Source: Ceratodon purpureus (lineage: Eukaryota > Streptophyta > Bryopsida > Pseudoditrichales > Ditrichaceae). From it: a DNA stretch of 64,000 bases. Shown piece after piece: positions 1 through 64,000 of the stretch. Positions within the stretch are counted from its first letter, which is position 1. Every line of letters starts with the position of its first letter. The stretch spans positions 32,698,636 to 32,762,635 of the forward strand of contig CM026426.1 of assembly GCA_014871385.1 (NCBI GenBank). Reading direction: 5' to 3'. The position numbers were made by a program, and so were the translations under genes. The notes under the pieces were generated by a model. The model had not been told where the DNA came from. It searched no databases and was given only the letters and a program-made list of their open reading frames with translations.

Positions 1-3000
1 ATGCTGGGCAAGTGCAACCAGGGTAAGAACTGATGGTAATCTGGTACCGCGTGATGTGTGGAGCGACGCCCGAATCCAGCCCAATGATGCAACCGTGGCC
101 CGGCTCAGGTATCATGGTGACGGAACGGAGGCGCGCTTTAAGAGACTCGGAGGAGCCCATGGAGAGTCGCTGCGCTTGATTGGGACGAGTGGCAGTGCGC
201 TTCACCATCTTGCCGTCTCTCTTGCCTGGGTAGCGGTCAGCGTCTGCAGGGACTAGCACCGAGCTGAGATTTGCAGGAGGCGGGGCAGAAGAGAACAGGC
301 GTCTTGGGGAGACCGGTTTCTTCGGCGGAAGTTGAAAGCCCGCTGCTTCGAGGGCTATAATCTCAGTCAGTTTTAGGTTAGTACCTAGTTTCACTGGCCA
401 GACCTCTGGAATGGAGGGGAATTCCTGGTCCTTTGAGTAGTGTGCTACCCACTTGCGCTTAGAGCCTTTCACGCAGCGCTCAATATCGTCGGAGCAGAAG
501 AAGAACTCAGTCTTCTCGACTAGGTTCCTGCGATAGTTAGTCCAGAGCCCAGTGTAGGTCGGTGCAGCTGTGCAATGGGGCCCTCTGAGGATTCTCTCAG
601 TGCACTTCTTCTTCGTTTCAGCTCTTTGGGTCCAGCAGCACTTCGCAGAAAGTTTGTGTAGTCTCGAAATGTGCCACTCCTTCACGTCCACCTTGGTTTC
701 TTCAACCGCGTTGACATGGCGAATGCCGCCCTTGTTCACAGGTGAAGGTAAAGGGGAATGAACTTCCTGGGCAGGAGGTTGCGTACATTGTCCCTCGGTG
801 TCGTATTCGGAGTTGTCTTCCACAATGACGAGCATCTGCATAAGGCGAGCCCTGACGGCACGTCTTGGGCCTTTTGGGCGTGAGAAGTTTGTCTTGTCCG
901 GGCGATGAGACTCCTCGTCAGCTCCGATAAGGACGTCGGCTTTTCGCTTCTGAAAACCGAAGACTTCCGCTCCAGGCATGATAAGCTAGCGGGTGCAGAA
1001 CTCATCCGCGCCTGGCATATCGAGCATGGGCTTGTTGAGCAGTGTAGGATTTCCCCATTTCTTCGCGTTCCGTTCAGCCATCCGGAGCCTGAGTTCCTTC
1101 TTGGATGGTCCTGTTCCGCCGGCGTCACATTTGAGGAACTGGTAGTAGTTGACAACCTGTAGAAAAGCCCGAACGAAATCGTCCACGGTAGCAACGTATA
1201 GGTCGTTCCCATTGTTTCCTGAAGCTTGGAGCCACTTGTTGTGAACTGTTTAGGCGAGGTTACAGGTGGGCATCTCTGTGAGTTCTTCTTTCGTGAATTT
1301 CTGCAGATTTGGCAGTAGGTGCCGTTAGATTCACGGATTAGAGTTTTGTAGGTTAGGGCTAGGAAAGCAGTATCAAAAACATCAAAACAAAGTGCAGAGA
1401 TAATACCTCGGTCATGAATCCCCCCCACTGGCGGAAGCGGTGGTGCCAGAATGACAGCCACTGATCGAGTTTGATGAGCCCGCTCTCGCCAACGACCCCG
1501 GTGGATGCCCACCATGCTCGCAACGCGTGGTACAGAGTTTCCGCCTCTGCCATGCTGGTCGCATTCTTGTACTGAGTGCACATCTTCTTGTGCTGTTCCC
1601 AGAGTTCTTCGGGGAAGTGCTTCTCCGTATACGCCACCATGTTCTGAGTCCAGTGGAACAAGCACGACCTCTCCCGGTCCTCCATTGGGTCCTCTTTCTT
1701 GCCATTGCCGTAAAGGATTCGCACTGCATTCCAATTCGCCTGTGCGTTATCCGCCATGAACCCCTTGAAGTTCGGCGCTGCAACGCCATTGATCTCCGTG
1801 ACCAGGTTCAGGTTTTTCCAGAAGACGAGCTGGGCGTCCGTGTCCTCAGACTGCATGTCGCAAGTAGCGATTGTCATCACGCGGCAGTAGGTGGCGTCGT
1901 ACACATGGCACGCCATGGTCGACCAGTCTTTGACGCGTTTGACATGGTCGAACATGATCCATGCGTTCTCCAAGTCGCCACCAGCTTGCATACGGCTGAC
2001 CAAGTCGACACCACTTCCCGGCCCGACCTCCGACATCTTGAAGACGAAGACTTTGTCACGCATAGATCCGTGACCAGGAAACCTATTCTCCTGGACATAC
2101 GCCCAGAGACTGTTACCACGGAGCTTGGTGATACCGTCCATGATTCCGTACCTGTTGAATTTTTTGAAGGTGGCGACTTTGATGCGGATGTTTGGTGACG
2201 CCATGTCTTTGCATCGATCAAGAACAGGAACCAGCTCCTCCATCGTCAGCTTCCTCGGTGGTGCATCCTCGGGCTGTAGCAGGTAGCTCCCGATGAGGAG
2301 TTTGCTCGCCTCCAGGACAACGGCGCTCTTTGTTGCTTTGTTGTTCATCTCTACCTGTTCTTCTATTAAGCTACTAATCTCTGCTTTAGAGTCTCTGTAG
2401 TCTCCAACTTTCAGTGGATGATCATGTGTTCCTATGTGAATACAAGCTCTTGTCTGATTCGGTTTGCCCACAACATAATAAATCTTAGCCTCGCATGTAG
2501 CTACACATGATGGAGGTTCTTTACATACGTTGCACACTAGCGTGGAGTCAGATGGAGGAGGCTGGTCCATGACAAAAGCTTGCAGGGTACAGCCTTCGAA
2601 CTCAGTCTCGTTAACCTCGAAGATCTTGGGAACACGCTTCAGGAAGTCACACTCCTTGTTGCTGCAGCGCAGCCATCCGACGCAGGTGGAACTTCGAAAA
2701 GAGAGTCCGAAGTCGTTTTTGATGTTTGTTGTGATGGTCTTGGTCCACAAGTGTCCGTCGTATCGTTTGTCCATTCCCTGCATTGACTTGGCGGCGAGCT
2801 TAGAGGATCCTGCAGCAGCTGGGGGCAACTCAAAAAGAACCGGACCATCAAACTTCGCAGGCAAGTACTCTACTCTCTCGTGTCTAATAGTAGAATAGTC
2901 TATCTTCTTCAAAATGTTTTTGGACCCACGCGTCTTAGCAATCTCTTTAAGGAGCGGAACAATGCTAACTGTGACCTGGGACAATGGAGGAGACACATTG

Positions 3001-3563
3001 GAAGGAGGAGCATCTGCGTGGACCTTAGGCACCAACTTCACGGGACTGACTTCGTCATCAGAAGAGAGAGATATGACGGTCGGAGGAGGTTTCTCTACAT
3101 CTGAAGTCTCGGTACCAGGCTCGACTTTGACTTTGACATCACGAGGTAAGGGAGTCTGAATTGTGCAAGTAGAAGAGCGACGGGGGGTGAGGATCTCAGT
3201 GGATGCAGCCATAAGAGAATCAGTAAGACCATAGACTCTATAGGATCCAGGGAGGAGTCTCCACTGCAACATGTTGTTCTCATCTCTCACTGAAGGTTGC
3301 CCGAGAGTGTGGGTAACCTCGGCAGTAACGTCATCAAAGATCTCCTCCTCTATACTGATGGAATCCTCACGGAAATGGAATCTGAGACTGAGGCGAAGAG
3401 AGGACACCGTAGCTAGACCGTCGTCATCTACGCGAAACCTAAGAGGGATGCCCATGCCTTGGGCGTACAGACAGACCATCCCCATATTCGCAGGCAACTC
3501 AGATATACTAGAGGAAGAACGAAGAAGAGTGAGTGTACCAGCCAAGCGGTATTGCGAGAGCAA
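1..3563 (-). pseudogene. MULE-type transposase of the large element, left-truncated by the window and broken by two stops
   Basis: The first exon runs 3563-1407; the first ATG in this frame is at 3485. A 106-bp intron (1406-1301, GTATTA donor, TCTGCAG acceptor) leads in phase to a second exon that stays in one frame to base 1. A zinc-binding stretch (WLRCSNKECDF, then THDHP) resembles the WRKY/GCM1-FLYWCH type found in MULE transposases. The catalytic core shows YDATYC (first Asp), MADNAQANW (second Asp) and CLFHWTQN. The frame ends in YPGCTCPA, the start of a SWIM finger, so the C-terminus lies beyond the left edge. Two in-frame stops interrupt exon 2: TAA at 1252-1250 and TAG at 988-986. 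Sequence continues recognisably past both. It is transcribed divergently from cargo gene A. Family assignment rests on motif order and is solid; the exact start is uncertain. Confidence 0.85.
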
Positions 3564-3599
3564 AGTGAGAGGAATGAAGCATTGCTGTTGATCATTTTA

Positions 3600-4251
3600 T
3601 TCAAATTGGAATGTCCATGTGGACGACTAGGTAATGATTCTTTCTGCTACGTAACGAATGTATGATTAAAGAGAGACGGCGCTAACGGATTAGAATGTGC
3701 TTTTTGCAGGCCCATAAATATGTGGTAAGATTTTCAGAATATTGCTTTAAGTGTTTAAATCGTGGAGCAGATTCTATTTTTTATGGGGTGTGATTGGATT
3801 AAAAAGAGCCGTCTTTTCCTTCTGCATTTAAAACAATAAATATATAGAATTTGAATTAATCATATTCATGCATTAGTTATATATGTATAGGACTAATGCA
3901 CGCATATGATTTATTCAAATTCTATATTTTATGCAGTGTTAGGGTTCCTCAATTTTCATAATAGATTGCTGGACAGACAGACTGTGAGTGAGATTAGAGT
4001 GAGCCGTCACTTGCATCCATATTTAATACAAGTATTCCTGTGCTTAATTCAAATCTTTTAATATTTTGTGGACTTGGTTTATTCTCTTCAAATATAGATT
4101 GATCTCATCAGCTTTATTTTAAAATGCATTTTATTTATAGTTTTCATTAATACAAGTAGGTTTAGAATATGGGAAGTATTTAGGGCTGAGTCAGGGGGGC
4201 TGAAGGTTTGGGATACATAAGTTAGAGGGAAGTTAGGAGGAGAACTATATT
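3600..4251. promoter_or_regulatory. Bidirectional intergenic promoter region of the large element
   Basis: This 650-bp gap separates the divergent transposase and cargo gene A. It holds a near-perfect palindrome (about 3837-3931, arms near 36-39 bp around a 14-bp AT centre). A GAGCCGTCTTTT word lies at 3806-3817 and is found again in the matching gap of copy 2 (38145-38156). A TATA-like ATACATAAG lies at 4213-4221, where copy 2 has a better TATATAAG. The flanking GTTxxAGGGAAGTT is shared by both copies. That these are transcription signals is inferred from position and conservation. Confidence 0.55.
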
Positions 4252-6462
4252 GTGAGGAGACTTCTCTCGTTAGTTAGACATATGAAGGACAGTGGAGGGT
4301 CAGCTCCCTCCACTTATGTCACTCCTAGGCGTAGAAGAAAACCAGGTGGTACAGATTTTACTAACAGGAGATTGAGGAAGAGGAGAGAATTACGTAGGAA
4401 GTCAAAGTCGAAAGGCAACCTCTTGAGTGCACCTCTAAAGGTTCGAGGAGCTGGGCTGCCTGTGGCAATTAAATTTTGTAGCATCCGTAAACTCATTCTA
4501 GAGTCCATAGTAGAGGCGGAAGATGAGGATTTAGAGGATACCGCAGTTGAGCATGACGAGCATGAAGTAATAAGTAGCGGAGAGAAACATCTGGAGATGA
4601 CGGAAGAGCTAGGGTTCAATTGCAGTCCGACTTTGGAGACACCGCAACCTTCTTTCGGATTCAAGGAGTGTTCAACAAGAGGGACGGATTCTCAGTCAGG
4701 TGACCATGCTAATACGGATGTGGTAAGTTTTATAATCCATAAATTTGAAAATGCTAAATGTAAATTATGTATTTTGGTAGAGTTATATTTGGTGAGAATT
4801 AATGTCTTTGCTGCGGGTTCGTTGTTTTACTGTTTAGAATAGTGAAGCTGCATAAAACTGAACGGTTGTTCAAAATAATAGTGGAGTAGTAATTCTCGGC
4901 TTAGTCGTAAAAATTTGCGCAGACTGGCGACTGCTTTAGGATTGAGCAAGATGTTTTAGAGGAGAAGACGCCAGAAGTGGATACGGGCCAAGAGTCAGAT
5001 CATGAGACGTTGAGAAAAGTCGCTAGGAGAGCGAGACGCCAAATTATGGAGGCGGGCGAAGGTGGGGAAGCAGTTGCTGCTATACGAGCGGGGCGAGGGC
5101 ACCCTGGAAGTCCTACTGAAACTAGTGGGGAGGATAGTGATTCGCTCGACATTGCGGTAGGTCGAGGAGAAGAGGACATGGATGAGGGGTCGGCCCGAGG
5201 GAGAGGTCGAAGGGCTGAGGTGAGGGGTCGAGGGAGGGGTAAGGGTCAAGGTGGGAGAGGGAAAGGCTCTTCGCAAGCCCCAGTGCAGCATACAGCCGCG
5301 GCCCAAGGAGAGATCGTGAAGGAGATGGAGGGGCGAGGAGCGGAGCGTGAGGAGGAGGAGATGGCGAGTGAGCAAGGTGCCTCAGACCGTGGCCCTCCAA
5401 CAGATGAGGTGAGGTTTCGTGTTTGGCTGCGATTGTTGTTAAAATCTTGGGTTGTTGCGGTTGTGCGTGTGAGTGGAAAGAGAGAGAATGTTGAAGCAGC
5501 GAGTGCTGCAGTCGCGAAGGCCGCGAAGGAATTTGTGAGGTAGGAGATGTTGAATGCGGGGGTGGCTGCTCCAAGCTCTTTTGGAGAGGCCATGGCCGCC
5601 CCCCTTGCGGTCCGCATTGGAGCAGTAGAGGGAGAGTGGGCAGTAGCAGCCCCGGGGGGAGGAGCCCCCGCAGCACCGCATTCGGAGCCGACACTCCCCC
5701 ATGAGGAGGGGGAGGAATCGGGGGGGAGGGTGCTGATTTGAAAGATCAAAATAATTCTTCCTGTTGAATAATTGATTTGTTAAATTCGGTAGTCTTTGCT
5801 TTATATTTTTTATTTGCTGTTATGTGTATTTTTCTTATAATTTGATTTTCCTTTGTATTGTAGGAGCTGACAGAGCAATTCACCGCAAGTGACTTTGATG
5901 GCCCAACTCCAGCAGAAACTGAGGTAAGTTGTTCGACTTTGCCTTCTGGATTGAACATAGCATTATTTATTGAACTTCGATAATCATTTGTTTTTTTTTC
6001 TTCTGAAGGCTTAGATGGGAATCTGACAATGTCTTTGTTATTTTTCTCTAGGTATTCTCAGATGCACCCTTGTCCATCAGTTCCCCGACCTCCGTGATCA
6101 ATGTTTCCGACCTCTCAGATTCATTTGATCAGCCCCATTTGTGTAGGTGTGATTTAGGAATCCCTGTGGGTGTAGGTAGTGGACCTCTCCAGGTCCACTC
6201 TCCTCAGTACATGCCTACTTCTCCTGTCTATGAACCTACATCCCCTGGCTACATGCCTACCTCTCCAAGACTTGGGATCCCGCCTATGTCTCCACCTTCT
6301 CCATCCTCGCCCATTAGAGTGAGGAGGCCAGCCCATGTTGTCTTCGCCCTCCCAGCGATATTGCGATGCCCTGTCCAACAAACCAGGCGATTTTGGAAGA
6401 GGCCCCGTCACTGGAACTGTAGACAGGCTAGGGAGTATTATAGTCGTGCACGACGCACATAG
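4252..6462 (+). CDS. Cargo gene A: basic, RG-rich protein with RNA polymerase II CTD-like heptads (4 exons)
   Basis: Exons are 4252-4722, 4923-5408, 5864-5923 and 6052-6462, all joined in phase 0 with canonical GT-AG sites. The first ATG is 4282, giving about 465 residues; a GTG at 4252 only extends the open frame. The N-terminus is Arg/Lys-rich with a conserved core (RGAGLPVAIKFCSI) also kept in copy 2. Exon 2 encodes acidic and RGRGRG-like stretches. Exon 4 encodes three contiguous heptads at residues about 382-402 (YMPTSPV, YEPTSPG, YMPTSPR), matching Y-x-P-T-S-P-x, followed by Ser-Pro pairs. The C-terminus is basic and aromatic, and its stop position is conserved in copy 2. No catalytic domain is seen. 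A nuclear, nucleic-acid-binding, transcription-linked role is inference. It lies between the bidirectional promoter and gene B on the same strand. Confidence 0.75.
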
Positions 6463-6632
6463 TGGCCTAAGCTCTACTTATTTCTGCTGCAGCTATTTGT
6501 GTTCTCAAATGATATGTACCAGTCTGAGAAGTAATTCTTATATTCTACATTATTGTTTTTGATTTGCTTACGATCAATATCTTTGAATCAACTCTAAAAA
6601 CGTTTGACCTTTGACACGTAACTCAAACACAG
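6463..6632 (+). other. Spacer between cargo genes A and B
   Basis: The spacer contains no ORF of note. A strong acceptor (ACACAG at 6627-6632) opens gene B's first recognisable coding exon. The frame has a stop at 6612-6614 and no ATG between, so gene B must have an upstream leader exon that I cannot place, or start at the in-frame ATG 6792. Confidence 0.5.
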
Positions 6633-9600
6633 GATCAGTTGCCAGCGCCATCTTGTCCTACTGAATTGACGAATGCAGTGGACAGTGAATTGGAACACAG
6701 AAAACATTTCAAAGCGGACTCTACAACCGTCATCAACGATCTCCGAATACTCCCAAAGACGAAGTCCCGTATCCTCGTACCCCTCTGCAGGATGCAGTCA
6801 ATGGCAAGAGTGCGACCTGTAGGAGAAATGGGAGTTCAGCATTTGGAGCCAGAGTTTGTCAATGGATATAGAGATGGTGACCGGGTCATGTACATTTCCA
6901 TGTACAACCACGAGGAGAAGACAGCGGAAGTCACGCCTGAGATCAAGGCTGACTGGAGCCCTTGTTGGCAGAAAGTCAACGATGCTTTCGAGGATGAGCT
7001 CTTGGCCGACCCGGACTGGAAGGAGTTCTCTGGAAAGATGTTCTATGTCTGGGAAGGTAACCATCGCCTTGCCGCATGGTATAGACATATTAACAACCAT
7101 CACTATGATGATCCAGCTTGGCACATCTCCGTGCATTGCATTGTTCTTGACCCACGCGGTCATGTGGGAAACCTTCTTCATGCCATGCACGACATCAACT
7201 GGTAAGCATTTTTTCCATACTTCTTGTCCTCACTTCTTGAAAGCTGCTTGAACTTGCACTACACGGCTTTTACTAACTACATATCCTCATGCAGGTCTAC
7301 AGAGAATGATCACGTGAAGAGTAATCTCCCTGCAAAACTCTTTCGTATTCGCTCTTTTGGTGTGATGAAATTGGAGGAATTCAAGGATCTGCTCTCACCA
7401 GCGGAGTATCAAATATGTTTGAATCACAAACCATCAATTCCTGGATGGTTTACTTTGCCAACCAAAATCTTCATCGCATTTCTTTATCGTGTAAGCACTT
7501 TCCCACCGCCCCCCACGCTTCTAAATGTCATGAATTGCCATGCTCTTTACACTCAGAAGTTGATAATTTTATTTTCCAGAGAGAAATCGTGGTTGCTTCT
7601 AACGAAGCTGCCCGGACCTACAAGGAGAAGACACCCATAACAGAGCAAACGGCAGCAGGGGTATGGGATGCCATGTCTGCCGCTTCGTCCAGCATGGTCG
7701 ACCACATTAAGAAGAAGGACTTCACCAAGTACCTCGCCATTGCCAATCCCAAAAACGGTGATGACTTCCTCGCAGAGGTTAGTTTCTTCACATCTCTACT
7801 TTACTTTTGAATAAGTAATTTAAACACTAACCTTCCCGTTCATGTAATGTTCACTTCCCAGATCAATCGGCATTACAGTGAATTCTCCAAGCCGGAGATG
7901 ACAGTGGAGAAGCTTCAGAAGATTGTTCCTGCAGCTGTTGATGCAAAGTTCAAAGCGTGTTGGCTGAGGTGGTGGAACTCTTCACCAAGTGCACGACAAT
8001 CTTACAGATTTTTGCCCCTGGACTTTAAGGAGGCCGACTTCGACCCTTGGTTGAACAAGGCAACATTCTGGGCTGGGGTATAGTTCCTTCAAACTTTATA
8101 AAAAATACTAAAACCACTTCTTCTTTGCACCACGTCAATATTTATCTCAACGACTTTACCTTTCTGTCGCAGATAGAGGATGCTGTTACCCGGGAGTTTG
8201 ATGACATCTGCAAGACCGAGAACCTTGTCATCAAGTGGAAGTCCTTCCCGGGACTGTTAAGGCCAGACGCATATGTGGAGAGTTGGCGAATTCTCCTCTG
8301 GGAAAAGGCTTTCCCCGCATTTATTAGTACCCGCGCAGAAAAACCTTTTGATAAGAAGTCTGATTTTTCCACTTACCCGAGAGCAGCAGATGTTGTTAAG
8401 CGTGTGACATACCGGTATGACTTTTATGCACTTCGAATTTTTATCTTTTTTCCTTTTTGCTTTTATTTACTGTCAATACTATGATTCTGATCAATGGCAC
8501 TTGATTTTCATTAGGTACTTCAAGAGAGAGCTGCTTCCAAAAGGTGCAATTGACCCTGAGAAGTTCCCTTCATACTTCGCCTCATGGATTCAGAAAGGTT
8601 CTGATCAGTGTATCTATACTCCTCTGCAGCTGAGGAGGTACAGCTCTCCGCACCTAGCCGCTGGTTGTTGGTACCTCGATTGCATTCGAGGTTTCGTTGT
8701 TGAGTCTGAAGCGGAGCTCAAAGCTGAGCTTGACGGGGGATCAATAGCCATCGACGATTCTGGAGACGGTTCTGATGAGGCCGAAGGCCTCCAGGATCAA
8801 TCATCTGCACCTCCACCGAAGAAAGGGCGGGTGCGGCGACTGCGAAAGCTGGGTGCTACGTCCCAGGGCTCTCAGGAGACTGGTGCAGAGTCCTCCGCAC
8901 CGGAGAAGGGCGCTGCCGTTCCATCTCCTGTGATTGTCGTTCCCAATCCGTCCCCTACTCTTGCGCCTTCATCGGTCAGTGCATCCGCTATCACCAGAGG
9001 TCTTCTGGAACAAAAGAAGGCCAGACTTCTCCCGGCAAGCACCTCCTCCGCAGGAACTCTCCATTCCACTGGTGTTTCTATCATCAAGTCATCCGTGACC
9101 CCGTTACTGGTTCGTAACATGGAGCTCAAAGACAAGGGTGGCCATCCGGATTGGGTGAAAACTCTAGAGTTCGTGCGCAAGGTATGATTCTCTTCTTACA
9201 TAATTCGATATTACATACACTTCAATTAATTTCATATAGTCTAACCCTATAGCGTTGTTTCTCCAGTTTGGACGTGGCCGCCAGAACGAAGTTCCTGAGC
9301 GGTGCCAGGATGAGAATCATCTGGGAGTCGACTTGATCATCGTTGACATCCCTGAGAATCTTCCTGTCCCTCTCGTTTCCGATCCTCCTACCGTGATTCC
9401 TCCTTGGAACTCCCGTGAAAAGGATTATGTGTACGACATTTTCTATTTCGCAAGTCTTTACTTGCAAAATGATGGCGCTCTGTGCATCATCTACAACAAT
9501 GATCAAGCGTTGGCTACGGAGATTCTTGAAGAAGCTAGCGCCACTAAGTTCGTCCTTTACAAAGACTGGTGGGGCTTCAATGAGCTCGGCCTGACTTCTC

Positions 9601-10625
9601 CTACGAACCCCGGAAACCTGGTAATTTCATCCTTTCCTTTCCTTCAGTTTACTTAGTACTATCCCTTCCGTTTATTCATTCTGACATAATTTGGTTGATT
9701 GCAGACTAATCGGTTCTGGATCCGGGTCTTCGTTCGTGGTGGCGAGCCGCCATCTAAGTTCTCCTTTCAAACGAAGAAATCCGATGTCATACATGGCGAC
9801 CTCAACATTACCGAGAGTGATGCGATTTTCAACTTTATCGACGTTGATTCTCAGCAAATGAATGGGGGTGTTCCATGGAGAGGGCCAAGGGAAAAATCCC
9901 CTGGGATGATGCAGAGCATAATTGGAGAGCTCTCGAAGCCCGGCGACATAGTCCTGGACTGGAAGGCAGGAACAGGTAACCGTTCTTACATGTTTCTACA
10001 AAATTATTTCTCTGATTCCTTCCTCAGTTTCTCACGTCTTCACCTTGCTTTGAGTTGCAGGGGCCTCTGTCAAGGCTTGCCAGGCTATTGGTCGTCATAT
10101 TATAGCTTTTGAGGATGACGAAGCCATATTCAACGCCCTTCTCAAACCGTATATGGCAGCAAAATCTCCCATGGGCCCCCCTAAACATCCTAGACCGGCA
10201 GCAGCAGAGGAAGCAACAGCAAAGAAACAAAGACCCACTAAGTATTGTAAGTCTTACTCTAGAATTTGTAGGTTTCGTGCAATGCATCTAGTATTATTTC
10301 TGTACGCAAATTTACCTATTCGTTCTAACCACTTCTGGCTTTCTATTGCAGAGTAGTTGTGACAATACCGCCAAGTGGGCATAGAGCCGTGTTCACTCCA
10401 TCGTGGCGTCTTAATTCCAGCCCGGTTCAGCCTTTTATTCTTCCGGACTATGCAGAGGGCTTAGCACAAGCGCTTCAATGTGGTGCACTTAGATATGTTC
10501 CTAGTCGGCCCACTAATTTTGATCCCAGGGCCCTTCTATTTGTCGATGAAGAGGCTGTAGAAGGAGAGTCTGAGTCATCGGGTTCTGAGAGTGGAAGTAG
10601 CGACTGTAGCATCTTCGAAGTTTGA
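6633..10625 (+). CDS. Cargo gene B: ParB-like domain fused to a beta-class amino-methyltransferase-like domain (10 exons)
   Basis: Exons are 6633-7201, 7295-7490, 7580-7777, 7862-8077, 8173-8414, 8515-9181, 9267-9620, 9705-9975, 10061-10246 and 10357-10625. Together they give an unbroken frame of about 1,055 residues with GT-AG introns of 80-110 bp. Residues about 45-190 hold a ParB/sulfiredoxin-like domain with the box WEGNHRLAAW near residue 140. A helical middle and a low-complexity linker follow (about 480-690). The C-terminal part has DLIIVDIPEN (718-727, position of the DPPY motif) and then GDIVLDWKAGTG (about 894-905, SAM-binding motif I) with FEDDE after it. This IV-then-I order is typical of beta-class N4/N6 MTases. 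The catalytic motif is DIPE rather than D/S/N-PP-Y/W, so activity is doubtful. Copy 2 shows the same exon pattern and also preserves coding upstream of ATG 6792. Confidence 0.85.
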
Positions 10626-10899
10626 AAGAGGCCTCGCTCTATCATTGTTTCCATTTAATTTGATTTGATTTCAGTGGAGTTGATTACATACTGCATCGTC
10701 TACTCTATTGCAAAGCACTAAAATATTCATGATTCTCATTTCCAGTTTATACTCGTGTATACCTTGCCTCCTTTATGTTCTGTGAAAGTTGTTTTTTTCC
10801 TTGTGCATTTACATAATCCTATGAAAGAATTATTTGTTTGATCTAAAACTCAACGCCTGATCATTGTATCTTGCCCAAACCCATGATAAATCTAAATGA

Positions 10900-11170
10900 A
10901 TGTATGCATGACGTCATCATGACATCAGCCCTAATTTGTATCTTTGAGAACAAACGTAATAAATTCTTACCAGAGATATTCCTAATTTCCACGATAATAT
11001 ACTCTTTTTCTAAAAAAAGTGTCAAAATTAAGCCTTAATTTAGTAATTTTCCACGGTTATAGGGTCTACTTTGCTTTTGAAAATTTTCCTAATTGTCAAT
11101 TCTGTGCTCTCCATTCTGCGCTCACCGCTCTCCGCTCTACGCTCTCCGCTCACGTACGAACTTTCCCCCA
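10900..11170 (+). repeat. Right terminus of the large element, copy 1
   Basis: Sequence downstream of gene B matches 48170-48439 in copy 2, including a TGACGTCAT palindrome near 10909 followed by GACATCAGCCCTAATTTGTA. A run of degenerate CTCCGCT units lies at about 11105-11152. Similarity stops abruptly after CTTTCCCCCA (11161-11170). Read inward, the end is TGGGGGAAAG. Beyond it lies gypsy retrotransposon sequence that is absent at copy 2, so this is the element boundary. Confidence 0.75.
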
Positions 11171-14100
11171 GTCCAACCTATCATATACATATTCCCTTTC
11201 AACAAATTTGTCGAAGGAGCAGCTATTTCAAACATTCATATGACATTTCTTCTAAGATAGCTTACAAGACCTAAGAATCTTCTAACCTTTCTCTTGTCTT
11301 TTGGTATCAAGTACGCAACAACTAATTTGACCTTCGCAGAATCTAATGAGATTTTCTCATCCAAAATGATATGACCAAGAAATTTAATACTAGATGTAAA
11401 AAAAGTACACTTACTTAGCTTAGATTATAGTTTATTTGCTTTCAAAATTTCAATGTTTTGTTTTAGATGTTGTTTATGTTCTTCTACAGTCTTGGAATGT
11501 ATGAGAATATCATCTATAAAAATACAAACAAGAATTTACTTAAGTAATCACAAAATAATAAATTTATCAAAGTCCTAAATGTAGCGGAATTTAATTTGAG
11601 TAGAATTTGAGCTTAATGATAATCACTCTTTAAATCTATTTACAAATATATTTTTGATTAATATAAGTGATAAAAAACATCAGCAGTATGCAACAAAGGA
11701 AATCCTATTCCTAATTATGAGTTTATTTAGACCTTGATAATCTAAACATAATCTTAACCTCTAAAGTTCCTTGACTATGTTTCACCAAAAAACGCTCCAA
11801 AACTGCCATTTCTAATATAAAAAACATGAATGACTAAAAAATCATTATTTTCTAATTCTAACCGTATGATCTTCAACTAGATTATTGTAATAGAGTGCTC
11901 AAGAAATTTCAATATAATTGACCGTAGAGATTAGAAGACTAAAGCAATTGAAATTTAAAAACAAACTTTTTTGACAAGACTTTTGACTAGGTTGACACAC
12001 TCTAACTTTCTTTTTCTTAGGTTTTTTGCATAATGGTTTTTGGGGTTTTTGGTGCATGTCAAAAAAGAATAAGTTAGGTAATTGTATAAAAAAAAATTAC
12101 ATACAAAAATCAAGTGTAACATGTTGAAAACAATATTTTTATTAAATTGAATACATAAGAATGCTAAATCTTATTTCTTTCCTAGAAATTCCATTATTCA
12201 ATAAAGTTCCAATCTAAACGGTCAAAGTAAATATTGATGTCCGTATTTTAACTGAAAAAAAGGAAAAAACTAAAATAGTATTTTTCTAACTTTTATGATG
12301 GAAAGAAGATTTTTTTTTAGTACAGTGCCCGAAATGGTGAGAAAATTTTGATATTTTGTGGAGTGAACATTATGCACTCAAAGGCTTTTTTTTCTTCTCA
12401 AAACCTCAAAGATGACATCATGAAATATTTATAGACATATTCTCAGAGGTAATTGATGTATTTAGCATGGTTGCCTGAATTGCCAATTGAATAGCTTTTT
12501 CCACTTCGAGTACCATAACTATTTTTATAAATGTTCAATTGGAAAAAATAAAAATTCCCTTAAAGTTCTTGTTATGGCCTACATTCACAAAAAGTTTCAA
12601 ATAATCTCGACTTCAATTGAAGTCACACGTACATGCTCGAATTCTAAAAATGCCCATTCTAGGACAATGGTCCTTTAGGGATTAATGATCCATCTTTCTT
12701 CTTAACAAAGAGGACAAGAGCTCTCCAAAGTGATTTGTTTGGTCTAATGTAACCTTTCTTCAACAAAAGTATTTGATTTTGTAACTCAACAATCTGGACT
12801 AGAAAATGGTGATTGGATCCCTTAGCTATGGGAGCGACATCAACAATTAAATCTATAGCATGTACAACATCACTTTTAAATGGCAATGCCTTCAACTCTT
12901 CAAACAATACATCTTTAAAGTAATCCAAAAATTCATTCACTCCTTTGTTGTTCTTATTTTCATCCTTAACTTTAGTTACATGTATTAAAAATACTTTATA
13001 TATTTTTCTAATACACCATTTTATTTATAAGTGAGAAAGCAAAGGGACACTTGGTTAAGATATATCACCTCTAATGGAGAAAAGTTTACTATTGTGAAGC
13101 TTTCTGTGGACTGATCCCTCCTTGCATGCTATCCATGCATCCACTTGCTTCAGCCACGTATCCATATAACACATTATATTTAGCTCCATTCCAAATTTCA
13201 AAGTCCAACTTGTTATCCACATCTTTATTGCTTAGAGGATCCTTCAACATGCGGTGAGTTATAAAACTTGTTTGGTTGTTTAGTAGTAAAACTGAGCAAG
13301 GTTTGATAAGAACTAAAAGAAGTCCTAGCTTGTGAGCAAATGAAGTTGATATCATATTATGACTGCTACAAGAATCAATAAGAATCATAGAATTGAAAGA
13401 AGAATTCAGAAAGCTATTAATTTAGAGCACCATTGGATCTTACTCCACTTCTATGTTCAAAATAGCAGCTAAGTTAGTTAGGACTGCATCCTTGCTTGGC
13501 TCTCAATCAATTTCATCATCATCTTCTTGCTCCACCTCTAGTATTGTTGTCTTTTCCTTGGATGATGGACACTCAAAGCTTTGAAGTCTAGGCTAATAAC
13601 ACCTAAAGCATGGACTTTTCTTCACATGCTTCTCTTACTCTTCTTTGCTTAATATAGCACTACTCTTTCCTGGATTAAACTTAGAAACTTCAAAAGCATA
13701 AGAATCTTGAGAAAACTTGGCAAACTTAAAGTTTTAACTAACAGATTGATTGAACATTGAGGACCTTTTTCTCAAATAAATCTTATTCCTCTTTAACTTG
13801 CTATTAACCTCTTTCTTAAAATTCATAGCCAAACCAGAAGCATCATCTATTCAAACAAAGAATTTAATTCTATCACTTTCACCTCTATTGAGAAAATAGA
13901 CAATATGCAAATCAAATTTGGCCTTATATTAAGTGACATGCAAACAACATTCTTTCAAGTCATAGAGCCCTAGGGGCATGTCTTCTTCATGATTGCCGAA
14001 AATGAATTCTTGAAGAATCAAGAGCTTGAAGATGCTCCAAGTTTAAAGAGGTTGATCTTGTCATCATAGAGGTAACTGGAAGAAAAGAAGTCCTCGAGTA

Positions 14101-14425
14101 CAAAAAGAAATGATTTAACTTCCAAATGCTGGCAGTTTCTACCTTCAAAACAAGACACAATAGCGTACCTCTCCAAATCCTCCAAAACATTTAAGTTGTT
14201 TATGACTAATATCTCTTGAAAAATATGTTATATTGGACCCTACTGCTCTTGACATAGGTAGTGAAGATTTAAGAGGAGGTGCATTTTTGGGAAGAATCTC
14301 CCTAAGAAGAGGTGGAGTTCCAAATTGGACGGAACCTTGGACCTCCCTCAATGCTACCATTATTGCTTTCACAATGCTCTCTTTCAAATTCTCTAGAGAA
14401 AACATAATTGCTCAAATACCACTTG
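11171..14425 (-). mobile_element. Ty3/gypsy LTR retrotransposon relic (gag, protease, RT), truncated and interrupted
   Basis: On the minus strand, reading right to left: a primer-binding site like TGGTATTTGAGC (14425-14414), close to the usual tRNA-Met type; a gag-like region (14405-13500) with a decayed CFRC...ECP zinc knuckle near 13610-13560; an aspartic-protease-like ORF (13388-13089, LIDSCSSHNMIS); and RT blocks including VLFVKKKDGS (about 12700), CLDYQGLN (about 11750), FIDDILIHS (about 11515) and RRFLGLVSYLRR (about 11265). Several stops and frameshifts show it is dead. RNase H and integrase are missing because the large element's end abuts the RT/RNase H junction at 11170. The RT is also split by an insertion at 11758-12681. 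Confidence 0.85.
11758..12681. mobile_element. 924-bp insertion with TTAA target duplication, piggyBac-like in target choice
   Basis: TTAA occurs at 11754-11757 and again at 12682-12685, directly flanking the segment. Its ends are imperfect inverted repeats (CCTCTAAAGTTCC at the left; the right end read inward is TCCCTAAAGGACC). Removing it with one TTAA brings the KKDGS and CLDYQGLN blocks of the gypsy RT together in frame, which supports the exact borders. The interior is AT-rich and has no convincing ORF, so it is non-autonomous. Confidence 0.75.
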
Positions 14426-14427
14426 TA

Positions 14428-14930
14428 ACAAACCTCCCACATGTTAGCCACCAACTCTTACAAATACTTCACAATGATAACAACAAAAACAAAGATGAAT
14501 TAAAAACTCAAAATATATATATATATATGATATAATATACTATAATATAATAAGATAAATATAAACAATAAGGACCAAAATGAATGTATGAGGTTCAACT
14601 ACCCAATTATAAAGAAGTGATCACAGAAGAAGTGTCTCGTTTGATTACCCCAAAGCCTTTATATACTATTTCCTTTCTAAAGGAACTTAAAGTCTATCAC
14701 TAGTCCTTTTTTCTTTTTATTTTAAACTTGGATCTAACTTATAGATCTTTCTATCCTTTAGTCCTATATCTAGAGTAAAGCTATCTTTTTACCATCTAAA
14801 TACATGCAAAATAGTCTAGTTCTAGTGAACTTCATCTTGAGTTGTCTCACTCTTGTGCACAAGTTATCAATGTGAAGTTGTCTGACTCTTCTCTTCCTCT
14901 GCTTATACATTGCCACATGTAATTGAATGA
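14428..14930 (-). repeat. Gypsy LTR, primer-binding-site edge
   Basis: Two bases beyond the primer-binding site, the plus strand reads TGTAACAAACCTCCC, i.e. a minus-strand LTR ending in ...TTACA. The far border is not resolved and the given end is a guess. No second LTR copy is seen at 10.9-11.2 kb, consistent with truncation. Confidence 0.45.
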
Positions 14931-16129
14931 TTCACTCATTTGACTAATATCTATAGTTATCTTACATCTATTAAGAAGGAAGACACAGACGAGCCTACCA
15001 AGTGTACAATTACGGTGAGGGTAATTTCTCCAACGACATTAATTAGTAGCAAATTGCATAAATCCTACAGATTTAAGGTTGTGAGAATATCTCATTCCAA
15101 TCTTATACTTGGAAATGCATGTCTGGGTGATCGTTGCCACAGTAAAATTCAATATTTGAGTCATTATGCAGGAGAGACTTGTGAACTAGGGCAATATTAT
15201 GCAAGATGTAGTTGGAAAGTTACTAGTTGAAGACTTAGTTTCCGGAGAAGAGAAGAGTAAAACCACCTCCATTTGCCTATACCTTTTCCTACCACTACTA
15301 TCAAAATGTATAGACAAGATGGTAGAAGTGGGGACAGTTAAGACCATGCTCTAATATAATGAGGCACCATAAAAACAAGTGCGGATTTGGATACTCTTGA
15401 TGTGTATGGCCTATTGGCCTTATATGCAATCTATGTTTGTTGTAATGGGTTTCTTATTCTCTGAGATTTGAGTTGTGGGGCTGCAAGTGTTTGTATAATA
15501 CTAAGCAAGTCCTTGGATATTTGAAATGTCAAATGGAGAAATTACCTTCTCCTTATCAGAAGATCACATCCTAGTGCAGTGTGCACCACTAAGACCAAAT
15601 CCAGATCTTTTGAATGGGAATCAGTCACAATTTGGAGAAAACATTGAAAACCAGAATGAAAAGGGCTCCATATGAGTCTTATCCTAGTCTCAATCTACAT
15701 TAAAAAACGTCATAGTCCTTTTCTCTCACTTTACAAAATCCTTCAATCGATTTTATGGATCATTCAAAAGGAATGAAAGTTTGTATGCAAGCAAAGAGCA
15801 AAAAGTAGAGAGTAGAGAGAAAAAATTTGAAGAGCACAAATTTGACTATTGAGCACACATTCAAGAGTAAATATACCACCTCAACCGTCAATTTTTCTAA
15901 AAAAAGGACACCTAAGTTTAGCAAAAGCATTAAATAAAACACTAATTTTTGTGGATTTAGAGTGTACATATACAAAATAAATTTGTATTATATCTATCAA
16001 TTATGCTATATATATGATTGTATTAGATTTCAACCGTTTACTTTCTCTACCATAAATTGTCATGTCACTATGTTTTATTATTGGTGAAGTATTATAATCT
16101 TAAAATTAGAAATGTATAAAGTTCTTTTA
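14931..16129. other. AT-rich intergenic sequence, no supported gene
   Basis: The longest frame (14940-15230 +, 96 codons) has no recognisable features. I see no RNA gene or clear repeat. It may include the rest of the LTR and its flank. Confidence 0.4.
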
Positions 16130-16510
16130 AAAGGATATTTAAGTAATTCTGGACAAAACGTCTAATTCTGGACTTTTTATCATTCGTTCGGCGGGCCGCC
16201 GACCAAAATAGCAGGGTTGAAAAAAACTTTTTTTTTTTGCAATTTTTGCTCAAAATGTGCTATAAAAACCATTTTTTGGCTCAAAATTCATTGTTTTGAC
16301 TCTGTTTCAGCCATAAATTCTACATTTGGACATCATTATGTCTAATTTTTTGTGAATTTTGTGAAATATGCATTATTTTATAGTATTTATTCTAATTTTT
16401 TTGAAAATTTATAATGATTTTAAGTTATTTTCTACAAACATTTTGTCGGCGGATGAGCTGACTATTAAATCTGGACTTTTAAAAGTCCAGGATTACCTAA
16501 ATATGCCTTT
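16130..16510. mobile_element. Tourist-like MITE (381 bp, TTA duplication)
   Basis: TTA flanks both sides (16127-16129 and 16511-16513). The ends are inverted repeats: AAAGGATATTTAAGTAATTC at the left; the right end read inward is AAAGGCATATTTAGGTAATC. Each side continues to CTGGAC. The GC-rich CGGCGGGCCGCCGAC interior is unlike its surroundings. A TTA duplication fits the PIF/Harbinger superfamily. No coding capacity. Confidence 0.75.
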
Positions 16511-17455
16511 TTAGTTTTGATACATTTGATTTCTTATTCTCTTGTTTTAGTTTGCTAGTTTTTTATTCTTTTCTTGTGCAAAAGGGATACTTTTTTTTTG
16601 GTTCAATTCTACATGTTTGAATACCCCACATGCAACTCAATTGTTTTTCTAACTTCATGTTTTCCAAGGCCTTGATCATTCAAATTTTGACTTTCTTCCC
16701 TACGGTTTCTAAAGTCTCTGAGATATTTTAATTTTTGGTTGGGAAAAAGAGACGTTTTTCACCAACTAGTAATATAATTTCATAGTATCACATGTTTATT
16801 CCCTCATTAACTACGGTGAAAACCCCAAAGGGTTGTAAAGGTTGGTTGCTTGGTAAATCCTAACGTTTTTAGTACCCACCTTATTCTATCTCGTACACCT
16901 TGCACGACCCTCTGGAATTGTCATCGCAACAATATCAATGGACCTCGTCGTTTATAAAACAAGCGTATCCTCCTCAGACACCTTACACTCCTTGTACTTG
17001 CCCCTATTCATCCCTCCAACCTTGCCCCTCATTCTTTTCTCCATGAAAAGCATAATTCATGTTGATTTTAATTACATATATTCTAATTTTTATTAACACT
17101 ATTAAGACTTTCAGATGTCTTCAATAAATACTTGATGCATCAAGTTATTTCAAAAGCATATCATAGACTTCTACGTATGAAATTGACCTATTTTGGCAAA
17201 AAAAAATTGGATAATTGTAAATTTGTATAAAAAGATTCAAGCGAAAAGACTTCACATAACAACTGCAAGACCCATCTATGACAAGCATCCATAGAAAGAG
17301 GTAAGAGTTCAATCAAGATTACTAATAATAAATTTTCATTAAGAACTTACCTACATATGCTAATCTTTGGCTCCTTAGAAGACCTTCCCCTTCATCTATT
17401 ACAATTTAAATCTTTAATGGATCTATTGTAGGAGTAATGGTTGGAGCAATCTAAA
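16511..17455. other. AT-rich intergenic sequence, nothing recognised
   Basis: No ORF of note, RNA gene or repeat was recognised between the two MITEs. Confidence 0.4.
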
Positions 17456-17792
17456 ATTCCTTGCAATAAACCTCGCCTTCGTCTTAATGACAAGGCCCCC
17501 CAATGAGGGTTCCCATTGGAGGGGGCAAAAAGCCCCCTATAATTTGCTTGTTAATTAAAAAAAAAAATTTAAATTTAAAAAAAAAAAATTAAAATATGTA
17601 AACTAGCTAAAATTAATTCAGTGGATCCCCCTGGACTAATTCGAGGTCCCGGATTCCATTAAAAATATAAAAATTACTAAAAAAGGGCTGCAAGGCCCCT
17701 TAAAATAGATCAGGGAGGGAAGGAGAAAGGGGAGGAAGAGGGCGACGGCCCGCCTCGTCATTAAGACGAGGGCGAGATTTATTGCAAGGGAT
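17456..17792. mobile_element. MITE, 337 bp, with about 40-bp inverted repeats and CTAAA duplication
   Basis: CTAAA lies on both sides (17451-17455 and 17793-17797). The left end reads ATTCCTTGCAATAAACCTCG; the right end read inward is ATCCCTTGCAATAAATCTCG. Pairing continues through CGTCTTAATGAC for about 40 bp with few mismatches. The interior holds two GC hairpins (CCCCCCAATG...CATTGGAGGGGG and GGGGGCAAAAAGCCCCC) and A/T runs. It is non-coding; the superfamily is not assigned. Confidence 0.75.
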
Positions 17793-19264
17793 CTAAAGTG
17801 GCTTGAGCCCTTCTCAAAGATGCTGGAATTACTCTTCAAGGAATCACTATGCTTGTTCATAAACGTCCTCACGTAAAAATGCACCAAGAAAGAAATTCAA
17901 GATGTAACAATGCACTATAATGTAGACATAAATCAAAAAACAAAAGAAAAAATTATAGATGACATTAAATGTCTTTGCAATATGGTGTGCAATGATGTTG
18001 TACGATTGTGAGTCATAAAAATCCCTAAACTTGTGCATTCTAGGGAGGAGCTTTTGTACAAGATTGAGAGACACTTGGTACACGGAGATCATCTAAATAG
18101 TATGCAATGATAAGGTCCACATTGGGCTTCTGTACAGGGTTACCATCAAAGATAAATCTGAATTAGGAAAACTAGATGTTAGAAAGAGATTCAATTTTTT
18201 TATAGAAATGATTAGATTCATAGTAAAATTAAATAAGAAGACAATTACATTGGCTAAAAAAGCAACAATGATGTCTAAGGATGGAAAGAATTTGTTGATC
18301 TTTGATTTGTATTCCGTCAGTCTCGGGAAAGATTGATTTAATATGAGAACTGGGGAATTAAGGGCCAACTTAAGTGAGGATCATTGCCTTCACCAATAAT
18401 AGGGTGAAAGTCAAGAAACAACACTCATCAACATTATCTAGGTGGTGGCGCTTTCCGGCCTGAGGCATAGGGTCTTTAGAGCTTCTACGAGTGGGAGGCA
18501 AAGGTGTTGGCTCACCCTACTCACTGCTAGCGATCGCTGTAGCAGCAATGTCTTCATCAAGGGGACTCCTTAACCAACTCATTGTCCTTCTTTGCCCTTG
18601 ATGTAACACCCTTAGGCAACATAAGAGAAAATTTCGGGTGAAGGAGTGTCCAATACTTTTGGCTTGGAAATGCAATTAAACTTTTCCGAAAATCAAAGAA
18701 ATTGGCCAGTTTGAGTACTTGCAGCAAGTTGCCATCAAATCCATCGACCAATCAAAATGTGGAGCCATGGGGAAGTTGGCACTGTATGGGAAAGTAGTGG
18801 GCCTTGTTGGCAGCATTTGGGTTGTCCCGCATGTACTGCGTTGGTAACTGTAATGAGCACCTGGGATAAAATAAAATATCAAGCCAAATATTATATGTTT
18901 TTGTACAAATATAAAATAAAAACCTTGATACATCGTTTTTGGGAAAATGTACATCAAATTAAACTGGGATTAGTTTATGTTGGCACCGCGTGGCCATGCG
19001 GAGCCATGAGTGTACTATATACGGTACACGTGGTGCCAACACGTGTGTGTGTTGCCACCAACAGAATGGCCGAGAGATGTGGACAGGTCGAGGTACTGTT
19101 GTGGACATGTAAAAATTTCCCACCATTGGGGACAAAACCAATGAAAATGTTTCCCGGCAAATCCCAGCCATGTCCAGACTTTGTTCTACAAATAGAATTC
19201 TTTCCCACCCTATACAGGGTTCTTTCCAGGTGGCTACTAGATTGTCACAGTTTTGTTGTTAGAG
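17793..19264. other. Intergenic sequence before the transposase-like gene
   Basis: Only short frames without recognisable content. Around 18,980-19,070 there are G-box-like words (CACGTG, ACACGTGTGT) and GTTGGCACC/GGTGCCAAC words, possibly upstream elements of the gene starting near 19,265. Confidence 0.35.
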
Positions 19265-22200
19265 ATGGCGCTTCATAATGTTGCTAACAAGGAAGGGGTA
19301 GTGGATACACGGCATCTGTAGCTCTTGATAGCAAGTTCGCACCTATTGTCAAGAAAGGGGTTCGACTTGATCAACTAGTCTCCAGATTAGATTTTCCAGT
19401 CTTGAGAGCATCTGGTGCCACCAACATAGACCTATGGTTGGATGGAAATTTGTACCCAACAGATCCACTCACTAGGAATCCACCGCAGTTTGGGACGTTG
19501 AAGAGTTGTTTGGAATTCCTTTGTCATGGGGAATCTGGCCTGTTAGGATATACAAAACGCCTCGTTAGCACCAACGATGCAATAGTGGGGTTGGAACAAG
19601 AGCTAGAAAAGGCAAGGACTGATTGTATACGTGAAAAGGTTGGCTTGCAAAATTCCGTTGCCAATTTGAAGTCCGTACTTGATGCTGCAAATAGCAGATG
19701 GGCAATGCGTTCAACTGACCTTCTTGCCGGTAGTACAGAGAAGATTAATATGTTGAAGAGCAAATCTGAATCTTTGAGGTCTCAATGTATAGCACTAGAA
19801 GATCAGTTGGAGCGTAATGAGTACAATTGCAACATCAACTTACTACAACTTCAACAGCAGGGACAAGAAGCTGCTGATCAACATGCAGAAGAAATATCGT
19901 TGGCAATGTTGCAAGCAACCCATGGTTTGCGACAAGTACGTGAAGCGCACCAACAACAACTTGCGGATACGCAACATGAACTAACAGAAGCGAGGAGGAC
20001 TTTGTCGAAGTTGAGGAAGAAAATTGAAAGAATGATTAGTACTCCACTAGGAGCAGAATTGAGAGCATCCAATGGTTTATCTGAATTAGCCAAGACTGGT
20101 GGAGCTGCAAGAGCTCGTATAGCCAAAATTAGAAGCTTGTTGCAACCTAGGGTAATTCAATCCATACATGATTGAAACAAGACATCAGAAGGTAGGAAGC
20201 GGTTGTGTGGCGACATGGACATACAAGAGGGGACAAGCCATGCTCTTGCTCAAATAATGTCACAAGGAGAGAGAGTGGCATTGGTGTCAAATCCGCGAAA
20301 TAGTATTGCTGCAACCAGGATGACCAACTACTACCTTGAGAGAATTGGGAAGGAGCTGGGAACAGAAGCGGTTTTGGCAGCATGTGATATGACTGGAGTC
20401 TTTCAAAAAGGATACGGTGAGATCTATAAGACAGTTAAAGGGAGAGTGCAGCTTGTTGACAAACGCTTAAAGGCAACATTTTTGCCAAATCCTCACAAGG
20501 TATGTGGTAACACTTGTTGGGAACATTGATTTTGAAGCAGAGTACTAGTTAACCTTGATACTAGTCTTACTGTTGAGAATACTGTTGGGAACTAGAATTT
20601 GTGAGAAAAAATCATCTGGTTTGCAATTTTTTGGTTCTAATCAAATGACATGCATGCATGTGATTGTTGTGTAACTTTTAAAATTGAACTCTGGGCAATG
20701 CATTCAAGAGGTCAGTTTGTTGCGAACAGAATTAAATTCAAAGTTGAAAGATCTTGTTGGTGACTATTACTCCATAGATAATACACTGGAGCTAGTAACA
20801 CAAGTTTCAACGACCAAAGGAAAGAAGAAGAAATCAGAGATTGAAAGAGTTGTCTTGACATCAAAAAATTCCTTGTTTGTTGACATCGAAGCTGTGCAAC
20901 GAAGTATGGTGAAGCTGTACAGTTTTACCACCAAAGGTAACTACTTCGTTCAGAAGCAACCGTAGACAAGTATGGACAGTTAGCTATGTGTTCCCAACGG
21001 GTTTCTTATTGATTAGCAATTCTACGCTTTGTCATGATTGCATCGTGCTCAAATGTGGTAGCTGTTGGGATGTGCAGAAGTTGGAAACACGCCTTTGGTC
21101 TTTGTGTTGAAGATGGACGAAGCTGAGATTATGCATGGAAGGAAGTATGAAAGGGTTAGTTTGACAATTATAAATGGTGCCTTAGACACCATCATTGAAA
21201 AAAGCGACGATAGGTATTTTTTGGTTCAGCCAGAAACAGAAATATGGCTTGTTGCTTGCTTTGAGGTTGCCAAAGAATCACATGAGGTCCTCAAATGGGT
21301 GTTTGAACTTACTGCGTTCCCAGCATTGATCAAAGCTCAAGAAGGGGGCCAGCTGCTTTCTGTTGAGGGTGTTGGCAACTTCAAAGTCGAGTGGCACTTA
21401 TCTGCAGATATGAAGACAATCAAATGCTTGTATGGATTGAAGCATGGTGCCAACGCGAAACATTCTTGCATCTACTGTAACCAAGAGAGGACAAAACCTA
21501 TGGTGGGAACAGCGGCAGGTGCCACCTCTGAGGCAAAGCGAAGAAAACATACGTGGCATGGAGGTCTATTTGCAAGTAATATCAGATCCAACCCGTGTCC
21601 TATTGTAGAAGAATCGCGATGGAAACCTATACTGCCTATTCCACTTGAAAGAGTCCATATTTGTACATTGCATGCTTTGACAAGAATGATTGAGAAAATT
21701 CTTCACATGCACTTCATGTTCATTTGGAACATGGAGAATGAAGTCCGTCAACATGCTGCTATAGAGAATATGGAAAAGACAATGTCTGCAGCTGGGCTTC
21801 ATGGTGGGAACGTGCGCATAATGAAGGATGCAACACTCAGCGGTGCTTCCAACAGTGTTCCTATCAAACCTTCCCTCAGTGGCGTGACTGCAGCTAGGAT
21901 GTTCCAACCGTCCACTTGGTCAGGGCAAGATCGAGTGTGGAAGGATGTTTTGCGCTCAGAAAACAACACCCTAGATCAGGGTAGGCAATATCTTGATAGG
22001 GTGGAAATGTGGGAAGCGTTGGAACAAGTGTTTCCATATCTGGTGGGCCTTACCTTGAATCAGGAGCAGATCAGCACTTTAAGGCCTAAAATTAAGACAT
22101 GGGGGCGCCTTTACTTGAAGTGTTTTGGAGAAGACCATGTCACTCATTATATGGTATGATTCTGGATTTGAACCACCATTACTATTTGATCTTAATTGTT

Positions 22201-22748
22201 GCCAACAGTTCTAGTCATTACTACCATGTTGTTTAGGATGTACTAATAATTCATGAAACTGGCTTTTTTTGTAGCATAACCTTGTGAGGCACGGTCCTTG
22301 GTATGTGGAAACATACGGGAGCCTTGCTGTTTGGAACAATCAAGGTATGGAAAAATCGCATCATGCAGCTAAGGCTGCTAATCAACACCACACTCAACAC
22401 AACGGCACTAAGGACAGGACAAGTGCTACTGTTCAGCAATATCAACATTGGTATGTGAATATACAGCACCGGTTTGCAAAGAAGGAACAACTGCAAAGAA
22501 TCAACAACGTTAGGTCAGTGGACAATGACGAGTTCATAGCAGCAGCATTGCAGAAAAAGAGGATGGCATATAACGCATCAGATGCGGTGGAGGGAGCAAG
22601 AAGGTGGAGGGAAGATAGAACACGGGTTGGCAGAGCTTGGGTTAGGGTGGATGTGACAGAAGATTCCGTCGATAACAATGTTGTTGGCAATGTGGAGTCC
22701 TCCGAAGATCAACAAAGCCACATAGAAAATAGCGATGATGATACTTAG
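19265..22748 (+). pseudogene. Spliced transposase-like gene with N-terminal coiled coil, decayed
   Basis: A candidate ATG is at 19265, but the main frame is joined only after a frameshift near 19,290. Frame 19,300-20,499 encodes a long Gln/Glu/Lys-rich coiled coil (residues about 60-230). It is cut by an in-frame TGA at 20173-20175 and then continues (SNPRNSIAATRMTNYY) to a donor at 20499/20500. Later exons are 20711-20936, 21062-22153 (donor ATG|GTATGA) and 22275-22748. The large exon has KMDEAEIMHGRKYERVS, LSADMKTIKCLYGLKHG and a CIYC pair; the last exon has NNQGMEKSHHAAK and an acidic tail. This pattern resembles uncharacterised eukaryotic transposon-encoded proteins I know only by motif, so the superfamily is left open. 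The junction at 20936/21062 is out of phase in my model, another sign of decay or of an unseen exon. Confidence 0.6.
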
Positions 22749-22864
22749 TCTAAAGTTTATCTCAAGAATGCAAACTATTTACCATTGAAGTGAAGGGCTC
22801 TTGAGGTTTCACATTGGAGTCTAAAGCTTAAACCTTGATCCCTTCGGATGTGCTTATATGGTTG

Positions 22865-22972
22865 TACTTTTGGTGAATTTTGGCATTGAGATCTTTAAGA
22901 GAGTATTTTAGAATTAGTACTGTTGGGAACACCGGTAAGTTGAACTGTTGAGGGACTCTTGGATTTAGTTGG
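22865..22972 (+). repeat. Copy 1 of a dispersed inverted-repeat family (TACTGTTGGGAAC repeat)
   Basis: This stretch carries GAATTTTGGCATTGAGATC, TTTTAGAATTAG and TACTGTTGGGAAC. It recurs inverted at 25655-25800 and 31465-31595. The core TACTGTTGGGAAC also occurs at about 20587 and 25243. It probably represents element termini; its mobile origin is inferred. Confidence 0.65.
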
Positions 22973-23787
22973 TGGAATCGTGAGGCTACTAATTTCCCGT
23001 TCGGAACTGTTCATGACAAATAAGAGCAGGTTGGTTTTGTGGTTTTCAGTTTGTTATTTGGAATATGAAATTGCATTACAATATGCAAAAGTCTTGTTTC
23101 CAGATTTAATTCTTGTGCTGGCAGGTTTTCAACGCATATCCTGCTAATGTACTAATTCATGTACTAATTTCCCCATCAAGCAAATGCCAATGTCAAATAT
23201 GAATCCAAATTACCTATTATTCCGAAGATGCCTTTATTTGAAATATAGATCTGCTTCAGACTTGGAACAATGTTCATTGCACTTGAATAGTTCATTTTGC
23301 AAAAATGAGTTTATGGTGCTTATCAACATCGTGCAGAATTGACTAAGAGTATCATGGGTCACAATGGTCATACAAATTCAGTCACAAAGGTCATACAAAG
23401 ACAATGGCTTCAAGCATTATATTTACCATACCCAAAAATCATCATTTCAAGGTACTAGCATTCCATCGGAAGACACCATTCCATTAGAAGAAACCATGCG
23501 TAGCAGAAAAAACAATCATGGGTAGCATAATCAGAAAAAACAATCATGGGTAGCATAATCTCAGACAAACTAAACTTTGGTAGCATTACATCACTCCAAA
23601 TCATATATAGGACGCATTCTTTCAAACAAAATGTCATGGGTACTACTAATCCATCAAATCAAAATCATAGGTGGCATTCCACCATGCGTTAGCCCTTGGG
23701 TAATTGGTATATATCAAGCATCAGTCCAGACTTTGATTCTCGTTCTAAAGGTCATTTGTAGACTGAAGCAAAGACCTGATCGATAGT
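22973..23787. other. Intergenic sequence with a short tandem repeat
   Basis: A 26-bp unit (AAAAACAATCATGGGTAGCA core) is repeated twice around 23505-23560, with further variants of GGTAGCAT nearby. No gene was recognised. Confidence 0.4.
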
Positions 23788-24835
23788 CTAAGCTGCGAGG
23801 CCATTACCAGCAGCTACTACAGATGGAGGCTGCCTTCGATCCAGGAGTGAGAGACTAGCTAGCAGGTGAACTGCGCCGATTGCAAGATGATCTATATGCC
23901 CACATTCCACTCTCTTTATACTTAGCGGCCCATTCGGACACACGGGAATCTGGGAGCCTAGGTGTGCATGAGGAGTCCGTGGGAGACTAGTTGTACCTCC
24001 CTGAAAATAATTTGCAGCGGTTTGGGAGTGGAAGGACATATCACACGCGAAAATTCTGAGGAGACTACTCTGAGCCTGAAGATATGGGAACTAGAGAGTC
24101 CGCGCGAAGACCCTGTGCTCGGTCAGTTCCCATGGGGACATCCGTGACTATTCCACTTGGAATAGATAGTCTGCGGGGGAGTCCTACAGTCATAGGTTTG
24201 GCCACAGTAACATCAACCTCCATCGGCTCCGACTACCTCTCTACCTCCTCACCCATTGATTTGCCATGTTCCTCCTCCCCCTCGGCTACCTGCTCATTTG
24301 CTGTTGGAAACAGACCAGACCCATTCCAGACATTAGCAACAACCTATGGTAAGTGAGTTTCCAACAACAATAACGGATATTATTGTTACAAGCCTTGCAA
24401 ACAAAGAGCTCTACAAGTAACTGGCTACAAATAACTATGGTGGAAACTAAAAAGTGTGACGAGGAACGTACTGTGAAGAAATAAGTACGCCACAGCCTTA
24501 GCAACCGCTTCTATCTTTTTAAAAGAAATTTGCATTTTCTTGTTAGAAGGTTTTAGCTGTAGTGTCTCAAAACAAGGAAGCTCTTCGGGCAGTTTTAGGG
24601 GGGGCAGAAAACAAGGAAAATCCGAAATGTATTCTGTAGGACAAGATAAAGGAGTGGAGATTCTGTGTTGAGCCTTACCAAGCTCAGGTGAGGGCTCTGA
24701 GTTCAATGTCCCTCCAGCCTGAGACAATATACCCCCACCAGGCACAGGGGTGGGCTCTGAATCCAATTTCGCCATCTTCAGAGGCAGTTCACACTCGAAT
24801 GAACCAGACCCTCGTCTCTTCCTCGAGAGAGGCAT
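23788..24835 (-). CDS. Possible spliced hypothetical gene, minus strand
   Basis: A frame opens at ATG 24835 with MPLSRKRRGSG, a basic start, then Pro/Glu-rich sequence to a possible donor (CACA|GTACGT, about 24470). A plausible acceptor (CCAACAG, about 24304) leads to an acidic stretch (VAEGEEEHGKSMGEEVE) that soon hits a stop. A further open frame lies at 24039-23788. I do not recognise a domain. It could be a decayed exon of a mobile element or an old nuclear gene. Weakly supported. Confidence 0.25.
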
Positions 24836-25241
24836 GTCAGCGTCTTCGTCAGATTAATATGCATACAGGTCCACAACTAGAGTAGAGGTCACGTTGGTAG
24901 TGGTGTCTTAGAATTTTCAAAATCGTTTAATTAAAATTTTGTAATGAATAGAATGTAAACAAAATTCTTTTGAAGGTTGATTAGAAAGTAAGACTTATTC
25001 ATTAGGATATTTTGACTTTGCAAAAGCAACTTGACATAGTTGTGACATTATCCTTAAAAATCCTTATACAAATCGTAGCCATTCGGTATAAGAATTTAAA
25101 GAACTTAGAATTTTCATTTGACTGACGAAAACATTTAAATCTACTATTGATAATTAAATGGCTAGAAATCAAGGCGGTGGCAACAAAAGCAAACTGATTT
25201 GAAGGTGGTGGCAAGAATGAATGCAAACTCCAAAACTTAGA

Positions 25242-25746
25242 GTACTGTTGGGAACTCCGGTAAGTTTAGCGATTCCTAAATGACTAAATTCCATAATTAC
25301 CAATTTTTGAATGAATACGGTTGGAAACTTCTTAATCACACTTTGGCAATTTTTTTAATTTCCTTTCAAAAAAGGACTAACTACTGTATGAAAACGGAAA
25401 AAGTAAAAGAATAAAAAAAAAGAAAATTGCACCATCAATTGCGCATCGGAAAGCGTGGTGGGGTGGGTGTCGGAGGGTGGATTTGAACCCGGCACTAACA
25501 CCCTGGGGTTGCCACGACAGTTCAAACCCCGAAGCCTCGGATCACCAAGCCACCAAGGCTTTGACTGATGATGTGAACTTTGTGATTGTACTTATATCCA
25601 AACTGAGTCAATAAAAATACAGAAAAAATAAAAAAAATGAAATTTGTTGCCACCGCCTGCCTTCAGTAAATTTGTTTGCCCCTTGACATTTCACTATATC
25701 TAAGAGTCCCTCGACAGTTCAACTTCCCGGAGTTCCCAACAGTACT
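25242..25746. mobile_element. Short inverted-repeat element (about 505 bp) holding a tRNA-derived sequence
   Basis: The left end is TACTGTTGGGAACTCCGG (from about 25243); the right end read inward is the same word. The interior has copies of the GGCGGTGGCAACAAA-type unit nearby and a tRNA-like stretch at 25465-25560. The borders fit the dispersed repeat family at 22.9 and 31.5 kb, but the flanking target duplication is unclear. Confidence 0.5.
25465..25560 (-). repeat. tRNA-derived SINE head or tRNA pseudogene
   Basis: On the minus strand there is a box A-like TGGCTTGGTGATCCGAGG and, about 45 bp on, a box B-like GGTTCAAATCC, the two internal RNA polymerase III promoter elements. The spacing and an over-long variable part do not fit a normal cloverleaf, so a SINE head is more likely than a working tRNA. 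Confidence 0.55.
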
Positions 25747-25800
25747 AATTCTAAAATATCTTTCTAAAAGATCTCAATGCCAAAATTCACCAAAAGTATA
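25655..25800 (-). repeat. Copy 2 of the TACTGTTGGGAAC repeat family (inverted)
   Basis: The reverse complement matches 22865-22972 over more than 100 bp, and it aligns with 31465-31595 in the same orientation, including TTTGCCCCTT and GAGTCCCTCGACA. Confidence 0.65.
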
Positions 25801-26296
25801 ATGTTTCTTGATTAATGATTAATTCCAAGTACAATGTTGCTTGATTAATTAGTAATTGTGCATTAGCTTTAGACTCCAATGTAAATCCTCAAGAGGCCAA
25901 TTTCCACTCTTACATGGAATTTGATTAGCAAATAAACTTTTACTTTTACTTTTCCACTTTTACTTCTGATTGGCAAATTTTAAGTTCTAGAAAGTAAAAA
26001 GTCCTAGCTTTAGGGGTTGGGCGTCCACAAATTAGGTCAAGGGTTCAGCAGAGGGTTGTGGCCGTGATTATTATATAACCATAGGGTTGTGGCCTTGAAG
26101 GTATCACCAGAGAGTTGACTTGGGGCCGTGTGTGTTGCTACCAAAGGGTTGTGGCCGTGCGTGTTGCTTCCAGAGGGTTGTGGCCATGTGTGTTGCTTTA
26201 TTTAGCATAGTATTTTAGAACCACATTTGCGAAGGGCGAATTCCGTGAGGTGCGCGAGCTTGTTGCTGTGCTTTGAGTAATGCTATGATTGCAGAA

Positions 26297-26865
26297 TGTC
26301 AAACCTAGTTGTGCATGGCTCGTGAATTGATTTCGGCATGTTGTTTTCTTGCTCTGTGTTGAACTGCAAATAATAGTTTACTGATCGGACGCAATTGATG
26401 TCTAGTTTAGTTAGAAAATATTTTTTTAGGATCAAGAGGGAATGGTAAATTTGATGATACCCTCCCCAGTTCTAGGTGGAAACACCCTTCCAATGAACTC
26501 ACAAATCTGATATGGGCCACATTGCATTTGATTGAGTCTTGACTGATAATGTTGTTGTTGTGATGTAAAGGTCTTGGGCGGCCGAGGGTAGTTCGAATTG
26601 GAGCAGCCGAGTCTTACGCTTTCAAGGAAACTGCTAGGTATGTTTAGAAATCTATTACCTTTGTTGCCACCGCCTGCCTCCAGTACTGTTGTGGTTGGAG
26701 AATGTCAAACCTATTCGTGCATGGCTCGTGAATTGATTTCTGCATGTTGTTTTCTTGCTCTGTGTTTAACTGGAGATAATAGTTTACTGATGGGACGCAA
26801 CGTCCAGTTTGGTTAGAAAATATTTTTTTAGGATCAAGAGGGAATGGCAATTGATGATAAACCTA
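26297..26865 (+). repeat. Direct duplication of about 165 bp, units about 400 bp apart
   Basis: Units at about 26297-26460 and 26698-26865 share GAATGTCAAACCTA, CATGGCTCGTGAATTGATTT and ATATTTTTTTAGGATCAAGA. The second sits directly before the partial exon of the RING-like gene family, and a third short echo (AGAATGTCAAACCTATTTGTG) begins at 26877. Confidence 0.7.
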
Positions 26866-26878
26866 TCTGTGCAGCAGA

Positions 26879-27128
26879 ATGTCAAACCTATTTGTGCAGC
26901 GGCGATCCAAATCTTTGGTGAAAGGAAAAGCTGTGGCACAAGAGGAGGAGCTGCGGCGCGATTCCGTGAAGGGGAAGACGGATCTGCCGAAGGTCAAGAC
27001 GGAACCAGGGCCGGAAGGGATCACCAGCTATGAGTGGGAGACTCCCTTCAATCTGGATGGGATTCCACAAAAGCTTCGTGAGCGCCTCCAGGCTAAGGCT
27101 CCGTTGCTGCTGGGGAGGGACGACGCCA
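26879..27128 (+). pseudogene. First-exon fragment of the coiled-coil/RING-like gene family
   Basis: An open frame starting MSNLFVQRRSK contains LDGIPQKLRERLQAKAPLL. This aligns with LDGIPEDLQQRMYAVAPML in the gene at 28.8 kb and LEGIPTELREKLVLAAPCL at 32.3 kb. It ends at a plausible donor (GCCAG|GTACCC). No matching downstream exons were found before 28.7 kb, so it is either a truncated copy or an exon of a gene whose rest was lost. Confidence 0.5.
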
Positions 27129-27923
27129 GGTACCCACCTACCTTTTTTGTAGACTAAAAACTGGAGATGGTTTTTTGATTGCAGGATGTGAAAGTACAGG
27201 ACTTAAGCCCTTTGAAGATTCTAAAGTCTGTAGTTGTTTGTTTCCTTTCAATAACAGATGGCAGGAATTCAGGTATGGTAACTTTCAGATATACACTATG
27301 AAGTGGTTGTGATTGCTTTGCTGAGTATGGAATTCAGAGCATTGGTTTCATGAGTCCTTGGAACTCTTTTGCTACGAAAGGGGTCTAATATCTCATTGAT
27401 GAGAATACAGCTGATTTCATTTTTTGATGTGGCAGACTATCTTATGTGTGCCATGAATGAATGGGGTGGTTGAGCTTGGTTCAACTGATTTGGTGAGTTT
27501 TTTGAAGATTCTAAAGTACTCATTGAGATTATTTTTTGGTTTTGTGGTTGTCATGGTTGCCACTGTTGCTAACTGTCATCGTTGCCACTGTTACTAATTT
27601 TAGATACCAAAACGGACAGTGAACTTTGAAGCCAAAGACTAGTGTTTTGGACTGTTTTTATGGGCGGGATTTGTATATTGCAGGTATTGCTATCTCCAAT
27701 TTTGTCTTGTCCTTTTTGTCGCTATGCTGCAGCTAATCATTGCTGGTTTTTGGAAACTGATACTTTAGATTGCTTATAGAACCATTGAGACCAGTTTTGA
27801 TTTATTTTCTTGTTAGAGGTATGAGTTGGGATTTGATAGCCTTGTTGGCATGTTGCATGGATATGAGAGAGATTGGGATGAGTATGTGATTGAATGGAGA
27901 TCAGTTTGTTATATTGGCAGTTT

Positions 27924-27977
<54 letters not shown>

Positions 27978-28694
27978 AGTTTCGGTGGTGTAGTGAGTAA
28001 TTGGTAATGGTGCTTATACGATGTGTTTTAACTTTTGAGATGTTGAATTTCGTTTTGGGAATGCTAGAACTGTCAGAGATATTATATTTAGTATAGTATT
28101 TTAGAACCATTGAGCTTGCTGTAGATGTTGAAGTGCCTCGAATCTTGTTGTCATCGTTGCCAGTGTTGCTAACTGTCATCGTTATAGCTGTTACTAATTT
28201 AAAGGTATAATTTGTATTTGTGTTCTCTTGTGTGGTTTGATCATTGAGCACTTAATACCAATTAATTACCATTTCATATTTCAGGATTGTTTGGAACTTC
28301 TCAACAACCTTTAGGACGCAGTAATCCTTCCAATCAGGTCACGGTTGTTTCCATGCTGTTTTTTTTTCCTTTTGTTGGAATTCTCTTGTTGGTTGCTGAT
28401 GGGTAGGACTTCAGTCGTATTAACAGCACTATGTGTTGTGGTCTAGATGTGTAAGTGATAGACTGAGTCCAATATATACCTCAAACTTATTTTAGGTGGG
28501 CTGCAGATTTTGATCAACCGAAACTTTAGGGCTTCAATACATTTGTTAACTTCTAAAGTTGCGGAAGGGGAGTGCAGATAGTAGTACGCAACAGAAGGTA
28601 ATTCTATTTAGTATAGTATTTTAGAACCATTCAGCTTGTTGTAGATGTTGAAGTGCCACAGTGTTGTTGTCATCGTGTATGGCCTTTGAATTAG
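27129..28694. other. Repeat-rich spacer with a 49-nt T run
   Basis: Contains T49 at 27925-27973. Two copies of a segment (TTTAGTATAGTATTTTAGAACCATT) lie near 28085 and 28610, with an older one near 26212. GTTGCCACTGTT/ACTGTCATCGTTGCC words occur near 27555 and 28150. No gene is supported. Confidence 0.5.
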
Positions 28695-28760
28695 ATGTTG
28701 TATTCAGTCGTGGCTTCTAGTTTTAACAAAAGTTGCGGTCGCTTGAATTTGGTTGCAGAT

Positions 28761-30723
28761 ATGAGGAGACTTCGTCGCAAGTGTAGAGGGGATTCCATGC
28801 AGCCTCACAATGGAGCAGATGCAGTGGGCCCAGAGATGTTGGAAATAGGCCCAAGCGATGTTGGAGACGGCACTGTTTCTATTGTCAAGGGAGACATTGG
28901 CAGCGATGAATTCCAAGAGCCGATTATGTTGGATGGAATTCCGGAAGATCTTCAACAACGAATGTATGCTGTGGCGCCCATGCTTAAAGGCCGTGAGGGT
29001 GTCTATGACGAGCGATTCTTCACCCTTGTTTGTGGACTTTGTAACCATGGTGTTGATGTAGACCAAGTCCAGACGGTGGCAGCTATTTCTGACGCCGAAA
29101 TTCTCACAAAGTGGTCGCCTTCATCAGACAAGTACAGGTTTGCAATTGACAACTGTGTTGACCAGGACCAAGCCGCACAGTTCTGTGAGCACTACAGGCT
29201 TGTCTATGGAGGCCACCCGACCAACAGTTCCTTTTCTATGAGGTTTTTACGGGCTTGCTATGCGACATTTGTGCACAATGTCAAGGTTGATTGGGTGGAA
29301 GAGGCTGTGAAGAGGCACAAGATTCGAATGTCCACTAAGTCCCTAAACCGCCACAAATTGGGCCCTGTGGCAATGCGGGAGCAACTTGCCTCCTTGTGCG
29401 CCGTCGTTGCTGCCAACAAAGTGGCAACTGGATTCAAGACGAGCTCCTCTAAACGACCTAAATCGCCTAAGTTGCAGAGAGATCAGGCTATACGCGAGGT
29501 AGAGACAGCCTTGAGAGATAGTTACAAGCTTCAGGAAGAAGCAATGGCTGTCCAAGACGATTTGCTGCAGACTGTGATTAAGTTGAAAGAAGGACTTCTC
29601 TCCAATGGCGAACAGATGAGTGCGATTCAAGAGGAGTATAATGAAGCTTATGCAGTGGCAAATGAGCTGAAACTAAGAGGTACCAACCAGCTGTCCGCTC
29701 AGAAGTGGCGTAAGGGAAAGGATTTATTGGAGAAGCTGATTGAAATGTCAGATTCGCAACAGAAGACGGAGGAATCTATACTAGTCATTGAGACTAGCAA
29801 GTTGCCAGAGGCTGCCAATGCAGTTGAGCGAGCAGCTCGTGCCATTGCTACCAGCAAGGAGAAGTTGCTGAACCTTCAGAATTTCACCTTGATGCTGCAA
29901 ACAAGAGCTCCATTTCTGTATCCAACAGGGACGTCATTGCCTGAGTTGCCAACAGAGTCAAAGTTGAGACTGTGCGCAGGATGTGGGCTACATGGATTTG
30001 TAGCGTGTGCTATTGTTGTCGGTTCTTGTGGGTGTGGATTTCATCCAACGTGCATTGCAGTGTTGCTACAGTTCAAGCGACCTAGTTGTCCACGCTGTTG
30101 TACGTCCTTCACTGGGGCTTGGATGGCTCAGTTTGGGCTCCCTCTTACAGCAGAGATGGAAGAGGATGTCTCCACCATGAAGAAGAGTTTGGAGGCAACA
30201 ACTCGTGGAAGTTCAAGTTCGTGTAAGTCACACTTACTACACTTTGGTATGCCATGTAGAGTATTTGCATTCTTTGTAGAAATGGCGGCTTCTTGCAATT
30301 ATTGGCTAACAGTTTTGTTTTCTCACTGGTACAAGGAAAGTGGACGCATTTCAAAAGGAGTTAGATCTGAAGACTTCAGAACTCCAGGAGTTTGCATCTG
30401 CACTAGAGGAGAAGAAGGTAGCTCACACTCATTTGCAATCCCGGATTTTGGCGTTGGAAACAGAGGATGAGCGGCTGAATTCCATGAAGGATGATATGCG
30501 GAAAAGGAGCAGACAGTTTGCTACAGCCGGAGAGCTTAAAGAGAAGGCGGGTGTAGACAAGGAGCAACGGGAGATCAGCAAAGCAATTGCTGCCAACATC
30601 GCCACGTTGGAGGCAGCCCAAGAGGAAGCAGTGAAGCTGGCATCAATCATAGAGCGCGACAGTTCAGCCATCCTATGTTCCCAAGAGCAGCTTCGCCAAC
30701 TTGAATCCAAACGTGGACAGTAG
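28761..30723 (+). CDS. Coiled-coil protein with RING-like zinc-binding motif (2 coding exons)
   Basis: The ATG at 28761 follows GGTTGCAG, so the 5' UTR is probably spliced. Exon 1 runs to a donor at TTCGT|GTAAGT (about 30222). The second exon, 30341-30723, joins in phase through an acceptor GGAAAG. The N-terminal domain has LDGIPEDLQQRM. The middle (residues about 240-400) is a long coiled coil. A Cys/His cluster follows (CAGCG, CGCGFHPTC, CPRCC), spaced like a RING/treble-clef finger. The last exon is again coiled coil (ILALETEDERLNSMK). This is the only complete member of three local relatives. A ubiquitin-ligase function would need the full RING pattern; I cannot confirm it. It may belong to a mobile element. 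Confidence 0.6.
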
Positions 30724-31464
30724 AATGAAGCCAGGGACTCTAGAAATGAAGCACCAAACAATCAATTTTCTTTATGTAACTGTCTACACCTATTGTATGC
30801 TTGGACAGTCTACCAGTGTTTCAGTAGTTTTGTGTTTGGTACACTTGCTATGATCTTGGCCCTTGGGTGTTTCTTTACCTCTGACTGATGTAGGGTTTTC
30901 AGAGACTCTTCAGTATTTTAGCACCATTCTTGGATTTGGTACATATCATGGTCACATTTTACTTTGAACGTAGATGTCTTGCTTGAACTTCATGCTGATT
31001 TCTGAAGCAATCTTGCAATTGAAAAAGCAAGCACGGTTTGAATTCACCTCCTGATCATTCTTTTCAGTCATCGGCTTTATCACCTAGGTGTCATTTTTGT
31101 TTCAAAGTGCTCGTACTGTTGAGAATTCAATAGTTCTTCATGTTATCTTGAATTTGAAATTACTATGTGTAGAATTTTGGAGGTTTAATCTAAACGTGGA
31201 TGAATTGTAACGATGGACTTATGAGGAAGTATATAATGAATACAGTTCTGATAAATCGTAGAGGATGTTGATGCAAAATTTTTTAGTACATTAGCATGCT
31301 AAGGCACAAAATAAATTTTTGAAACTATTCGAAGAAAATTAGAAAATTTTGAAGTCAGACGAGTCAGTAAAAATACAGAATCAGTTTTTACGATACTCAT
31401 CACTTTAAATTTCAAGTCAAACATGAATTTCACAACAACCTTCTACGCAGTAATTAATCTAAAT

Positions 31465-31595
31465 AAATTGTTTTGCCCCTTAGAGATGTCACTAAATCCA
31501 AGAGTCCCTCGACATTTCAACTTACTGGAGTTCCCAACAGTACTAATTCTAAAATATCTCTCTAAAAGATTCCAATGCCAAAGTACTTTATGCTT
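31465..31595 (-). repeat. Copy 3 of the TACTGTTGGGAAC repeat family
   Basis: Same orientation as 25655-25800, sharing TTTTGCCCCTT, GAGTCCCTCGACA, GGAGTTCCCAACAGTACTAA and TCTAAAAGAT. Confidence 0.65.
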
Positions 31596-31693
31596 CATCA
31601 GAATACTTGGGTAATCATTGTTGATGATATATTGGATCAAGGGGGTGGATCAATGACCAGAAAAAACATAATAGACTGTTTCAAGACTGATTA

Positions 31694-31774
31694 AGGTCGA
31701 TGGAAACAAAGGCAGACTAATTCAAGGCGGTGGAAACAAAGGCAGACTGATTTAAAGGCGGTGGAAACAAAGGC
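31694..31774 (+). repeat. Tandem GGCGGTGGAAACAAAGGCAG units
   Basis: Three near-identical units of about 28-32 bp. Related units occur at 25168-25215, 34838-34892 and, inverted, near 25650 and 26660. Confidence 0.7.
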
Positions 31775-32178
31775 TTACACCAAAGTATACTACTGTTCTT
31801 TACAAGCCGTAAGAGAGGGGATGAAAGTCAACAGGCTACTCCCAGTACTATTCCCCTAGTTGACAACGACTGCCCCACTAAGTCTACGGGGGTCATAGGA
31901 CTGTCCCAAGCCATGTCCATCTCGTTGGCGGCTGCATTGTGCGCTTCCATCATCTAAATGTACCAACCCCAATTTTTTAAGGTTCAAAACATGCCCTCTT
32001 TGTGGTACATCAACCATTCCCGCCAGATTTAGTGTTGCTTTGCTAAGAACTGTGTCCACCATTGTTTCCACAGTTGTTTCAATCACCTGCTCTTCTTTAG
32101 ACTTCTAGCTTGCTGCCGCTCCTTGTTGTCGATCTGGTTGCTGTAGCTTTGTTGTAATCGAGGTAAATAGTTTCCACC

Positions 32179-34199
32179 ATGTCTCCCTTGGGCAAGAGAT
32201 CCCAACGTCCCAACAGAAGAAAAGCGGTTTTGCCAATTGAAGCAACTGATCGTGAGGCAGTAGTTGTCAAGTCCGAGGTGCCATCACAGTGTCATACAGA
32301 GTCTACTTCGGAAGCGCCATTTGACTTAGAGGGGATTCCAACAGAGTTGAGAGAGAAGCTTGTCCTGGCTGCACCATGCTTGCAGGGTCGATCAGCTGCT
32401 GTCCACGACTAAGATTTCTTCCATAGAGTGGTAGGACTTTGCAAGGAAGGTTGTACGCCCAAAGAAGTCACAGAGAAGATGGTTCCAGCAAACACATATG
32501 AGGAGACTTGGCCGCCTGGGGAGGGTGCAAACAAGACGCGCTCCTTGCGGGACCGGTGTAAAGAATCCAAAGCACGATATTTGTATCTGAGGATGCACCA
32601 ACGAGTATATGGCGATGCTCCCGACAACAAAGCATTCAGCCAAACTTTTCTACGCGCATGTGTGTATTACTACAGTGGTGGGCAAGCCAGCAACGTCAAC
32701 TGGACTGCTGCAGCTGCAAAGGTGAATCAAGAACGCCGAGCCCATGCTGCCAACAACCCACAGAAGCTGAGTCCTCCGGCGTTGAAGCAACAGATGGCGG
32801 GCATCATCTCGGCGCTGGCAACGTATTATCATCACAATGGTGTTGGCACCGGTGCTAGGAAAGTGGATGCATTGCTAAAGGAGTTGCAGTTGCAGACTTC
32901 AAAACTCCAGCAGTCTGCATCTGCGCTAGACAAGAATAAGTTAGCTCACCTCGGTTTGCATGCCTAGATATTGGCGTTGGAAACCGAGGATGAGCGGTTG
33001 AACTCTATGAAGGAAGATCTGCGGAGAAGGAGCAAGAAGCATGCTACAGCCGGAGAGCTCCAAGAGAAGGCGGATGTAGACTAGGAGCAACGGGAGATCA
33101 TCAAAGCAATTGCTGCAAACAACGATGCATTGGAGGCCGCCCAAGAGGAAGCAGCAACGCTCGCATCAACCTTAGAGCGCGACAGTTCAGCTTACCGGAG
33201 TTCCCAACAGCAGCTGCGCCAACTCGAGAAGAATTGTGCATCTGAGAGAATTGCGCAGCATTCTATCAAGCCGAAACGCCCTGTTGGGAAGAATATGTCT
33301 GAAGTTGGCGTCCCTCAAAAAATTAACCTTGACTCAGCGTGTAGATGCTGCAACTACATCTTTGTTTTAAACAGTGCAGTGCCATATTCATGTGGTTGTT
33401 TGTTTCACCCTTGGTGCTTGTTTCCAGCGCTGATTTCGGGACGTGGCAATTGCCCTCTCTGCGGCAAACTCGTTGATGCAAGTTGGTTGGAATCATGGGG
33501 GTTTGATGGGCTGGAGCGCTCTGGTCCAGTCTCTCATGACAGCAAAGGCAAATGTCTATCGAGTCCAGAAGACTCTTGCTTTGTGAAGCGAATGAGAGAA
33601 GGTGCTGGCGATGCTCAAGGTCGACCAGCTTCAAAGGTGGCCAAAACGAAGGTCAAGGTAAAGGGTCCATCGCCTCAACCACCAATTTCTCTATTTATTC
33701 CAGCGTTCCCACATCCCAAACCACTTGCTAGCCGACCCGCTGGTAGCATACACAGTGAAGTTGTCAATGTGGCCGTTGCAACCTTGGCGCATTACAGTAA
33801 GTTTTAGTGTTTTTTTGCTCCCTCCATTTTTCAGAATTTTAGCCAAGGTTCTTTTTAGTTTAATATCATGCTTACAATTTCAGTTATGATTTAATGTGCT
33901 GGAATTGTCCATGTGTTTGTTTGGAACCGCGTTGTCTCTCTAAAGAAATAAGTACTAATGCTAGATGGGTTGCCCTCTAAACATCAAAACAAAAGCTAGA
34001 AGAGTTCAAGAGGGGGCTCCAGGAAGGTACAAGCCTTGTTCGGGACGTTGAACCATGCCCAACAGCTGCAGAGGACGTGCCAAGCCGTTCTTCCAACAAG
34101 CCAAGTAGTGGCAAGTTGCCACCAGCGCCACATTCCTCCCCAGTGTCACTGGATTTGTTGGTTGAGCAGAGCATATCGACCGTGGAGGGTTTCCCTTAG
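32179..34199 (+). pseudogene. Decayed paralogue of the coiled-coil/RING-like gene
   Basis: One frame from ATG 32179 (MSPLGKRSQRP) runs to a donor near 33796 (CATTACA|GTAAGT), then a likely last exon (about 33993-34199). It is interrupted by three in-frame stops: TAA 32410-32412, TAG 32965-32967 and TAG near 33082. Sequence similarity to the 28.8-kb gene continues across each stop (for example LETEDERLNSMK). Where the intact gene has a lysine AAG, this copy has TAG near 33082. A RING-like cluster is present (CRCC, CGCLFHPWC, CPLCGK). The single retained frame suggests recent inactivation by point mutation. Confidence 0.65.
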
Positions 34200-35326
34200 A
34201 GATGTATTGAACAAACCTAGTGTTTAGTTCAAAGATGTTAGCGGCCGAGTTTTATTATCATGGCGTTAGTACCAAAGTGGTTGTAGTGTTTATAATAGCT
34301 AAGCCTGTACTCCATTCACTTGGTGGCCTTGTGCTGAACATTTTGATGAAAAAAAAGTTGGCATTTTTTCACAACTTCATGACTTCATGGACGTTTCCAC
34401 TTCCCCTTTGTTTCCACTCCATGGTCTTTCCACTTCACTCTGTTTCCACTTCACGCGTTACAGTTCTACACTTTGTTTCCTCTTCCCGAGCTTACTGACG
34501 AATTCATTTAGTTCAGTCTCCATACTATGCATTGGAGAATCTTTCAATGAAGGATTTGCGGTGTTCATATGTGCCTGGCTTGTATGATTGTGTTCTTTTA
34601 TGTTACCCAATGAGGCACAGCCTAGATTCTGTTGAATGAGTTTGCAGCTCAAGAATGATACTTTGGAGTTGTTGCTTCACTCCTTTAATTAGCCTTTTTT
34701 CCGAGGATAGGTGAACTGTAATTGGACAAGATAAGCGACCAAAGGACCGATTCTAATCAAATGACATGCATGCAACTCGCATCGACGTCGTTGAGAAAGT
34801 GCTAGCAGTTTATATTCTTTGTGTTGTATTTGCAGGTGGCGGCAACAAAGGCAGATTATTTTAAAGGCGGTGGCAACAAAGGCAGACTGAAGAATATTCT
34901 CTGTGATGTATTTGCAGGTTGTTCAGATTTCTTGAACACCTGATTCAAAGCGAGGCACATTACATCATAATTTATGTCACCAATGAAGAAAATATTGAGG
35001 TTTGGCTAACTGTGTTGGGGTGATCTGGTTTTTCTAAATTCGTGTGCACACTGATTGCATATTTTCGTGAACACTGAGAATGGTACAAATAAGCTAATAA
35101 AGAATATACAAATTGAAACATAGATAATTGGGTAGAAAACAAACCTCTATTTATGAAACCTCCACCATTTAGCTAGAATTCAACCCTGGCTGAGCCATAG
35201 TTCCTATTCAGCTTGAGGTGTATACAAAACTACCTTTCCAGGTCTACATTCGTTTAACTGCCTTGCTTGTTTACAACGTGCCTACTTCAAAATACACCTG
35301 CGGCACTAGCCACTCTAAGCTCTAAA
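34200..35326. other. Spacer with two GGCGGTGGCAACAAAGGCAGA units
   Basis: Two tandem units lie at 34838-34892. TTTCCACTT words repeat near 34395-34460. No gene was recognised. Confidence 0.45.
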
Positions 35327-36837
35327 CTAGCTGGTAAGTGCTACTATCTCAAAAGTCCACGGTGGTAGAACTTGTGATACAATGTAGGAACCTTCGTGTC
35401 TGAGGTTCACCTTGACGTCTGGATACCCAACTCGCTTGAGCACAAAGCGGAATTCCTCTGGAGCCACGTCGCCCAAGGTGATAGCAACCTCTCGACGAAT
35501 ATGTGACAACGGCCACCCTCGACCAACTTCAAACCGTGCCACTGGCAGACTTTGAAAAAAACAAGGAAGCACCACCATGTCTTCTTCCCGCACTTGGTCA
35601 ATTTGTTCCCAAGTTACACCATCTTGCGCCAGACGCTCTCTCCCGTATTTAAAGTTCAAGTATAACACTGATCCAACGTGGTACCTGAGCAATAAACACA
35701 TATGAGAGCTTCAAACAAGAGACCTTCGGCCATAGCATGCAGAAATGGCATTACAATGGCAACAGCGGCAACAGTGGCAACAATGGCAACGATGACAACA
35801 GTGGCAACACACCTGAAGGTTACAGAAGGTAAGGATATTGTGCATCGCACAATATCCTTACCAAACACCACTTTGGTTTGCCAACCTGGATCCATCAGAG
35901 ATGTGAACACTTCTTCCGAGGGATTCTCCACGATATACAACGTGGATGTTCGTCTCATAGTGTCTTGAGCTGCAGCAAAAAGGTCTACGAAGACATGTAG
36001 AAGAAGAAACCACTAGAGGTGGCCCATACGGCTCCCAGTGGTGGACTTTGTTACAGACTGAAAGTCTGCATACAGTTTAGCTCTAAATGCCTCACTAGTA
36101 TGCATATCTGGGAGAGGCCACTCCGGATCACTGAATGATGGCAATAGCAGTGGCTCGACTGATCCATACAAAAGCCCTGGCGTAGGTGGAACATAGACAA
36201 GATTAGTAAAAAAGATGCCAACATCAAGCAGTTCCTTATACGACCGCCCATTGCGAGTTGCCTCACCAACATCGCTGTGCACAACCATGATCACTCCTAG
36301 TATGGAATCAGGGTCGACCCAATCTTCAAAATACGACTGGTATAAAACTATTCCCAACACCCAAAGCAAACCACAAAATTAACGACTCCTCGTCATAAAG
36401 CAATGGCCACATGAAAAAATTGATGGTTAGCTCAGAGTTAGTCGTAACTCACAATTGTATGGAACCCGATCCCGAGTAATCTGTGGATCCAGTAGCACCT
36501 GATGCCTATGGTAGGCGTGCCTCACCAACACGGACTGCAGTTCCGGCTTGTTGGTGACAACCTTGGGATGATCTACCTTGAATTTAAAATCCCTTATCTG
36601 AGCCTTGTAGGTTCCCCTCATGTCATCGCCGCCATGGCGTTGCGCATCTCTAGCCCAAGCCCCAATACTCCCAGGATTCAGCCTCACCCATGACATCCGC
36701 TCATACCTCGTTGGAATCCATTCTCCATCGGCGTTGTGAGTGCTGTGCAGAACAACTGTAGCAACCTGCGAAGTTGGTCGGCGGTTCTCCATACTTCCAA
36801 CTACCTCAAGAACTTTCGATTCAAAGAATTTCGACAC
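35327..36837 (-). CDS. Possible multi-exon hypothetical gene, minus strand
   Basis: Four open blocks follow one another on the minus strand: 36837-36453 (ending at donor ACAATT|GTGAGT), about 36345-36013, about 35958-35865 and about 35690-35327 (stop). They read as ordinary protein (for example NPGSIGAWARDAQRHGG, VNLRHEGSYIVSQVLPPW), with no domain I recognise. Splice phases between blocks 2 and 3 are not certain. A perfect hairpin at 35828-35862 overlaps the end of the third block, and ACAGTGGCAACA words surround it. It could be a nuclear gene or an element cargo gene. Confidence 0.35.
35828..35862. repeat. Perfect hairpin, 16-bp arms, 3-nt loop
   Basis: GGTAAGGATATTGTGC, then ATC, then its exact reverse complement. 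It is flanked on the left by a run of GGCAACAGTGGCAACA-like words (35750-35815). Confidence 0.9.
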
Positions 36838-37376
36838 AGTTCCTCACTAGCAACAACATCACAGCAACAGTTGCAAGCTGATTCTTCCTAAACTCAAACA
36901 ACCAATCATCCCACATTTCCCACCCAAAATCACCGTTGACCATCTATGGTCACATCAAGGTTCATCGAACTCCGGCGCCACTACCTGTCCCGACTCTCCA
37001 GCACGTGTGATGGTGTTGCCAACAAGGACATCCACTACACAGCCTCAACACGTGTGTGGGTTTTGCCACCAAAGACAGCCAAGGCCCCGAAACCGAGGTA
37101 CACCCCACTCCCAACAAGGACACTCGATCATCTTTTTTCTATCCAGCATTATCCAGGACCACCATCCGCGATTGGCTCCCACCCATTGAAAATCTGATGT
37201 CACCGCCTTATACTCCACCATGGCAATCTGCATGTAGAATTTATTGGCAATTTTTATTTTGACAAAATCCGGATATTCCAATTTCGATTTTGGGCATCCC
37301 AGGACCTCAAATTTTCTCTAATTTTGGGCTGCCAACTACATTTCCAGTCAAATGTGGATTGTTTTGGAACAACAGG
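36838..37376. other. Sequence left of the decayed element copy
   Basis: No gene is supported. GTTGCCAACAAGGACATCC words near 37013 echo the GGCAACA units of the block to the left. The left border of element copy 2 should lie near 37385, where similarity to copy 1 stops. Confidence 0.35.
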
Positions 37377-37847
37377 TTATGCTTTCAACCGACTATTCTC
37401 CTTGTTTGAGAAGAAGGAGATGACTGGCGTTACATCCGGAGTATCCAAGCCCTGCTCTACTTTAACCTTCACATCACGAGGCAGTGGAGTCTGAATAGTA
37501 CAAGTAGATGAACGACGAGGAGTTAAAATCTTAGTAGACGCCTCCATCTGGGACTTTGTAAGACCATAAACTCTGTATCTACAGGGATATAGGTTCCAGA
37601 ATCTGTTATCGTCATCGTCTTTCTCAGAAACCTGATCAAGCTTATGTGTAATCTCATTGGTGTCATCGTCATATATCTCTTCATTAATACTAACAGTTTT
37701 CTCTCGGAAGTAGAACCTAAGGCTAAGGTGTTGCGCCTTCACAAGCGCCAACCCATCCTCGTCTACACGTACTGTAAGTGGAATACCAACACCATGAGCT
37801 TTGAGCACGGCCATGCCTAACACTCTATCTGTAGGGAGGTGCGTCAT
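37377..37847 (-). pseudogene. Truncated N-terminus of the element transposase, copy 2
   Basis: ATG at 37847. It aligns with the N-terminal region of the transposase in copy 1: GVGIPLTVRVDEDGLA against GMGIPLRFRVDDDGLA, and LTPRRSSTCTIQTPLPRDVK identical in both. Similarity ends near 37385, so the zinc-binding, catalytic and SWIM regions are missing. The remaining frame is open, so loss was by deletion rather than point mutation. Confidence 0.8.
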
Positions 37848-38309
37848 TCTCTGTTGTGAGTAGAGAGCTTGGAGTGAGACTAGACGAATTTGCGTATACA
37901 GATTGAGAGGATTAGTGCATTGTCCGTGCTCTACTTATCAGATGTCTATAACTCATTCGTCAACTTTGTAGCACAAAATCCTTAGAAGTTTGGATGTAAA
38001 GTTAATTCAAATAGTAGTATTAGTCAATTAAGGAACCGTCTTTTTCAGTTAGATCTTCGGTGCAAAGCTGTAAATTTGAAGTATTAATAACATCTGCATC
38101 ATGGTTGTAATTCGATTTGATGACTACCACTACGGTTTTAGATCGAGCCGTCTTTTGAAGGGGCAACATCTTCTACTAGTACCAGATTTTGAAGTATCTA
38201 ATCATCAATATATTTTTTTAATCCCTAACTTTAATTCAAAATGTACTTATATTTAGTTGTAAACAATATTAGTTTTAAATTAAATATCTTACTAGACAAT
38301 AATTTCTAG

Positions 38310-38331
38310 ACTGGCATTTGGGGTATATAAG
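38310..38331 (+). promoter_or_regulatory. TATA box of gene A, copy 2
   Basis: GGGTATATAAGTTGAAGGGA (from 38321) aligns with GGGATACATAAGTTAGAGGGA in copy 1. The canonical TATATAA is at 38324-38330. The upstream word GAGCCGTCTTTT (38148-38159) is also conserved. Confidence 0.6.
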
Positions 38332-40559
38332 TTGAAGGGAAGTTCTATAGAGTGTTTTATTGTGATGAGAGTTCTTACGTTGCTTAGACACATGAAGGAG
38401 AGTGGAGGGTCTACTCCCTCCACTTATAAGACACCTAAACGTAGAAGGAAACGAGGGAGCATAGACTTTACAAATAGGAAACTGAGACAGAGGAGAGTAG
38501 CACGTAAGTGGGCAGGTGTGCAGAGTGACCTTCGAAATGTACCTCTGAAGGCTCGAGGAGCTGGGCTGCCATTAGCTATAAAGTTTTGTAGCATTTGTAA
38601 ACTTATACTAGAATCTATAGTTGAAGGAGAAGAAGAGACATTAGAAGACACGGTTGCCGAGTAGGTTATACTTAGCATCGACAAAAATCAAAAGGAGATA
38701 TCGGAAGACTTGGGGTTTAATTGTCTAGGAAGTATTGAGTCACCGCAGCCTTCATTTGGTTTAAAGGACTTACATTCGAAAGAGAGAGATTCACGGTCTA
38801 AAGAGGACCGCCACTCTACTGAAGTAATTTTACTACCTTCGTTTTGCAATTCCAATTTGTATTGTTCAATTTTGAAGTTGATGGCTTCATTTTTTATGTT
38901 ATTGTCTATGTGTGGCCTACTTGTAATTGTAATTGATAAGTTTCGATGTGCTTTATAACATGCGCCTCCTTAGCCATAGTTTAGACATAATTTTTAAACC
39001 ATAAAAATTTGAATTCACCTCTCTATAGTTTTTGACTTTATCCTTTTCAAGTAGTGGACGAGGGGGGAGGCTCAAGGTTTGCTAGACAGTGCGGAGGTGT
39101 GAGGGGAGGCGATTTGGCCGCGGGAGAAGGATCAGGTGAGTCGCAGGGAGGAGGTGCAAGAGCGAGGCGTGCAATCATGGAGGAAGCAGGGCTGTAGATT
39201 GAGCCATGGCGGCCCGAGCAGGTGCTCAGCGAGGAGGGTGTCGAGGTGCGTGGCAGGGAGGTTGTGGAGGTGGGCGAGGAGCAGGGCGTGGCCGGGCTGC
39301 AGAGGAGCAGGGTTCGGAGATGGAGGAGGCCGAGCCAGGGAGGGAGGGCGGCGTGCAAGAGGGCGACCAGGGAGATGACCATGAGGAGCAAGGAGGGTAG
39401 GAGGACGACGACGACGACGAAGAGGAGGAGGAGCCCGAGAACAACGATGACGAGGTAAGCTTTCTAGAAAACCAGGAAATTTGTTGGGTTTTGTGGGTTT
39501 TGTGGTTTGCGGGTTTTCTTAGGAAGTTGGATTTAGGGTTGTTTGCTGCATTGCCCCCACCTCGTTTGCTGCATTGTCCTTTACCTTGCATCTCCGCTGT
39601 GCGCATGTAATTGGGGCTCAGAATCATGGTTTTGCGCATCTCAGAGTCTTGGTTACTGCGTTATTTCGCTAGAATTCGCTTGCTGGTTCTTGGTGGGTGC
39701 TTTTGCTTCGTGGGTTATTTTGCTTGTTATGGCTTAAGAGTCGCTTGCAATTGCTTGCTTGTGTCGGCTGAAATGGTTTGTTTTCCAGCCAGTAGCATGT
39801 TTGCTTTGCACCTGCGAGGGGGGGCTTTGATTGTTGGTAATATCACCAGCTAGCATCTCTGCTCTGCTCATCTGATTTGGGTCTTAGAATGTTGGTAAAT
39901 GTCAGAATGTCGGCTGCTGCTTGGGCTCTTAAATGATTCGGCATTTTGCCTAGGATCATACGGTTTGCTTTGCACCCAGCTTGTATCTCTACTTTGCACC
40001 TCCGATTAGGTCCTCCATGTTGGTTAGTGGGTGATTTTGCTTAAATTTCCTTCCCGGTTCTTGGTGGGTTACTTTACTTAGTGGGTTATTTTGCTTGCAT
40101 TTGCTTGAGATTCGCTCGCATTTACTTGCTTTTGCCGGCTCAATTGGTTTGCTTTGCTCCAAGCAGCATCTCTGGTTTGCACCTTCGAGGAAGGGCTTTG
40201 AATCTTGGTGTTATGTTTCCCCGTGATTTCTGGTTTGAAATGCTAATTTGTTCGCGCTATGTAGCTGACTCATGGCAGGGTAGAGGTGCTGCTGGTTGGC
40301 TTGCATTCGGCACATTCTTTTTTTGGTGTTGATGATTAACATATTTCTGCGTGAGAGTTGGTTTTTCAATCTCTTTTTTTAAATCCGTTTGTGATGGGAG
40401 CACCAAGGGGGCGCTGTCTGCTCCGACAGCGACCCCCGAGGGCTCTCAAATGATTCGGCATTTTGCCTAGGTTCACTTGGTTTGCTTGGCTGCCAGCAGC
40501 ATCGCTGCTTTGCACAACCGATTGAGGGCTCTAAATGGTGGTTTTGAAATGTGCATTCT

Positions 40560-41275
40560 GAATTGTTCTGAATTGTTCGGTTTTGACCATGTCTATGCGT
40601 ACTTGTGATTACGCGATTGTAACTTGGATGCGCCTTCTCCTGCTGCAGCCCTGGGCTGCTAATTGCCTGGTCAAGGATTTATTTATTTATTTTTATTTCT
40701 TTAAATTTTGTTTAAGATTATAGCACGGAGGAGGCGATGCATGCTCCAACGGCGCCCTCCGAGGGCTCACCTTGTATTCTGAAAATTCCGTTTTGACCAT
40801 GTTTATCTGTTCTTGTGGTTACGTGATGTTCACTAGGATGCGGCTACTTATGTTGCAGCCATGGGCAGCTCGTAGCCTTGGAGATTATTTTTTTTTTTTT
40901 TTTTTTTAAATTTTGGTTTGAGGTGAAAGCGCCAAGGAGGCGCTGTCTGCTCCGACATCGCCCACTGAGGGCTCACCTTGCAATCTAAATTGTTCATTTT
41001 GGCCATGTTTATGAGTTTTTAAGGTTACGTGATTGTGACTTGGATGCGTCCTGCTGCTCCAGCCGTAGGCTGCTCGTTGCCTTGGTGATTATTTCCTTTT
41101 AAAAAAAATAAATTGGTTTGAGGTGATAATTCTCCAAGAAGGCGCTCACCTTGTATTTGGAATTGTTCGATTTGGCCATGTTTATGTGTTTTTGTGGTTA
41201 CGTGATGTTCACTAGGATGCGGCTGCTGCTGCAGCCGTGGGCTGCTCGTTGCCTTGGGGATTTTTTCCTTTTTCT
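40560..41275 (+). repeat. Four tandem units of about 160-230 bp in the gene A intron
   Basis: Each unit has a TTTTGACCATGTTTATG-like start, a TTACGTGAT stretch, GGATGCGGCTGCTGC and CAGCCxTGGGC. Most then have a T/A run, GGAGGCGCTGTCTGCTCC-like GC-rich sequence and GGGCTCACCTTG. Related fragments start as early as 39,860 and 40,390. Absent from copy 1. Confidence 0.75.
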
Positions 41276-41403
41276 TAAGCTTGGGTTTCAAAATGTTGGT
41301 TTCATGTTTCAGGAGTCCTCCGGGCATGAAGAGGTGAGCGGAGGTCGAGAGTCTGTTCCTGCAGAAACTGTGGTATTTAAATTCTTTCCGGTTTAACTCT
41401 TGC

Positions 41404-41459
41404 CTTGTTTTTTTTGTTTTTTTGTTTTTTTGTTTTTTTTTTGTTTTTTTGTTTTTTTC
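41404..41459 (+). repeat. (T6-10 G)n minisatellite
   Basis: Seven or so runs of T separated by single G residues, within an intron of the gene A pseudogene. Confidence 0.85.
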
Positions 41460-42209
41460 CATGTACTTTGTTTATTCTACTTTTTTAGATTTGTATTGAT
41501 TTTTAATCTTCTGTTTGTTCTTCCAATTCTAGGTATGTTGTGATGCTCCTGAGATGTCCATCGATTCCCCGATAGTGATCAATATTTTATACCTCTCCTA
41601 CTCATAGAATGAGCATTATTGTACCTGTGACTTAGCGGAACCCATAAATTTAAGTACTGAATCTTTCAAGGTCCATTCTCCATAGTACATGCCGATGTCC
41701 CCCGTTTACAAGCCTACCTCCCAGGTTATGAGCCTACCTTAGTAGGATACATGCCTACATCTCCTCGGCTTGGTACTCCGCCATATTCTCAACATTCTTC
41801 TACTTTGCTTTACAGTATGAGTAGGCCAGCTCACATTTTCGCCCTTTGGGCGATATATTAGGCGGATTTCAAGGAGGCGTTCTCTTTAGAGGAGTAGAGA
41901 GGCTAGGGATTACTGTAGATGTGCACGACGAAGATAATAGCTCCCAGTGATACTTACAAGCGTAGATGATCCTTGAGTTGTTACTAGAGATGTTTAAGTA
42001 TGAGAAGAAATTGTCATTTTCTTCTATATAATTGTTTGTTTTTGTACGACTTTCCTAGATCGGAATACAATATAAATTTGCATGACTTTTGGCGGATTAC
42101 TCAAAGTCAAGAGGTGTTGCTAGCATTCCTTGTCGTACAGGCGTAAAGAATGCTGTACAAAGTGAATTACTTCATCAATCACAGCACAAGGTCGACTCCA
42201 TCAACGTCA

Positions 42210-42472
42210 GAGCATCCCCAGTAAGGCCTGAACCGTAAACCTGTAATCGGAAAGATGTAGAAAGACGTGAATTGCGGTTCAGGCCAAGCCTGTATTCGAG
42301 CTTGTAAGTCTGTAATTTACAAGTCGAAACCTCATTTTGGAACGTTTTTTGGGGCAAACCTGTAAATCTGTAAACGTTTTGGAATGTTTTGCTTCGGAAA
42401 GGCACTCAGGTTTGGGAGAACGACGTTCTCATAATTACAGGTTTACAGGTTTACAGCTCACTGGGGATGCTC
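42210..42472. mobile_element. MITE of 263 bp in exon 1 of pseudo-gene B, TCA duplication
   Basis: Ends are GAGCATCCCCAGT and, inverted, ACTGGGGATGCTC, flanked by TCA at 42207-42209 and 42473-42475. Copy 1 has a single TCA at the matching place (near 6732), so this is an insertion with a known empty site. The interior has repeated TGTAAACCTGTAA-like words. The 3-bp duplication suggests PIF/Harbinger. Confidence 0.85.
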
Positions 42473-44787
42473 TCATCGATAACCTCAGATTTAAACCAGT
42501 GAAGAAGTTGCGTTTACTTGTCCTCTTGAGTAGGATGATTTCGATGGCCAAAGTTAGGCCAATTGCAGAAATGGAAGTACAACATCTAGAGTAAGAGTTT
42601 GTTAAGGGATATAGAAATGGAGACTGAGTCATGTACATTTCTATGTATAACAACGAAGAGATGTCTTCATATGTTACGGAGGAAGGTAAGGCCAAATGGA
42701 GTTCGTACTAGGTAAAATCAGGCTTTCGAAGACGAACTCCAAGGGGATCGAGAGTTGCAGATTTTGTCAACAAGATGTTTTTTGTTTAGGAAGAAAACCA
42801 TCGGCTCTCTGCATGGTTGAGACATATCAACAATCTCCATGCGGATGACCCTATTTGGCATATCTCCGTACATTGTATTCTCTTAGACCCTTGCGGCCAA
42901 GTTGGCAATGTAATTCATGCCATGCACGATATCAACTGGTAAGTATCTTTTTACTTGCATTTTTCTACCTTTTTGAAGGCGCAATTTCTTTCTAATTTTT
43001 TTGTTTCTAAGTATTGACTTCTACATTCAGGTTTACCAAGAATGACCACCTCAAGAGTAATCTTTCAGCAAAACTTTTCCGTCTCTGGTCATTTAGTATG
43101 ATGAAGTTGGAAGAATTTAAGGATCTTTTAACCCCGGAGGAATATAAGGCTTGTGTAAAGAACAAACCATCAAATCCGTCATGGCATCCTCTGACAACTA
43201 AAGTTTTTATTGCTTTTCTATATCGAGGAAGTGCTAGTTCTCTGAATTCGTTGCTCTTTTCCTCCAAATGTTGATAACTGGTAAATTTGCGATTTTACTA
43301 ATATTTTCTTTTTATAAGGGGAGATTGCAGTGGCATCGGATGAAGCTGCTAGGACGTACATTAAGAAGACACATGTGGAGGAACATACCGCAAATGGAGT
43401 TTGAGATGCTATGACTTTAGCATCGGACAACATGGTCAACTCCATTAAGAAGGACTTCACTAAGTATTTGCATCTTGCCAATCCCAAAAATTGTAAAGAC
43501 TTCCTCGAGGAGGTGAGACCGAAACCACTGCAATTAGAGATTCTTTGTTTGCATTCAACTTTATATTTATCTTTATATCAATAACTCTTCTACTCTCCTT
43601 ACAGATCAATCGACATTTCAGTGAATTCCCTAAAGCTGAGATGACCCTCGATAAGCTACAGAAGATTGTTCTAGCGGCTGTTGAAGCCAAGTTCAAAGCC
43701 CGTTGGTTGAGGTGGTGGAACTCTTTACCAAGTCTTACAGATTTTTACCTCTAGAATTCAAGGAAGCCGACCTCGATCCTTGGTTGAACTAGGCATCCTT
43801 TTGGGTAGGGATACGCTACACAATTTCTCCTTTGTGTTTAAGAATTGTATTCTTTTCTAGATCAGATATTTATTTTACTCTTATCAATTAAATTTTTTTT
43901 CTTCTAGTTGAAGGAGGCCGTCATCAACGAGTTCGAGGACATTTGCAAGGCGGAGGAGTTCACTGTCAATTAGAAGGCATTCCCAGATGTTCATCAACCG
44001 GGCGATTATATGGAGAGTTGGCGTATTCTTTTGTGGGAGAAGGCATTCCTTATGTTCATTGGTTCTAAGGCTTAGAAGGTTTTCGATAAGAAGTCCATTC
44101 TTGCCAAATTTCCGGGAACGTCAAAGGTTGTGAAGCGCGTCACTTACCGGTACGATTGTGAAATCATACATGTTTGCATTACCTAGCATGCTCCTTATTC
44201 CTTCCAAACAATAACCTTCTGTAATTGTCTTTCACCAGGTATTTCAAGAGAGAGCTTGTTCCAAAAGGCGCCATCAACGCTCAGCAGCTCCCGAAGTACT
44301 TTGATGCATGGATTCAGAGAGGCTCGGACCAGTGTATCTATTCTCCTTAGCAGTTGAAGAGGTACAAAGCTCTCTACTTGGAAGCTAGATGCTGGTATCT
44401 TTATTGCCATCGTGGTTTCGCTATTGATTCAGAGGTAGATGTGAAGTCTTTACATGATGGTGGTGCGGTGGTGGTCGAAGATTTGGTGGATGGTACAGAA
44501 GATGACGAAGGACACCTAGATCAATCATCTGCACCACCACAGAAGAAAGGAAAAGGGTGGCGACTGCGATCTTTGGGTTCTCAATCACAAGCCTCACAGC
44601 AGACGCATGCAAAGTCATCCGCACCGAGGCAGAGGACACTCCTCGCTTCTCCAACCAAAGTCGTTCCTAAGCCTTCTCCATCTCCTATGACTGCACCTTC
44701 TCGATCAGTGCATCGGAGATCGCGAGAGGTCTCATTGAGTAGAGGAAGGCCAAACTATTTCTGTTGACCACCTCTTCGGCTGGAACC

Positions 44788-45037
44788 AAGGTTTTCTATT
44801 GTGTCGTGACGTGGGCCTATTGCGTCATAATGTCGGGACGTCACGACGGTTTAGAGTCACGACATAATGATCGAACCTGTCTTCACCGTGTCGGATCCAA
44901 CCCATGTTGAGCCATGGTCTAACCACTTGTTCCTTGTTTTCCTACGTTGACCCCTATTGTGACGTCACAAAGGTCTCGTCACGATCCATTCCGGCGTCCC
45001 GACCGAATAGTCACGACCACACGGCATAGAAAACCCT
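44788..45037. mobile_element. MITE of 250 bp in exon 6 of pseudo-gene B
   Basis: The left end is AAGGTTTTCTATTGTGTCGT; the right end read inward is AGGGTTTTCTATGCCGTGTG. Flanks GGCTGGAACC and GGCTAGAATT look like a diverged 9-10-bp target duplication. The interior is full of TGACGTCAC and CGTCACGA palindromes. Copy 1 lacks it. A 9-bp duplication would fit a Mutator-like origin. Confidence 0.65.
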
Positions 45038-46739
45038 GGCTAGAATTCCACATTCTAGCCATGTTAATGTCGCCAGCTCATCTATGGATTATTTGATGAC
45101 TAGACATAAAGAGTTGTCTGACAAGGGTGGCGATCTAGTATGCAATAAGACTCTACACTCCATTCACAAGGTATGATCCGTTGCTTACACTCTTTTTGGA
45201 TGCATACAATTTTATTACATATTATATAGTCTAATTTTGCTTTCTTGTTACTTCTAGTTTGGAGCAGGCCGCCAAAACCAAGTTCCAGAACGGTGCCAGG
45301 TTGAGAAGCATTTGGGAGTCGACTTGATCACTGCCGACATCTACCCGTTCCTTCCGTATCCAATCCTCTCAACGTCATTCCACCTTGGAACTCCCAGAAT
45401 CCCGAGTATGTGTTGAACATCTTCAAATTTGCAAGTCATTACTTGCAAAATGATGGTGCGCTATGCCTTATCCACAACAATGATGCAAAGCTAGATGCGG
45501 AAAATTTCGATCAGGCAGAGGCTTTCGACTTTGTGATGCACAAGGACTGGTGGGGCATCAATGAACTTGGCTTGGCTTCTCCTACGGACCCGGGCTCCTT
45601 GGTATTTACATCAAAACCATTCCTTGTCTTTGTTTAGTGTTAACCTTTTTGTTTATATACACTCACATGTTTGGTTGACTGCAATCTATTCGGTTCTGGA
45701 TTCACGTCTTCATTCGTGGTGGCGAACCGCCATCTAATTTCTCATTCCAAACGAAAAAATCCGAGATGATACATGGCGACCTGAAGATAACGAAGAGTGA
45801 TGCCCTGTTCAACTTCACCGATGCGGATACGCAGCTCATGAATGAAGAGGTTCCATGGAGAGGACCAAGGGAGAAAGCCCCTTCGTTCATGCAGGCCCTC
45901 ATTGAGGAGCTGACCAAGCCCGACGACATAGTCCTTGACTAGAAGGCAGGAACAGATAACCATTTATTAAATACTTTTGCATTTCCATAATTCTCATTAT
46001 CTCATCAAAGTCTCACTACTTCGCAATGCTTTGAATTTCACGGGCTTTCATTAAGGCTTGCCTGGAGATTGGTCGTCATATTCTGGCTTTTGAGGATGAC
46101 CAAGCCATTTTCAACGCTATTCTCAAACCATATATGGCTACAAGATCTCCCATGGGCCCTCCTATACATCCTAGACCGGCAGCAGCTGAAGAAGCACAAC
46201 CCAAGAAACTAAGACACGCTAAGTGGTGTAAGTCTTATTTTACATTTTCTAACTTCTAGTCGATTTTTCTTAATTTTGCTTCAGTTTGCATCTCCACCTA
46301 CTCATTCTAACCACTATCCTCTTTATATTGCAGAGTAGTAGCGACAACACCGCGACCTATGCCAAGACCCGTGTCCATTCCATCGTTGCGTGTGAATTCC
46401 AATCCAATTTAGCCTTATATTCATCCAAAGTATGCTGAGGACTTAGCACAAGCGCTTCAATCCGGTGGCGTTAGATATGTTCCAAGTCAATCTACTACTT
46501 GTGATCCTAGGGCCCTTGTATTTATGGATACAGAGGCTCTAGAAGGAGGATCGGAGTCCTCGAGTTCTGATAGTGCCAGTTGCGATTATAGCATATCATG
46601 AGTTTGAAGGACGCTTCGATCTTTTGTTGTTTTCATCTGATTTGATTTAATTTGATTGGATTTGATTACACATTCCTTCCACTTTTCTTTTGCACATACC
46701 TTGCATTCTTGCACGCGAACATCGCAATTTTTTTTTAAA

Positions 46740-48020
46740 AATATCCACTTCAAATTCCTGTATGTTCAGTACTCCATCTGTGGGACTTTTTTGCTGTCAA
46801 TTCTTCGGTGATTTTTCTACAAGATCTTAAACATATGACATGTTTTCTATTTTCATTTTCAACCATCTAATTCAATGTTCATGGCTTCATGAAGGAAACA
46901 CATAACATGTGCCAATGTGATTATGAAATTCCTCATAAAAAATTTACAGGATTTCTGGACCCTATACAATGTTAAACCACTTTAGTCAAGAAGTTGATTC
47001 TTTCTTATTGTCATAGCATGAAACTAAAAACAATAACCATAACTTATAATTACAATTGATAACAACTAAATGTTCAAAAAATATACAGAACTATAATCAC
47101 TTTCGTCATTGCAGAAATATTAGCTGTAAATAAATCCACTGTGATGAATTTTCGGCTCTACCATTCATACTTAGAGAGGAGTAAATGAGGTCATACTAAC
47201 GTTGTTTTCATATAGTCAATGTCCGCCACCCATCTATTGAGGCCAGACTCATCCACACTGGATTCACTCGACGCCTATAATGCCAATGTTTATTAGCCAC
47301 AAGAAAAAACATAACATATTTCTATATAAGTGGAGGTACTCCGCTTCCCGCATGTTATACCAAGGAGTACAGTTACAGACAAGACATGAATAAACATCTA
47401 ACTGTTACGCATGTCCACAGACGCGGCCTACATATCATATCGGTAAAGGAAGCTAACTCTGGAACCAGAGATACAGTCCTCTGCGGCGCGCAAACACTCC
47501 ATGAGTTTCCCATTTCGGCCACCAACTCTTGTTTAGATTACCTTTAGTAGAGCTTGACTGAACAACTGGATTCACGGTGCGCAAACACTCTATGAGTTTC
47601 AAAACTTGCCGGTGCCTCGGAGGCTAAACCCACAGCTGCTCTCGTCCTCTTCAACGTCGCATTACGCACCTTTGGCATTTCGCCCCAGAATCGGTTGTTG
47701 TTGCCGACTGTTTCAAGCTAGGCTGCAGATTTACTTCCCCGATGTCGTACTCTACCCTTGCATACAGCACAGAATGGCGGAGACTGTATCACTATGCTAT
47801 GACGCCATCCAGAAACGAGCTGAAAAATAAGGAATGGCCTTCTCGTATGGAACTTACCTGCTGTAACGTGATGAGAATCTTGTACTTGTATCACTCAAAT
47901 GAAGAAGATTTGCTGCGTGGGAAGACGGAGAAATCTTTTATGAAGACAAGGACTCTGACATGGTATATCTTTGTTTCAGTAGTTCCATTATTGTATACGA
48001 ACTTTGAAATATTCCAGGAA
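46740..48020. other. 1.2-kb segment present only in copy 2
   Basis: Sequence downstream of gene B resumes matching copy 1 at about 48023 (CCTTGCTTCCTTTAT) after a gap that starts near 46720. The extra segment has a short direct repeat (GCGCAAACACTCxATGAGTTTC near 47486 and 47580) and an ORF at 47606-47830 without recognisable content. Its origin, insertion here or deletion in copy 1, is not clear. Confidence 0.5.
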
Positions 48021-48022
48021 GT

Positions 48023-48439
48023 TTTCTGACCTTGCTTCCTTTATATTTTGTGAAATTTGTTTTTTCTATAATTAATTACATAATCCTATGGAAGAATTAC
48101 TTGTTTGATCTAAAAACGTAACGCTGGAACATCATATCTAGATCCAACCCTAAACCAGATCTAACGGAATGTATGCATGACGTCATTATGACATCAGCCC
48201 TAATTTGTACCTCTTAAAAGAACGTAATAAATAGGAGCGATTTTAACCCTGAAATCCATGGAATTACACTCTTTTTTCTTAAAAATGTAACCAAAAAAAT
48301 GCCTTATTTTAGTATTTTCTCACGGTTATAGGGTACACTTTAGTATTGAAAATATGGTTAAAGGTCAATTCTCTGCTCTCCATTTTCTATTCTCCGCTCT
48401 CCGCTCGCCGCTCGCCGATTACATGCTCACTTTCCCCCA
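48023..48439 (+). repeat. Right terminus of the large element, copy 2
   Basis: Matches 10,775-11,170, including ATGACGTCATTATGACATC near 48178, a CTCCGCT/CTCGCCG run (48385-48417) and the terminal CTTTCCCCCA (48430-48439). The flank beyond differs from that of copy 1. Confidence 0.75.
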
Positions 48440-49260
48440 ATTGTTCATGCTCAGCCTCCGTTACCGGGCTACTCTTTGAGCTGCTCATGTGCCTCTTTGC
48501 TGAAGGGCTAATAATCACAGATATCTTTGGGCAACTTTTAATTTTGTGGGTATCAATAAGCATATATGTTTCAGGGTTATCTCCAGGTCGGTCATCAATT
48601 TTTCAGACATCTGACCATGGCATTAAGTTTGGTTGATATCAATGGGTGTCACTACAGATAAGTACAATTTGTCAATCACCGGATATGCATAGAATGTAAT
48701 CCAAAATTAGTCTGCCGGGTACAATGACGTGTCCGATCCGGTGGTTACTGTATCTGGACGCTTGTATGTGATGAATTCCGTAATTTGCGTAGCTTCATTC
48801 GTTCGGACAGTGCAGGGAAGGACAGCTTTATCCAATGTTTCCCGAATAATTCATTGATTTAGGGTTGCATAGTATTATTTCGATCGCACTTTATATTCTG
48901 TGAAATCCACACCTTTGACGGCATTGGACAATTGATGAGATTGTGTATCCATTACAATGTATACATGAAACTTTCGGATAATAGAAGGCATCAACTTTAT
49001 TAGAGTCAAGGAGCAAAACCGCGTTACAGATCCAGTAATTGTCCATGACAATTAGGAATAAAAAGAGACGAAGATTCTGAAACTAAACTTCTGTCAACAA
49101 AGGTGATAAAGTCAGTGTAGGTTCAAATCATGAACAACATCCCCTAGATCGAGCATACACGGGCATTTTTCTAAATGGTGAAATACAGCAGATGCATATC
49201 AAGTCCTACACATGCGAAACAGTACGTAGAGATCAGCACCTGTCAAAATGGACATAGAAA
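48440..49260. other. Intergenic sequence, nothing recognised
   Basis: No supported gene, RNA or repeat. Confidence 0.35.
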
Positions 49261-52127
49261 TTAACCCATCTTCTTATGAAGATATCTTGTGTCCCACTTG
49301 ATGTAGATATTAGAGCCTGTTGCCTTCACTACACAGTCGTCGGCTGTCTGGAAAGGCTGCCGATCTTCTATGTAAAGGAGTCTCTGGTTTGGGATGAAGA
49401 CGCGGTGTACTTGTACCATTTGCTCGCCGGGACCACATAAGTTGCCAAACTTTTGTGGCTTAGCCTTCCAACTTTCGCCAGTTTTTCCTTCGGCAATGGC
49501 GTGATTGCCGGCGTTGGGATGAGAGATATAGCAAAGCTTATTAACAACGATTGCGTCCCCACTAGTGCGGGGTGGAAATTTGAGGGCAGCGTTAAATGGA
49601 GGGTCCTGGCTAGTGGAATACGGGTCAATTGCTGAGTTCCCTCGTCTTGTTGACATTGCCACCGTTGCCTGGCTGCATTGAAAGAAGTCTTGGAGGGTGT
49701 GAACATAAGGTCGGAGCTCATGTCAACTCTGCTCTCCGGTGGTGACATTGGAATTAGACTTTGGGATTGCAATTTCAGGTTGTGATGCACTGCCATTCAC
49801 CGAGCCAGTCGCTAAAGAGTGGTCAGTAACATCAGTGCTCACTACTATCATGTCGGCGCTTAGGACCTGTCGGAGATGGAGATTGTTCCGTCGATTTGGG
49901 GTGAGCAATATCGTATCGACGCTCATCCATGACGGGTGAGATTCCGCACCCCGATCGACGTTGGTAATGACGAGATCAATGCCTTCATTGAATGAGTCTC
50001 GCTGCAAGAGAGGGTCTGCGGGGCAAACAGACTCTGCGGGATAATTAGCCTCCTCTCTTCTAGCTTGTATACCGATTTCACTTCCACCGCGTGCTACATG
50101 GACGTTCTCATGATTCTGTAGAGATCGGTGGGTTGTCCTGGATGGCTGCGGAGCCGAGGAATCCACAAGTCGCATGAGTATAACCTTGAAGTCACGCTAT
50201 GTGTTCAGTACCTCCTCGACCAGTGAAATGTTCGCCGTTACTTGGGTGGCGAGATCTCCGACGCGAGTCTCCAGCATACTAATGCGTTGGGTGTCCCCTT
50301 CCTGAACAGGCATAGAGTCGTCACGGGGATTGCTAGGTGGTTGTTCTCGTCGTCTGTATTCTGGTGTGGTATGTCGCTTCACAACATCACATGTAGGGAG
50401 CCAACATCATGAAATATTTAGTCCGTTCAATGCAAACAATTAACAAATGATGAGAATGGCGGGATAATTCACCAAGGGATTCATATTTCCGGAATCTCTT
50501 TGCATAGGCAAATCCTGTGCGGTTCCCATTGTCAAAGTGCCTATGGCACTACTAGTCTGTGGGAATGTATTTCCTCAGTCCACGGTGTTCTGTGTAGGCA
50601 GTGACAAAGAGCTTGGGAATGTGCCGTCATGCATTGGAGGGCGACCATCGAAGCTATGATCACGAGTTTGCAATTTAGCATAATTAGTAACTCATGAATT
50701 TCAGTAGGACGAGCACATGCCAAATGGTTGTAAAGAGAGTAAAGAAAAAGCAGTTGAGATCATACCAGATCATAAGGCTCGGGTGAAGATTGTGGCCCTT
50801 TACCACCGTTACTGCTTGATTTTTGCGACCCAAGAGCTCGGAGGGCTATCATTTGCTCAGATTCTTGTTTACCTGCCACACTTAGCCAATAGCGCCGCAA
50901 TGTTGCAAATGCCTCATTAGGGCATTTCTCATGCTGCGCACCTTCTTTGGCAAAAAAATACCCTTTCCACTCCAAGCGATCATTCTTAATAGCGCTTTTC
51001 AGGAACTTGGACAAGTAGTTACACGCAAAGGGAAATCATATGTGAATATATCGTCTAGCGCCCTATATACTTTGTTCACCAAGTTCCACCATGTACTCTT
51101 TTTTCCTCTATAGCTTCTGATTGTTTGGTCCATGCTCTGCCTAGCAATCAATCTAACTTATCGATGCCAAGCACTTCTGAGTCCTATTGGCTTACCTGTT
51201 GTGGTAGTTGGTACATGGATTGTTGGTGAGCAACCTTTTGCATGTGCATTAGCCATCTTAGCTAGATACAATTTTGAATAATCTTGCTGAACCTGCCTTT
51301 GTTTGTTGGACTCTTCAGGGTAGCATCGCAGTGTGTCATCAGCAAAGCGCGATTGATTCTGTCTTTGATTTGGTATGTCTAGCACCTTGTTGCTAGTGGA
51401 AGCTGCTCTGATTGAGGAAAGGTGCTGACGGGACGTAGGCAAAGGTTGGATTGAATCTACTGGATACAAGGATATATGAGCTCGTCTCGGCCCCCCCAGA
51501 TCTGGGCTCCAATGCATAGATGAAGTACTTGTACCCCGGTAAACTGGTCCATTATTGTGGCGCCCAATTTGATCGCGAGCTCTATCATATGAGGTATCAC
51601 CTGAACGCCATCCATCCCTATACGCAATCTGCATTGCGGAATTCATCTTTAGGGAAAAAGTTTATCTATGAAGCAGAATCAAGTATGATTTGACTTGGCG
51701 TTGTTAGATTATACACGTTCTTACTATTCGGATACTGTCAGGTCATATGACCAAATATGCAGACAACAAATTTGACTGGTACAGAATGCCTAGTTTGAAA
51801 CTAAAACTCAACTAGGATCATAATGCAACAGAGATTTGGCATCCTCGATGAGCTTAACTGAGAGCTGGATGCGATCGATATAGAGATCCCAAGACCGAGG
51901 TCCCCTTCGTGCAATGCGCGAGCTGGAAAAAATGAAGCGTTGTTGCTAAAGTAACAGGCCATCGCAATAAAATCAGTCTTGCGAGGAGGTAACATAATGG
52001 TGTAGTGAACAGATTTCAAGGACAAGGTGTTGGAATCCGATATATCATTACCTGACTCACTATCTATTGATGTAGTATAAAGGGCAGATGAATCAAAAGA
52101 CCCGGAAAGGGTCCCGAGGTGCGCCAT
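49261..52127 (-). CDS. Multi-exon hypothetical gene or pseudogene, minus strand
   Basis: Open blocks on the minus strand are 52127-51801 (MAHLGTLSGSF), 51646-51190 (ending ACAACAG|GTAAGC), about 51140-50780, 50382-50197 (short coiled coil), 50175-49723 and 49662-49261 (stop). Block 3 starts in one frame (TWWNLVNKVYRALDD) and continues one base out of frame (YLSKFLKSAIKNDRLEWKG), so there is an apparent frameshift at about 51015. The last blocks contain ordinary-looking sequence (LLYIEDRQPFQTADDCVVK). I recognise no domain. Exon order and phases are only partly verified; an element-encoded protein is as likely as a nuclear gene. Confidence 0.4.
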
Positions 52128-53467
52128 TAGGGCTGCAGCGTGATCTTTTCTTGAAGTCGACCTAGGAAACTAGGATTCGGGAGATTGAGCGTTTGCTTCA
52201 CAGGAGAAGGTGGAGGACGTGTAAGTGGCAAAATTAGGGTTTCTCTGGATAGACGTCACCAACTCGCAAACCAACCGGCCTATTCCATTCAACGTGCGCT
52301 CCTACCACCGCAAGTCCACAGAGCCACCATTCACGCGCATGAAATGATTGTCCTTTTTCCGAATTTCTTAATACAGCAGGGAAGATTTGAAGAATCAAGT
52401 ATGTGCATGATGTTGATATTTCATGAGGCGGCGTGGCTGCGTAAGGCAGCTATTCAGCCATTGAAGTCCCCCCCATATATAGGGTCACCTAGCCGATCCG
52501 CTATCAGCTCCAGTTTATCACTAGCGGATTGATAAATCGTGCATGAGTATATTAAAAGACTCGGAGATGCCCCATGAATGCCAAGGCCTGCGAAGTGGAC
52601 ATTTGTTCGTTATCCTTCCATTATAATTAGAGGACACATTCCATTGTCAAACATGCGATAGAGTAGTTACCTCCGAAATAGGTGCAACATGGGCCTCGCT
52701 ACATCGACGCTGTTAAAAGGATTGGGTGCAATTGGGAGAAGACCTGCTTAAGTTTGATTGGAACTGATGGCAACCTGCTAATACACAACACGACGACGGT
52801 TGATGATATTTTTCATCCACTCTGTTACAACGTCAATGAGGTTTGAAAACCGAACGCGACCACTACTTCGCATTTCAAAGTGCGTCCTCTACGAACCAGA
52901 AGAGGGTAGGTATAAGCTCTTAAGGTTAATGGTTACTCAACAATCAGAGGGGGAGATTCCTCGGAGACTCAACCAAAGCTAATTAATGCATCTGTTCAAA
53001 TGTAGAGGACGTGAACAACGCTGAGCAGTGTTTTTAACCGAATCAATATAGAGCAAACGCTTCAGACAATGTCTCGTTCATGTTGATCACGTTTGCTCAG
53101 AGGGGTTTGTGAGGTGTTTGCTTGAGTTTCTAATCGGTAGCTTCGCATTATACTTACGGGAGGACAGCATTTGCGAAATGGACATCAGAATTACATTAGC
53201 TAGATTAGTTGTATCAGTTACGATATGAAGAATTAAAGGAAGGTGCAGCATCAGTTTTTGTAGATGCGTTCAGGGTCCTGATTGACTGACAAGGTACAAG
53301 ACGTACATTCCAAAATTGCATGGTCTATTTATGTTGTACTGTTGTTTTGGTGAGAGGTAGAGAAATTTGGTTGCGGAGGTGTTTTCCTTCAGCTGTTATA
53401 CGCACATTAGTACCAAATTGTGCCTACGGTTTTTTAAATAAAACGTACCATTAAAAACAGTGGCAGT
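52128..53467. other. Intergenic sequence, nothing recognised
   Basis: Only short frames with no recognisable content. Confidence 0.35.
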
Positions 53468-53509
53468 GTGAACAGAGTTGAGCGTAGCCTGCCCAATACA
53501 GAGCAGAGG

Positions 53510-53929
53510 ATGGATCCTCTCTTCTCCATGCCGGTTTGGAATTTTGGGGACCTTGATGACAAGCTTGATGAAGTAAGCAAGTTGTTCGGCATGGGACAGA
53601 CATTGATAGGCAACGGCAACGCAACATCTGCGACGGTGGAATCGACTACAACAAAGGAATTTCAGCCCCTTGACAAGAGTTTGACGTCCAATTCGGAGGA
53701 GGAGTCTCTGACTGCCCTCACCCCAACGGATATGTACGAACACCTCCCGTGGCTTGCACTGTTTGCTCTGAGTGAGATAATGAATCTGCAGACGTACCTC
53801 CTAACAGCGCTCTTCACTTACGTCTTCATCGGAGTACCACCTTCAAGCTCTGTCGCTTTTATCTCCGCGACGTGGGAGATCATTTTCGCGGCTTTGCTAA
53901 GGCTACAGGCTACAGACTACAGGGTGTAA
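53510..53929 (+). CDS. Small hypothetical ORF
   Basis: ATG at 53510 (MDPLFSMPVWNF), 139 codons. The first two thirds are polar. The last third is hydrophobic (ALFALSEIMNLQTYLLTALF) and could span a membrane. It overlaps the start of a region rich in AGTACTTT words. No homologue is recognised, so real coding is uncertain. Confidence 0.25.
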   Translation: MDPLFSMPVWNFGDLDDKLDEVSKLFGMGQTLIGNGNATSATVESTTTKEFQPLDKSLTSNSEEESLTALTPTDMYEHLPWLALFALSEIMNLQTYLLTALFTYVFIGVPPSSSVAFISATWEIIFAALLRLQATDYRV

Positions 53930-53939
53930 GCACACTACG

Positions 53940-54540
53940 CCTCCCTAAAAAGTATGTCAGAAAAGTACTTTTCAGGATATTCCCGGTAGAAAGTACTCTG
54001 TTTTCTCAAGTAAAAACTGTGCAAATGCATTTCCCATTACAGAATATGATTGGAACATTGCTTAGCATTGTTATTGTATTTCCAAGATCACAAAAAAAGT
54101 CGCATGAAGTAATAAAAGTAGTACTTTTCCCAAATTTAAAAGTATGTCAGATTGTCGAAAATTCTACAAAGTACAAATTTGTGCTTAGTTAGATGTTCTT
54201 TTTTGCTGTAATATTGTAACAGGGAATAGGACTCATAAATGGCTACGGACCCCACTTGAAAAAACTAGGAGAAGCTGAAGATCCATGGAAATATTTGCTG
54301 CCTTTTGTCTTTTTTTTTGCAGCCTTAAATTCCTAAAATATAAGGATCTTTTGTGATTTTCCTACGTAGAAGGCTTTCTAGACGTGTGCCCCATGTTGGC
54401 TAACGGTCGATTCATTCTTATCAGTTGTTTTATTAGACATTAAGAATTGATGCGGCCGCCACCAAGAGTAGTTGAAAATGTACTTCCAAAATGAAAAGTA
54501 CTTAGAGTACTTTTCTGCAAGATTCTGGACTGTCGGATTA
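53940..54540. repeat. AGTACTTT-rich region upstream of the DDE gene
   Basis: Words such as AAAAGTACTTTTC, AGAAAGTACTC, AAGTAGTACTTTTCC and AAAAGTACTTAGAGTACTTTT recur. Similar words appear in the introns of the gene that follows. They could be subterminal transposase-binding repeats; this is inference. Confidence 0.4.
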
Positions 54541-55496
54541 CAATGGGCTCACATCTCAGCCGTACGCGTTGTTGATAAGGTCCGATATAAGTGGATCTAT
54601 CCGGTTTCGAATGCAGGTGGATCTTCTGTTAGTTTAAGGGATGGATGGATTTCACTAGAATCTGTCCATCTACAATTGGTTTCTCTTGTATGCACCTAGA
54701 GTGCATGCAAGGGTTTTGAACGTCGACTTAAGTTGTTTTTCGGAGTTGCAAGGACTCTAAGCTGCGGCGCAGCCATCGCCAGGGTTTGCTACACAAATGT
54801 CTGGGGAAGGGCATCTTCCGAACACCACACTAGTTCAGTCCCTCATAACATCCTGGGTTGCTCAGAAAATTGTGCACAGCCTGTGTGATGAGCTAAACCT
54901 TCTTCCTGGTCCCCACTGTCGTCAAACTGTGCTTGAGAAGGTTCTTCGCCACAGTCTTGTTTGGCCTTTGTTACCTTACTATTATCCTCGGGATTTAGAA
55001 GCAAAGAGTATTCATTATATTATTCAAAGTTATAGAGCAGAGTTACAGTCCGTGTCTATACCGTTTTCAAACAACATGTTGTCTAGAAAAGGTGCTCTTT
55101 TGGATGCTGCTGTAAGTGGGAATGTTGGGGGTGTTAGGGCGATTGCACGTGTCTTAGGAACCAAGACAGATAATATACAAGCTGCCTTGGAAAGGAGAGA
55201 AGAATATGAGGCGGGGGCTGCCCAATTTGCACCCCGTTGCTGGCAAAAACGCACAGATGGATCAACAGAGTATTGTCTTGCTACTGTTCAAGCTTCGTGG
55301 CACAGTCAAACTAGAGTAAGTCCAAACAGAAAGGGCGTCGTGAACAAGGGCGGTGGGCTGAAGAGAGGAGGAGAGACACATCCAAAGCACTATTTGACAG
55401 TCACGCACGTATGTCTTCAATACTTTGCATGAAAACCATCTTGTATTGCTTGTACACAGCAATCCTACTGTACAATGTTGCTATTACTTGATGTAC

Positions 55497-55549
55497 TTCG
55501 ACACCGTTAGTATTTCACATACTGGCAAAGAAGTACTAACGGTGTCGAA
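55497..55549. repeat. Perfect hairpin, 16-bp arms, 21-nt loop
   Basis: TTCGACACCGTTAGTA at 55497-55512 pairs exactly with 55534-55549. It lies in the first intron of the DDE-type gene. Confidence 0.85.
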
Positions 55550-55690
55550 AATTCTCCCCTATGTTACTCTTTTTATTTCAAAGTGCAAAAAGTATTTTCC
55601 TTAATGAAAACACTAGAGTACTCTTACTGTCACATGTACTACTTCTTATATTATGTGTACTTTGAAATTACTTTTTGTACGAATGGATTT

Positions 55691-56429
55691 GGGGGGAAGC
55701 ATGATAAAGTGTACAACAAAGTGACACATGTGATCATTTGGAAGTGATTATGAAGTGTGCTGTTTTTCAAAGCTCAAATCTGATTTTGAGCATTTTGGTG
55801 TAGTTTTTGAGCATTTTAGTCACGTTTTTGGGTATCACAAGGTATCTTACATATATCTTCATGAAGAAAAGAACTTCAATTGAAACTTAATTTGACCACT
55901 AGTTCTAAATCATGAAAATGAACTTTTTCAATGTCTTAATTTCTTCATTTAGGGCCCTCTATTGTCTTTAGAGGATGTTTTTTTCAATTTAGAAAACAAT
56001 GTTCGGTGAAAAAATACTCACAAAAAGTACCGCGGAAGTGACCCTCCTAAATAACATCCTTGCGGTACTTTTGGAACCCTAAACCAATTGATGAGTATAT
56101 GAATTGACTATTTTAGAATACTTCTTAAACATACAGAGGGCCCTACGTCATCAAAAGTGATTTTTAGATAGTTTTTGATTCTTTTATAGCCACTTTTCCA
56201 AATTATTGCATTCACTTTCCTTGGGTTTGAAGCCCTCATACAATAACTTTAAAGTGTCTACTTTGCACGAAACTTTTCCAACTTATACAAAAACAAGTTG
56301 AAAATCTATATTAGCAAAAAAATTGACTTCAATTACATCTTTCCATCACTTTTGTGCAGTTTTTGCAAAAGGGCTGAAATTGACAAATAGATAAGCACTT
56401 TTCGTGTACACTTTATCATGCTTCCCCCC
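55691..56429. mobile_element. Non-autonomous inverted-repeat element, 739 bp, in the first intron of the DDE gene
   Basis: Perfect 24-bp terminal inverted repeats start GGGGGGAAGCATGATAAAGT and end GTAC. ATTT lies on both sides (55687-55690 and 56430-56433). The interior is AT-rich and non-coding, with GAGCATTTTxGT words. It sits within an intron, so it does not break the reading frame. Confidence 0.8.
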
Positions 56430-58954
56430 ATTTATATAATTTGTATTATTATGATTTAGGGTACAATCCGCATGTAGTTTTCATAATCTACGTAGTACTT
56501 GATGGAGGTGGTGTTGTATATTGTACTACTTAATATTTTGTGTATGTACATTTACTTAGTACTTTTTAAAAGGCAGGGTACTCGTGGTATTCATGTTATT
56601 GCCGAAGATGTATTTATTGGTACTCTGTGAATGTACTTTCAGTTTTCGATGTACTTCTAGGTTCAGATTGTTCAGATTTGTAGTACTAATAATACTTTCT
56701 TATGTATGTGGGTTACAGACGACGTTCTTTTTGCAGTTCAAAGAGGCTCATCCAGAGTGTAAGATCGGACAACGTAGATTTGAGAATCTGAAACCATGGT
56801 ATGTGAAACCTATCAGGGACCGTAATGTGTGCTGCTGTATCTACCATGTAGAAATGGATCTTATGAGGGTAGGACAGAACACCTTACGGGAGGAGAAGAG
56901 GGGTCTGCATGCACAAAAAGATTGCTCTTGTGAATGTGACGTTTGTTCTGCTTCTGTGGAGACTGCAACGGGGGAGGGTATAGGCTGTGATGATCATCAT
57001 AGAGTATACAAGAGGATCACTCATTTGTGGGAAGCTTGTCTCTGCAAGAAGCCAGAGTTCAATGAATGGCACAAGCTCTCTTGTCTAATGGGTGATTGTG
57101 AAGAATGTGGCGTAGATACTCTTGGTTTTTGCCCACAGGAGATGTCTTCACTAGAGGAACCTAAACTAAGGTGGAAACACTTCTCGTATGTTACTATTGG
57201 CACTGACCGTGAGACAAGGAAGGCAAAGAAAAGGCTGCAGGAGGTATATGAAGAGACTAGTTCTTTGGAGTTTGTTGCTTACCTAAAACCCAAAGTTCAA
57301 GCCTTTATCAAGCATAATTTTTTGCCAATTGGCAGGATTGGCAGTGCAAGGAAATGATGGAAGGTTTGCTCGAGGGAGTTATAGTTTCCCACATCGATTT
57401 TGCAGAGAACTATGAATTCGAGATTCAAAACAAAGTTCAGAGCATGTACTATATGTCGGAGTATGTGTCTTTGTTGGTCCATATCACTTTGCAGAGAGTC
57501 CGTGATGTGAGTGGTGATTTGATCACCATAAAACATACACACTACTATATTTCGGATGACAAGAAACATGACAGTTTGTTCGTTCAGCATTGTCTTATGC
57601 TACACTGGAGGTGGTTGATTGCTAACGGGGAAAAACCAAGGGAGCATTGGGTATTCTCTGATGGCTATGCAGGTCAGTTTAAGGGGGCTACAGCAATGTA
57701 TTTTGTTGCTAGGTATCCCAATCTCACAAGAGGGTGCTCTATGATCAAGAACTTTTTTGCAACTGGACATGGGAAAGGTACTTGTTAATCTGTACTTCTT
57801 TGAGTGAAGTTCCCATACTTTTGAACTTTTATTACTAGAGCGTATGTACTTATGTACTTCTTGAGTGGAGATAGTGTACTTATGTACTTGTATGAGTAAA
57901 GCAGAATCTTTATTACGGGATGGGGATGATGTGCTAAGCAGTGAATATTGTTTTACTGAACATTATTGGATGCAATTGTAGGTGAATGGGATGGTGCAGG
58001 AGCCGTAGTGAAGCGTGCTTTATGTATCAAACAGATTCGAAACGCTAAGAGGCAGCTGCAAAACGCAGTCCAATGTGTAGAGTTCTTACAGCAGGGCTTC
58101 TCTAATAGAGCCCCTTCTTCGTATGCAGGGACCAACATCAGAGATATTCACCATACCTTTTGGCACGTAGATGAGAACGAGATCAGTAGGGAGTCATCGA
58201 TGGCGTGTCACACTATTGCAGGCTCAAGATCTCTCCATTCCATTATGGGGAATTCCACCATCAATAAGACATGTTTGCTGGTTAGACCTTTGTCCTATTT
58301 CTGTGCATCGTGTATAGATAAAGATTGGGAGAATTGTGAACAAACAGCTCATGTCCTTGGGTGGAGGGCAGTACAAATCCAGCCTAGAGCACCTTCAGAG
58401 GACCTGGAGACCCTGGATGACGACCCAGCCGAGCAGGTATTGTTGTATAATAGCATTGCAGTTGTAATGTTTTGTTTTTACATCCCATTGAGGTTTTTTG
58501 AATTCAGAACCTTACTGCACACATGATCAATAATCTAAGGTTCTGAATCTATTGATTTATTCAGGTTCACCATGGAGAGAGGCTAGACGACATCGTTGAC
58601 ATTGGTGACAATTTTGTGGTTCCAGCTGAACAACCAAATGAAGAGGGTGTTGACTTCTATATCTTGCAATGCCAACGACGAAAGTATAAACTAGAGGCTC
58701 ATCTTGCGTGTCCTTGGGGTGCCAAATTTGAAGCAGGGGATTTTGTCATTGAAGGCACATATTACAAAAACTCTGGCCGGGGTGAATACACATACACATA
58801 TCTTGAAAAATCTGTCGTAGCTCATGTTTCATCGCACCTGGTTCTAGCCTGCAAGTTCCAAATGGAACTTGCCCCATATTGCCTGAAAGGTGGGGATCCA
58901 GTTTATAAGATCTCCTCAGAAGTAGTCGATGTTGTGAGACACGCTTTAGCATAG

Positions 58955-60350
58955 ATGTGGGAAAATGACAATGAGTAATATTTCTTGCAATTAGACCTAT
59001 TGTTTTATAACTTGTCACTTCCATACTATTTCACTGGAATCTACAAACCTTCTATGATCCGATTGTATTGTGTATGTGATGTGTGTGAACGTACCTGGTT
59101 GTTAACTATCTCCCATGGATGACGTTGATTGATTGGTTCAATATGCAAGGAGTTACGTGCATACCGTTACCTTCGATGTTACTAAGCAAATTAGTTTCTT
59201 CCACCAGTCGCAGTGTTAGTTGAGCATGAACATGGCAATACTAATCAAACAAGTATGATGCATAAGAAAGTAATGAAGCAATATGGATGGATAACGTAGG
59301 TGGGACTGTAATGATGTTCACATTTAATAATAATCAAAAACCGTTGGTTAAGTTGTTCCTCGGAAGGAATATCCTCAGAAATAACTCCCCAAATTGCAAG
59401 ACTGGCATCTAGCATTGTTATGATCCATCTAATTTTATCTCATAGACATTCCCTTCTGAAATTTAAGACATACTGTCCATTGCCGCGGACGGGTCTCACT
59501 ATAAACAGGGATATGGAGCAATAATGGAAACGCTTTATCTTTTGTGAAGGGACCACTGCATTATGTGACAAATGTTTGTCAGCTATTACTACGCAGCTTA
59601 CCTGGGGTCTCGGCAGATACTGCAACTAGACAAACGCGACACTGAATTTGAAGCACAAACCAAAAATAAGAGAGGGTTAAACTAGTAGACATGTCATGAT
59701 ATTCTCTTAAGTGCCTTCAATGATTGGGTAAATGCACGTTTATAATTTATTTAATTGAAATATGAATGCAGAACGGGGATTTAATATGAAAAAAGGGCAA
59801 TTCAAAAGGAAATAACAAAAATCCAATAAAAAAACTGAAAAGAAAAAATTTAAAAATAACAAATGGTAAAATGAAACAGTGAGAACAAGATGCAAAATGT
59901 CGAAGCTATAATATTACCTCCATTAGATTAACGAATCCTATCATTAATTTTATACTTAACTATATATGGATGTGCATGTATGTAGCCTTAAATAATACCT
60001 TCTTGGACGATTATTTTGTAGGAGTATAAATAGTCATAAATAACTATGAAAACATAAATGGAATGTACGGTAATGTTTAATTTAGAATTTGTAGTGCCAG
60101 ATTTGATTTAGTTAATTTAGAGCTCAAAGATTAGTTGTCAATTATATAAAAAAATCATGGAGAGCGAATATAGGCTTAAGTGTTATTCACATGTATCTAA
60201 GATATTTGAAAGATCTTAAATTTAAATAATCTACAAATACATACAAAAGATATGAGATAAGTATAAATGCTTAGTTAGTACTCGAGTATTAGTGGATACG
60301 CAGTAATATTTCAAATTAGCTCTAAGATGTCATCTAATAATAATTCTACC
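58955..60350. other. Intergenic, AT-rich
   Basis: No supported gene. Short frames only. Confidence 0.35.
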
Positions 60351-60800
60351 AATTTCCATTCTTTTTATTGATGTTCCTCTTCCATTTACTTTTATTTTTT
60401 TCTAGAAGCACCTCTTATTTCTTACTCTTATTATTTTATTTTATTTTTTCTTTTATTTCATACTTCATTTACTTTTACTTTTCTATTGAATCCCCTTTCT
60501 TTCATCCTTCTTACTCTTCATTTATTTTTTGAAGCTTCTTCTTTCGTTGGTAAATATTTTTTCATCCTATCTCTATTTATTCTTGTCCTTTTCTCATTTC
60601 ATTTAACTTTAATCTTTCTTTTTCTTTGCCTTCATATTTCTTCTTATCCTTATTCATCTTTTATTTGATTACATGTTATCCATATTACTTTTTTATTTTT
60701 TTACTTTTTCTTCTTTAAATTTTTGTTTTTTTTTCCTATCTTATTTTTTATTCTTGTTCACGTTACTCTTTTATTTTATATTATTTTCCTCACCCATTCT
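60350..60800 (+). repeat. Pyrimidine-rich low-complexity tract
   Basis: About 450 bp dominated by TTTATTTT, CTTTTATT and TCTTC words on the plus strand; the frames within it are compositional artefacts. Confidence 0.8.
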
Positions 60801-61573
60801 TCTTTCTCGATATGTCATAGTTTTTATGAACTGAATAGATGGATAGATCTTCTTTAGGATTTTGGTGGTTGGTGGGACAAACGCTAATGCGGGTGTCAAC
60901 GACTATATGTGGCGGAAGAAGATAGAGCGGGAAGGTTTCTGAGTGGAGGGAAACGATTCCTTTCCAAGAGAATAGTCCAAGCGGGACGGAATCGAAAGCA
61001 ATCAGATTGCCGCCTGAATGTGGCCGTTTGGAAACAAATATAGAAAACATAGCTATTGTACCAAGCTAAGTCGGAGCTACACCTTTCCCTTGCTTGGTGT
61101 TTCTGGTCTTGGTTTGTCCATGAACCGCCCCATGGTCAGAACCTCTTGTACGCACCCTCTTGTACTTCCTCAACTCTCCTTCCCATCTGCTGCGTGTTTG
61201 CTTTCTCTTCTTATCAGTCCATTGCTTTCATGATTGTGTGTTTCTTGTATAGTGATATTCTAACATTAACTCTTCTTCACAGTTTCTTTGCAATTGTTCA
61301 TCTACATTGTACTGAATTTATTTGTTAGACTGAAGTGGTTGTAGGTTGTATTTCCATGAACTAGTTCTCCTCAAAACGAGAGTTCTTTGGAGGTGGCTCA
61401 CTAGACCAGCCTTCGAGTCTACCAAAACGACTGTAGTAAGCATCAATGGAGGTAGTAGATTTTGCAGAACCGTGCACAATTGATTTATAATTTTCTGTTA
61501 ATTTTATTTAAGTTCTGCAAACCAACGATCTCTCCAATGTCCTGACCATGAACTTAGCAAAGGTTGCTCAAAT
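60801..61573. other. Downstream flank of the SUVR-like gene
   Basis: Nothing is recognised apart from short frames; it may contain the 3' UTR of the minus-strand gene. Confidence 0.35.
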
Positions 61574-64000
61574 TTATGCAATTGTTTCCTTGCGGATCCT
61601 GATTGTCGACTTGGAGGTGTCACGATCCTTCTTTTTCATATTGGTTCTTCTTATAGACCTGGTCGGCTTCTCTTCTTTCTCTTGCACTTGCTTCTCCCGT
61701 TTTGACTTCAGTTTTATCTTACGTTGCTTGTCCCGACACTTGCTACTCCCGCACCGGCATCTGAAGCTGGATATATCCCGGTCATCAGACTTAAAGTCCT
61801 CGCCGTAGTCCTGCCACACATGTCACCCGTGGATTAGTAACAGCTCCTAGAATTTAGTTTAGAATTTATATAATAATAGAATCCATGCTGGACGATGTAG
61901 AGGTAGGGCCTAATGTTTGATAGTGCTACTTACCCATGTCAACTCCTCTCCTGGGTAGATGCCACGTTTGGCGAAGAATGCAACGTGGTAGATACGGTCT
62001 TCTGCTGAGTGGAGTCGAGCAGGCATGTCGATGACGTTGGCTCCCTCACACCTGAAAACAACCAAAGTAACAAATATTAGGAGTATTTTGGACTGCTAAT
62101 CACTAAGCACTGAATTCCACCCTAAACCGAGCATTGTGAGCTAGAACGGTCCATGCCTGTGGTTTAGAAATCTGGCAACATTGCCATAGTGAGTTGCATC
62201 GATACATAGGGAGTTGTTGTCCGTAGCCATTATTACTGATCGCCAACAAGCATCCAGCTGAAGAGTGTTGGTTTGCCTAAACCCAGGAAGCTTGTGCACC
62301 AGGTGGTTCCGCTCGATCAGTTCACCACTAGTCACAATCTCCCCCGCGAGCTCAAACAAAAACTTAGGTGCCTGGATGTGCTCCGCTGTCCAGAGACCCT
62401 AGCCTCGAGTAGAAGTATTGAAAACTTGCCAACGACAAAGCAATTGTTAGAAACAAATTATTTAATATCGCAAATTTCATAATGAAATCAATGACTCTGT
62501 AACCTATTTCATTCATCCTTACCTGGACTTTCGTCATCATGCCATGTTGTATGACCCGGTTCCCACACTTTGAATGGCAAGCGCACATGGAGTTGCATTC
62601 CGTAATAAAAGTCCTCCCTTGGTGACCAGGACAAATCGTCTCCTCCTCACTAGTAGTCTCTTTGTTGTCATTCGGAAGACTGGAACAATAACACCCGGAA
62701 CCTTTGTCACAATATTCCAAACCTGGTTTGTCATCCAACTTTTTCATGACGTCGGCCCGAAGGAGGCCAGCCGTATCATATGCAAAATCCCTCGGCTGTA
62801 GGGCGCACGTACAACCAAAATTTCCGAAAGTCAGACAGTCCGAACCACAACCTAAACATCGTGCTCTGGGTTTGAATGTGTCTCCCACGGGTTTACACAA
62901 GTCGCCACCAGGCTCCTCAACTAATACCATGCTCTCTTTAGTGTAATAAAACTGAGGAAGGGGGATTGGATTTCCAATTGGACCGACCACTTGCACGGGA
63001 TTTCGCTCCAAGCCATGTGATAGGTCCGCAACCAATACATTACCCTGTTTTGACAAGGCAGATTTTATTCCCTTAGAATTAGTGGATGGGGTGACTTGTT
63101 TTGGCACGTGATGGAATACATACAAAAAAGTCAGAGTATAGAGTAAAAAACCAATTATCAGAATGAATAAAAAACATATCAGAGTATAGAGGAAAAAACC
63201 ATAGACCCAGAAGAGCCCAGGTATGTATAACTGAAGATACGAAGCATAGTGTACAAAATTTTTTTGCACCCATACTCAACTGCCTACACAACTCTACACA
63301 ATCCTGCACAAAACTACTACAACAGTTAGTTAGAGGACGCCAATACAATGTTCATCGGCTTGAGTTTTTTTCCACTTGGGTTGCCTTCGAGACTTGCAAT
63401 ATCGGGGCAGCTACATAGAGTAGGGGTCGCCTTCGACTTTCTTTTGCTTGATTTCTTCTGCCCACCCACTTCCACCGCACGGTCCTTCTTCTGTTTTCTT
63501 CCCTTGGACTTCCGCTTGATTGCCTTCTCATCACCTTCACCTCCCTCGACCTCATCTCCAGCGTCGGTGGATCTTCTGCTGGCCCGAGTCCTCTGAGCTG
63601 GCCCCAGCTCTTCGCCACCTACTCTTCCAATCAGACCTTGTCCCTCCAGCTCCTCCTGCAGCCTCCTCCCTTCTAAGGACTTTCTCGTCCCCTTCACATG
63701 TTTCTCCTTGGCATGGTTCCCAACACCTCTGGCCCCCTCCTCTTCCTCCGCCATTTCCTTCATGACGCCCGGATTCTCTCCTACAGGACAGGCCTTGTCT
63801 TGGTTGGTGGGCACTTCCACTGCCATGTTCAACTGGACCAAGGAGCTCCAAGGCCTGCCCCATATTTCTAGACTATCTTGTTCCAGCACCTCCTCTTGCC
63901 CCTCGCCTAACCCCTTGTCTCCTACAACCTTGACTACATGAACAGCACCCCCTACCTTACCCTTAGTCTCCCCTCCTCCTTCTATTTCACTATCCTGCTC
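61574..64000 (-). CDS. SUVR4-like SET-domain histone lysine methyltransferase, N-terminus beyond the window
   Basis: Reading leftwards: a basic, Lys/Glu-rich N-terminal exon (64000 to about 63330) open to the window edge; a pre-SET exon (about 63050-62523) with CLGCGSDCLTFGNFGCTC, then FAYDTAGLL, CYC and ECNSMCACHSKCGNRVIQHG; a SET exon (62398-62157) with FLFELAGEIVTSGEL and CIDATHYGNVARFLNHR; an exon 62051-61934 with CEGANVIDMPARLH and YHVAFFAKRGI...EELTW; and a last exon (61810-61574) with DYGEDF, the post-SET FRCRCGSSKCRD and a basic tail. Such enzymes methylate histone H3 lysine 9 in nuclear chromatin. The intron after NHR uses a GC donor (CACAG|GCATGG). At the start of the SET exon, an in-frame TAG replaces the expected GWG tryptophan, so the copy may be a pseudogene or spliced around it. 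Confidence 0.85.

Follow-up and report, generated by a model that had tools for sequence, protein, structure and literature searches.

The element and its three genes

The window, i.e. the whole stretch of 64,000 nucleotides of the moss Ceratodon purpureus analysed here, holds most of a mobile element (copy 1) that is complete at 13,048 bp and spans about -1879 to 11168, as judged by end-points common to copies c1, k2, k3, k4 and k6. A transposase gene on the minus strand is accompanied by two spliced genes on the plus strand, genes A and B, and an older copy lies further along the window.

1..11168: in-window part of copy 1 (from shared end-points and target duplication; start 1,880 bp left of window position 1)
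1..1259, minus: later exon(s) of the transposase, reaching about -190 (splice site approximate)
1407..3485, minus: transposase first coding exon, zinc-finger region and catalytic core (open frame, 693 aa from the first ATG; 60 database relatives)
4282..4722, plus: first coding exon of gene A, with a basic N-terminus (ATG 4282, GT donor 4723; Ka/Ks 0.23-0.27 against four divergent copies)
4923..5543, plus: second exon of gene A, a region both charged and RG-rich (open frame; stop 5541-5543 in copy 1)
5563..5724, plus: gene A tandem-repeat remnant, a single 171-bp (57-aa) unit (from comparison of young copies)
5864..5923, plus: gene A putative short exon (from splice sites only)
6052..6462, plus: gene A last exon, CTD-like heptads YMPTSPVYEPTSPGYMPTSP (Ka/Ks 0.18-0.37 against four divergent copies)
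6633..10625, plus: gene B, ten exons, every intron GT-AG, one open frame of 1057 codons (start codon provisional)
6633-7201, 7295-7490, 7580-7777, 7862-8077, 8173-8414, plus: gene B exons 1-5
8515-9181, 9267-9620, 9705-9975, 10061-10246, 10354-10625, plus: gene B exons 6-10
7053..7079, plus: ParB-like signature EGNHRLAAW of gene B (from sequence comparison)
9345..9356, plus: altered catalytic motif IV of gene B, DIPE replacing DPPY (from copy and profile comparison)
9939..10126, plus: SAM-binding motif I region of gene B, DWKAGTG then GRHIIAFEDD, split by intron 9976-10060
11086..11168: right terminal region with the inverted repeat, which is made up of AGAGCG-type short repeats (the left end is outside the window)
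37362..48439: second copy, older and decayed, retaining a truncated transposase plus genes A and B and the right end (from sequence matches to copy 1)

Copy 1 carries a terminal inverted repeat of 43 bp (93% between left and right ends) and is flanked on either side by the 9-bp target duplication CAGTCCAAC. Full-length copies with both termini, for which the original prediction had called, were recovered, and target duplications were present in 5/5 copies read at both ends: perfect 9 bp in c1, k2 and k3, perfect 10 bp in k6, and 10 bp with one mismatch in k4. Target-site duplications of MULEs are typically about 8-11 bp long. In addition, the transposase, gene A and gene B occur together in 8/8 near-identical young copies, with every probed part of the three genes present. 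The terminal repeats, the target duplications and these young copies bear out the proposals that one element combines a minus-strand transposase with two spliced plus-strand cargo genes, and that the three genes move as a unit. We read the element as a family of DNA transposons of the Mutator-like (MULE/IS256-type) kind, autonomous and equipped with two accessory genes of its own.

For the transposase, the open frame on the minus strand comprises 745 aa, and the exon with a SWIM-type C-x-C...C-x-H pattern, seen by eye, begins at 985 and crosses the left edge of the window to end at about -190, the motif itself lying near the C-terminus and outside the window. The gene in copy 1 is imperfect, with an in-frame TAG at 986-988; 43/60 listed transposase frames are without a stop. 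As the 1190-aa spliced product matched no Pfam family at E<=10 (MULE, SWIM and zinc-finger profiles included), it was assigned to a divergent MULE type by end structure and fold, not by profile. The AF2 model of the first exon has a pLDDT of 79.8, and the best Foldseek match of the core was the ISCth4 insertion-sequence transposase (E 4.8e-4, probability 1.00) followed by Hermes, with low TM-scores of 0.23-0.28. ISCth4 belongs to the IS256 family, and that family is kin to MULEs.

For gene A, open pieces were found at 4237-4842, 4911-5543 and 6052-6462. The 171-bp array encodes a 57-aa protein repeat, with one unit in copy 1 versus 3 to about 22 in seven other young copies, and in copy k3 the gene reads on through these repeats as a 933-aa open frame. 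All eight young copies keep the heptads of the last exon, copy2, L029 and L032 keep them in part, and pattern search detected none in L033; the Pfam Rpb1 repeat profile scored 20.1 bits on gene A, just under the cut-off of 20.3.

Copies in the window and across the genome

The second copy matches copy 1 in six blocks (37362-37922, 38317-38768, 41528-41936, 42501-44786, 45120-46694 and 48029-48439), with order and strands as in copy 1. A second decayed copy with the same gene order had been proposed, and order and strands agree with this. Of the transposase, only first-exon residues 5-191 remain; the zinc-finger, catalytic and SWIM parts found no match in copy 2. Similarity between the copies stops at 11170/48439 (copy 1 compared as far as 11500), and the whole-window repeat search detected no shared block to the right of these positions, giving no hint that a larger segment was duplicated. 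A large duplication beyond 11170 and 48439, which the original prediction had named as evidence against its case, was thus looked for within the window and not seen.

The family is abundant: the genome contains 40 or more copies of gene B at 93-100% (609 first-look candidates) and 60 or more of the transposase at 96-100% (2863 first-look candidates). A listed transposase lies upstream, on the opposite strand and within 15 kb, at 8/40 listed gene B places, where 0.1 would be expected by chance. The window itself sits on the giant sex chromosome of C. purpureus. The sex chromosome accounts for 35/40 best old-type matches versus 7/60 listed near-intact transposases; from these 40 old-type matches, eight places were sequence-read, seven on C6 and one on C3. 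In the stretch examined, the transposase is kept in three of nine divergent copies and gene A in four, while pieces of gene B alone are found in five. We read the gene-poor copies as probable products of decay; gene B moving apart would also fit.

Ka/Ks was 0.12 and 0.16 for the transposase against two divergent copies (Ks was saturated in the third comparison), 0.18-0.37 for gene A (8 comparisons with divergent copies) and 0.21-0.37 for gene B against eight divergent copies (8 comparisons, Ks 0.52-0.91). The fragments L034 and L035 were left out of Ka/Ks, and the transposase alignment A5 included 42/60 relatives. These ratios indicate that all three genes are under purifying selection between subfamilies, across long divergence.

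Gene B and its altered active site

For the C-terminal half of gene B, profile comparison assigns the domain to the beta-class N6A/N4C methyltransferases. The match to PF01555 (E 1.7e-7, 31.8 bits against a cut-off of 26.7) covers profile positions 160-218 only, and further profile matches were obtained to the M.HpyAXV/DpnA-type 5hfj (E 8.7e-5) and CcrM 6pbd (E 0.0017). Motif I retains GTG. Motif IV reads DIPE in 12/16 gene B copies and DIPK, SIPE or NIPE in one each, and is deleted in one; the alignment of DIPE to DPPY contributes 0.2 bits and is not significant on its own. A paralogue, C12, spans the whole profile (2-219; 38.9 bits, E 1.2e-9) and has DQPF at motif IV. As neither the gene B copies nor the paralogue show the catalytic consensus (D/N/S)PP(Y/F/W), gene B was classed as methyltransferase-like and not as an active enzyme.

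For the N-terminal half, the ParB label may be applied only weakly. No match was found to Pfam ParBc, nor to PDB by sequence; the C12 paralogue gave a sub-threshold match to DndB PF14072 (E 0.005, 16.3 bits versus a cut-off of 29.1) and gene B itself gave none. DndB is described in PMC10853773 as a member of the ParB superfamily. The single-sequence AlphaFold model of exon 1 was uninformative (pLDDT 40.7). Of the ParB-methyltransferase fusion originally proposed, the methyltransferase half thus stands above the Pfam cut-off and the ParB half lacks comparable matches.

Among 5.8 billion proteins, nothing resembling gene B was detected at E<=0.01 with a single sequence or at E<=1 with a 4-row alignment. 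This was not counted as absence, since the ten small exons were probably missed by the length filter and gene calls; by contrast, the long-exon transposase found its 60 relatives in the protein database. The IMG/VR viral contigs yielded no confirmed relative, so that a viral source is not indicated at the sensitivity of this search, and PHROGs returned nothing for gene B and one unnamed family for the paralogue (E 0.041).

Proposed role and relation to known systems

At a probability of about 0.5, we favor an autonomous MULE-type family in which gene B has lost catalysis and kept its fold, and would bind the DNA of its own element as an accessory factor, gene A serving as a scaffold. To judge from the motifs, methylation would be lost and the fold retained; the protein, with its ParB-like N-terminus, might bind the ends or other non-coding parts of the element, and as a non-catalytic factor it could oppose host silencing or assist transposition. 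Gene A may be a disordered, repeat-bearing scaffold whose CTD-like heptads recruit transcription factors. The non-catalytic DNA-binding role is preferred over an active methylase because DPPY is altered while the genes are under purifying selection.

The alternative of an active gene B enzyme, an N6-adenine or N4-cytosine methyltransferase that binds and marks element DNA against silencing, a role also proposed for algal proteins by the authors of PMC12477816, is regarded as doubtful. It would be in keeping with a fold and motif I conserved under purifying selection, and with a paralogue that matches PF01555 along its entire length and has DQPF at motif IV. However, PPY is seen in 0/15 copies with letters at motif IV, the paralogue is likewise off consensus, and the change of SPPY to APPA in rotifer N4CMT abolished activity (PMC8885841). 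The earlier suggestion that the gene B protein modifies element DNA is questionable on the same grounds.

It is unlikely that the ParB-like/methylase-like genes are primarily a moss host family of C12 type, one member of which was captured by the element once, long ago. Three gene B-like types were found in the genome (3059 first-look candidates for one exon). The C12 type numbers 57 loci, which are 65-100% identical to the paralogue; 43 of the 57 lie off the sex chromosome, and most have open frames. A C12-type exon precedes 30/32 PF01555 matches on the same strand, the match following 3.0-5.5 kb downstream, and the single locus read has large introns, all as a host family would have it. Against this, five dispersed C12 copies at 97-100% lie on four chromosomes, their similarity extending upstream beyond the coding exon for 1.1-1.6 kb or more, and younger families, tandem or dispersed, exist; the C12 family resembles DNA that is mobile or has been duplicated in segments. 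The idea that all gene B relatives adjoin the transposase of this element was not borne out for two types: with respect to the 60 best transposase matches, only 3/57 C12-type loci lie within 20 kb of one, in inconsistent geometry, and only 2/93 listed relatives of the 39-44% type are near any. Homologues mainly at fixed loci without the transposase had been named in advance as evidence against a mobile unit; C12-type loci do mostly lack any of these 60 matches nearby, which partly agrees with that expectation, but they are dispersed and partly near-identical rather than evidently fixed host loci.

Less probable still is that genes A and B are passive host-derived passengers without a role for the element, as in Pack-MULEs. 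Capture of host genes is frequent in plant MULEs (PMC13317346) and relatives of gene B are present elsewhere in the genome, but Ka/Ks of 0.18-0.37 for both genes between subfamilies (Ks 0.5-1.3) and their retention in 8/8 young copies argue otherwise. Pack-MULEs are recognized by having no transposase, and all eight young copies contain one. Finally, the 36-kb spacing and shared order of the window copies might suggest a segmental duplication or assembly artefact instead of transposed units, which is extremely improbable given their Ks of 0.88 and the precise shared ends and target duplications of other copies across chromosomes.

Returning to gene B as a non-catalytic accessory protein, a broader and tentative extension is that land plants have a whole class of such proteins in their transposons. 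In this class, a ParB-like/methyltransferase fusion of bacterial type would have given up catalysis and would serve the element by binding specific DNA sequences or acting on chromatin; its partner would be a repeat protein that evolves fast and imitates the tail of polymerase II. Such a class may have spread through several dispersed repeat families of this moss, and few genes in its genome would then be more multiplied than the pseudo-methyltransferase. If the reading of the element is right, DNA transposons of eukaryotes took up the folds of DNA-modifying enzymes repeatedly and in several superfamilies, and a methyltransferase fold has been maintained by selection despite an altered active site. 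The accessory role could then be clearly tested as binding and anti-silencing versus modification, in a moss that is in principle open to reverse genetics, and the old copies that have accumulated on the sex chromosome could serve as a clock for family history.

With regard to known systems, the combination had been thought undescribed, which does not hold: accessory genes combining ParB-like and amino-methyltransferase parts are reported in algal transposons, the brown-algal Sola1-1_Ec32 of Ectocarpus carrying one such gene, and similar proteins are cited for transposons of green and red algae (PMC12477816). The algal and moss genes are of similar size (1104 aa versus 1057 codons), combine ParB-like and N4C/N6A methyltransferase domains (the ParB half of the moss gene being weak) on the strand opposite to the transposase, and belong to large DNA transposons of haploid-dominant hosts with U/V sex chromosomes. 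They differ in superfamily and host, MULE-type and moss versus Sola1 and alga; the likeness is one of description, with motif IV known to be altered for the moss only, and gene A is a feature of the moss element for which the available portions of PMC12477816 mention no algal counterpart.

Other elements and genes share single aspects. The retrotransposons of dinoflagellates and charophytes that carry DNMT genes (PMC5890265) also represent eukaryotic mobile elements that acquired a DNA methyltransferase or methyltransferase-like gene, but theirs are C5-cytosine enzymes, whereas the moss protein is amino-methyltransferase-like and resides in a DNA transposon. The N4CMT of bdelloid rotifers likewise has a bacterial-type PF01555 domain in a eukaryote, with introns, but is a host gene with SPPY, shown to be active and with no transposase (PMC8885841). 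Arabidopsis VANDAL MULEs with VANC and Kaonashi combine, like the moss element, a transposase with further genes, one acting on related copies; VANDALs are termed non-TIR MULEs, whereas the moss element has TIRs (PMC10398659, PMC13317346). By analogy, VANC may be the nearest functional parallel. As far as we found, it appears to be new that the carrier is a MULE of a land plant, that motif IV is altered, that gene A bears repeats and that the copies are so numerous.

Ends and copies of the element

For the whole assembly (G000; 362.5 Mb, 151 contigs), a 301-bp gene B probe was placed at no fewer than 40 positions with 93-100% identity (best 40 of 609 candidates scored), and the eight best matches, namely copy 1 and the near-identical young copies k2-k8, were compared, k8 as a 10-kb stretch with its ends outside. 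Homology of copy 1 to k2, k3, k4 and k6 has common limits, from 8057 or 8058 to 21104 in the row coordinates of copy 1. The flanking DNA is unlike between these five copies, and all five, which are the copies with both ends read, are bordered by direct duplications (9, 9, 9 and 10 bp perfect, the fifth 10 bp long with one mismatch). A 43-bp inverted repeat (93%) is common to both element ends. Copy k5 is without the left end and k7 is rearranged; all eight probes for the transposase, gene A and gene B match in all eight young copies.

Features in window coordinates
-1879 to 11168: copy 1, the whole MULE-type element, 13,048 bp
12659-13421, minus strand: open frames to the right of copy 1, resembling by eye a decayed Ty3/gypsy polyprotein
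25165, 31718 and 34827: GGCGGTGGCAACAAAGGCAGA-type short repeat
30317-30616 and 32840-33139: 300-nt repeat pair, 81%
37362-48439: copy 2, an older copy with the gene order of copy 1

In copy 2 only residues 5-191 of the transposase survive, and gene B is separated from that of copy 1 by a Ks of 0.88 and carries 13 stops. Its gene B probe matches at least 40 places, 35 of the 40 scored (from 756 candidates) being on C6. Among nine divergent copies (copy 2 and L029-L036), the stretches read contain gene B in all nine, gene A in four and the transposase in three; we read the missing genes as decay, which falls short of proof. As the available text of PMC8000587 gives the U and V chromosomes of Ceratodon purpureus more than 100 Mb each, in a genome of about 360 Mb, C6, the 110.5-Mb contig that carries the window at C6:32698636-32762635, is presumably a sex chromosome.

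The transposase and gene A

The three transposon proteins are, as judged from their sequences, maintained by selection. The first exon of the transposase has at least 60 genomic matches at 96-100% identity; among the best 60 of 2863 candidates scored, 43 are without a stop and seven lie on C6. Copy 1 carries an in-frame stop, and k3 is open across both exons. The same exon matches 60 database proteins at 31-99% identity, none of which has a Pfam domain, and a Pfam search of the spliced protein gave no match. A model of the core, built from 43 sequences (pLDDT 79.8, pTM 0.41), has the ISCth4 transposase as its top PDB match (E 4.8e-4), at low TM-scores. The C-x-C...C-x-H pattern and the target duplications fit a MULE.

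The joined exons of gene A encode a protein that opens with a basic N-terminus, continues through a charged, RG-rich stretch into 57-aa tandem repeats, and has CTD-like heptads in its C-terminal exon. In the DNA the 57-aa repeat is an array of 171-bp units, one in copy 1 and 3 to about 22 in the other seven young copies, and its frame is open over 933 aa in k3. Against four divergent copies, Ka/Ks is 0.23-0.27 in the first exon and 0.18-0.37 in the last.

Gene B and its relatives

Gene B comprises 1057 codons from ten exons with GT-AG introns. Comparison of copy 1 with the other seven young copies gives Ks values of 0.018-0.048 and Ka/Ks values of 0.27-0.76; with eight divergent copies, whose introns are 66-72% identical, the ranges are 0.52-0.91 and 0.21-0.37. 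Stop codons were left out of the counting, and decay following insertion raises Ka/Ks; the values would therefore understate rather than overstate the constraint on gene B.

By profile, the C-terminal half is methyltransferase-like, matching the N6A/N4C methyltransferase profile PF01555 at E 1.7e-7, PDB entries 5hfj (8.7e-5) and 6pbd (0.0017) by profile, and the CcrM NCBIfam model at E 0.00095, far under the cut-off of that model. The other half is tentatively called ParB-like, from a GNHRxxA motif and from a paralogue whose DndB match stays below the threshold. Motif IV precedes motif I, which is the beta-class order; motif IV reads DIPE in 12 of 16 copies and contains PPY in none. Gene B thus appears to have lost the catalytic tetrad, and its product is most likely a non-catalytic, putatively DNA-binding helper; that it would instead be an active methylase carries about half the weight of this reading.

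That paralogue, at C12:14529700-14537400, is a full-length relative whose introns are large and whose middle part contains one stop; it has a ParB-like exon 45% identical to gene B and a methyltransferase part that spans the whole PF01555 profile with DQPF as motif IV. It was read as the one example from at least 32 PF01555 places over the cut-off (best 150 of about 770 scored), three of which are on C6. For its ParB-like exon there are at least 163 matches (150 of 3059 candidates were scored); the 150 listed fall into 57 at 65-100% and a group of 93 at 39-44%, in which many scores are equal. In 30 of the 32 PF01555 cases, one of the 65-100% exons precedes the methyltransferase match by 3.0-5.5 kb on the same strand (expected 0.04), and the fusion is therefore independently confirmed at 30 loci. 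Five such copies (97-100%, four chromosomes) also have 500 bp upstream in common, so the duplicated DNA exceeds the gene, at least in that group. Of these exon matches, three of the 57 closer and two of the 93 others have one of the 60 top-scoring transposase places no more than 20 kb away.

Several of these relatives may be described separately. Two of the 32 PF01555 places, C1:5958254-5958736 and C5:15306119-15306592, have no adjoining ParB-like exon; their open frames measure 567 and 569 aa, and they form a separate methylase-like family. At C8:9595672-9596436, where a C12-type exon lies 3.2 kb upstream, an intronless methylase-like part has a 320-aa open frame with one TGA and a full-length PF01555 match (2-218). 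Identical C12-type exon matches form a tandem array on C6 (C6:19183959, C6:19188929, C6:19193899) at an exact spacing of 4,970 bp. The equal-score sets of the 39-44% type occur across many chromosomes (e.g., C8:1736868, C5:3392419, C13:11499128), as young, high-copy families distinct from the window element. A third, strongly diverged C-terminal fragment of gene B (29% identity; C7:104917-105475, approximately 318-876 of the fetched stretch L019) adjoins k5, near retrotransposon-like open frames.

Comparison with known systems

Searches of the open-licence literature, judged from the hits listed, brought up no ParB-like/methyltransferase gene reported from a MULE or from any land plant, a scope outside which the Ceratodon genome paper falls. 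The original prediction had regarded such a fusion, spliced into a plant-type mobile element, as undescribed to its knowledge, and this has to be withdrawn: PMC12477816, in the portion available, reports one in Sola1-1_Ec32, where a ParB-like and N4C/N6A methyltransferase protein of 1104 aa lies opposite the transposase, and refers to further cases from green and red algae. By analogy, the gene B product may act as a DNA-binding helper similar in effect to VANC, the comparison for which is taken from the accessible part of PMC10398659.
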